This document shows positions 1-38,960 of a stretch of DNA of 38,960 nucleotides, piece after piece. The stretch is from an uncultured Oscillospiraceae bacterium (GTDB lineage: Bacteria; Bacillota; Clostridia; Oscillospirales; Oscillospiraceae): NCBI GenBank assembly GCA_947628315.1, contig CANQZJ010000014.1:1-38960 (forward strand), written 5' to 3'. A program made the position numbers and the translations under genes. Under the pieces are notes generated by a model. That model had not been told where the DNA came from. It worked only from the letters and a program-made list of their open reading frames with translations, and ran no database searches. Within the stretch, counting starts at the first letter, position 1. Every line of letters starts with the position of its first letter.

Positions 1-5
1 TTACT

Positions 6-2495
6 ATGAAACCAATCATCAAGGGCGGGACAAGCGGCGAACCATCGGCGGTAGAGCTAAAAAACCGCACCCTGGCCCGCAAGGCTGCGGCCGAGGGCTT
101 CGTACTGCTGGAAAATGACGGCGTTCTGCCGCTGAAGGAAAAGAAAATCGCCCTCTACGGCGCCGGGGCCCGGATGACCGTCAAGGGCGGCACCGGTTCC
201 GGCGCAGTGCGGGAGCGGTATTCCGTCACCATCGCCCAGGGCCTGGAGGACGCAGGGTTTGAAATTACCTCCACCGGCTGGCTGGACCGTTTCGACAGGT
301 TCTACGCCGATACCTATGAAGCCTACCGCCAGGAGATGGAGAAGAAAGTGGAGGGCATCCGGGAGTTCTACCGCATCCTGGGCATGATCCCGCCCTTTGA
401 GCACCCCACTGGCATCCCAGTGACGGAGGAAGACGTGGCTGCTTCTGCCTGCAACACCGCCATCTATGTCCTGGCCCGGCAGGCCGGGGAGGGAAACGAC
501 CGGGAGGACAAGCAGGGGGACTACCGCCTGGATGACGTGGAGCGGGAGAACCTGGAGTTCGTCTCAAAAGCCTATAAAAATTTTATCGTAATCATCAACG
601 CGGGCGGCGTCATCGATGTGTCCTTCCTGGACACCCTCCATGTCAGCGCCCTGGTGTACTTCGTCCAGGGCGGCGAGGAGGGCGGGAACGCCCTGGCCGA
701 CGTGCTGTCCGGGAAAGTGAACTTCTCCGGCAGGCTGGCCACCTCCTGGGCATACAAGTTCGAGGATCTGCCCTCCAACACGACTTATTCCTATCTGGGC
801 GGCGACAGGTACAACCAGGAGTACAACGAGGGCATTTATGTGGGATACCGCTTCTTCGACACCTTCGGCGTGCAGCCCCGGTATCCCTTCGGCTATGGCC
901 TCAGCTATACGACGTTTGATATCGCATACAAGGGTGCCGCGCTGGAGAAGGGTTGCGTGAAGCTGACAGCCGCCGTGACCAACACCGGCAAAGTCCCCGG
1001 CCGGGAGGTGGTCCAGCTCTACGCCACCGTCCCCTTTGGGTCGGAGGGCGCGGAGTATCAGCGGCTGGCCGCTTTTGCCAAAACCGGGGAACTGGCTCCT
1101 GACGAGAGGGAGAACGTAACTCTGTCGGTCTCGCTGAGAAACCTGGCCTGCTACGACGAAGCAAGGGCGGCATGGGTCTTGCGCAGGGGGAAATACTTCC
1201 TGCGCCTTGGCAATTCCTCCGCGAGCACGAAACTGGTAACAGCGCTGTCGCTGGACCATGAAGCTCTCCTGGAGCAGTGCGTCAACATCTGCCCGCTCCA
1301 ACATTCCATCCATGAAATCACACCCCCCGCACGACGGGACGAGTATTTCTCTCAGCTGCCGGTCATCCCGATCAACGGTTGCCTGCCTGATCCTGTTTTC
1401 CACACCTATGAGACCCCGGAGGAACCGGACGATGCCCTGGTGGAGTCCATGACTGCCCGGCAGCTGGCCACCCTGGCGGTGGGCGGCGGTACCGGCAACA
1501 AGCAGCTCCAGGTCATGGCCATGGGGGCCTCCGGCTCCACCACCCCGGACCTGTATGAGAGTATGGGCATTCCAAATGCCATCCTCTCCGACGGCCCTGC
1601 GGGGCTGAATCTGACCAGCCAGGTGGTGGAGCTGCCCGACGGCTCTGTCAAAGCCGCCCGTGTACCGGAGACACTGGAGGCATACCGCAGGTATCTGTTC
1701 GGCTTTGCCGGTATGGCGCTGAAAAGCCAGATGGCCAGGCCGGAGGACGGCGTGGTCCACTATCAGTACGCCACCGCCTGGCCGTGCAGCCAGCTCTTGG
1801 CTCAGAGCTTCGATCTGGGATTGCTGGAGCAGGTGGGGGACGCGGTAGGGGCCGAGATGGAACAGTTCGGCATCACCGTCTGGCTGGCCCCCGGCATGAA
1901 TATCCACCGGAACCCACTGTGCGGGCGTACCTTTGAATACTACTCTGAGGACCCGCTGGTGTCCGGCAGGATGGCGGCCGCCATTGTCCGGGGCGTCCAG
2001 TCCCATCCCGGCAAGGGCATGAGCGTGAAGCACTTCGCTGCCAACAACTGCGAGCTGGAGCGGAACCAATCCTCCTCCAACATGACCGAGCGGACCCTGC
2101 GTGAGCTGTATCTCCGCGGGTTTGAAATCGCGGTGAAGGAGAGCAACCCCATGACTGTCATGGCGGCCTACAACAAGGTGAACGGCGTATACTGCACCAA
2201 CAACTATGATCTGCTGGTGAAGGTGCTCCGCAACGAATGGGGGTTCCAGGGGCTGGTGATGAGCGACTGGGATGCCATGAAAGCCGACCAGGCCGATTGC
2301 ACAAAACCCGCCAGCGGCGATGTGCAGAAGGCACCGGCTGCCCAGTGCGACCTTGTCTGTCCCGGCCGGCCAGACCAAGTGGATGCCCTGCTGAAGGGGC
2401 TGGAGAGCGGAGCGGTAAAGCTGGAGGACCTGAAGCGCAGCGCCGTCCGCATCCTGCGCATGGTCCGGGCCAATACGGTGCTGGAGAGCAGATAG
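6..2495 (+). CDS. GH3 beta-glucosidase, domain-permuted
   Basis: Predicted cytosolic beta-glycosidase releasing terminal sugars from beta-linked oligosaccharides. The domain order is permuted compared with classical GH3: the alpha/beta sandwich domain comes first (about residues 15-300, with the AAAEGFVLLEN motif), then a fibronectin-III-like domain (about 325-405), then the TIM barrel (about 480-829). The barrel carries KHFAANN near K675/H676 and the nucleophile motif MSDWDA with D754. This arrangement is known in Firmicutes GH3 enzymes. No signal peptide is visible. The ATG lies only five bases into the window, so its ribosome site and promoter are cut off and an earlier start cannot be excluded. 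It is followed 12 bases later by the GH43 gene and probably cotranscribed with it. The substrate (glucoside, xyloside or other) cannot be read from sequence. Confidence 0.9.
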   Translation: MKPIIKGGTSGEPSAVELKNRTLARKAAAEGFVLLENDGVLPLKEKKIALYGAGARMTVKGGTGSGAVRERYSVTIAQGLEDAGFEITSTGWLDRFDRFYADTYEAYRQEMEKKVEGIREFYRILGMIPPFEHPTGIPVTEEDVAASACNTAIYVLARQAGEGNDREDKQGDYRLDDVERENLEFVSKAYKNFIVIINAGGVIDVSFLDTLHVSALVYFVQGGEEGGNALADVLSGKVNFSGRLATSWAYKFEDLPSNTTYSYLGGDRYNQEYNEGIYVGYRFFDTFGVQPRYPFGYGLSYTTFDIAYKGAALEKGCVKLTAAVTNTGKVPGREVVQLYATVPFGSEGAEYQRLAAFAKTGELAPDERENVTLSVSLRNLACYDEARAAWVLRRGKYFLRLGNSSASTKLVTALSLDHEALLEQCVNICPLQHSIHEITPPARRDEYFSQLPVIPINGCLPDPVFHTYETPEEPDDALVESMTARQLATLAVGGGTGNKQLQVMAMGASGSTTPDLYESMGIPNAILSDGPAGLNLTSQVVELPDGSVKAARVPETLEAYRRYLFGFAGMALKSQMARPEDGVVHYQYATAWPCSQLLAQSFDLGLLEQVGDAVGAEMEQFGITVWLAPGMNIHRNPLCGRTFEYYSEDPLVSGRMAAAIVRGVQSHPGKGMSVKHFAANNCELERNQSSSNMTERTLRELYLRGFEIAVKESNPMTVMAAYNKVNGVYCTNNYDLLVKVLRNEWGFQGLVMSDWDAMKADQADCTKPASGDVQKAPAAQCDLVCPGRPDQVDALLKGLESGAVKLEDLKRSAVRILRMVRANTVLESR

Positions 2496-2507
2496 GGAGG
2501 GTAAGCG

Positions 2508-3887
2508 ATGGTTTTCAACGTCAGCATGAAGCTCGCCAGCCTCCTGGAAAACGAGCAGGGGGCGGCGGTATTTGACCGGTTCCTGCCGGGGGTGCGGAAG
2601 ATGGCGGAGAGCAATCCCCAGGCTGGTGCCCTTTCGGTGGAGCAGCTGGTCCGCTACACCCGGATCCCGGAGGGAGAAAAGGTCCTGGTCGCAATGGGTG
2701 AGGCGCTTGAGGCACTGAACACCCCGGAGAACAGGATCAGCCCGGCAGAGAGAACGCTCATCGAGCGATTCCGGGAGCTGGACCGGCAGGACAGAGAAAA
2801 GGCCCCGGCAAAGCCGGACCACTTTCAGGACGCGATCAGTCCCGGCCAGCCCTGGCTGGACACCAAGGGGGAGCGCATCCAGGCCCATGGCGGTGCGGTG
2901 TATTACGAGGACGGGATCTACTACTGGTACGGCGAGAACAAGGAGCATACCGACGGCAAAAACGGGGTGTGGACCTGGGGCATCAAGGTCTATTCCTCTA
3001 CTGACCTCTATAACTGGGAGGACCGGGGATTTCTGATCCCGCCAATCCTGGATGATCCCGACGCCGCCCTGTTCCCCGCCAAGCGTGTGGACCGGCCCCA
3101 TATTCTGAAATGTCCCTCTACCGGGAAATACGTATGCTGGATCAAACTCTCCGGTCCGGAGGCCGCCTTTACCATCTGGCAGGCGGACAGGCTGCTGGGG
3201 CCTTATGAGCTGGTGGAGAACCTCTATAACCCCGGCGGCCACAAGGCAGGGGACTTCGATCTGGTCTCCGACGAGGCCACCGGGAAAGGCTATCTCTATT
3301 TTGACGCGGATCACGCCTCCATGCTGTGCATGGAACTAACGGCAGACTATCTCCACGCGGGAAGAGAGTTCGAGAAAAGCTATCCGGATCTCACTCCGCC
3401 CTTCACGCGCGAGGCTCCGGTGCTCTTTGAAAAGGATGGCAGAAAATATATGCTCACCAGTGGTATGACCGGCTATGTCCCCAACAGGAGCGACAGCGCC
3501 GTATCCGACAGCTGGGGCGCTTCCTTTGTGAGCATCGGGGATCCTCATGTCAGCGACGACACCAACGCCTCCTTCAACAGTCAGATCTCAAAGATCTTCA
3601 AAGTGGAGGGGCAAGACGGCCTATTTATCGCCATGGCGGACCGCTGGCTGCCGAACTATCATGTGGACGCCCGGATCGCGGATCTGTTCACCAGGGTCAT
3701 TGCCTCCAACTACGACCCAGAGCGCTATCAGGCCACCGAAGAGGAGCGGCGGGAGATGTACGCCGGCAATGTGCTGGAGACGGCCGATACGTCCACAGCG
3801 GAATATGTGTGGCTGCCCGTGGAATGGGAGGGAGAGAAGCCTGTCATTCGCTGGAGAGACCGCTGGCAGGTAAAGAACCTGGACTAA
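2508..3887 (+). CDS. GH43-family glycosidase, exo-beta-1,3-galactanase-like, with N-terminal helical module
   Basis: A five-bladed propeller glycosidase without signal peptide, so probably cytosolic. Residues from about 120 onward match the GH43_24/34 style: AHGGAVYY near 126, YYWYGENK, then REAPVLF with candidate acid E302, then SGMTGYVPN. In that branch the usual catalytic base Asp is often absent, so hydrolysis of beta-1,3-galactan or another galactoside is plausible but not certain. Residues 1-70 form a separate helical stretch that matches the C-terminal tail of the GH2 enzyme at 8775-10973 in both spacing and residues. The start is ATG preceded by GGGAGG. The gene sits 12 bases behind the GH3 gene and is followed by a strong terminator, so the two probably form an operon or its end. 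Confidence 0.8.
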   Translation: MVFNVSMKLASLLENEQGAAVFDRFLPGVRKMAESNPQAGALSVEQLVRYTRIPEGEKVLVAMGEALEALNTPENRISPAERTLIERFRELDRQDREKAPAKPDHFQDAISPGQPWLDTKGERIQAHGGAVYYEDGIYYWYGENKEHTDGKNGVWTWGIKVYSSTDLYNWEDRGFLIPPILDDPDAALFPAKRVDRPHILKCPSTGKYVCWIKLSGPEAAFTIWQADRLLGPYELVENLYNPGGHKAGDFDLVSDEATGKGYLYFDADHASMLCMELTADYLHAGREFEKSYPDLTPPFTREAPVLFEKDGRKYMLTSGMTGYVPNRSDSAVSDSWGASFVSIGDPHVSDDTNASFNSQISKIFKVEGQDGLFIAMADRWLPNYHVDARIADLFTRVIASNYDPERYQATEEERREMYAGNVLETADTSTAEYVWLPVEWEGEKPVIRWRDRWQVKNLD

Positions 3888-3900
3888 AAAGGGATGAGAA

Positions 3901-3945
3901 GGCCCCCGACCATCTATGTGAACAGGTCGGGGGCCTATCTTTGTA
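3901..3945 (+). terminator. Strong hairpin terminator after GH43
   Basis: A perfect 11-bp stem (GGCCCCCGACC at 3901-3911 with its complement at 3925-3935) and 13-base loop, followed by a T-rich stretch. It lies between the convergent GH43 and AraC genes and may serve both strands. Confidence 0.85.
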
Positions 3946-3995
3946 TTTTGTTGGAGATGTCGTGGCGAATACCGCGGTCTGCATAGGGGAGCCTC

Positions 3996-5216
3996 TCACA
4001 GGCTCTGATGCTGTTCCCGGTAAGCGGCGGGCGCCACGCCCACGATCTTTTTGAACGTATCGTCAAAAAAGCTGCGCGTTCCGAAGCACAGCCGCTCGCT
4101 GATCTCCTGGATACTAAGTTGGGTAGAGGTCAGGAGCAGCTTCGCCCGCTCGATCCGCACGATCTTGATATAGGAGTTGATACTCACACCCACCTCATCC
4201 TTGAACTTGCGGGAGAGGTAATAGTCGGCATAGCCCACGCGCCTGGCCAGGCCGGCCAGTGTGATCTTTTCCTCCGGATGCAGTTCGATGTAGTCACAGC
4301 AGCTTTGGATCTGCTTGGTCACCCGGGGATTGGTTCGTCCTTTGCGGACCATGCGGATGAAATCCTCATACATTTTGTGGTTAATGAAAACCGTATCAGT
4401 CATGGTGTGGCAGTCCATGGCGTCCTGGATATAAGCGTCCCCGCGGGAATAGGCCGCTTCAGGAGAAACACCCCCCTCGATAGCCGCCCGCGTACACAGG
4501 GAAATGAACACGACCGACGATATTTTGGCCTTTGAAAGGGCGTCACCGTCCAGTGCGCCCACCCCTTCGCTGATGGCGGCGGCCTGATTCAGGATCGACT
4601 TATAATTCAGATCTCCCTCCCGGACCATCCGCAGCAGCGCCTGCTCTGTCCGATAGGTCTGCATCCTGTCGCCTTTGGGCGCACCCTCTCCCTCCTTGTC
4701 CGGCAGATCGGCGGTGGGCTGGAATTGGATGTCGCCGGCGCTGAGTTTTTCGCCGGTGACGCAGTAGTGGAGCATCAGCGTGTATTGAAACAACTGATTG
4801 ACCATTACCACCGGGATGCGCTCCAGGTTCCGCATCAGCTTCGGCACCCAGGTCCGGGGCATCTGCGCCCGGAAAATGGCCTGATGGATCTCTTTGAACG
4901 GGATCCTGGTGGTGGAAAAGGGACCGAGCACATGGATGCGGGAGAGCTGCCCCTCGGCGGTCTCAAATACCGCGCCCCACATCAGCCCGTATGGGATGCT
5001 GAGTACCAGGGGCGCGGTGTTCTCCTGGCCGTATTCCAGCATATATCCCATGCAGTCTGTGGCGGAAAAGAGGCTGTTTAGGATCAGCTCCTCGCAGTTG
5101 GTGTCCAGAAGATTCCCCTGGGCGTCGTAGCACCAGGTAAAGATATTCCCGTTGCAGCCGAGAAGTTCCCGCAGACAGATGATCCGTTCGTCTAAGGGAA
5201 GGGACATGAGAGACAT
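3996..5216 (-). CDS. AraC-family transcriptional regulator
   Basis: A 406-residue regulator. The C-terminal ~100 residues hold two helix-turn-helix motifs of the AraC/XylS type (ITLAGLARRVGYADYYLSRKF and IQEISERLCFGTRSFFDDTFKK). The N-terminal ~200 residues form a ligand-sensing region of PAS/PocR-like appearance that I cannot assign firmly. I chose the ATG at 5216 because GGAGG lies ten bases upstream; an ATG at 5273 in the same frame has no ribosome site. It is transcribed divergently from the glycosidase operon at 5418, the usual layout for an AraC activator of neighbouring sugar genes. Its inducer is unknown. Confidence 0.9.
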   Translation of the reverse strand: MSLMSLPLDERIICLRELLGCNGNIFTWCYDAQGNLLDTNCEELILNSLFSATDCMGYMLEYGQENTAPLVLSIPYGLMWGAVFETAEGQLSRIHVLGPFSTTRIPFKEIHQAIFRAQMPRTWVPKLMRNLERIPVVMVNQLFQYTLMLHYCVTGEKLSAGDIQFQPTADLPDKEGEGAPKGDRMQTYRTEQALLRMVREGDLNYKSILNQAAAISEGVGALDGDALSKAKISSVVFISLCTRAAIEGGVSPEAAYSRGDAYIQDAMDCHTMTDTVFINHKMYEDFIRMVRKGRTNPRVTKQIQSCCDYIELHPEEKITLAGLARRVGYADYYLSRKFKDEVGVSINSYIKIVRIERAKLLLTSTQLSIQEISERLCFGTRSFFDDTFKKIVGVAPAAYREQHQSL

Positions 5217-5294
5217 ATCAACGCCGCCTCCATTTTTCAGAATTGCCGGATATAATCGAAAATAGTATATCACGTATTTTCGCTATTGTATATA

Positions 5295-5339
5295 AAATTT
5301 GCATTTTTATTTTGACAATCTGCAATTTAAGGATAATAT
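5295..5339 (+). promoter_or_regulatory. Promoter of the 5418-12220 operon, with inverted repeat around -35
   Basis: In the AT-rich gap between the divergent AraC gene and the GHL6 gene there is TTGACA at 5312-5317 and TAATAT at 5334-5339, 16 bases apart. An imperfect inverted repeat, AAATTTGCA at 5295-5303 and TGCAATTT at 5321-5328, straddles the -35 box and could be an operator, for instance for the AraC protein. The promoter match is fair; the operator role is inference. Confidence 0.55.
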
Positions 5340-5417
5340 CACAAATTCAAATCTATACGCCACCGCTCCGCCATGCTATGATGACTACGAACAGAAATAA
5401 GTAAAGGAGGGGTCTCT

Positions 5418-7373
5418 GTGAGCCATTGGTGGGAAAATTATCCCTGGCGTATGATCCAGACCAATCTGCGGGAAGAGGACATGGAAGATCTGGATGCCCG
5501 CCGCTTCGTAGAAAAGTTGAAGGCATTTGACGCCACGGTAGTCATGGTGAACGCGGCCGGCATTGTGGCCAGCTACGAAACGGCGGTGTCCGATCACACT
5601 CAAAGCACACATCTGCACGGGGACAGCCTAAAAACCGTTATTGAAGAGTGCCACAAAGCCGGGATCCGGGTCATTGCCCGGACGGATTTCTCTAAGGTGC
5701 GCCGCCCGGTGCTGGACCGCCACCCGGACTGGGCCTATCGGGACGCAAAAGGGGAACTGTTCGACTGCAACGGCGACATCCAGGTCTGCCCCAACAGCAC
5801 CTATCACAACGAGGTGGTCTACGATATCCTCAGAGAAGTATTGACTGAACTGCCTTTTGACGGTATCTTCTTCAATATGAGCGGCGCTTTCGTCACCGGC
5901 TATGACGGGACACTGTACGGACCTTGTATGTGCGAGCGGTGCAAATCGCTTTACAAAGAGCAGACCGGACAGGACGCTCCCACCGGCGGACTGCGGGATC
6001 CGGGCTTCATGCGTTATATGGGCTTCCAGTCCAAACGGATCGCGGCCAACAAGATGAAGCAGTACCGCTTCATCAAGGCCATCAGCCCAGAGATCGCGGT
6101 GAACGGCTATGATTATATCCGGACCGAGTGCAATACCGACATGGACCGGCCAGCCTGGGTATACGGCTCCTCGATGAACGCCCGCACCGGCGGGCGGGGT
6201 AGGCTGGTGGACAACGCATGCGTGGATTTCATCGCCTCCCGCTACCGGGATACCTCCGTCTCTCCGGCCCTGGTGGAGCTGCGGCTGTGGCAGAGCCTGG
6301 CCAACGGCGGCGGGCTGAGCCACTACATCATGGGATGCCTGGACAACCACCGGGACATCTCCTGCTTCGACGCGGTGAAGAAGGTGTTCGCTTTCCACCG
6401 GGAGCATGAGGATATGTATGCTGGCCTCGCCTCCGCCGCGGAGACGCTGGTGGTGCAGAAGGACGGCATGGGTCGGGATGATCCGGAGGTATACGGCTGG
6501 ATCCACGCACTGACTCAGAGCCATATCCCCTTTGATGAATGTAAGCTCCGGGAACTGAATGAGGGAACGCTCGAGGGCAAAAAAATCGTCATCCTGGGGG
6601 ATGTCCCCAATATGAACGCCGAACAGGCGGCGCTGCTGGATGCCTTCGCGGAGAAGAGCGGCACGGTGCTGGCCACCGGCGGGGCCGGTATCGACCCCAG
6701 GACCCGGACGGTACTGCTGAAATGCCTGGGCATCACGGCGCTGGGGGAACACAAAAAGGGTCTCATGTCCTCCGTGCTGGAGGTGACAGAAGAGGATGGG
6801 GCGGTCTTCACCCGAAGCGCGGCTTCTCCCATGATCGCCATGGGAGGAGAGTTCCGCGTGGCCTCCTTCGCGGAGGGGACCCGGACATATCTGCGCCTGG
6901 TCCCCGAACACCCCTACGGTCCGCCGGAGCGGTGTTATCCCGTGCCCGCCAGCGAGCAACCCGGCGTCACTGTTCACTCCTATGGCGCGGGGCAGGGCAT
7001 CTATGTCCCGGCGCTGCTGGGCGGCTTCTACTACCGGCAGGGGTGGCAGAACACGCTGAACGTCATGCAGGACATCTTGTTCGGGCTGTGCGGGCTGCCG
7101 GAGCTGGCCCCCGGCCTGTCCCCCATGGTGGAACTGACCGTAGCACAGAAAGACGGCCTCACCCTGGTCCAGTTGGTCAATGAGAGCGGATGCTTCGCGG
7201 GACACTATTTCCCACCGGTGACCATGGGGGACATTCGTCTGCGTCTGCCGGGGCTGGCCGGAAAGACCGCCCGAACGCTCAACGGCGGCCATGTGGAGTG
7301 CCGTGAGGAAGACGGTTGCCTCGCCGTAGAGCTGGACGTTCTGAAGGACTATGAGGCGGTGTTGATCGGATGA
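5418..7373 (+). CDS. Hypothetical glycoside hydrolase (GHL6 type) with amidotransferase-like domain
   Basis: A 651-residue protein with a TIM-barrel-like N-terminal half resembling the 'hypothetical glycosyl hydrolase 6' family (features such as FDGIFFNMSGAF and the cysteine pair in GPCMCERCK). A second half near residues 370-450 resembles the trimerisation/amidotransferase-like domain of GH42 beta-galactosidases (KKIVILGDVPNMNAEQ). It has no signal peptide, so action on imported oligosaccharides is likely. The start is GTG, fixed by AAAGGAGG at 5403-5410 seven bases upstream. It is the first gene of an operon and its stop overlaps the MATE start by four bases. The substrate is unknown; activity is predicted only from fold. 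Confidence 0.75.
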   Translation: MSHWWENYPWRMIQTNLREEDMEDLDARRFVEKLKAFDATVVMVNAAGIVASYETAVSDHTQSTHLHGDSLKTVIEECHKAGIRVIARTDFSKVRRPVLDRHPDWAYRDAKGELFDCNGDIQVCPNSTYHNEVVYDILREVLTELPFDGIFFNMSGAFVTGYDGTLYGPCMCERCKSLYKEQTGQDAPTGGLRDPGFMRYMGFQSKRIAANKMKQYRFIKAISPEIAVNGYDYIRTECNTDMDRPAWVYGSSMNARTGGRGRLVDNACVDFIASRYRDTSVSPALVELRLWQSLANGGGLSHYIMGCLDNHRDISCFDAVKKVFAFHREHEDMYAGLASAAETLVVQKDGMGRDDPEVYGWIHALTQSHIPFDECKLRELNEGTLEGKKIVILGDVPNMNAEQAALLDAFAEKSGTVLATGGAGIDPRTRTVLLKCLGITALGEHKKGLMSSVLEVTEEDGAVFTRSAASPMIAMGGEFRVASFAEGTRTYLRLVPEHPYGPPERCYPVPASEQPGVTVHSYGAGQGIYVPALLGGFYYRQGWQNTLNVMQDILFGLCGLPELAPGLSPMVELTVAQKDGLTLVQLVNESGCFAGHYFPPVTMGDIRLRLPGLAGKTARTLNGGHVECREEDGCLAVELDVLKDYEAVLIG

Positions 7374-8758
7374 ACGGTGGGGATAACCGGCTGGAGCGGC
7401 TGTTTGAGCACTCCAGCGTCTGGCGGGCGATCTTTGTCATGGCGCTGCCGGCGGTGGTCAACATCCTGGTCATGGTAATGTATAACATGGCGGACATGTT
7501 CTTTGTGGCCCGCCTGCACGACGACGCACAGGTGGGGGCGGTGTCCATCGTCATGCCTGTGTTCACCATGATGATGGCCGTCGGCTCACTGGTGGGCGGG
7601 GGCGGCTGCGCGCTGATCGCCAAAACTCTGGGCGAGAAGAATGACGCCCGTGTGCGGCTCTATTCCAGCCTGTGCTGCTGGGGCAGCCTGTTTTCCGGAA
7701 TCCTGTTCGCTGGGGCGCTCCTTGTTTTCCGGGAGCTTGTTCTGAGCTTTCTGGGCGCCAACGAGGAGATGCGGGGGTATGCCGGCGCCTATCTGTCCGT
7801 GCTGGCGCTGGGGGCCCCTGTCATGATCTTCACCACGGCCTTCGGCAATATCGTGCGGGCGGAGGGCGCCATCAAGGAGGGCATGATCGGCAATCTGATC
7901 TCCACCCTTGCCAATGTGGCGCTGGATCCCCTGTTCATCCTAGCGTTCCGGCTGGGAGTGGCCGGAGCCGCTGCGGCCACCGTGCTGGGGAACATCGCCG
8001 GAGCGGTGTATCTGATCTGGTATGTCCGCAAAAAGAGCGCTTCGCTCAGCCTCTCCTGGCGGGATGCCTGCGCCGACTTGAAGGCGTTTGGCAAGGTAGT
8101 GGCCATCGGCCTGCCCAACGGCGTCAACAGTATGCTGACCAGCGTCGCCGGGGCTCTGGCCAACAATCTGATGGTGCAGTACGGCACGCTTGCGGTGGCA
8201 GCGATGGGTGCGGCCGGCAAGTCCACCACCATCATCACGATGGTGCAGATGGGGATCTGCATGGGGGTCCAGCCGCTGCTGGCCTATAACTATGGAGCCA
8301 GGAATATGCCCCGTATTCGGGAGACGATGACAAAGCTGGCGGTCCTGACCGTGTCAGTGGGGCTGGCGCTGACGCTGCTGTGCCTTTTCAACAGCGCCTG
8401 GATCGTGGACCTGTTCTTGGAGGACGACGCAGCGCTGAGCCTGGGGCAGCAGATCGTCCGTCTGCGGATTTTGACCGGGCCGTTCATGGGACTGTACTAT
8501 CTGGGTTCCAGCTTTTTGCAGGCCGCCGGCAACGCTCCGCTGGCCACCCTGGTATCGCTGCTGCGGCAGGGCATCTTCCTGATCCCCCTGCTGTATGTGA
8601 TGGATCATTATTTCCATGTGCTGGGCAATGTGAGTGCCCATATGACAGCGGATATGCTGGCCATGGTCGTGGCCGTGATACTGGCGCTCAGACAGTACGC
8701 GGTCCTGCGGGCCCTGCCGCCGGGGGCAGCCACAGCTCCGCAGGCCGAATCAAACTGA
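7370..8758 (+). CDS. MATE-family efflux transporter
   Basis: A 462-residue integral membrane protein with about twelve hydrophobic segments and the two-fold repeated MatE layout, as in Na+- or H+-driven multidrug/toxin exporters. Its ATG overlaps the previous stop (ATGA), there is no good ribosome site of its own, and translation is probably coupled. It lies between a glycosidase and a GH2 enzyme. It could expel a toxic aglycone set free when plant glycosides are cut, which is inference from context only. Confidence 0.9.
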   Translation: MNGGDNRLERLFEHSSVWRAIFVMALPAVVNILVMVMYNMADMFFVARLHDDAQVGAVSIVMPVFTMMMAVGSLVGGGGCALIAKTLGEKNDARVRLYSSLCCWGSLFSGILFAGALLVFRELVLSFLGANEEMRGYAGAYLSVLALGAPVMIFTTAFGNIVRAEGAIKEGMIGNLISTLANVALDPLFILAFRLGVAGAAAATVLGNIAGAVYLIWYVRKKSASLSLSWRDACADLKAFGKVVAIGLPNGVNSMLTSVAGALANNLMVQYGTLAVAAMGAAGKSTTIITMVQMGICMGVQPLLAYNYGARNMPRIRETMTKLAVLTVSVGLALTLLCLFNSAWIVDLFLEDDAALSLGQQIVRLRILTGPFMGLYYLGSSFLQAAGNAPLATLVSLLRQGIFLIPLLYVMDHYFHVLGNVSAHMTADMLAMVVAVILALRQYAVLRALPPGAATAPQAESN

Positions 8759-8774
8759 CGATAGGAGAAAAATC

Positions 8775-10973
8775 ATGCGGAACATCATTGAGTTTAATGA
8801 GGGCTGGCGGTTTTTTAAGACCGACGAAGTTCCCTCCGCTCTGCCCGCCGGCTGGGCAACTGTCACTCTACCCCACACCTGGAACGCGGTGGACGGCCAG
8901 GACGGGGGCAATGACTACTGGCGGGGCACGGCCATGTACTGCAGGGCGTTTGACCGCCCCGACCTGGAGCCGAACGGCAGAGCCGTACTGGAATTCCTTG
9001 GCGCGGCCATGACTGCCGATGTCTATGTGAACGGCCGGCATTTGGCCCATCATGAGGGCGGATATTCCACATTCCGGGTGGATGTGACGGATGCGCTGGG
9101 AGATGAAAACCTGCTGTGCGTGGCGGTGGACAACGGCGCGAATGACCGGGTCTACCCCCAGAAAGCGGACTTCACCTTTTACGGCGGACTGTACCGTGGG
9201 GTAAATCTCATCACCGTTCCCGCTGAGCATTTTGAGCTTGTAAAGGATGGAACGCCCGGTATCAAGGTCACGCCCAGCGTGAACCTGAAGAATCAGGCCG
9301 CCATCGTCTCTGTGGAGACCTGGCAAAACGGCAGCGGCCCTGTGACCGTCACTGTCGCCGGAGAGGAAAAGACAGTCATGCCGAAAGCCGGCCGGGCCTG
9401 TGCGGAATTTTTGATCGCCCCCGTCCACCTCTGGAATGGGCCGGATGATCCTTATCTCTATACCGCCAGCGCAAAACTGGCAAGCGGAGACGAGATCAGC
9501 ACCCGCTTTGGCTGCCGTGAGACATGGTTCAAGCCGGAAAGCGGCTTTTTCCTCAATGGGCGACCCTATCCCCTCCGGGGCGTCAGCCGCCACCAGGACC
9601 GGCAGGGGATGGGAAACGCCCTGACCATCAGGGAGCATCAGGAGGACATGGCGATCCTCCGGGAGATCGGCGCCAATACCGTGCGGCTGGCCCACTACCA
9701 GCACGCCCAGGAATTTTACGATCTCTGTGACGAGAACGGCATCATCGTCTGGGCGGAGATCCCCTACATCACGGAGCATATGCCGAACGGGCGGCAGAAC
9801 ACGCTGGACCAGATGCGGGAGCTGGTGGTGCAGAACTATAATCACCCCTCCATCGTCTGCTGGGGCCTCTCCAATGAGATCACAGCCTCCGGCACGGCCA
9901 CGGAGGACCTGATGGAGAACCACCGGGCGCTGAACGATCTCTGCCACCGGCTGGACTCCACCCGGCCCACCACCATGGCCCATGTGTTCATGCTGGAGAC
10001 CGACAGCCCGCTCATCGACATCCCCGACATCGGCAGCTACAACCTGTACTTCGGCTGGTATCTGGGAGAACTTGCCCAGAACGACCGCTTTTTCGACGAG
10101 TTCCACACCAAATTTCCCGGCCGGGTCATCGGCTTTTCCGAGTACGGCGCCGACGCCAATCCCCGGTTCCACTCCTCCGCACCGGAGCGGGGGGACTATA
10201 CCGAGGAATATCAATGCGTCTATCATGAGCATCTTTTGAAGGTCATCCGGGAGCGGCCCTATTTATGGGCCACCCATGTCTGGAATCTGTTCGACTTCGC
10301 TGCCGACGGCCGGGACGAGGGCGGAAAGAAGGGCGTCAATCAGAAGGGGCTGGTCACCTTTGACCGAAAGCTGAAAAAGGACGCCTTCTACCTCTACAAG
10401 GCAACCTGGAGCGGGGAACCTTTCGTACATATCTGCGGGCGGCGGTATGCGGATCGGACGGAAAATACCACCCAGGTCAAGGTCTACTCCAACCAGCCCT
10501 CTGTGACGCTCCGCGTAGACGGAAGAGAGATCGGGACAAAGGCGGGAACGGCCGTTTTCACTTTCGATGTACCTCTCACCGGGGAGCACGAGATCGAGGC
10601 GGTCTCCGGCGGCTGCCGGGACAAGATCACCCTCCGCCGCGTGGCGGAGCCCAACCGGGAGTATCTTTTCAGAAAAGCGGAAGTAGTCAACTGGTTTGAC
10701 AAAGAGGACTATAAGCCGGATTGTTACTCCGTCAAGGACACGATGGGCGCGCTGATGCGCAATCCCCGGTCCGCTGCCATCCTGGGGAAGATGATGGAGC
10801 GGATGTTCGCCAGCCGGGGCGATGTGGCCAAGAGCGCCAACGGCAACGCCAACCTCCAGCGCATGATGGCGGGGATGTCCCTGGAGAGCCTGATCAAGCA
10901 GGCGGGGGACGCGGTGCCGGCGGAGATGGTGAAGTCCCTCAACGTTGCCCTGCAGCAGATCAGAAAGGACTGA
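8775..10973 (+). CDS. GH2 beta-galactosidase/beta-glucuronidase-family enzyme with C-terminal helical module
   Basis: A 732-residue GH2 enzyme: jelly-roll sugar-binding domain (1-170), immunoglobulin-like domain (170-255), TIM barrel (255-550), a further Ig-like domain (about 555-635), and a helical tail (about 653-732). The acid/base glutamate is E368 in GLSNEI and the nucleophile is E456 in GFSEYG; both are intact. There is no signal peptide, so it is probably cytosolic. Specificity (galactoside, glucuronide or other) is open. The tail resembles the N-terminus of the GH43 protein at 2508. TAGGAGA precedes the ATG by seven bases. The gene is in the same operon as GHL6 and MATE. Confidence 0.9.
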
Positions 10974-10990
10974 CAGAGCGGAGGAAGGAC

Positions 10991-12220
10991 ATGAACAGAG
11001 AACTTCGCGGGGATGCGGATCGGATCGTGAAGGCCAGCATCCGGGCGGTGCTGCCGGACGAGGCGGTCCGCCGCGCCCTGAAGGAATTTTCCCCAGGCAG
11101 CGGGAGGGTCCTGCTGATCGCCGCGGGCAAAGCGGGCTGGCAGATGGCGAAGGCCGCCGTGGACACCCTTGGAAATGTGGACGGCGGCGTGGTGGCGACC
11201 AAGTACGGCCATGTGATGGGCGATATTCCCGGCGTGATTTGCTGCGAGGCGGGGCACCCGGTCCCGGATGGGAACAGCTTTGCCGCCACGAAGAGGGCTT
11301 TGGATCTGGTGAGCGGCCTTTCGGCAGAGGACTCGGTGCTGTTCCTTCTGTCCGGAGGCGGCAGCGCCCTTTTTGAGAATCCGCTGATCCCTGGCGGAGA
11401 GCTTCAGGATATCACCCGGCAGCTGCTCTCCTGCGGGGCGGACATCGTAGAGATGAACACCGTCCGCAAGCGGCTGTCCGCCGTCAAAGGCGGCCGGTTC
11501 GCCCAGGCCTGCGCCCCGGCCAGGGTGTTCAGCGTCGTCCTCAGCGATATCCTGGGCGATTCTCTTGACATGATTGCCAGCGGCCCCGCCTATCCTGACA
11601 GCTCCACCTGCGAACAGGCCCTGGCCATTGCGAAAAAGTACCGGCTGCGGCTCAGTGACAGGGCCAGAGAACTGCTGCGAAGCGAAATGCCAAAGGCGCT
11701 GGATAACGTAACTACCCGGATCACTGGCAGCGTTCGGGAGCTGTGTGCGGCGGCGGCAAGGGAGTGCGCCGCCCTGGGCTACGAGCCGCTGCTGCTCACC
11801 GATCATCTGGACTGTGAGGCGCGGGAGGCCGGACGCTTCCTGGCAAGCGTCCTCCGCACCCATGCGGGCTGCGGCAAAAAGCTGGCCTTCATCGCCGGAG
11901 GCGAAACGGTGGTCCATGTGACCGGCGGCGGGCTGGGGGGCCGGAACCAGGAGCTGGCGCTGGCTGCCGCGCCGGGGATCGCGGGACTGAACGCCGCGGT
12001 GTTCAGTGTGGGCAGCGACGGAACGGAGGGCCCCACCGATGCCGCAGGCGGCATGGTGGACGGTGATACTCTTTCGGAACTGCGGGCAAAAGGCCTGGAT
12101 CCCTTTTCCGTCCTGCGGGAAAACGACGCCTACCGCGCCCTTGGAGCAGTGGACAGCCTGATCCTCACCGGCCCTACGGGGACCAACGTCAACGACGTGG
12201 CTGTGGGACTTCTTGGATAA
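10991..12220 (+). CDS. Glycerate 2-kinase (MOFRL/DUF4147 family)
   Basis: A 409-residue kinase of the class II type, which phosphorylates D-glycerate to 2-phosphoglycerate with ATP. The N-terminal domain carries [12 protein letters not shown] and the glycine-rich SGGGSAL near residue 121. The C-terminal MOFRL domain carries [20 protein letters not shown] and [16 protein letters not shown]. The start is ATG at 10991, with GAGGAAGG just upstream. The same frame extends further upstream inside the GH2 gene, but that part is not a plausible start. As last gene of the 5418 operon it feeds glycerate into lower glycolysis, and it matches the reductases encoded convergently at 12286-14291. Confidence 0.9.
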
Positions 12221-12228
12221 CGTATAAA

Positions 12229-12269
12229 AAACAGCGCGCCTCTGCCATTTGACAGAGGCGCGTTGTTTT
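12229..12269 (+). terminator. Bidirectional terminator between convergent operons
   Basis: A perfect stem CGCGCCTCTG at 12235-12244 with its complement at 12253-12262, extended by flanking AAC/GTT pairs. It has T-rich sequence on the right and A-rich sequence on the left, so it can end the kinase operon and the minus-strand dehydrogenase operon. Confidence 0.85.
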
Positions 12270-12285
12270 GCCTTTCCCGGCTGTG

Positions 12286-13392
12286 TCACATCCACTCGGA
12301 GGGGTCTTTCCAGCCCCGTTTTCCCAGGTATTTCTCCAGATCCATTTTCTCGATCTGTTCTTTGGTGAGTTTTGTGTTCATCATTCGCGCCCAGCCACCT
12401 TCGGCCTTGCCGTCGGAAACGGCGTCCAAAGGTTTCATCTGATTCAGGAGGGGTTCTCCGGCCTCAAAACGGCGGGCATTCTCCCGGATGATCTCAATGC
12501 TCCTGCCGGCGCGGTCAGGCACCTGCGGGGTGCAGTGAGGGGTGATGTACACGCTGGGCATGGTCCACAGCGGGCTGTCCGGCTCCAACGGCTGGGTCTC
12601 AAACACATCCAGCCCCGCGCCGCTGAGTTGGCCGGAGCGGAGCGCTTCGATGAGATCCTCTGTGCAGACCACGCCTCCTCTGGCCATGTTGACCAGAAAA
12701 GCTCCCCGCTTCATTTTGGCGAACGTATCGGCGTTCATCAGGTGGAAGGTGTCGTCGGTAAGCGCCACGCAGAGGATAACGAAATCCGACTCTGCCAGAA
12801 GGGGCTCCAGGGTGTCGCCCTCAGAGGCGGTCAGCTTTCGGGATACGTAGGCGTAACCTTTCAGCGGGAATTTGTCATAGGTGATGAGTCTCATGCCCAG
12901 AGCGTGGAGACGCTCGGCCAGCATGCGGCCATTGTTGCCCATGCCGATGATGCCGGCGGTGCGGCCGTACAGTCCCCGCCACTGCTGAGAGCCGTCCACC
13001 CCCCAGCGGCAGGCCGCCTGGGCCTCCAGCAGCTCTTTGGTATGGTAGCAGCTCTGAAGCATGAAATAGATACAGTGTTCCGCCAGCACTGGGGCGCTAC
13101 GGCCCGCCGCGCCGGTGACCGGGATCCCTCTGGCAAAGACCTCCGGCCGGGCGGAGCCGTTGAGACCGGAGTGATCACAGTGGATCCATTTCAGGGTGTT
13201 CTCCCCCAGCAGGCAGGGATCCACATCCCCCATGAGGATGGCCGCGTCTGCGTCCCGGACCTCACGCTCCAGCTTCTCTCTGTCATAGAAATCCACATAA
13301 CAGAATTCCGCATCAGGGAACACCCGCCGCAGGTCATACATATGCGCCTTGTCATACCAGACCGTGGTGACGACCTTTTTGAGTTTCGGCAC
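12286..13392 (-). CDS. D-2-hydroxyacid dehydrogenase (NAD-dependent)
   Basis: A 368-residue member of the D-isomer 2-hydroxyacid dehydrogenase family. The Rossmann motif GMGNNG lies at 150-155. The catalytic set appears as R238 in ARGG, E265 in DVFE and H286 in TPHC. Likely substrates are small 2-keto/2-hydroxy acids, for example hydroxypyruvate/glycerate, given the neighbouring glycerate kinase and GarR-like reductase. The start is GTG with AGGGGG upstream. About 45 C-terminal residues beyond the family core (ending DPSEWM) are unusual and unassigned. It follows the garR-like gene by 20 bases in one operon. Confidence 0.85.
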   Translation of the reverse strand: MPKLKKVVTTVWYDKAHMYDLRRVFPDAEFCYVDFYDREKLEREVRDADAAILMGDVDPCLLGENTLKWIHCDHSGLNGSARPEVFARGIPVTGAAGRSAPVLAEHCIYFMLQSCYHTKELLEAQAACRWGVDGSQQWRGLYGRTAGIIGMGNNGRMLAERLHALGMRLITYDKFPLKGYAYVSRKLTASEGDTLEPLLAESDFVILCVALTDDTFHLMNADTFAKMKRGAFLVNMARGGVVCTEDLIEALRSGQLSGAGLDVFETQPLEPDSPLWTMPSVYITPHCTPQVPDRAGRSIEIIRENARRFEAGEPLLNQMKPLDAVSDGKAEGGWARMMNTKLTKEQIEKMDLEKYLGKRGWKDPSEWM

Positions 13393-13412
13393 AGGAGATT
13401 CCCCCTTCGCTC

Positions 13413-14291
13413 TTACCGGCCGATTTGAATGCCGGTGAGATACTCGTAATACTGGGCGATGGCGCTGTGATCCTTCTGCCCGCCCTCATGATTGTGCATC
13501 CACTGAAGGATCTCCTGGACCTGGGCGGTCATAGGTACGGGGGCGCCTACGGTGTGGGCGCAGTCCAGGGCATTGTTCAGGTCTTTGATGTGCAGGTCGA
13601 TCTTGAAGCCGGGTTTATCGTTCCCCTCGATCATCATTGGGGCTTTGGCGTTCATGACGGTAGAACCCGCCAGACCGCCCCTGATGGCCTGGAACACCAG
13701 CTCCGGGTCCACTCCAGCCTTCTGGGCCAGCGTCAGCGCCTCGGCCAGGGCCTGGATGTTGCAGGCAACGATGATCTGGTTGGCAAGCTTGGTGGTATTG
13801 CCGGCGCCCACGTCCCCGCAGCGCACCACGGAGGAACCCATGGCCTCCAGCACCGGCTTGTACTGGTCAAAGACCTCCTGCTTGCCGCCCACCATGAAGG
13901 ACAGGGTGCCGTCAATGGCCTTTGGTTCACCGCCGGACACGGGGGCGTCCAGCATTTTAATGCCCCGTTTGGACAGCTCCGCGGCGATCTCCTTAGAGGC
14001 CACGGGATTGATGGAACTCATGTCGATGAATACGGAGCCGGGCTTCATGTGGGCGGCCACGCCGTCCTCCCCCAGCATGACCGCCTTTACCTGGGGGCTG
14101 TTGGGGAGCATGGTGAGGACCAGATCGCAGGTCTCGCCGATCTCGGCGTTGGGAGCGGCCTTGGCTCCCGCCGCTGCCAGCTCAGGCGCAGCGCGGTTGG
14201 CGCTGGAGACGGTCAGGTCATACCCTGCCTTCAAAAGATTTTTGGCCATGGGTCTGCCCATGATGCCCAGGCCGATAAGTCCGATTTTCAT
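13413..14291 (-). CDS. garR: Tartronate semialdehyde reductase-like beta-hydroxyacid dehydrogenase
   Basis: A 292-residue protein with the hallmarks of the 3-hydroxyisobutyrate/GarR family: N-terminal NAD(P) motif GLIGLGIMGRPMAKNL, substrate-binding DAPVSGG at about 115-121, and catalytic K168 in GNTTKLANQ. GarR reduces tartronate semialdehyde to D-glycerate, which the glycerate 2-kinase at 10991 could then phosphorylate. Related enzymes act on other beta-hydroxyacids, so the precise substrate is inferred from context. The ATG is preceded by AGGAGG. It is the first gene of a minus-strand pair and divergent from the esterase/FdrA operon. Confidence 0.85.
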   Translation of the reverse strand: MKIGLIGLGIMGRPMAKNLLKAGYDLTVSSANRAAPELAAAGAKAAPNAEIGETCDLVLTMLPNSPQVKAVMLGEDGVAAHMKPGSVFIDMSSINPVASKEIAAELSKRGIKMLDAPVSGGEPKAIDGTLSFMVGGKQEVFDQYKPVLEAMGSSVVRCGDVGAGNTTKLANQIIVACNIQALAEALTLAQKAGVDPELVFQAIRGGLAGSTVMNAKAPMMIEGNDKPGFKIDLHIKDLNNALDCAHTVGAPVPMTAQVQEILQWMHNHEGGQKDHSAIAQYYEYLTGIQIGR

Positions 14292-14375
14292 GCTGATTTC
14301 CTCCTGTCTGGGTGGTTTCTGGTATCAATGTAACGCACTGTGGCTGTTTTTTCTATTCTCATATTCGATTTTTAA

Positions 14376-14467
14376 TTTGTAAAATAGCTGAACAACAAAA
14401 AGAAATCAAATATAAGGATATAAAAGCAAAATTAAAGCTACAAATCATAATTCTTTCTCATTACAAT
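14376..14467 (+). promoter_or_regulatory. AT-rich divergent promoter region with paired boxes
   Basis: The gap between the garR-like gene and the 14532 operon is very AT-rich. TACAAT at 14462-14467 is a good -10 box for the plus-strand operon, but no decent -35 box lies 16-18 bases upstream, which suggests an activator. Two boxes, TTTGTAAAATAGCT at 14376-14389 and AAAAGCAAAATTA at 14422-14434, recur almost unchanged with identical spacing upstream of the GPH transporter at 19876. Confidence 0.5.
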
Positions 14468-14531
14468 GATACTGGATTTGTTATCGGTAACGGCGGTTTT
14501 TGCTGCCGGCTGTGCGGGAAGGAGGTGCGGC

Positions 14532-15488
14532 ATGGCGTTTGCGTACCGCAGGGAACTGAAGCAGCCCGGTGCCCTTCAGAGGATCGATTTTGGCAATCCC
14601 AAGCTCGCCCCCATGATCCGCATGGTGGTCCAGAGCCAGCGCGCCGCGGCTCGGGCATGGATGCCGCCGGACGGTCTGACCGCCCGCGTGTTTTCACTCC
14701 CCTCCTGGGACGGAGAGCCCATCGGGTGCTTTGTGGTAGAGCCGGAGGCGGCGGAGCCTTTGCCGGGGATACTGTACTGCCACGGAGGCGGATTTTTCCT
14801 TCCCGTGCAGACCTCTGCTTTTGAGCTGGCGGCGTTTTATGCGGAGCGTTTGCGGGTACGGGTATTCATGCCGGACTACCGCATCCTGCCGGAGCATCCG
14901 GATCCCTATCCGTTCCGGGACTGTCTGGCGGTATGGGAGGGGATGAGCGGGCGGGCGGAGATTCACCGGCTGGACGGCCGGCTGCTTCTGTACGGAGAAA
15001 GCGCAGGAGGGGCGTTGGCGGCGGGACTGGCCCTGTGGCTGCGGGATCACGGCGGACAGCAGCCCGCCGGACAGCTTCTGATCTACCCCGCGCTGGACGA
15101 CAGTCCTAAGGACTATCCCTCTATGGAGCGGTGCGACGGGGCTGTGTGGACCAGGCGTTCCAACGACTATATGTGGAGCGCGTACCTGAAAAACAGCGAT
15201 CAGGAATCGGAGCGGTATACCGTTCCCATGAAGAATGGACGGTTTGACGATCTGCCGCCCGCCTATATCGAACCGCAGGAGTTCGACATTCTGCGGGACG
15301 AGGCAACGGCCTACGCCGGGAAACTGCGGCGGGCCGGGGTGTGGGTGGAGCTGGTGCAGATCGCTGGCTCCTACCACGGCTTTGACACCGATGTGCGGAA
15401 TCCCTTTGTCCGATCAGTTCTGGAGCAGCGCGTCCGCGCCATGGCGGGGATGCTGGCACACTATGAAAACGAGGAGAGAGAGCCATGA
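14532..15488 (+). CDS. Alpha/beta hydrolase, hormone-sensitive-lipase-like esterase
   Basis: A 318-residue carboxylesterase-type hydrolase. Oxyanion motif HGGGF, nucleophile S157 in GESAGG, acid D252 in EFDILRDEA and H282 in YHGFD form a complete triad. No signal peptide is seen with the chosen start, so it is probably cytosolic. The start at 14532 is supported by AAGGAGGTG six bases upstream; an in-frame ATG at 14466 has none. Its stop overlaps the start of the DUF1116 gene (ATGA), so it is translationally coupled to the FdrA-type system and likely acts on the same substrate, for example by removing an ester or lactone. The actual ester is unknown. Confidence 0.85.
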   Translation: MAFAYRRELKQPGALQRIDFGNPKLAPMIRMVVQSQRAAARAWMPPDGLTARVFSLPSWDGEPIGCFVVEPEAAEPLPGILYCHGGGFFLPVQTSAFELAAFYAERLRVRVFMPDYRILPEHPDPYPFRDCLAVWEGMSGRAEIHRLDGRLLLYGESAGGALAAGLALWLRDHGGQQPAGQLLIYPALDDSPKDYPSMERCDGAVWTRRSNDYMWSAYLKNSDQESERYTVPMKNGRFDDLPPAYIEPQEFDILRDEATAYAGKLRRAGVWVELVQIAGSYHGFDTDVRNPFVRSVLEQRVRAMAGMLAHYENEEREP

Positions 15489-16750
15489 CCATTGAACAGC
15501 AAGTCAACGCCGCCAACGACCGGGTGATGGAGATCCTCACCAAGGGCCGCCCTGTCTGGAAAGACGTGCGGCCCGCCTTGGATGTGATCCCCGGCATGAC
15601 CGAGACCACTGTGCTGGTACCCGGCCCTCCTCTGCCGGTGGAGCGGCTCACTACGCCTATCCGGACCGCCGTCTGCGGCGCGGCGGTCCATGAGAAGCTG
15701 GCGAAGACAAAAGAGGAGGCCTGGGAGATGGTGCTGCGGGGTGAGATCACCGTAGCCCAGGCTCAGGACCACCAGTGCGGCTGCGCCGCCTGCATGGTGG
15801 TCTCCGCCAGTATGCCGGTCATCGTGGCGGAGGACAGTGTCTACGGGGGGAAGGGCTACGCACCCATTCATCCCGGTCCCAACCCCAAGTGCCTCCGCTG
15901 GGGCTTTTATGATGAGGACGTGGAGCGCGACCTGAGCTGGTTCAGAGATCACTACGGTCCCGCTCTGGGCCATGCGGTCCGCGCCGCCGGGGGGATCGAC
16001 CTTGTGACTGTCCTGGCCAAGACGGCGGGCATGGGAGATGAGAACCACAACCGTCAGCCCGCCGCGTCTATGTACCTGGCGTTGCAGGTCATCCCTTGGA
16101 TGCTGGATCTGGAGGACCCGGACCGGGATGAGATGATCCGGCATCTGGCCGCCAACGACCGGTTCTTCCTCCATCCCATGATGGCCGGAGTGGAGAGCAT
16201 CACCGCCACGATGAAGCAGGTCCCCCTGTCCACCGTGGTGGCGGGGATGGCTGGCAACGGAGTGGAATTCGGCATCCAGCTGGCGGGTACCGGCAACCGA
16301 TGGTATACCACTAAGGCCCCAGTCATCAAAGGCACCTTTCTGAATCCCTCTTATACCGAGGCGGATCTGCTGGGTTATCTGGGGGACAGCTGCGTCACCG
16401 AGGTCTACGGCCTGGGCGGGATGTCTGCCATCGCCGGCCCCGCCTATCTGCGTATGACCGGCTCCAACATCGCCGAGGCCCGCAGCCGCACCGAGAAGGC
16501 CAGAGCGGTGTCCCTGGGAGAGCATACCTTTGCCCCTGTTCCTTGGGACGACTTCAAGGGGTTTCCCGTGGGACTCGATGCCAGGAAGATCATAGGCTAC
16601 AACATCCTGCCCATCAGCCACGGAGGTTCGGCGCTGAAAAAGGGCGGCCAGGGCGGGGCCGGCGCGGCGGAACTGCCGCTGGAGTGCTTCAAGGAGGCGC
16701 TGCGGGGCATCTATCAAGAGGCGCTGGTTCGGACGGAACAGGAGGGTTAA
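15485..16750 (+). CDS. DUF1116 protein, AllG/YlbE-like subunit, variant
   Basis: A 421-residue homologue of the DUF1116 family, whose E. coli member YlbE/AllG is a subunit of oxamate carbamoyltransferase. Family features include GMGDENHNRQPA, GMAGNGVEFGIQLAG, NRWYT and GGMSAIAGPA. One segment is clearly different: where the family as I recall it has a histidine- and glycine-rich stretch of the form HHxxAVGPMxG, this protein has DHQCGCAACMVV, giving cysteines at 98, 100 and 103. That predicts a different ligand, or a metal site. No signal peptide is seen. The gene overlaps its upstream neighbour and lies three bases before the FdrA-like gene, with which it presumably forms a complex. Oxamate carbamoyltransferase activity should not be assumed. 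Confidence 0.8.
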   Translation: MTIEQQVNAANDRVMEILTKGRPVWKDVRPALDVIPGMTETTVLVPGPPLPVERLTTPIRTAVCGAAVHEKLAKTKEEAWEMVLRGEITVAQAQDHQCGCAACMVVSASMPVIVAEDSVYGGKGYAPIHPGPNPKCLRWGFYDEDVERDLSWFRDHYGPALGHAVRAAGGIDLVTVLAKTAGMGDENHNRQPAASMYLALQVIPWMLDLEDPDRDEMIRHLAANDRFFLHPMMAGVESITATMKQVPLSTVVAGMAGNGVEFGIQLAGTGNRWYTTKAPVIKGTFLNPSYTEADLLGYLGDSCVTEVYGLGGMSAIAGPAYLRMTGSNIAEARSRTEKARAVSLGEHTFAPVPWDDFKGFPVGLDARKIIGYNILPISHGGSALKKGGQGGAGAAELPLECFKEALRGIYQEALVRTEQEG

Positions 16751-16753
16751 GGT

Positions 16754-18325
16754 ATGGAAGTGTTCGTGAAGATCGAGCGGGGCCGGTATGTGGACTCTCT
16801 GGAAACCCTCCTGGCCTCCAGTGTGCTCAACGATCAGCCCGGCATCGAGATCGGCTGCGCCGGGATGGCCACTGACCCCGGAAAAGACGTGTTGGAGAGC
16901 GTGGGCCTGCTGACGGAGGAGTTGAAAACCTGCGACGGGAGCTGTTACATCATCGCGGCCAGGGCGGAATCCCAGGCGGCCTTCGATGCGGCGGTTGACG
17001 AAGTGGAGGCGAATCTGGCCCCGGAGGACTCCGGGGACGAAAACGAAACCGGGGAGCGGAGCTGCCCCACCATCAGGGCGGCGGTGGCGGCCTGCCCCAA
17101 AGCCAACCTGTGCTCCGTGGCTGTCCCCGGCGAGTACGCTCTGGGAGAGGTCAAAAAGGCACTGAACGCAGGTCTCCACTGTGTGGTGTTCAGCAACAAC
17201 GTGCCCCTCTCCGACGAGCGGGAAATGAAGGAGCTGGCCTGGGAAAAGGGCCTGCTCTGCATGGGCCCGGACTGCGGTGTGGCCAACATCAACGGCGCAG
17301 CTCTGGTGTTGGCCAGCATCAATAACCGCGGCCCCTTCGGCATCTGCGGAGCCTCCGGCGTGGGGATCCAGCATGTGGCGGCAATCCTTCATGAGGCGGG
17401 CACCGGCATCAGCCAGACCATCGGCACCGGGGGCAATGACCTGAAAAACGAGGTTGGCGGCATCATGATGCTCATGGGCATTGACGCCCTGGAGGCCGAC
17501 CCGGAGACAAAATACATCGCCCTCATCGCCCGGCGCATCGGGGACCTGGTGGAGCCCGCCATCCTGGAACGCATTTCACGCTGCAAAAAGCCGGTAGTAG
17601 CTATGTTCATGAGCTGTGACCGGGCGGCTGTAGAGAAGACCGGCGCTGTCTGGGCCAGAGATCTGGACGACTGCGCCCAAAAATGCCTGGCCATGGTCGG
17701 AAAGACCTATGAGCTTGAGACAGACGAGGAACTGGCGGCCAAAGCCGCAGAGGCGGTCAGTCTGCTGGCACCGGAGCAGAAGTATGTGCGGGGCGCATTC
17801 AGCGGCGGCACTTTCATGGACGAGGCCATGCGGGCCCTGATCCCCAAGGTGGGCGATGTGCTCTCCAACTGCCCGCTCAAGGAGGAGTGGCGGTTGGCTG
17901 ACTCCCATAAGAGCGTTGGCAACGCCTGCATCGATTACGGGGAGGAGGAATTTACTCTGGGCCGGCCGCACCCGGCCATCGACCCCGGCGTGCGGAAGCC
18001 CGCCATCCTTTGGGAGGCCGGGGATCCGGAGACCGCCGTGATCCTGCTGGACTTCATCCTGACCCCGCCGGGGCACATGGATCCGGTGGGCTATGTGCTG
18101 GATGACATCCGGAGGGCACAGGAGTTGGCCAGAGACGCGGGCCGGCACATCGTCTTCGTGGCATCGGTGCTGGGCACCGATGCGGATTTTCAGAATGTAA
18201 GTGCCCAGCGGAAGAAACTGGCCGACGCCGGAGTGCTGGTGTGCAGGACCAACCATCAGGCGGCGCTGCTGTCCGGCGAGATCGTCCGGCAGAAGAAAGA
18301 GAGGGATATGCATGGACTGCGATAA
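16754..18325 (+). CDS. FdrA/AllF-like acyl-CoA-synthetase-fold protein
   Basis: A 523-residue member of the FdrA family, related to the alpha subunit of succinyl-CoA synthetase. It shows MGPDCGVANING near residues 172-183, a glycine-rich loop CGASGVGIQHVAA near 197-209 and SQTIGTGGNDL near 219-229. A second ligase-like half follows, with FSGGTFMDEA and GRPHPAID. In E. coli FdrA/AllF works with AllG and AllH to transfer a carbamoyl group to phosphate. Here the AllG-like gene is directly upstream, no AllH homologue is present, and the downstream kinase is of the acetate kinase fold. The product is therefore more likely an acyl phosphate other than carbamoyl phosphate; this is inference. The 3' end overlaps the next small gene by 14 bases. 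Confidence 0.8.
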   Translation: MEVFVKIERGRYVDSLETLLASSVLNDQPGIEIGCAGMATDPGKDVLESVGLLTEELKTCDGSCYIIAARAESQAAFDAAVDEVEANLAPEDSGDENETGERSCPTIRAAVAACPKANLCSVAVPGEYALGEVKKALNAGLHCVVFSNNVPLSDEREMKELAWEKGLLCMGPDCGVANINGAALVLASINNRGPFGICGASGVGIQHVAAILHEAGTGISQTIGTGGNDLKNEVGGIMMLMGIDALEADPETKYIALIARRIGDLVEPAILERISRCKKPVVAMFMSCDRAAVEKTGAVWARDLDDCAQKCLAMVGKTYELETDEELAAKAAEAVSLLAPEQKYVRGAFSGGTFMDEAMRALIPKVGDVLSNCPLKEEWRLADSHKSVGNACIDYGEEEFTLGRPHPAIDPGVRKPAILWEAGDPETAVILLDFILTPPGHMDPVGYVLDDIRRAQELARDAGRHIVFVASVLGTDADFQNVSAQRKKLADAGVLVCRTNHQAALLSGEIVRQKKERDMHGLR

Positions 18326-18497
18326 GATCCTGGATTTGTTTCAGTCGGAGCTGGTGGTGGTGAACGTGGGTCCTAAACTGTTTGCCACCGCACTGGAAAA
18401 GCAGGGCTACCGGACCGTTCAGGTGGACTGGAAGCCCGTGGCTGGCGGGGACCGGGAGATGCAGAAAATCCTGGAAGTGCTGGGAGGTCTGGAGTGA
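18312..18497 (+). CDS. Small 61-residue protein, possible split-off subunit domain of the FdrA/DUF1116 system
   Basis: A short protein starting MDCDKILDLF and containing VVVNVGPKLF, QGYRTVQVDWKP and AGGDREM. From memory, a segment of this type (NVG..F...L..QG..V..VDW.P.AGGD) occurs fused to larger subunits of this family in other bacteria, which would make this a free-standing version; I could not check it. AGAGAGGGA precedes the ATG. It overlaps the FdrA-like gene and ends one base before the kinase start, so it is locked inside the operon and is very likely real. Function unknown. Confidence 0.7.
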   Translation: MDCDKILDLFQSELVVVNVGPKLFATALEKQGYRTVQVDWKPVAGGDREMQKILEVLGGLE

Positions 18498-18498
18498 G

Positions 18499-19680
18499 AT
18501 GAAGGTACTGGTCTGCAATGCCGGGAGCACATCATTGAAATTCAAGCTCTACGATATGCCGGAGTCCGAACTTCTGGCCACTGGCAAGGTGGAGCGGGTG
18601 GGCAGCCCGGACGACGCCATTTTCGGTTATGAGAACTGCCTCATTGGGTACAGAGTCGAGGAGGGAGGGCAGAACATTCCGGATTACCGGACCGGGATCC
18701 AGCGGTTCCTCCTCTGCCTCACCTCAGGTGAGGGCCGCGTGTTGGATGAGATCGGAGAGATAGAGCGAGTGGGATACAAGTCCGTCCTCTCCAAAGATCA
18801 CTACGGCATCCATGAAATCGACGAGGGGGTCCTGCAGGGGATGCGGGATTTCCTGCCCCTGGCCCCCGTCCACAACAGCGCCTATCTGGGGGCCATCGAG
18901 ACCATGCGCCAGGCCCTGCCGGACGCGCGGCACGTGGGCGTCTTTGAGACCGCTTTTCACAAGGACATCCCGCTGGAGCGGCGGATCTACGGCGTGCCCT
19001 GGGAATGGCACGAGATGTACGGCGTTCAGCGCATGGGCTACCACGGCGCCTCCCACGGGTATATCGCCGACGTTTTGAACGGGGAGAAACGCGAGTACGC
19101 CGCCATCTCCTGCCATCTGGGGGGCAGCGCCTCCGTCTGCGCCATCCTGAACGGCAAAAGTGTGGACACCAGCTTCGGTATGTCCTTGGAGACGGGTCTC
19201 ATCCACGCCAACCGTGTGGGCGATATGGACCCCACCATGATCCATTTTCTGAAAGAAGTCGGGCTCTCCGAGCAGGCGATCCTGGATGGCTGCCAAAAGA
19301 AGGGCGGGCTGTTGGGCATCTCAGGGGTCAGCAACGATCTGCGCTATGTCCAGGAGGCAGCGGAGGCCGGAAACGAGCGGGCGAAGCTCGCCATCGACGT
19401 GTTCGTCAGCGGCATCGTCCACTACATCGGGGCGTTCTACCTGGATCTGGGCCGGCTGGACGATCTGATCTTCACCGCCGGCATCGGGGAACATTCTGCT
19501 CTGATCCGACGTTTGGTCTGCGACCGGCTGGGACCCATCGGCGTGAAGCTGGACGCGAAAAAAAACGAAACCTGCCACGGGGCGGGGGTCATCTCCGCAG
19601 TAGACTCTGCCGTGAAGGTCCGGGTCATTCCCGCCAACGAGGAGCTGGGCATTGCCCGCCGGGCCTTTGAACTGGCGTGA
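18499..19680 (+). CDS. Acetate kinase-family protein, divergent active site
   Basis: A 393-residue member of the acetate/butyrate kinase (ASKHA) family, which makes ATP from acyl phosphate and ADP. Conserved: NAGSTSLK (N7), H182 in YHGASH, R239 in ANRVGDMDP and E381 in PANEELGIAR. Changed relative to Methanosarcina acetate kinase: the R91 position is K94 in VGYKSV, D148 is E150 in FETAFH, and N211 of HLGNG is G209 in HLGGS. The usual HRVVHGG motif is lost. The phosphate chemistry is likely kept but the acyl group is probably not acetate. It is the last gene of the operon, so it probably uses the acyl phosphate made by the FdrA/DUF1116 proteins. GGAGTGAG precedes the ATG. Confidence 0.85.
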   Translation: MKVLVCNAGSTSLKFKLYDMPESELLATGKVERVGSPDDAIFGYENCLIGYRVEEGGQNIPDYRTGIQRFLLCLTSGEGRVLDEIGEIERVGYKSVLSKDHYGIHEIDEGVLQGMRDFLPLAPVHNSAYLGAIETMRQALPDARHVGVFETAFHKDIPLERRIYGVPWEWHEMYGVQRMGYHGASHGYIADVLNGEKREYAAISCHLGGSASVCAILNGKSVDTSFGMSLETGLIHANRVGDMDPTMIHFLKEVGLSEQAILDGCQKKGGLLGISGVSNDLRYVQEAAEAGNERAKLAIDVFVSGIVHYIGAFYLDLGRLDDLIFTAGIGEHSALIRRLVCDRLGPIGVKLDAKKNETCHGAGVISAVDSAVKVRVIPANEELGIARRAFELA

Positions 19681-19720
19681 CATCTGTCTTGTCAGTTGAT
19701 TACGTATAATTGCTTTTTCA

Positions 19721-19812
19721 TCTGCAAAATAGCTTCATTTTTATACCAAATGGAATTTGCAAACAAAAAAGCAAAATCACGGATTTCCAAAACATTGGCC
19801 CTGCGCTAAGAT
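19721..19812 (+). promoter_or_regulatory. Upstream region of GPH symporter with paired boxes
   Basis: The boxes TCTGCAAAATAGCT (19721-19734) and AAAAGCAAAATCA (19767-19779) match those at 14376 and 14422, with the same 46-base start-to-start spacing. TTTGCA at 19756-19761 also forms an inverted repeat with TGCAAA at 19723-19728. A weak promoter TTTCCA at 19784-19789 and TAAGAT at 19807-19812, 17 bases apart, is possible. Shared control with the esterase/FdrA operon is inferred. Confidence 0.45.
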
Positions 19813-19875
19813 AAAATTAAGGATACGAGCAGAAAACCGGCAAAAAGTCGTATCAAATTACAGGGAGGAGAGATT

Positions 19876-21654
19876 ATGTCAGCACAGACCGAACCCAAGA
19901 CCGGGTTGCTTGCCAATGCGTTCCGAGGGAAATTCTGGAACACGCGCATCACCTCCGCCAACGTTGGCAAAAAGGAGCTGTTCCTGGGCTATGTGGCAGG
20001 CCCCTTCGGCGCCATGCTCCTGCAGTCCATCGTCAACAGCTACTTCAATCAGTACCTGACCGACGTCCTCGGCTTTACCTCCAATATGGGCATGTGGATC
20101 GCCGGCTTCATGGTCATGTTCCCGCTGCTGTCCAAGATTCTGGACGCCGTCACCAACGTCCTGATGGCTAAGGTGCTGGACAACACTACCTGCCGCCAGG
20201 GCAAGCTGCGCCCCTGGCTGATCCTGAGCCTGCCCATCATGGTGGTCAGCCTGATGATGCTGTTCTGGATCCCTTTCAGCAATCCCGTGGTCATGGCTGT
20301 GTGGATCGTCATCGCTTACAACCTGTTCTACTCCGTGGGCTATACCATGTGGTATATGTCCTATGAGTTGTCCGCCGCCCTGTCCACCCGGAACTTCCAG
20401 CAGCGCAAGAACAACTCCATGGGCGGACAGATCACCAAGAACATCGGCACCGGCATCATCTCTATCCTGTTCCCCACTATCCTTACCGCCATCAGCGGCA
20501 TGGTGGGCAACACCCGGGACGGATATCTGGTGTGCATGGCCGTCATGTGCTGCATCGCCGTCCCCTTGACTTTCGTGCAGTACTTTTTCACCCGCGAGCG
20601 TATCACTGAGGAGCGGCGCAATCAGTACGGCGTGGTTGATCAGCCCCAGGGCCGCACTTTGGTGAAAGAGGCCACCTTCCTTGAGCAGTTCAAGGCCTGC
20701 ATCAAGGACAAGTATTGGATCATGCTGATCGTGATGATCCTGGTCTATCAGGTGCTTAACGCCATGCGCAGCGTGGCGCAGGTCTATTACAGCGGCTGGG
20801 TGGTGCAGGGCAACGCCTACGGCGAATACGCCGCCATCCAGGCCAAATTCACCATGATCTCCATGGCGCCCATGGGTCCCGGCCTTATTCTGCTGCTCCC
20901 CCTGTTCAAAAAGTTCGGCCGCACCAAGGTCATCATCGTGGGTTCCCTCTTTGCCGCCGTCGGCGCTTTCGCTGCGTTCATGAGTATGGGCAAAACGGGC
21001 GCCATCTACGGTGGGACTGCGTTCTATTCCATCGGCGCTATGGCTCTGATCTACTCCATGCTCACCTTTGTGGGCGATTCTATCGACCATGTGGAGTACT
21101 CCCAGGGTGTCCGGGTAGAGGGCTTGACAGCAGCTGTGGTGGGCTTTGCGGAGATGTTCTCCAAGGGCATTGGCCAGGCGCTGTTCAATCTGGGTCTCAT
21201 CGTCACCAAGTACGCGCAGCCGGAAGTGGTGGGTTCCTTTATCAACGACAAGGGAGATGAGATCCTGCGCTACGCCGACCAGACTCAGGCGGCCACCAGT
21301 TGGATCAACTTCTCCTATCAGGGCGCCAATATGCTGACCGGCGTACTGTTCTTCATCCTCTTTGCTTTCTTCTTCAAGATCGAGCGGGATATGCCCACCG
21401 TCCAGAGGACGCTGGAGGAAAAGAAGCGCAAGGAATGCGAAGCCCAGGGCATCGAGTACATTCCCCAATCCGAGATGGAGAAGCGGGAACGGGCAAAGCA
21501 GGCCCAGGAGGCGGAGGAGAATCGCATTAAGGAACTCCGCGAGAGATGCGCCAGGCGGGGTCTGGACTTCGACACTGAGAACCAAAAGGTGCTGGACAAG
21601 CGGGCTGCGAAAGCGGCGAAAAAGGCCGCCAAAAAAGCCAGGAAAAGCAAATAA
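19876..21654 (+). CDS. GPH-family sugar:cation symporter with long charged C-terminal tail
   Basis: A 592-residue transporter of the glycoside-pentoside-hexuronide family (MelB type) with about twelve membrane segments. Family-typical stretches include YVAGPFGAMLLQSI, SKILDAVTNVLMAKVLDNT, TRNFQQRKNN and FVGDSIDHVEYSQGVR. It is roughly 100 residues longer than a plain family member: from about residue 500 on it is a charged, probably coiled and cytosolic tail ending in repeated KAAKKA units. GGGAGGAGA precedes the ATG. It has its own promoter region, which shares boxes with the FdrA operon, so it may import that pathway's substrate. Substrate not assignable. Confidence 0.9.
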   Translation: MSAQTEPKTGLLANAFRGKFWNTRITSANVGKKELFLGYVAGPFGAMLLQSIVNSYFNQYLTDVLGFTSNMGMWIAGFMVMFPLLSKILDAVTNVLMAKVLDNTTCRQGKLRPWLILSLPIMVVSLMMLFWIPFSNPVVMAVWIVIAYNLFYSVGYTMWYMSYELSAALSTRNFQQRKNNSMGGQITKNIGTGIISILFPTILTAISGMVGNTRDGYLVCMAVMCCIAVPLTFVQYFFTRERITEERRNQYGVVDQPQGRTLVKEATFLEQFKACIKDKYWIMLIVMILVYQVLNAMRSVAQVYYSGWVVQGNAYGEYAAIQAKFTMISMAPMGPGLILLLPLFKKFGRTKVIIVGSLFAAVGAFAAFMSMGKTGAIYGGTAFYSIGAMALIYSMLTFVGDSIDHVEYSQGVRVEGLTAAVVGFAEMFSKGIGQALFNLGLIVTKYAQPEVVGSFINDKGDEILRYADQTQAATSWINFSYQGANMLTGVLFFILFAFFFKIERDMPTVQRTLEEKKRKECEAQGIEYIPQSEMEKRERAKQAQEAEENRIKELRERCARRGLDFDTENQKVLDKRAAKAAKKAAKKARKSK

Positions 21655-21664
21655 CTGACTAACT

Positions 21665-21698
21665 CAGAATTCCCGGCGGGTGACCGCCGGGAATTCTG
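21665..21698 (+). terminator. Perfect 15-bp hairpin without U tract
   Basis: CAGAATTCCCGGCGG at 21665-21679 and its exact complement at 21684-21698 leave a four-base loop. No T-run follows, so it may be an mRNA-stabilising or partial terminator between the transporter and regulator genes rather than a standard intrinsic terminator. Confidence 0.6.
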
Positions 21699-21753
21699 GA
21701 AGGGAATGGTGTTCTATACGGCGTATAATCGGTTAAAAAGGGTGGTGGTATCA

Positions 21754-22467
21754 ATGCGCATTGCTATTGTTGACGATGAACAGGAGATGCGGGACACTCT
21801 CGCGGAATATATCGCCCGTTATGCATCGGAGAACGGCGCGGAGATAGAAACGATCCCCTTCCCCTCTGGAGACACACTTCTGGAAAACTACAGGCTGATC
21901 TACGACATCATCATCTTCGATGTGGATATGCCGGGAACCAGCGGCATTGATGCCGCCCGACTGGTGCGGGAGCGGGATCGGTCGGTTGTGATCCTGTTCG
22001 TGACCAACATCGCCCAGTACGCTATCAATGGATACGAGGTAGCCGCAGTAGACTACATTATCAAGCCCATCGGCTATTACGACTTTGCCATGAAGTTCCG
22101 CCGGGCGGTGGCTATGGCCTCCAGAGGCCAGCGGCGGGAACTGTTTTTGGAGACAGCGGAGGGCGGTCGCCGTCTGCCAGTGTCCTCCATCCTGTATGTG
22201 GAAACGCTGGGACACTACCTCATCTATCACCTGGACGGAGAGGACGGCCGCCCCAGGGAGCTTCGGGTGAGGGGCAACATGAAAGAGCAGGAGGCTGCCC
22301 TGCGGCCCTATGAGTTCTGCCAAATCCACAAATCCTATCTTGTGAATTTGGCCCATATGGAGGAGTTGCGGACTGGCCACGTGTTGGTGGGCGGCCAGGA
22401 GCTGCCGGTGGGCCGGACCTATAAGGACGAGCTGGTGACCCGGTTTTTCCGATTTGCACGGGGGTGA
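21754..22467 (+). CDS. LytTR-family response regulator
   Basis: A 237-residue regulator with an N-terminal receiver domain (phospho-acceptor D56 in IIFDVDMPG, acidic pair in IVDDE) and a C-terminal LytTR DNA-binding domain (about 130-237, with SILYVETLGHYLIYH and FCQIHKSYLVNL). Start chosen at 21754, where MRIAIVDDE opens the receiver domain; GGTGGTGG is a modest ribosome site. An upstream in-frame ATG at 21706 would add a non-conserved 16 residues. Its stop lies next to the sensor kinase start. AgrA/VirR-type proteins bind repeats upstream of target genes; the targets here may be the surface genes at 24006-30013. Confidence 0.9.
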   Translation: MRIAIVDDEQEMRDTLAEYIARYASENGAEIETIPFPSGDTLLENYRLIYDIIIFDVDMPGTSGIDAARLVRERDRSVVILFVTNIAQYAINGYEVAAVDYIIKPIGYYDFAMKFRRAVAMASRGQRRELFLETAEGGRRLPVSSILYVETLGHYLIYHLDGEDGRPRELRVRGNMKEQEAALRPYEFCQIHKSYLVNLAHMEELRTGHVLVGGQELPVGRTYKDELVTRFFRFARG

Positions 22468-22472
22468 ACGGC

Positions 22473-23858
22473 ATGAGTAAAATCGCGCTGTTGACGCTGG
22501 ATCAACTCAGATACGCATTTTCTCTGTTGGGTGCCCAGCTGGTGTTCTTGTTGGGTTCTGCTCCGAAGCGAGAGTGCTTCGGGATCAGAATGACTCTTTC
22601 CTACGGGGTATGTACTTTAACGGCGTTGAGCTATGTACCGTTGTATTACTGGCTGTACGGCCATAACAGCAGCCTGCTGATCGCCGTGACAGCGGTATAC
22701 TGGCTGGTCCTGCTGTTGCTGACCTGCCTGTCTCAGTGGTACTGTTTTGATCTGGGCAGGTGCAATATCCTGTTCCGATGTCTGGTAGGCGGGGCGATGG
22801 AGTCTATCGCCACTACCCTGGTGCGGAGCCTGCTGGTAACACAGCTGTTCCCTTTGCTGCCGGCGGACCATCCGGTACTGTACATTTTAATTATGCTGAC
22901 TGTGTACGGCGCTGTCTATTTTGCGGGATGGCATCTGGTGGGGCGCCCTCTGCAGCGCAACGCCGACACCGGTATCCCGGAGGATCGTAAGACTTTCCTA
23001 GTCTATCTTCATGCCCATGTGGGTTTTTGCGTCCTCATCATGTTGTGCAAGACCATCAATGAATGGACGTTGTCTTCCTTTGAACTTGCTGGCCAGGAGG
23101 GTGCGCTGGCTCTGATTCGGAATTTCAATATTGCGGTGATGCTGCTGGCGGGGACAGTGATCCTCATCATGCAGTATTATGTGTACGCCGTGGGCGTCCT
23201 CCGGGCGGAGCGGGACCTGTTCGAGCAGATCATGGCGGAGAAAGCCGCCCAGTATGAACGGTCCAAAGAGAGCATTGCCGCCATTAACCGCAAATGCCAT
23301 GATCTGAAACACCAAGTTTTGGCTCTCCAGGTGGCGAGTGAGGCGGAGCGTGAGGAAATGCTCCGAGAGACCGAGCGGGCCATCATGTTCTACGATACGG
23401 CGGTCAAGACGGGCAGCGAGGTGCTGGACACTCTGCTAACCGAGAAGAGCACTATCTGCGCTTATCACAACATCCGCTTTTCCTGCTCGGTGCAGTCGGA
23501 GCATCTGGACCGCATCGGAGTTGTGGATTTGTATACTATGCTGGGCAACGCCCTGGACAATGCCATCGAGAGCGCCGAGCAGCTGTCTCAGCCGGACCGC
23601 AAGACCATCAGCTTCTCCATCACCGAACGGGGCAAAATGCTCCTGATTGCTGTGGAGAACTACTATGACGGGACGATCCAAATGCGGGGTGGAATGCCTC
23701 TAACCAGCAAAACGGACAAGTCCAGCCACGGCATCGGGGTAAAGAGTATCCGCACCCTCGCCCAGCGTTATGGCGGGGACGTCAGAATCGACACAGAAGA
23801 TCAGATTTTCCTGCTTCAGATCATGTTCCCCTTGTCCCAGATGCCGCAGGCGGGATAG
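22473..23858 (+). CDS. AgrC-like sensor histidine kinase (GHKL)
   Basis: A sensor kinase with about six hydrophobic segments over residues 1-210, then a dimerisation helix with H276 in KCHDLKHQ. A GHKL ATPase domain follows, with N-box MLGNALDNAIESAEQ and G-box HGIGVKSI. It pairs with the LytTR regulator just upstream. I chose ATG at 22473 because GGGGGTGA stands five bases upstream; a GTG at 22464 overlapping the previous stop is the alternative and lacks a ribosome site. Such kinases often sense peptides, but no AgrB/AgrD-like gene is seen here, so the signal is unknown. Confidence 0.88.
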   Translation: MSKIALLTLDQLRYAFSLLGAQLVFLLGSAPKRECFGIRMTLSYGVCTLTALSYVPLYYWLYGHNSSLLIAVTAVYWLVLLLLTCLSQWYCFDLGRCNILFRCLVGGAMESIATTLVRSLLVTQLFPLLPADHPVLYILIMLTVYGAVYFAGWHLVGRPLQRNADTGIPEDRKTFLVYLHAHVGFCVLIMLCKTINEWTLSSFELAGQEGALALIRNFNIAVMLLAGTVILIMQYYVYAVGVLRAERDLFEQIMAEKAAQYERSKESIAAINRKCHDLKHQVLALQVASEAEREEMLRETERAIMFYDTAVKTGSEVLDTLLTEKSTICAYHNIRFSCSVQSEHLDRIGVVDLYTMLGNALDNAIESAEQLSQPDRKTISFSITERGKMLLIAVENYYDGTIQMRGGMPLTSKTDKSSHGIGVKSIRTLAQRYGGDVRIDTEDQIFLLQIMFPLSQMPQAG

Positions 23859-23891
23859 TCTCAATGTTGTTCATGCCTAAAAAATGTCGTT

Positions 23892-23924
23892 TGTGCCACG
23901 CATCTTGCGTGGCACATTTTTTAT
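23892..23924 (+). terminator. Intrinsic terminator after the two-component genes
   Basis: Stem TGTGCCACGC (23892-23901) and GCGTGGCACA (23907-23916) with a five-base loop, followed by a T-run. A-rich sequence on the left side mirrors the T-run. Confidence 0.9.
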
Positions 23925-24005
23925 CTATATTCTATAAACAGCGAGGGAACTGTACGACGCGAATTCCCCATTTTGTACGATACACGGAAAAGAAAGGGGT
24001 ATGTT

Positions 24006-27000
24006 ATGAAACGCAAGAGCCACATTTTTCGGGGCATCGCCGGGATCTTCCTGGCGCTGCTGGTGCTTGTGCAGATCGTGGCGTCGGTGGCCAACAGCTG
24101 GTCCTCCAAGGTCAACGAGCTGCTGGGCATCACCGCCTCCACCATCCAGCGGAGCGATGACCCGGCGGACTATGTGTACCAGTCCGACTTTGAGAGCGGT
24201 TCCGCCCTGATCGACGCGGAGATCGCCCTGAACACCCGTCTGGCCGCCGAGGGCAGCGTGGTGCTGAAAGGGACTCCTGCCCTGGGCGGCACCAACGTCA
24301 CCCTGTTCGGTATGAGGAGCGGGAGCAAAATGCAGTTCGGCGGCTCCATGGGCGAGCTGATCGACCCGTCCAACGTAGTCACCCTGGCGGACGCCATGGG
24401 GGCTAACGGCTTCGAGGTCAACCCTGACATGGTCCAGTTCTATCAGGACATGGAAGGGGATTACGCCCCCGGCAAGGGCTCCGGCGGCAACGTGGTCAGC
24501 AGTTATCAGGATCAGGGCGCCACCGTCAATGAAGTCCCGGCCAGCAAGTATGACGCGGGCAAGCTGGGGAACTACAAAGACGCGGCTGTCATCGTCTTCG
24601 GCCGGGACGCCGGCGAAAGCTGCTGCTTCTACCCCGGCCTCAACGGCCTGACCAATCCCGCTGAGTTCTCCAACAGCCCCACCGGCAACATCCTGTCCCT
24701 GTCCAACGACGAGCGGGATCTGCTGAACTGGGTCAAGGGCCAGGGTTTCGGCAAGATCGTGGTGCTGCTGAACTCCGGCACCTCCATGGAGATCGACGAG
24801 CTGAAGAAGGATGACGCCGTGGACAGCATCGTCTGGATCGGCAACCCCGGCGCTTACGGCACCTACGGCATCGCCAAGCTGCTCTCCGGCGAGGTGCTGC
24901 CCTCCGGCCACCTGCCCGACACTTTCGCGGTGAACTCCGCCTTGTCCCCGGCGGCCCAGAACTTCGGCATCTACAACTTTACCAACGCCGCCGACATCGA
25001 CACCAGCTCCAACCACGCGCTCCGCAGCGACTGGTACCTGGTGGAGCTGGAGGGCATCTACACGGGCTACAAGTATTATGAGACCCGCTACTTCGACTCC
25101 GTGCTGGGCCAGGGGAACGCCTCCCAGGCAGCCCACGGGGAGAGCACCACCGGCGGCACCTGGAACTATGACAGCGAGGTCTCCTATGGCTTCGGCTACG
25201 GCGTGGAGGGCTCCACCTTCTCCGAGGAGATCACCGCCGCCAACATCGACTGGACCGGCGAGACCGATTCCACCGTCACCGTGAAGGTGACCAACACCGG
25301 TTCCGCGGCCGCCAAGCATGTGGTGCAGATGTACGTCTCCGTCCCCTACACCGACAACGACAAGCGGAACGGCGTGGAGAAGGCCGCCATCCAGCTGGTG
25401 GGCTACGCCAAGACCGGCGAGGCCAGCGAGCAGAGCTACGCCGACGTGGTGCTGCTGGAGCCCAACGCCTCTGAGGAGGTCACCATCACCTTCAACGCCA
25501 AGGACATCTACAGCTACGACATGGGCTATGAGCATGACGGCGTTTCCGGCGCCTACATGCTGTCCGCCGGCGACTACTGGTTTGCCACCGGCAACGGTGC
25601 CCACGACGCGGTGCAGGCCGTCTTGGCCGCTATGAACCCGGAGAAGGCCGGCACCCTCCAGCCTACCGGCGCCGTTCACAGCGAGCATCTTTCCTCTGAT
25701 ACTTATCTGACTGAGTCCAACGGCGTGACCATCCAGAATCAGTTGAGCGGTACGGATCTGAACGCCTGGAACACCGGGACCACCGTGAAGTACCTGACCC
25801 GGAGCGACTGGGCCGGCACCTTCCCCCAGAGCGTGAGTTCTCTCACCGCTACGGAGGAAATGATCCGCTATCTCCGCAACGCCACTTACGATCCAGAGGC
25901 GGCTATGGCCGGCTATGACGGCCCCACCGAGTTCACCTACGGCGCGGACAACGGCCTGAAGGTGGACAGCCTCATCGGCAAGGAGTACGACGATCCTCTG
26001 TTCGAGCAGGTCATCGAGCAGATGACCCTGGAGGACCTCATCAACCAGTACCTGGGCTTCAAGGTGGAGCTGCCCGGCATCGCCATGCCGCTGGAGATCC
26101 TGGCCGACTCCCCTCTGGGCCTCATCGGGTCCGTGGGCCAGAGCAATCAGGACTCCATCTACGCCGTGGCCGAGGGCGACCCGGCCAAGGGCCATTACAC
26201 CAACGTGTACGTGAGTCCCGTGGTGGTGGCCGCCACCTTCAGCCCTCTGCTCCAGGAGGAGGAGGGCCGTCTGGTGGGCAATGACGCCCTCTGGACCGGC
26301 TTCACCACCTGGTATGCCCCCGGCATGAACCTGCACCGCACCCCCTACAACGGGCGCAACGTGGGCTACTATTCCGAGGACGCCGTTCTCACCGGCATGA
26401 CCTCCACCTACGTCCACAAGGGGCTGGCCTCCAAGGGGCTGAACACCAACGTGAAGCATTTTGCCTTCAACGACCAGGAGACCAACCGTGACGGCCTCGC
26501 CGCCTTTATGTCTGAGCAGGCCGCCCGTGAGAACGAGCTGCGTGGCTTCCAGATCGCCATCCGGGCCGGCGATATGCAAGGCCTGATGACCGCCTTCAAC
26601 CGGGTGGGCTGCATCCACGCCGGCGCCCATCCCGGCCTCATCAACGGCATCCTCCGGGGTGAGTGGGGCTTCAAGGGCTATGTGATCACCGACTCTGTGA
26701 AATCCGCCTCCTACTTCCTGGCCCGCGAGTGCGCGGAGGCCGGCACCGACATGATGCTGGGCGGCTCCAACAACGGCAAGCTGTGGGGCATGACCGCGGA
26801 AGAAGTGGGGAAGGACCCCTTCCTCCAGTCCGCCCTGCGTGAGTCCTTCCACCGCAAGCTGTTCTACTATGCCAACAGCGTCCTGATGAACGGCATCACT
26901 CCCGAGTCCGCCGCCAGCGGCGCGCAGGAGGCGTGGAAGACTGCCCTCCAAATTACCGGCGGGCTGACCTTTGTGGGATTCGCGGCGTTCTTCGTACTGT

Positions 27001-27035
27001 TCATTGTATTTGACCGCAAGGAAAGGAGGCAGTGA
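24006..27035 (+). CDS. Membrane-anchored, domain-permuted GH3 glycosidase
   Basis: A 1009-residue extracytoplasmic GH3 enzyme. A hydrophobic segment at about 7-28 after MKRK and a second at about 984-1002 before DRKERRQ suggest that both ends are in the membrane and the catalytic body is outside. The order is permuted: sandwich domain, FnIII-like domain (about 410-520), then barrel (about 640-960). The barrel shows VKHFAFND and a nucleophile position D896 in VITDSVKSA, where most family members have SDW. The start at 24006 has AAGGGG nearby. Its stop lies inside the ribosome-site region of the next gene, so the two are coupled. It would cut beta-glycosides at the cell surface; exact specificity is unknown. 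Confidence 0.88.
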   Translation: MKRKSHIFRGIAGIFLALLVLVQIVASVANSWSSKVNELLGITASTIQRSDDPADYVYQSDFESGSALIDAEIALNTRLAAEGSVVLKGTPALGGTNVTLFGMRSGSKMQFGGSMGELIDPSNVVTLADAMGANGFEVNPDMVQFYQDMEGDYAPGKGSGGNVVSSYQDQGATVNEVPASKYDAGKLGNYKDAAVIVFGRDAGESCCFYPGLNGLTNPAEFSNSPTGNILSLSNDERDLLNWVKGQGFGKIVVLLNSGTSMEIDELKKDDAVDSIVWIGNPGAYGTYGIAKLLSGEVLPSGHLPDTFAVNSALSPAAQNFGIYNFTNAADIDTSSNHALRSDWYLVELEGIYTGYKYYETRYFDSVLGQGNASQAAHGESTTGGTWNYDSEVSYGFGYGVEGSTFSEEITAANIDWTGETDSTVTVKVTNTGSAAAKHVVQMYVSVPYTDNDKRNGVEKAAIQLVGYAKTGEASEQSYADVVLLEPNASEEVTITFNAKDIYSYDMGYEHDGVSGAYMLSAGDYWFATGNGAHDAVQAVLAAMNPEKAGTLQPTGAVHSEHLSSDTYLTESNGVTIQNQLSGTDLNAWNTGTTVKYLTRSDWAGTFPQSVSSLTATEEMIRYLRNATYDPEAAMAGYDGPTEFTYGADNGLKVDSLIGKEYDDPLFEQVIEQMTLEDLINQYLGFKVELPGIAMPLEILADSPLGLIGSVGQSNQDSIYAVAEGDPAKGHYTNVYVSPVVVAATFSPLLQEEEGRLVGNDALWTGFTTWYAPGMNLHRTPYNGRNVGYYSEDAVLTGMTSTYVHKGLASKGLNTNVKHFAFNDQETNRDGLAAFMSEQAARENELRGFQIAIRAGDMQGLMTAFNRVGCIHAGAHPGLINGILRGEWGFKGYVITDSVKSASYFLARECAEAGTDMMLGGSNNGKLWGMTAEEVGKDPFLQSALRESFHRKLFYYANSVLMNGITPESAASGAQEAWKTALQITGGLTFVGFAAFFVLFIVFDRKERRQ

Positions 27036-27037
27036 CC

Positions 27038-30013
27038 ATGACCAAACGGAACGGATTTGAGCTGACCGCCGGCATCGTCGCGCTGGTCCTGGCCGCGGCC
27101 GCCGCGGTGCTGTTCGGCCTGAACTTTACCACCGGCTACTATACCTACGGGCAGATGCAGTCCACCCTGATCACCGGCCTGCTGGCCGGGGCCATCGTCG
27201 TGGAAATCGCCGCCCTGATCCTCCGGGCAATGTTCCCCGGCGCTCTCTGGCCCAAGTTCCTGCCCTTTGTGGCCATCGGCTGTCTGGCCGGGGCCGCTGC
27301 CCTGCTGCTGGGCGACCGTGTAGAGGGCATCGGCAACTGCATCGTCACCGATTACGACTCCGGCCACGGTGGCGAGGAAGCCATCTATATGTCTCTGGCC
27401 TCCTGCATCCTCATGCTGGCCTCCGCCGTATACATCATCGTGGGTTCCTTCGCGCAGGACAAACCCGTCGTTGAGGGCGAAAAGCCCGCCAAGGGCAGGG
27501 TCGCCGCCCGGAGCGCCGGATTCGCCGTCACCGCGCTGGCGGTGCTGCTGGCGGTGCTCATCCCCACCTATAACCTGGCCTGGAAGGGCGCTGGCGGCGG
27601 CATTTCCGGCGGCGCCGGCGAGACCTATACCATCTCCTTCAACGAGACCAACGGCAACCTGGACGGGGCCCCAAAATATCAGTTCCTAGGAGCGAACTTC
27701 CTGGGGATTGCCAAAATGGACAGCCGTATGTATGTGGACGTGACCCTGACCCTGGACGGCGGCGGCAATTACACTCTGTTTTCCGACTGCTACGTGGTGG
27801 AAAACGGCAAACGGGCGGAACTGGGCGATCCCTCCGGCCTGGGCCAGACTCTGACCATGGAGGCCACGGGCACCTATGTCGCCAATGACGATGGCACCGT
27901 TACCACCAGCACCCCCGCGCACGCGGTCCTCACCATTGAGACCGATACCTATTCCGCTCAACTGAAAGACGCCGTGGGTCTCAACGTCAACGGCAAGACC
28001 GACGACGGCGTGTATGACAGCGATACCGAGCCTACTGTACTGGACTTTGTGCCTGAGACGGTCTGGACCCTGGGGGACGGCGCCATCGTCACCTACCGGG
28101 AGGCCGGCGCCGCCGGCGGTGGGACCTACACCATCTCCTTCAACCAGAACAACGGCAACCTGGAGGGCGCGCCTGACTATCAGTTCCTGGGCGTCAACTT
28201 CCTGGGCATCGCCAAAGCGGACAGCCGCCTGTATGTGGACGTCACCCTGACCCTGGATGGCGGTGGTAATTACACCCTGTTCACCGACTGCTATGTGGTG
28301 GATAACGGAAAGCGGGTGGAGCTGGGCGATCCCACCGGCTTGGGTCAGACCATGACCACGGAGGCCGTGGGCACTTACACCGACAACGGGGACGGCACCT
28401 ACACCACCTCCGTGCCCACCCACGCAGTGTTCACCATGGAGACAGACACCTATTCTGCCCAGTTGAAAGATGCTGTGGGCGCCAACGTCAACGGCAAGAC
28501 CGACGACGGCGTGTACGACAGCGATACCGAACCCGCCGTGCTGGACTTCGTGCCTGAAACTATTTGGACCCTGGCCGACGGCGGCATCGTCACCTATGCC
28601 AGAGCGGACGGCGGTGAGGAGCCTCCCGCTGCGGAGGGCCTGACCGTGACCTCTGATGACGGCGGCACCACCATCACCTTCAATCCCGACGGTACCTATG
28701 TGTTCGCTCTGCCCTCCATGGGAGTCGAGGACACCGGGACCTACACCTATGAGGGCGGCGTCCTGACCGTCACCAACGCCAACGGCGTGGCGGCAACTGC
28801 CGAGGGCGATCCCCTGAAGCTCCACTACGTCAGTTCCATGAGCGACCAACTGGTGGGTGACTTCACCATCGCCGCCGCCGACTTGGAGGCTGTCCTTAGC
28901 AGCGGACAAGGCGGTTCCGGCGAGGGTGTGACCTTTACCAGCGACGACGGCGGCACCACCATTACCTTCAACGCCGAAGGCACCTATGTGTTCGCTTTGC
29001 CCTCCATGGGGGTGGAGGACGCCGGGACTTACACCTACGAGGGTGGAGTCCTGACCGTTACCAATGCCAACGGCGTGGCAGTGACCGCCGAGGGCGATCC
29101 TCTCAAACTCCACTACGTCAGCTCCATGAGCGACCAGCTGGTAGGCGATTTCACTATCCCGGCGGCTGACCTGGAGGCTGCCCTTGGCGGCGGCCAGGGT
29201 GGTGAAGCCGATGAGGGCGCGACCTTTACCAGCGATGACGGCGGCACCACCATCACCTTCAACGCCGACGGCACCTACGTGTTCGCTCTGCCCTCTATGG
29301 GAGTGGAGGACACCGGCACATACACTTATGAGGGCGGCGTCCTCACTGTCACCAACGCCAACGATGTGGCGGTGACCGCCGAGGGCGATCCTCTCAAGTT
29401 CCACTATGTCAGTTCTGTGAGCGACCAGTTGGTAGGTGACTTCACCATCGCCGCTACCGATCTGGCTGGCGGAAATGAGACTGCCAGTCTGCTTGTGAAC
29501 AGTGCGGATCTGTCCACCACCATGACCTTCAACGCAGACGGCACCTATGTATTTGCCTTCCCATCCTACGGTGTAGAGGACTCCGGCACCTGGGCCTTCG
29601 AGGGCGGCGTGCTGACGGTCACGAACAGTGCGGGGACGGCGGTGACGGCCGAGGGCGACTCTCTGGCGATCCACTATGTCAGCGGGGTCAGCGACCAGCT
29701 TACCGGTGACTTCACTGTTCCCACAGTCGCGGTGGAAGCTCTGTTGGACGGCGGCAGCGGCGTGACTGTGGTCAGCGACGATGGGGCCACTACCATGACC
29801 TTTGACGGAAAGGGCGCCTATACCTTCGCGTTCCCCTCCTACGGTGTAGAGGACTCCGGCGCTTACGCCTATGAGGGAACGACTCTGACCCTCACCAATA
29901 GCGCAGACGCGGCGGCCACCGCCGACGGAGACCCGCTGAAACTCCACTATGTGAGCGGCGTCAGCGATCAACTCACCGGCGACTTTACGATCCCGGCGGC
30001 TGTCCTGCAATAA
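27038..30013 (+). CDS. Membrane protein with two families of extracellular tandem repeats
   Basis: A 991-residue protein that I do not recognise as a named family. Five hydrophobic segments lie at about 10-29, 43-63, 72-92, 115-138 and 158-178, which would put the rest outside. Two A repeats (starting at residues 196 and 363) and five B repeats (starting at 535, 631, 728, 818 and 909) follow, probably beta-rich. B units contain TTITFNPDGTYVF and YEGGVLTVTN. There is no catalytic motif and no sortase signal. The ATG at 27038 has GGAGG eight bases upstream; a GTG at 27032 is too close to it. It is coupled to the surface GH3 gene, so a glycan-binding or scaffold partner of that enzyme is plausible but unproven. 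Confidence 0.8.
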   Translation: MTKRNGFELTAGIVALVLAAAAAVLFGLNFTTGYYTYGQMQSTLITGLLAGAIVVEIAALILRAMFPGALWPKFLPFVAIGCLAGAAALLLGDRVEGIGNCIVTDYDSGHGGEEAIYMSLASCILMLASAVYIIVGSFAQDKPVVEGEKPAKGRVAARSAGFAVTALAVLLAVLIPTYNLAWKGAGGGISGGAGETYTISFNETNGNLDGAPKYQFLGANFLGIAKMDSRMYVDVTLTLDGGGNYTLFSDCYVVENGKRAELGDPSGLGQTLTMEATGTYVANDDGTVTTSTPAHAVLTIETDTYSAQLKDAVGLNVNGKTDDGVYDSDTEPTVLDFVPETVWTLGDGAIVTYREAGAAGGGTYTISFNQNNGNLEGAPDYQFLGVNFLGIAKADSRLYVDVTLTLDGGGNYTLFTDCYVVDNGKRVELGDPTGLGQTMTTEAVGTYTDNGDGTYTTSVPTHAVFTMETDTYSAQLKDAVGANVNGKTDDGVYDSDTEPAVLDFVPETIWTLADGGIVTYARADGGEEPPAAEGLTVTSDDGGTTITFNPDGTYVFALPSMGVEDTGTYTYEGGVLTVTNANGVAATAEGDPLKLHYVSSMSDQLVGDFTIAAADLEAVLSSGQGGSGEGVTFTSDDGGTTITFNAEGTYVFALPSMGVEDAGTYTYEGGVLTVTNANGVAVTAEGDPLKLHYVSSMSDQLVGDFTIPAADLEAALGGGQGGEADEGATFTSDDGGTTITFNADGTYVFALPSMGVEDTGTYTYEGGVLTVTNANDVAVTAEGDPLKFHYVSSVSDQLVGDFTIAATDLAGGNETASLLVNSADLSTTMTFNADGTYVFAFPSYGVEDSGTWAFEGGVLTVTNSAGTAVTAEGDSLAIHYVSGVSDQLTGDFTVPTVAVEALLDGGSGVTVVSDDGATTMTFDGKGAYTFAFPSYGVEDSGAYAYEGTTLTLTNSADAAATADGDPLKLHYVSGVSDQLTGDFTIPAAVLQ
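27623..28606 (+). repeat. Two in-frame A repeats (period 501 bases)
   Basis: Units start at 27623 and 28124 and encode about 165 residues each, with shared segments such as YQFLG.NFLGIAK, YVDVTLTLDGGGNYTLF and VNGKTDDGVYDSDTEP. High similarity at DNA level suggests recent duplication or gene conversion. Confidence 0.9.
28640..30010 (+). repeat. Five in-frame B repeats (period 270-291 bases)
   Basis: Units start at 28640, 28928, 29219, 29489 and 29762. The first three are nearly identical in the core (VFALPSMGVED); the last two form a second subtype (FAFPSYGVEDSG). Each unit is followed by a variable Gly/Ser-rich linker. The copy number may vary between strains. Confidence 0.9.
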
Positions 30014-30025
30014 TTTGCAGTCGAG

Positions 30026-30064
30026 AAGCGGCCTCCCTTCCATGAGGGGGGAGGCCGCTTTCCC
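30026..30064 (+). terminator. Hairpin after the repeat protein
   Basis: AAGCGGCCTCCC (30026-30037) pairs with GGGAGGCCGCTT (30049-30060), followed by only a short T stretch. It probably terminates or attenuates transcription before the GH5 gene. Confidence 0.7.
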
Positions 30065-30085
30065 ATACTGAAAAGGGGTGTCACC

Positions 30086-31216
30086 ATGGAAAAAATCAAA
30101 GGGACAAATCTGGGGAACTGGCTGGTCCTGGAGAAATGGATGAGCCCGAAGTTGTTTGAGGGCACCGGCGCGGAGGACGAGATCTGGCTGGGCCGGAAAC
30201 TGCCCGCCGACCAGCTTGCCGCGAAATTAAAAGAGCACCGGGACACCTATGTCACCGAGGAGGACTTTGCCTTCATCGCGGCCCACGGGCTGAACCTGGT
30301 GCGCATCCCCGTGCCCTACTTTATCTTCGGGGACCGGCCGCCGTACCCCGGCTGTGCGGAGTACCTGGACAAAGCCTTTGACTGGGCGGAGAAGTACGGA
30401 TTGCAGATCCTGATCGATCTGCACACCTGCCCCGGCAGCCAGAACGGGTACGACAACGGTGGCTTGACGGGAGTATGCAAGTGGTGTAAAGACCCGAAAG
30501 AGGTGGAGTTCGAGATCACCGTGCTGGAGCGGCTGGCCCGGCGGTACGGGCAGCGTCCCTGCCTCTACGGCATCGAGGCCCTCAACGAACCCATCAGCTG
30601 GCTGGTGTATATCACCGCCCCCTCCACCGGAAAGGCGGAGGACAAGGAGGAGGCCAAGGGTTCCGGGCACGTGCCCATGCCCTTCCTGAAACAGTTCTAC
30701 CGGGATGTGTACCGGCGGCTGCGGGCAATCCTTCCCAAAGAGAAGGTCATCGTGTTCCATGACGGGTTCCGCCTGGGAGTCTGGAAGGACTTTTTCGTGA
30801 AGGAGGGCATGAAGAACGTGGTGTTGGACACTCACATCTACGTGTTCGCCATGGAGAACTTCGTACCCATCCACAAACCCTGGGTTTATAAGATCTATAT
30901 TAATTCCCAAAAGCGGCTCATCGACAAGGTGCAGAGGCACACCCCGGTCATCGTGGGGGAGTGGTGCATCTGCAACAAGTACGCCGAAAAGCAGCCTCAG
31001 CCCGTCATGCCGGCGGAGGAGGCAGTCAGGGTCCGCCACGACCGCTACCGGGAAATGTCCACCCTACAACTGGACGCCTGGAGCGGTGCGGCGGGACACA
31101 TCTACTGGAACTACCAGTTGCTCCGCAACCGAACGGAGGAACCCGACGAGAGGTGGAAGGAGAGCTGGGATCTGTCCCGGTGCCTGCTGAACGACTGGCT
31201 GGACTATCAATCATAG
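30086..31216 (+). CDS. GH5 glycosidase, exo-beta-1,3-glucanase-like
   Basis: A 376-residue single-domain GH5 TIM barrel. The N-terminus GTNLGNWLVLEKWMSPKLFEG resembles exo-beta-1,3-glucanases of the yeast Exg type. The acid/base glutamate is E168 in ALNEP and the nucleophile is E292 in VGEW. With no signal peptide it should act in the cytosol, or after release, on imported beta-glucan oligosaccharides. AAGGGGTG precedes the ATG. It is the first gene of a GH5-GH30-esterase-symporter cluster. The subfamily and exact linkage are not certain. Confidence 0.85.
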   Translation: MEKIKGTNLGNWLVLEKWMSPKLFEGTGAEDEIWLGRKLPADQLAAKLKEHRDTYVTEEDFAFIAAHGLNLVRIPVPYFIFGDRPPYPGCAEYLDKAFDWAEKYGLQILIDLHTCPGSQNGYDNGGLTGVCKWCKDPKEVEFEITVLERLARRYGQRPCLYGIEALNEPISWLVYITAPSTGKAEDKEEAKGSGHVPMPFLKQFYRDVYRRLRAILPKEKVIVFHDGFRLGVWKDFFVKEGMKNVVLDTHIYVFAMENFVPIHKPWVYKIYINSQKRLIDKVQRHTPVIVGEWCICNKYAEKQPQPVMPAEEAVRVRHDRYREMSTLQLDAWSGAAGHIYWNYQLLRNRTEEPDERWKESWDLSRCLLNDWLDYQS

Positions 31217-31241
31217 CGTCACGCGGCGAGGTGCCCATTTT

Positions 31242-32594
31242 ATGAAACTCACACTGTTTAGTTCGGACACAGACCTGGACACATCAGTTCTGGCTGTTCC
31301 CTTCCACCCGGATGCGGAGGGAGTGGAGAACCAGGTCGTGAATCTGTATCCAGAGATCACCTTCCAGACCTTCGAGGGCTTTGGCGGAGCCATTACCGAC
31401 GCAGCGGGATATGTATACTCCCTGCTGAACGACAGTCAGAAGAAGCAGGTCATCGAAACCTATTTCTCCACGGAGAATATGGGCTATGAACTGGTCCGGG
31501 TCCACATGGACAGCTGCGACTTCTCCACAGAAATGTACGAGGCCATGTCAGATCCCACTGACCGGGAGTTGAAGAGCTTTTCCTTTGCCCGGACGGAGAA
31601 ATACATCCTGCCCATGCTGACTGATGCCCAAAGAGCGGCGGGAAAGCCTTTGCGCCTGATGCTGTCCCCCTGGTCGCCGCCCGCCTTTATGAAGACCAAT
31701 GGCCAGCGCGCGGGCGGCGGCAAGCTGAAGCCGAAGTACCGGGACTTCTGGGCGGACTATATCTGCCGGTATATCGAAGAATTCCAGAAGCGGGACTTCC
31801 GTGTCCAGCGCATCTCCATCCAGAATGAGCCGAAAGCGGTCCAGACTTGGGACTCCTGCATTTTTACCGCCGAGGATGAAAAGGTTTTCCTGCGGGATCA
31901 CCTGCATCCGGCGCTGATCCGGCATGGGTTGGACGGCGTAGAGGCGTTCATCTGGGATCACAACAAGGAGCGGCTCTACGAGCGGGTCCGGGACACGGTA
32001 GATGAGTCTACGAAGGGCATGGTGGCCGGCGCGGCCTTTCACTGGTACAGCGGTGACCACTTCGAAACCCTGGATCTGGTGCGGCAGCAGTACCCTGATT
32101 TGAAGCTCATCACCTCGGAGAGCTGCATCGAGTATCGGTTTTACAGACCGGGGGACGAGATGGGCAACTGCGCCCGTCTGGCCCACGAATTGATGGGGGA
32201 CCTGAACCACGGCATGAACGCCTTTTACGACTGGAACATCCTGCTGGATGAACAGGGCGGCCCCAACCATGTGGGGAACTGGTGCTACGCGGCCTTCATG
32301 TACGACCGGGAGAAGAAAGTCCTGCAAACCAACCTACTCCAGAAATTCTACTGGCACTTCTCCCACTTCATCCGGCCTGGGGCGAAGCGGATCGGACTGA
32401 GCAAGTACACAGACCGGCTGGAGGCTGCGGCATTTCAAAACACCGACGGTGCCATCGCCCTGGTGCTGTTCAACGGCGGCGAGGAACCACTGCCGGTAAA
32501 TCTGCGGCTGGGCGGACAGTTGGTAGCCTTCAAACTGCTGGAACAGACGATTGTCAGCGGGGTGATCACGTCGGCACAAGAAGGGCGGCTTTGA
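31242..32594 (+). CDS. GH30 glycosidase (beta-1,6-glucanase/glucosylceramidase-like)
   Basis: A 450-residue GH30 enzyme with the family opening FEGFGGAITDAAGY and LSPWSPPAFMKTN. E196 in SIQNEP is the acid/base and E293 in ITSESC the likely nucleophile. A C-terminal beta domain carries FQNTDGAIALVLFN. There is no signal peptide. GH30 enzymes of this type cut beta-1,6-glucosides or related beta-linkages, which would complement the GH5 and GH3 enzymes on branched beta-glucan. The start follows GCGAGGTG by nine bases, and the stop is one base from the next start. Confidence 0.88.
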   Translation: MKLTLFSSDTDLDTSVLAVPFHPDAEGVENQVVNLYPEITFQTFEGFGGAITDAAGYVYSLLNDSQKKQVIETYFSTENMGYELVRVHMDSCDFSTEMYEAMSDPTDRELKSFSFARTEKYILPMLTDAQRAAGKPLRLMLSPWSPPAFMKTNGQRAGGGKLKPKYRDFWADYICRYIEEFQKRDFRVQRISIQNEPKAVQTWDSCIFTAEDEKVFLRDHLHPALIRHGLDGVEAFIWDHNKERLYERVRDTVDESTKGMVAGAAFHWYSGDHFETLDLVRQQYPDLKLITSESCIEYRFYRPGDEMGNCARLAHELMGDLNHGMNAFYDWNILLDEQGGPNHVGNWCYAAFMYDREKKVLQTNLLQKFYWHFSHFIRPGAKRIGLSKYTDRLEAAAFQNTDGAIALVLFNGGEEPLPVNLRLGGQLVAFKLLEQTIVSGVITSAQEGRL

Positions 32595-32595
32595 T

Positions 32596-33654
32596 ATGCG
32601 GAAACAAAGACGGCGCACCATTCTGGGCTGCGCAGCGGCGCTGATGGGGCTGCCTTTGGCTGCGGCTTTGACAGCGTCGGCGTTATGGCCCAGGGCGGCA
32701 AACGCTGTATTTCGGAACCTGACCGCCCAGACCGTTCCGCTGGATACGGATCTACCCTGGACCGGTGGGGAAACCTATCGGAATATCCAATACGCGGAGA
32801 TCTCCCCGTCCGACTATCTGGACCTTTATGTGCCCCACACGGAGGAGAGACCACCGCTGCTTGTCTTGATCCACGGCGGAGGCTTTGTTTTTGGGGATTC
32901 CCAAAACAGACAGTCACAGCTGATGTATTCCTTCTTCCGGGATCATGGCTTCGCCTGTGCCTCGGTAAACTATCGGCTGGCTCAGGAAGCTCCCTTCCCC
33001 GGCGCGGTGGAGGATTGCAAGGCGGCCATCCGCTTTCTTCGGGCCCATGCGGGCGAGTACGGCTATGACGCCGGACGCATCGCAATGTGGGGAGAGTCTG
33101 CCGGAGGGTATCTGGCGGTGATGTGCGCTGTGACCGGCGACCATGAGTTCAACGCCCTTCCCTTCATCGGGCAGGATCGGCTGGGCGATGTGTCTGCCAA
33201 AGTGGATGTGCTGGTGGACTATTATGGTGCGGTGGAAAAGGATATGGAGAAGGACCTGGCCGCTATCGGTGTGCCAAAATTCATCTATCAGATCGCAAAC
33301 AGCTGGGGCAGCGGAGATGTCCTCCATGGCTATGAGAATGTGGAATCCTTCTGGCTGAGGAAGAACGTGTCCGAGATGACGGCGGAGGAGCTGGCGTATT
33401 CCGATCCCTACGCCTACATCAATGAAAATCTCTCAGCGGACAGCGATTTGTCAGCATGGATCGTCCACGGGGACTGCGATCTGACTGTGCCCTACCCGCA
33501 GTCCGGCCGCCTGTGCAGGATGCTATCGGAGTTCCTGGGCACGAATCGGGCTGTGTACCGCCTGATACCCGGCATGGGCCACGCCGCCGACGGGCTGTAT
33601 GCCGATAAAGAGTTGGAGCAGCTTGAGATGTTCTTGACCGAACATCTGCTGTGA
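32596..33654 (+). CDS. Secreted or membrane-anchored alpha/beta hydrolase (esterase)
   Basis: A 352-residue hydrolase with an N-terminal basic stretch and a hydrophobic segment (about 9-30), so exported as signal peptide or anchor; the RRRTIL run could be a Tat signal but that is weak. HGGGFVFGD forms the oxyanion site. The triad is S168 in GESAGG, D295 in HGDCDLTVP and H329 in GMGHAADG. It belongs to the BD-FAE/acetyl-esterase type, which removes acyl groups from polysaccharides or oligosaccharides. It is in one operon with GH30 upstream and the GPH symporter downstream. Confidence 0.85.
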   Translation: MRKQRRRTILGCAAALMGLPLAAALTASALWPRAANAVFRNLTAQTVPLDTDLPWTGGETYRNIQYAEISPSDYLDLYVPHTEERPPLLVLIHGGGFVFGDSQNRQSQLMYSFFRDHGFACASVNYRLAQEAPFPGAVEDCKAAIRFLRAHAGEYGYDAGRIAMWGESAGGYLAVMCAVTGDHEFNALPFIGQDRLGDVSAKVDVLVDYYGAVEKDMEKDLAAIGVPKFIYQIANSWGSGDVLHGYENVESFWLRKNVSEMTAEELAYSDPYAYINENLSADSDLSAWIVHGDCDLTVPYPQSGRLCRMLSEFLGTNRAVYRLIPGMGHAADGLYADKELEQLEMFLTEHLL

Positions 33655-33685
33655 TCGATCCACAAGCTGAGAAAGGAGTGTCCTT

Positions 33686-35152
33686 ATGGACAAGGAAAAG
33701 AAGGGCATCTGGGGTTCACACATCGCCCAGTCCCGCATCAAATCTCCTGATGTAAAGCTGGCCGAGATGCTGTTCGGCTACTTCATCGGCCCCTTCGGGG
33801 CCCTGTTGAGTTCCGGCATCTTCACCAGCCAGCTGCAAAACTACCTGACCAACGTCCTCAAGCTGGATCTGGCCTTCCTCACCGGCCTCCAGCTGTTCTC
33901 CACCATCCTCATCGTGGCCGCCAACCTCATCGTAGGCCAGCTCATCGAGCGCACCAGGACGCTGGCCGGTAAAGCCCGTCCTTGGGTGCTGCTGTCTGCC
34001 CTGACTCTCTCGGTGGCCAGCGTCCTCATGTTCATCGTGCCCTTTAAGGACGAGGTCGCCCGGATGGTGTGGATCGCCATCGCCTACAACCTCTACTACG
34101 CCGTGGCCTTCCCCATCTACAACACGGCCAACAGCACCCTGATCCCCGTGTCCACTCGGAACAGCCAGCAGCGCTCCGCCCTGGCCTCCTTCACCAATGT
34201 GGCCGGCCTTGGCGTCATGGGCGTGGGCTCCATGATCTTCCCCAGCCTGGTCTCCATGGCGCTGAAAGAGGACCAGAACCTGTGGTTCGTAGCCATGCTG
34301 GCGGTGGGCATCTTCACGGCCCTCACTATCCTGCTCCAGTTCCAGTTCACCCGTGAGCGGGTGACTGAGGAGGGCGGCGACAGCTCTGAACAGCAGGCCG
34401 CTCCCCCCATCGGGCAGCAGCTGAAAGCGGTCACCGGCGATAAGATGTGGTGGCTGGTCATTATCTTCTATCTGTGCTTCCAGTGGTCCGGGGCCATGAA
34501 GAACGGCTCCATGACCTTCTTCTGCCAGTGGGTGATGGACAACTCCTTCTTCGGAATGGCGCTTGGGGACGCCTGGGGCGTGTCTCAATCGCTGTTGGCT
34601 ATCCTGGGGGCCATCCCCATGGCGGTGGCGGCGGTGTTTGTGGTGCCGCTGTCCAATAAGTTCGGCAAGCGGATGGTGACCTTCATCGGCATGGTCATCG
34701 GCGTGATTGGCGGCGTCATCGCGGGCCTGGGCAACGGGCAGATCATCCCGGTGGCCATCGGCGTTGCGTTGAAATGCCTGGGTTCCTCCCCGGCGGCCTA
34801 TCTGATCCTCGCTATGCTGGCCGACGTCATCGACCACATCGAATTCAAGAACAACATCCGCACCGACGGTCTGACCATGTCTATCTACAGCTCCCTGATG
34901 GTGGCGGGAACGCCAATCTGCAACGCCATTTTCAGCGCCCTGCTCAACGCCAGCGGATACGACCAGAGCGCTGACGTGGCCCTGAACATCGCGGGCCAGT
35001 CCGCCGCCGCTCAAACCGCCATCACGGTGAGCTACATCTGGGTTGAAACCATTGCCTACGCCGTGTGTGCCCTGCTGATCTTCCTGTGGACGGTGGAAAA
35101 AAATCTTCCGGAGGAGCAGAAAGCTATTGCGGCCCGGAAGCAAACCAACTGA
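33686..35152 (+). CDS. GPH-family sugar:cation symporter
   Basis: A 488-residue transporter of the same family as the protein at 19876, of normal length, with about twelve membrane segments. Family stretches include FIGPFGALLSSGI, STRNSQQRSAL and LADVIDHIEFKNNIRTDGL. AAAGGAG lies eight bases before the ATG. It is placed after GH5, GH30 and the esterase, so import of beta-glucan-derived oligosaccharides is plausible. The last ~25 codons recur as a decayed copy at 38097-38160. Confidence 0.9.
   Translation: MDKEKKGIWGSHIAQSRIKSPDVKLAEMLFGYFIGPFGALLSSGIFTSQLQNYLTNVLKLDLAFLTGLQLFSTILIVAANLIVGQLIERTRTLAGKARPWVLLSALTLSVASVLMFIVPFKDEVARMVWIAIAYNLYYAVAFPIYNTANSTLIPVSTRNSQQRSALASFTNVAGLGVMGVGSMIFPSLVSMALKEDQNLWFVAMLAVGIFTALTILLQFQFTRERVTEEGGDSSEQQAAPPIGQQLKAVTGDKMWWLVIIFYLCFQWSGAMKNGSMTFFCQWVMDNSFFGMALGDAWGVSQSLLAILGAIPMAVAAVFVVPLSNKFGKRMVTFIGMVIGVIGGVIAGLGNGQIIPVAIGVALKCLGSSPAAYLILAMLADVIDHIEFKNNIRTDGLTMSIYSSLMVAGTPICNAIFSALLNASGYDQSADVALNIAGQSAAAQTAITVSYIWVETIAYAVCALLIFLWTVEKNLPEEQKAIAARKQTN
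35066..35129 (+). repeat. Direct repeat copy 1 (3' end of GPH gene)
   Basis: This segment matches 38097-38160 at about 57 of 64 bases by eye. The two copies flank the SDR and propeller-like genes. Confidence 0.75.
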
Positions 35153-35159
35153 CAGTCCG

Positions 35160-35239
35160 CTCCGAGAATCCTCGGAGTTGAGATACCTCCTTCTTTCCAA
35201 ACGGCGAGGCCGAGGCCACTTGGCCCCGGCCTCTGCCGT
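35160..35239 (+). terminator. Two hairpins after the GPH symporter
   Basis: CTCCGAG (35160-35166) pairs with CTCGGAG (35171-35177). A longer imperfect GC-rich stem spans 35201-35239 (ACGGCGAGGCC against GGCCTCTGCCGT). Neither has a clear T-run. The remaining gap to 35347 is AT-richer; no gene is visible there. Confidence 0.5.
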
Positions 35240-35362
35240 ATCCGGTGATGTGTATTTTAATCATTCTCAAACGGTTTTCTAACATTTTTCAAACATAGCG
35301 GGACTATTTTTAACGCACGCTTCGCTCCCGTTGGAGAATTGCGCTGAATGGGAGGTATTCCA

Positions 35363-36355
35363 TTGGAAGACTTGTTTTTGATCACCGGTACGACGGGCTT
35401 TCTGGGCAGTACGCTGGCAAAGGCGCTGCTCGCCAGGGGGAAAAAGGTGGTCGGGCTGCGTCTGCCCCATGACCGGAGCGAACCGATTTCAGGAGTGGAA
35501 TACCAAATCGGGGATATCACAGAGCCGGATACGCTCAACGGTTTCTTCAATAGGGCCAGGAACCAGCGGACAGTATTGGTCCATTGCGCGGGAATCGTCT
35601 CGATTGGATCAAGTGGGGAAAAACAGATCCGGCAGGTCAATGTCCAAGGGACAATGAACGTCGTTGAAACAGCGTCCCGCTGTAAAATCGACAAATTCAT
35701 CTATGTCAGTTCCGTCCACGCGATCCGGGAAAAACCGAACGGGGTGCTGATTAAGGAACCGTCGGATTTTTCTGCGGATGGCGTGGCAGGCCTTTATGGG
35801 AAAAGCAAGGCGGAAGCTACAGCGTATGTGCTGGAGGCCGCAAAACGGGGCCTGAACGCGATGACAGTGCATCCCTCCGGGATGATTGGACCGGGAGACC
35901 GGTCCGGCGGCTATATGACGGAGACGATCAGAGCGTTTCTGCGCGGAGGGTTCCCCGTTGCCGTAGGCGGGGGCTATGACTTTGTGGATGTGAGGGATGT
36001 GGCAGAGGGGATCATCTCATGCGCGGAGCGTGGCTGGGCGGGTGAATCCTATATCCTGTCCAACCGATATATCACCGTAAGGGAGATGTTCGAGGCTCTC
36101 AGCCGGTTCAAGGGGGTGCCCAGGACATACAGGACTGTTCCTTTGAAACTGCTGACGCCCTTCGCTCCGCTGATCGAGCGAGTGGAGAATTGGCTGGGTC
36201 TGCCAAAGCTGATCACGCCGTATTCCCTGTATACACTGGGCAGCAACGGGCATTTCAGCCATGAAAAAGCGGACAGAGAGTTGGGCTACACCGTCCGGCC
36301 GCTTGTGCAGACTTTGGCAGATACAGCGGCGTGGCTGCAAAACGAAACAGTCTGA
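35363..36355 (+). CDS. Extended SDR, NAD-dependent epimerase/dehydratase-like
   Basis: A 330-residue extended short-chain dehydrogenase with TGTTGFLG at the N-terminus, DITEPD, SSVHA and an active-site YGKSKAE (Y..xK). It resembles dihydroflavonol reductase/3-beta-hydroxysteroid dehydrogenase relatives as much as sugar epimerases, so the substrate is open. I chose the TTG at 35363 because GGAGG at 35351-35355 stands seven bases upstream; the ATG at 35348 has no ribosome site. The next gene starts 18 bases after its stop, so the two may be cotranscribed. Confidence 0.85.
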   Translation: MEDLFLITGTTGFLGSTLAKALLARGKKVVGLRLPHDRSEPISGVEYQIGDITEPDTLNGFFNRARNQRTVLVHCAGIVSIGSSGEKQIRQVNVQGTMNVVETASRCKIDKFIYVSSVHAIREKPNGVLIKEPSDFSADGVAGLYGKSKAEATAYVLEAAKRGLNAMTVHPSGMIGPGDRSGGYMTETIRAFLRGGFPVAVGGGYDFVDVRDVAEGIISCAERGWAGESYILSNRYITVREMFEALSRFKGVPRTYRTVPLKLLTPFAPLIERVENWLGLPKLITPYSLYTLGSNGHFSHEKADRELGYTVRPLVQTLADTAAWLQNETV

Positions 36356-36373
36356 AAAAATGGAGACGCCATT

Positions 36374-38083
36374 ATGAAAAGCAACAAAGTCGAAAAGAAA
36401 CCCAGGAAAAAAATCAGATGGTGGCAGATCGTACTCATCGTTCTGGCCGCTATTGTAGCGTTTATGGTCGTGGCCGGAGTCATCGGCTATCATATCTCCC
36501 GCGCCCGCCGGGGCAATACCTACATTTACACCGAGGAAGTCCGCAAGGTCGAGGATCCCGAAGGGTTCGGGACCGTGGAGATCTCCACCCTGCCTCTGGA
36601 CGCTGCCATTTCGGTATCACGCGCCTGCTATACATATTCAGGCCGGGTGCTTTTGACCTATGACGAGGACGGGGACACTGTGATCTGCACCCTGAACGAC
36701 GACGGCAGCGACTGGCTGGAGCTTTATCGCGGCAAGATACCGGGAAAATCCCGCCTGATGCTCTGTCAGGACAACACCAAGGTGCTGCTGGGGGACGCGA
36801 TGCTGGAGTGCCCCGATGGCCAGACTTTGGACACCTGCACCCCCGGCGCCGCCCAGGTGGTCCCGGTGGAGTTCCCCGCCGAATTTGCCGACGACCCCGC
36901 CGTGACCAGCAAGTGGACGGAGATCATCTTTTCCCCTGACGGACAGTATATCGCCTGGACCATCCGGCGCAGCGACTGCGGGGCAGCCAACGCCATCGGT
37001 CGGCTGGTACGCTATGAGGATCGCTATGTGATCGAGGACGCAAGATACATCAGCGCCATGAACGCCTATACGCCCGACCCGGAGCATGAGGGCCAGCTCC
37101 TCTATCATCCCGTCATCGGCGGCGAGGTCAAGCAGTTCGTCCGCGGCGGCGCGGCCATCTCCCTTGTTGGAGCCGACCCCTGCGGCATGGGGGATTCCGT
37201 CATCCAAGACATCGCCACCGGCGAGGTCACTCAGATCACCCGCTGTCCCGGCTACGACGAGACCACGCTGCTCTCTCCTGACGAGAAGCTGGGCATTGTG
37301 ATGACCAGCCGCTTTTCCGAAACCTCCGACTTGGCGGTGATGGGCCTGGTCCCCAGGCCTTACGGCGATCCGCTCCACAACATTATGGCCCAGGTGTATA
37401 TGTACAGCGTCACCGGCGTGCGCAGCTCCCGGCAGGGCAATATCGGTCCCGCGCTCATCGATGTGACCCGATCCATGGAGGAACCTGGCTATGTTGGAGT
37501 GGACCTCAGCGATCCCGAAGAGAACTGGGTCTTTCACTCCCCCATGTCCTGGAAAAGCGACAGCACACGGGCCATGTGGATGGAGCGCCAGCGGAACGGG
37601 AACGGCATCCGCGTCCAGATCGTCTCGCTGCCGGACTACCAGCCCGGTCCCGCGGTAGAGGCGGTGGAAACTCCCCAGGCCGGCGATTACGGCGATACCT
37701 CCATCGGAGATCAGAATGCCCACGGGCGGGTCCCCGGCAAGGTCTCCGGGTATATGGAGATCAGCAAAGAGAGCGGGTTCCTGGGTATGAATACCGTGAC
37801 AGTCACATATGAGAATTACAGCGACAACGGCATGTATTATTATAATGGCACGGAGCGTTCCAGCGGATCGGTCATAGCGGCCACCACCTACACCTCGGAT
37901 GTCCGCGTGACTGACGGGGACGGGAAAGAGCTGGGCGGCATGGACGTGGAGCTGCATTTCAGCGCCGCTTACCGGCTTTCCTCTATCTTTAAGGGCGCCA
38001 CTCCGGAGCTGGATCTGAACAAGAGCTTTGGCACGGCCACATGGGACGGGGTGACTGTGGATATATTGACTCTTGTGCCTTGA
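36374..38083 (+). CDS. Membrane-anchored protein, possible beta-propeller
   Basis: A 569-residue protein of unknown function. A basic N-terminus is followed by one membrane segment at about 19-41; the rest should be extracytoplasmic. Repeated blade-like stretches such as IIFSPDGQYIAW, LLSPDEKLGIVM and CTLNDDGSDWLEL suggest a TolB- or WD40-like propeller. Near the C-terminus a separate beta-rich segment follows. There is no catalytic motif that I can name. GGAGACGCC lies before the ATG. A surface binding or signalling role is possible. Confidence 0.7.
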   Translation: MKSNKVEKKPRKKIRWWQIVLIVLAAIVAFMVVAGVIGYHISRARRGNTYIYTEEVRKVEDPEGFGTVEISTLPLDAAISVSRACYTYSGRVLLTYDEDGDTVICTLNDDGSDWLELYRGKIPGKSRLMLCQDNTKVLLGDAMLECPDGQTLDTCTPGAAQVVPVEFPAEFADDPAVTSKWTEIIFSPDGQYIAWTIRRSDCGAANAIGRLVRYEDRYVIEDARYISAMNAYTPDPEHEGQLLYHPVIGGEVKQFVRGGAAISLVGADPCGMGDSVIQDIATGEVTQITRCPGYDETTLLSPDEKLGIVMTSRFSETSDLAVMGLVPRPYGDPLHNIMAQVYMYSVTGVRSSRQGNIGPALIDVTRSMEEPGYVGVDLSDPEENWVFHSPMSWKSDSTRAMWMERQRNGNGIRVQIVSLPDYQPGPAVEAVETPQAGDYGDTSIGDQNAHGRVPGKVSGYMEISKESGFLGMNTVTVTYENYSDNGMYYYNGTERSSGSVIAATTYTSDVRVTDGDGKELGGMDVELHFSAAYRLSSIFKGATPELDLNKSFGTATWDGVTVDILTLVP

Positions 38084-38172
38084 CGTTGATACGCGGTGTG
38101 CCCTGCTGGGTTTCCTGTGGATGGTGGAAAAGAATCTTCAGGAGGAGCAGAAAGCTATCGTCAAACGAAAAT
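38083..38172 (+). pseudogene. Remnant of a GPH transporter 3' end
   Basis: The region encodes CALLGFLWMVEKNLQEEQKAI, almost identical to the last residues of the symporter at 33686-35152 (CALLIFLWTVEKNLPEEQKAI). The DNA match is about 57 of 64 bases, with a short deletion upstream. No promoter, start or remaining gene is seen. It starts directly after the stop of the propeller-like gene, which indicates a duplication or deletion event. Confidence 0.75.
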
Positions 38173-38274
38173 GGGAGTTGAAGTTTGTTCCCAGTTTAAA
38201 TCTCTGCGTTGACTTCCCAGGTCGAACAGGGAAAATAATGAAACGCAAAAAGAAGCTACTTTATAGTACAATTG

Positions 38275-38299
38275 AAAAGCGGCCCGTCAGGGCCGCCAC
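38275..38299 (-). terminator. Terminator for the XRE gene
   Basis: GCGGCCC (38279-38285) and GGGCCGC (38290-38296) with a four-base loop. Read on the minus strand the stem is followed by TTTT, so it ends transcription from the XRE gene. Confidence 0.75.
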
Positions 38300-38326
38300 T
38301 AAATCAGAGACGATTGAAAAGAATTT

Positions 38327-38680
38327 TTATCCATCTAGAGTATCCCCATAATTGAGCTCATTCGCAACAAAGTGTACCGCAGACATAATCCAATGTCGCT
38401 TGTCTTCTGGACAAGCTCTGTATAGCCCTATCAGTTCCTGAATATCCGCATCTTCCTGCTCTGTAGTGGGATCCAATAAAAGAGCGTCATAAGTGACACC
38501 AAGGGTTTGAACTAATGCGGATAATACTTCAAACGATGGATTGATCTGGCCATTTTCAATTTTAGCAATATGGCGAATAGAAACACCTGAGCAATCGGAT
38601 AGCTGCTCTTGCGTGAGATTTCGTGCCTTCCTTATTTTTCTCAGACGGTTGCCTATTGTCAAGAATCGTTCTTCCGGCAT
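38327..38680 (-). CDS. XRE-family helix-turn-helix regulator
   Basis: A 117-residue DNA-binding protein with an HTH_3 domain at about 8-65 (NLTQEQLSDCSGVSIRHIAKIENGQINPS is its core, split as LTQEQLSDCSG and SIRHIAKIENG). A short C-terminal region of unknown role follows. GGGGTGA precedes the ATG and a clear promoter lies about 75 bases upstream. It is AT-richer than the rest of the window. Such proteins control nearby mobile or stress genes; its target is unknown. Confidence 0.88.
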   Translation of the reverse strand: MPEERFLTIGNRLRKIRKARNLTQEQLSDCSGVSIRHIAKIENGQINPSFEVLSALVQTLGVTYDALLLDPTTEQEDADIQELIGLYRACPEDKRHWIMSAVHFVANELNYGDTLDG

Positions 38681-38753
38681 TATTATTCACCCCAGATAAT
38701 ATTAACGTGCCGAAAGATGGTTTTGAATAACCCAATCTGACGGGTAAACAAGT

Positions 38754-38783
38754 ATTATAGTACCTATATTCTAAGCTATACAA
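38754..38783 (-). promoter_or_regulatory. Promoter of the XRE gene
   Basis: On the minus strand TTGTAT (38778-38783) and TATAAT (38754-38759) are 18 bases apart. The leader to the ATG is about 65 bases. Confidence 0.65.
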
Positions 38784-38801
38784 AGACCACTCCGAGAAGT
38801 T

Positions 38802-38887
38802 AAAAAAAACGACAGCTTTGCGGAGCGAATAAGTGCGCCAAAAACGCCACAGCTGTCGTTTGGAGGGCAGCTATGGCGTTTTTTATA
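38802..38887. other. Pair of mutually exclusive hairpins
   Basis: AAACGACAGCT at 38807-38817 can pair with AGCTGTCGTTT at 38851-38861. Alternatively AAAAACGCCACAGCT (38840-38854) can pair with AGCTATGGCGTTTTT (38869-38883) with one mismatch. The two share bases 38851-38854, and the loop of each contains arms of the other. T-runs end them on both strands (TTTTTT at 38879 on plus; eight Ts on minus). The rest of the window to 38960 shows no gene that I can support. Confidence 0.55.
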
Positions 38888-38960
38888 CTTAGGATAGCTG
38901 GGCAGGCAACATACCTGCTGGGTGAGACAAGAAAAAAACTCAAGTTGCGACGTCATGGTA

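Follow-up and report, generated by a model that had tools for sequence, protein, structure and literature searches.

What would a bacterium do with the AllF and AllG proteins of oxamic transcarbamylase when an acetate kinase relative follows them in the place of carbamate kinase, and glycosidases surround them? The question is raised by a stretch of 38,960 nucleotides from an uncultured Oscillospiraceae bacterium, to which we refer as the window. The known system is that of Escherichia coli, AllFGH with the carbamate kinase AllK, in which the AllH subunit is needed; according to the accessible text of PMC11326118, oxamic transcarbamylase was assigned to genes only in 2024. The logic of AllFG plus a kinase is already known, but the acyl group, the kinase and the sugar setting found here appear to be new, and the gene set suggests a still undescribed route to ATP from sugar acids. 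Among titles and the first lines of abstracts, with subscription journals mostly outside the scope of the search, we found no publication on this set.

Composition of the Gene Set

Five open reading frames, all on the + strand, are nearly contiguous between 14532 and 19680, overlapping or nearly touching as originally predicted (spacings of -4, +3, -14 and +1 bases). The first (14532..15488) codes for an alpha/beta-hydrolase esterase of the HSL type (Abhydrolase_3, 1.5e-48; HGGG and GESAG motifs); its frame opens at 14466 and the better ribosome-binding site, GGAAGGAGG, precedes the start at 14532. The second (15485..16750) is an AllG homolog (DUF1116) that matches PF06545, the AllG domain of oxamic transcarbamylase AllFGH, with 212.7 bits (6e-63; cut-off 27) and the structure 3CLQ with 213 bits. 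The third (16754..18325) is an AllF/FdrA homolog, with GPDCG at 171 and GRPHP at 403 and matches to Ligase_CoA, to the FdrA structure 3DMY (193 bits) and to PRK06091 (357 bits, below the NCBIfam FdrA cut-off of 433). This last match ends at model position 499, i.e., the protein has no C-terminal tail. The tail is found in the next frame (18312..18497): the 61-residue product was predicted to be a component of its own, a proposal that we reject because it matches positions 506–554 of the 555-position FdrA model (2.5e-10) and is the tail of AllF split off. A separately encoded tail is also present in some loci of the carbamate kinase type, e.g., L014.

The fifth gene (18499..19680) codes for a kinase of the acetate kinase fold (PF00871, 329.9 bits, 2.2e-98; TIGR00016, 328 bits with a cut-off of 293). 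PF00871 was its sole Pfam match, with none to PF00696, the amino-acid-kinase fold of carbamate kinase. A Pfam scan of 25 window genes found neither carbamate kinase nor AllH, and profiles of these two had no match in the window, again as predicted.

Divergence of the Kinase and of AllG and AllF

The kinase is 38–39% identical over its whole length to the AckA proteins of M. thermophila and T. maritima (1TUU, 2IIR), and it was rightly predicted to be a divergent relative of them. In all 42 sequences of the subfamily (M. thermophila numbering) Arg91 is replaced by Lys, Asp148 by Glu and Asn211-Gly212 by Gly-Ser, while Arg241, His123, His180 and His208 are kept, as is Glu384 in 41 of them, including that of the window; Pro232/Leu233 of AckA are Leu/Glu in the window protein. 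In the tree the subfamily is a clade apart from ordinary acetate kinases. As a reference, the R91A mutant of MtAck retained 0.3% of kcat according to the accessible text of PMC6461089. The genome of the window carries elsewhere a second acetate kinase homolog with the ordinary residues (G000:C10). The Lys91/Glu148 signature is not unique to the AllFG-kinase system: among the best-scoring 30 loci of the kinase search, K91, E148 and G211 were also present in four kinases without AllF or AllG nearby (L182–L185; wider regions L211–L214), and therefore the signature by itself is no proof of a dedicated partner.

The AllG proteins linked to this kinase also form a single clade (SH-aLRT 100). Compared with the clade linked to carbamate kinase and AllH (37 versus 80 rows), they show the replacements H94Q, M102A, N129H, E130P, R257G, N379H and T380G, at positions that are typical of the AllFGH clade and nearly invariant in it; G184, D185, E186, H188 and many others are unchanged. 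AllF shows, also at positions that hardly vary in the other clade, T176V, F186L, N188S, K260R and G437T, with the GPDCG and GRPHP motifs unchanged (46 versus 76 rows, near-copies included).

Conservation in Other Genomes

The original prediction had been staked in advance on the conservation of these genes without carbamate kinase, and this is the pattern that we found. AllF, its tail and the kinase were present in 36 of the 37 homologous regions that extend far enough downstream, from several phyla, and carbamate kinase in none of the 37. By their record titles the source genomes are those of gut, rumen and other anaerobes; environmental ones share the set as well. Such recurrence is far beyond chance; many of the loci come from closely related MAGs, and therefore the counts do not represent independent events. 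Among 60 genomes, including that of the window, a close AllG ortholog and a strong match to the kinase (E up to 1e-130) occurred in the same three (G000, G013 and G036). One locus (L044) has a lone AllG of the kinase-linked clade, without AllF or kinase.

As a control we used 80 other AllG regions, which contained AllF (73), AllH (58) and carbamate kinase (39); carbamate kinase was likewise missing nearby in the other 41. The Lys91/Glu148 subfamily was absent from all 80, and the only acetate kinase (in L175) had the ordinary residues and adjoined carbamate kinase. Outside the window, the genome that carries it (G000, 77% complete) had no match to AllH (PF11392). The same was true of G454 and G457 and, among 18 genomes of the kinase-linked type searched as a whole, of 17, some of these genomes being incomplete. 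The single match among the 18 was in the genome of L039, outside the locus. The predicted absence of AllH holds for the window and most relatives but not for L054 and L067, two early-branching members that retain it, and therefore AllH is not always missing.

Neighboring Genes

The set was also predicted to lie among enzymes of C3 acids and glycosidases, and this setting recurs in the homologous loci. Upstream are a regulator of the AraC type (3996..5273, - strand; HTH_18, 2.9e-19), a family recurrent in these loci, and the most constant neighbor, a GHL6 (PF14871) glycosidase-like protein (5418..7373, +). For GHL6, a single-sequence search of the PDB gave no usable match, and usable results came from a profile and a predicted model; by comparison of sequence and fold with 6TVK, a GH151 alpha-L-fucosidase, it may be a GH151-like glycosidase. 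A MATE transporter follows (7370..8758, +; PF01554 and TIGR00797 above cut-off), and then a GH2 protein (8775..10973, +). All 14 complete copies of the GH2 protein in the loci carry the motif N-x-K-G (one further copy is cut off), NxK being a motif of beta-glucuronidases. The window protein matches 7KGZ with 1103.7 bits over residues 1–731, and by close similarity and motif it would be a beta-glucuronidase of the FMN-binding class, a close relative of gut enzymes such as Rh3 GUS (7KGZ), described as FMN-binding in the accessible text of PMC8748916. The word operon is absent from the accessible text of that paper and of PMC9377255, also on these glucuronidases; to them we add the setting of AllFG, kinase, GarR and GckA.

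The C3-acid enzymes are a glycerate 2-kinase of the GckA/MOFRL type (10991..12220, +; DUF4147 and MOFRL, glycerate 2-kinase models below their equivalog cut-offs), a D-2-hydroxyacid dehydrogenase, HADH (12286..13392, -; 2-Hacid_dh_C, 9.4e-52), whose nearest solved relatives are phosphoglycerate dehydrogenase and glyoxylate/hydroxypyruvate reductases, and GarR, a 2-hydroxy-3-oxopropionate (tartronate semialdehyde) reductase (13413..14291, -; PRK11559, 455.7 bits with a cut-off of 397; TIGR01505, 402 with a cut-off of 340.75; 380 bits to the tartronate semialdehyde reductase 1VPD). Downstream of the kinase is a sugar/glucuronide symporter of the GPH family (19876..21654, +; MFS_2, 5.5e-55; TIGR00792, 145 bits, below the cut-off of 231).

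In the 27 wide loci, GHL6 was found in 22, GarR and the esterase each in 21, HADH in 19 and glycerate kinase in 14, i.e., they are frequent but not universal, and within 6 kb of AllG only 13 had GarR and 14 HADH. None of the 80 control regions had GHL6, GarR or glycerate kinase. In two loci (L054 and L060) there is a member of a different glycerate kinase family, GlxK (PF02595), which suggests that the function itself has been selected for. Some loci add beta-glucuronidase. Missing from six of the 27, and from the AllH-bearing L054 and L067, the esterase is present in the window as predicted, but we reject it as a necessary part of the core, where its role is doubtful.

Two ordinary sugar acid routes were considered. 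UxaC was found elsewhere in eight of nine genomes tested; therefore ordinary hexuronate breakdown is available, and the set is no substitute for a missing UxaC. Ordinary mucate/galactarate breakdown behind GarR and GckA is not favored: no dehydratase or aldolase was found among the 25 window genes scanned, nor among the 25 commonest of the 154 families in the Pfam survey of neighbors (89 of 108 further proteins).

A Possible Pathway and its Alternatives

We incline, if not firmly, to the view that the region codes for the steps by which a conserved catabolic pathway gains its energy, a glycoside or a sugar acid being what is broken down. A sugar or uronic acid would be freed by GHL6 together with other glycosidases, among them beta-glucuronidase in the window. 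AllF with its tail and AllG, working without AllH, would form an acyl phosphate from inorganic phosphate and an activated acyl donor other than oxalurate, non-carbamoyl and derived from the sugar acid. The enzyme of the acetate kinase fold would then make ATP from acyl phosphate and ADP, the job of carbamate kinase in the AllFGH system. GarR would reduce tartronate semialdehyde, and HADH probably hydroxypyruvate, to glycerate, as which the remaining carbon would leave, to be phosphorylated by glycerate kinase. Our analysis shows what the genes are, that they stay linked, that their clades are separate and which residues have changed; we infer from this the formation of ATP, the sequence of steps, the nature of the acyl group and the phosphorolysis, reasoning for the acyl-phosphate chemistry from what is known of the families. 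Compared with AllFGH/AllK (PMC11326118, accessible text), the set shares the AllF and AllG homologs, the AllF motifs and the presence, within one operon, of a kinase for acyl phosphates, but it differs in the kinase fold, the absence of AllH from the window and nearly all relatives tested, the separate AllG clade with changed positions, the separately encoded AllF tail and the glycosidase and glycerate setting. There is also a likeness to Pta-Ack, where a kinase of this fold likewise turns acyl phosphate into ATP; no phosphotransacetylase was found among the 25 window genes scanned, and AllFG would fill that role. What we have found is a separate and widespread branch of the AllF/AllG pair, tied to a different kinase and to glycoside breakdown. 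If confirmed, the pathway would be a new entry among the few known routes of substrate-level phosphorylation, would assign a function to some of the DUF1116/FdrA proteins, would place GHL6 in a context, and might represent a bacterial use of the sugar acid freed from glucuronides.

A more specific version, a new uronide pathway by phosphorolytic cleavage of beta-diketones, we consider unlikely. Oxalurate (HOOC-CO-NH-CO-NH2) can be seen as isosteric with a 2,4-dioxo acid (HOOC-CO-CH(OH)-CO-R), nitrogen standing where the acid has carbon, and oxamate is related to (hydroxy)pyruvate in the same way. The AllFG relatives might use phosphate to break a C-C bond in a beta-dicarbonyl sugar acid. A 3,5-dioxo hexuronate would give hydroxypyruvate (or its tautomer tartronate semialdehyde) and a C3 acyl phosphate, which the kinase would convert into ATP and tartronate semialdehyde; HADH and GarR would take both C3 products to glycerate, and GckA would make 2-phosphoglycerate. 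This would explain both reductases and the glycerate kinase beside the set. Our literature search found no phosphorolysis with hydroxypyruvate, tartronate semialdehyde or an acyl phosphate; in the records seen on acylpyruvate and phosphorolysis only proteins of the FAH family surfaced, with no such chemistry.

It is rather unlikely that the proteins are still an oxamic transcarbamylase, turning oxalurate or some other ureide into carbamoyl phosphate for an acetate-kinase-fold enzyme that replaces carbamate kinase, with GarR and glycerate kinase as the glyoxylate branch of ureide breakdown, like GlxR and GlxK in E. coli. AllF and AllG are indeed homologous to proteins with that activity (PMC11326118, accessible text), the early-branching L054 and L067 retain AllH, and in L067 the genes close to the set include those of an amidohydrolase and a TRAP solute-binding protein. 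However, the genome-wide absence of AllH described above and the replaced AllG positions argue against it, as do neighbors that are glycosidases and sugar importers, the 25 commonest families of the survey including none of ureide metabolism.

Rather improbable too is that AllFG would act like a phosphotransacylase or acyl-CoA synthetase, forming acyl phosphate and CoA from acyl-CoA and phosphate, with ATP made by the kinase as in Pta-Ack, the classical pairing of acetate kinases (PMC6461089, accessible text). AllF does match models (56 bits) and structures of the succinate-CoA ligase alpha subunit, the fold being related to that of succinyl-CoA synthetase alpha, but its score to the CoA_binding family of Pfam (20.4) is below the cut-off (22.3), CoA is not listed for the AllFGH reaction in the accessible text of PMC11326118, and no acyl-CoA-forming enzyme was a constant neighbor among those 25 families.

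Chance co-location or hitch-hiking in a carbohydrate island, with AllFG and the kinase serving an unrelated small-molecule pathway, is distinctly improbable: glycosidase content does differ from locus to locus, GHL6 and GH2 were not found in the 12 kb of L067, and complete GHL6 without AllG in G007 and G025 (with a weak partial match in G050) means that GHL6 can function apart, but the counts of GHL6, GarR and glycerate kinase against none in the controls oppose it, and membership is largely kept while order and orientation vary (L012, L026, L028, L054 and L060).

The AllFG-kinase gene set in the window

The five genes coding for the esterase (Abhydrolase_3), AllG (PF06545), AllF (FdrA; Ligase_CoA domain), a 61-aa protein and the Ack-like kinase (Acetate_kinase, PF00871) are all on the + strand (14532–19680) and are separated by −4, +3, −14 and +1 bases, i.e., the set is present as claimed in the original prediction. 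That earlier reading holds in outline, with the exception of the small protein, listed there as a separate component. By its alignment this fourth gene is AllF's own tail, since it covers positions 506–554 of the FdrA model (2.5e-10), which has 555 positions, and gene 3 aligns to this model only as far as position 499.

Located 5′ of the set are, on the + strand, GHL6 (a PF14871 glycosidase-like protein), a MATE transporter, a GH2 enzyme and a glycerate 2-kinase and, on the − strand, a D-2-hydroxyacid dehydrogenase (HADH) and GarR, which scores above the curated cut-offs for 2-hydroxy-3-oxopropionate reductase. The GH2 enzyme (8775–10973) aligns with 1103.7 bits to the FMN-binding beta-glucuronidase 7KGZ, conserves the N-x-K-G motif and is, judged by this similarity, a close relative of it. 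The carbohydrate region also holds a LytTR response regulator and a GHKL histidine kinase (21706–23858), and two GH3 proteins (3–2495 and 23973–27035) with reversed domain order, the C-terminal GH3 domain preceding the N-terminal one. A 993-aa protein found 3′ of a GH3 (27032–30013) has Pfam matches only to lipocalin-like, NlpE, DUF5640 and DUF7263, none passing as a single stretch.

Conservation across genomes

Using three aligned AllG orthologues as query, we scanned the contigs of one genome per species (84,980 species) and found 52 loci, a search that depends on two conserved peptide patterns and that members without both escape. By NCBI lineage they belong to Bacillota (46), Spirochaetota (4), Chloroflexota (1) and Pseudomonadota (1). 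We mapped 53 regions: 50 of these loci (L020 and L021 were omitted because they duplicate L011 and L012), L011, L012 and the window. Among the 37 with at least 4.5 kb 3′ of AllG, 36 contained AllF, its tail and the Ack-like kinase, one (L054) contained AllH and none carbamate kinase. The sole exception was L044, where AllG has no adjoining AllF or kinase. In the 27 loci with at least 7 kb on either side of AllG we found GHL6 in 22, the esterase in 21, GarR in 21, HADH in 19, glycerate kinase of either type in 14 and GH2 in 8 (within 6 kb of AllG: GHL6 20, esterase 21, GarR 13, HADH 14), although these counts do not represent independent events because related MAGs contribute many of the loci as near-copies. 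Gene order and strand differ between loci; in L012 the genes from HADH through glycerate kinase run in one direction, and the window has HADH and GarR in divergent orientation. An FAD oxidoreductase, seen as well in L229 (below), adjoins AllG in L049, L055 and L057.

As a control, we searched for PF06545 in 398 genomes of the window's phylum (60 with a match, own genome included), 398 Pseudomonadota (15 above the cut-off, including that of L067) and 247 Spirochaetota (15, including that of L049). A subset of all matches, 60 regions from the own phylum and 20 from Pseudomonadota and Spirochaetota together, was compared. These 80 regions contained AllF in 73 cases, AllH in 58 and carbamate kinase in 39 (AllH and/or carbamate kinase in 64). 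Acetate kinase was found once (L175), with ordinary residues and adjoining carbamate kinase. GHL6, GarR and glycerate kinase appeared in none of the 80, absences that are local only, the regions being 4–16 kb long. The conserved arrangement is real and well beyond chance. In four Pseudomonadota regions with low-scoring AllG homologues (L161, L162, L163 and L164) there was no match to AllF, AllH or a kinase across the 16 kb of each region.

Among 60 relatives, own genome (G000) included, a close AllG orthologue (86–100%) and a strong Ack-like match have one and the same distribution (G000, G013 and G036). G001, G020 and G048 have AllG at 32–36% only, and their loci (L013–L015) carry carbamate kinase and AllH; L013 also codes for an AllF-AllG fusion of 999 aa beside an amino-acid-kinase-family protein (8640–12593). 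A full-length GHL6 is carried by G000, G013 and G036 as well as by G007 and G025 (74% complete), where AllG is absent; the match in G050 is weak and partial. G007 has a window-like GHL6-MATE-GH2-glycerate kinase block (L227, 1651–10307) with the AllFG side missing, adjoining a gene that by eye resembles a serine recombinase.

Clade-marking residues of AllG and AllF

The AllG tree (87 of 130 rows, omitting 13 near-copies and 30 of the 80 control rows) was built by a quick method with SH-aLRT support, without bootstrap and with midpoint rooting. A branch with SH-aLRT 100 sets all 37 AllG rows of the present type apart from the other rows. Seven of the 37 come without a kinase in the sequence retrieved: six stop at a contig end and the seventh is L044. 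The AllH-bearing L067 (a long row) and then L054 split off earliest within the type. Compared with the 80 other rows, the 37 differ at positions nearly invariant within each group (present/other): Q94/H, A102/M, H129/N, P130/E, G257/R, H379/N, G380/T and L384/H. In AllF (46 versus 76 rows) the substitutions include T176V, F186L, N188S, R228N, K260R and G437T, and the GPDCG and GRPHP motifs are retained.

The Ack-like kinase

In M. thermophila numbering, all 42 kinases (near-copies kept, two fragments removed) carry Arg91→Lys, Asp148→Glu, Asn211→Gly and Gly212→Ser, and retain Arg241, His123, His180 and His208; Glu384 is kept in 41. In the M. thermophila enzyme Arg91 and Arg241 are described as touching the carboxyl group of acetate, and R91A as leaving 0.3% of kcat (PMC6461089). 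For the Salmonella enzyme, Asp150 is given as one of the metal ligands and Asn213 and Gly214 are placed at the nucleotide (PMC3475010); we take these as counterparts of positions 148, 211 and 212. The second acetate kinase homologue of the own genome (G000:C10, 404 bits) has ordinary residues.

Among the best 30 loci by score from 299 genomes, the Lys91/Glu148/Gly211 signature was also found in four kinases without nearby AllF/AllG (L182–L185). A tree built from 58 kinases separates the 27 ordinary sequences from the rest with a branch support of 100. L054 (a very long row) and L067 are apart from the other AllFG-linked kinases, close to these four.

Proposed history and reaction

AllH was not found in the own genome's contigs, in the genomes of L049 and L060 or in 17 of 18 further genomes of this type; the one match, in the genome of L039, is outside that locus. 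The genome of L044 has AllH in a separate region with a carbamoyl-type AllF-AllG pair, and in L054 and L067 AllH is immediately 3′ of the kinase. A simple history would be an AllFGH plus Ack ancestor that lost AllH and often gained the esterase. That the kinase was passed on as a single unit throughout is not evident from its tree.

The set should not be classed as oxamic transcarbamylase or as acetate kinase proper, since it lacks some of the defining features tested for each. It probably works like an oxamic transcarbamylase coupled to an acetate kinase. The AllFGH reaction is described as oxalurate + Pi → oxamate + carbamoyl phosphate (PMC11326118), and in this logic the acyl phosphate then yields ATP through a linked acyl-phosphate kinase. 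The present set retains the AllF motifs and much of AllG, has a kinase of a different fold, lacks the marker positions of the other clade and has neighboring enzymes that produce glycerate. We infer that AllFG carries out the same type of transfer from a different acyl donor. Formation of an acyl phosphate requires an activated donor, and a 2,4-dioxo acid is a carbon isostere of oxalurate. Its cleavage by AllFG would release hydroxypyruvate or tartronate semialdehyde, to be reduced by GarR and, probably, HADH. By analogy such a cleavage could supply both reductases, but we consider it rather unlikely.

One of the four signature kinases without AllFG (L211, 8335–15505) is surrounded by galactarate/altronate-dehydratase-like, LarA-like, D-2-hydroxyacid dehydrogenase and HMGL-like genes and, judged by eye, a branched-chain-type ABC importer. 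This is a hydroxy-acid setting again, possibly of another acyl-phosphate pathway. On another contig of G036 (L229, 3–9478), AllF, tail and Ack are followed by glycerate kinase, D-2-hydroxyacid dehydrogenase, MATE, an FAD oxidoreductase and a second D-2-hydroxyacid dehydrogenase. This may be a second copy of the set in G036, since its AllF differs from that of L011 (316 of 1473 31-mers in common).
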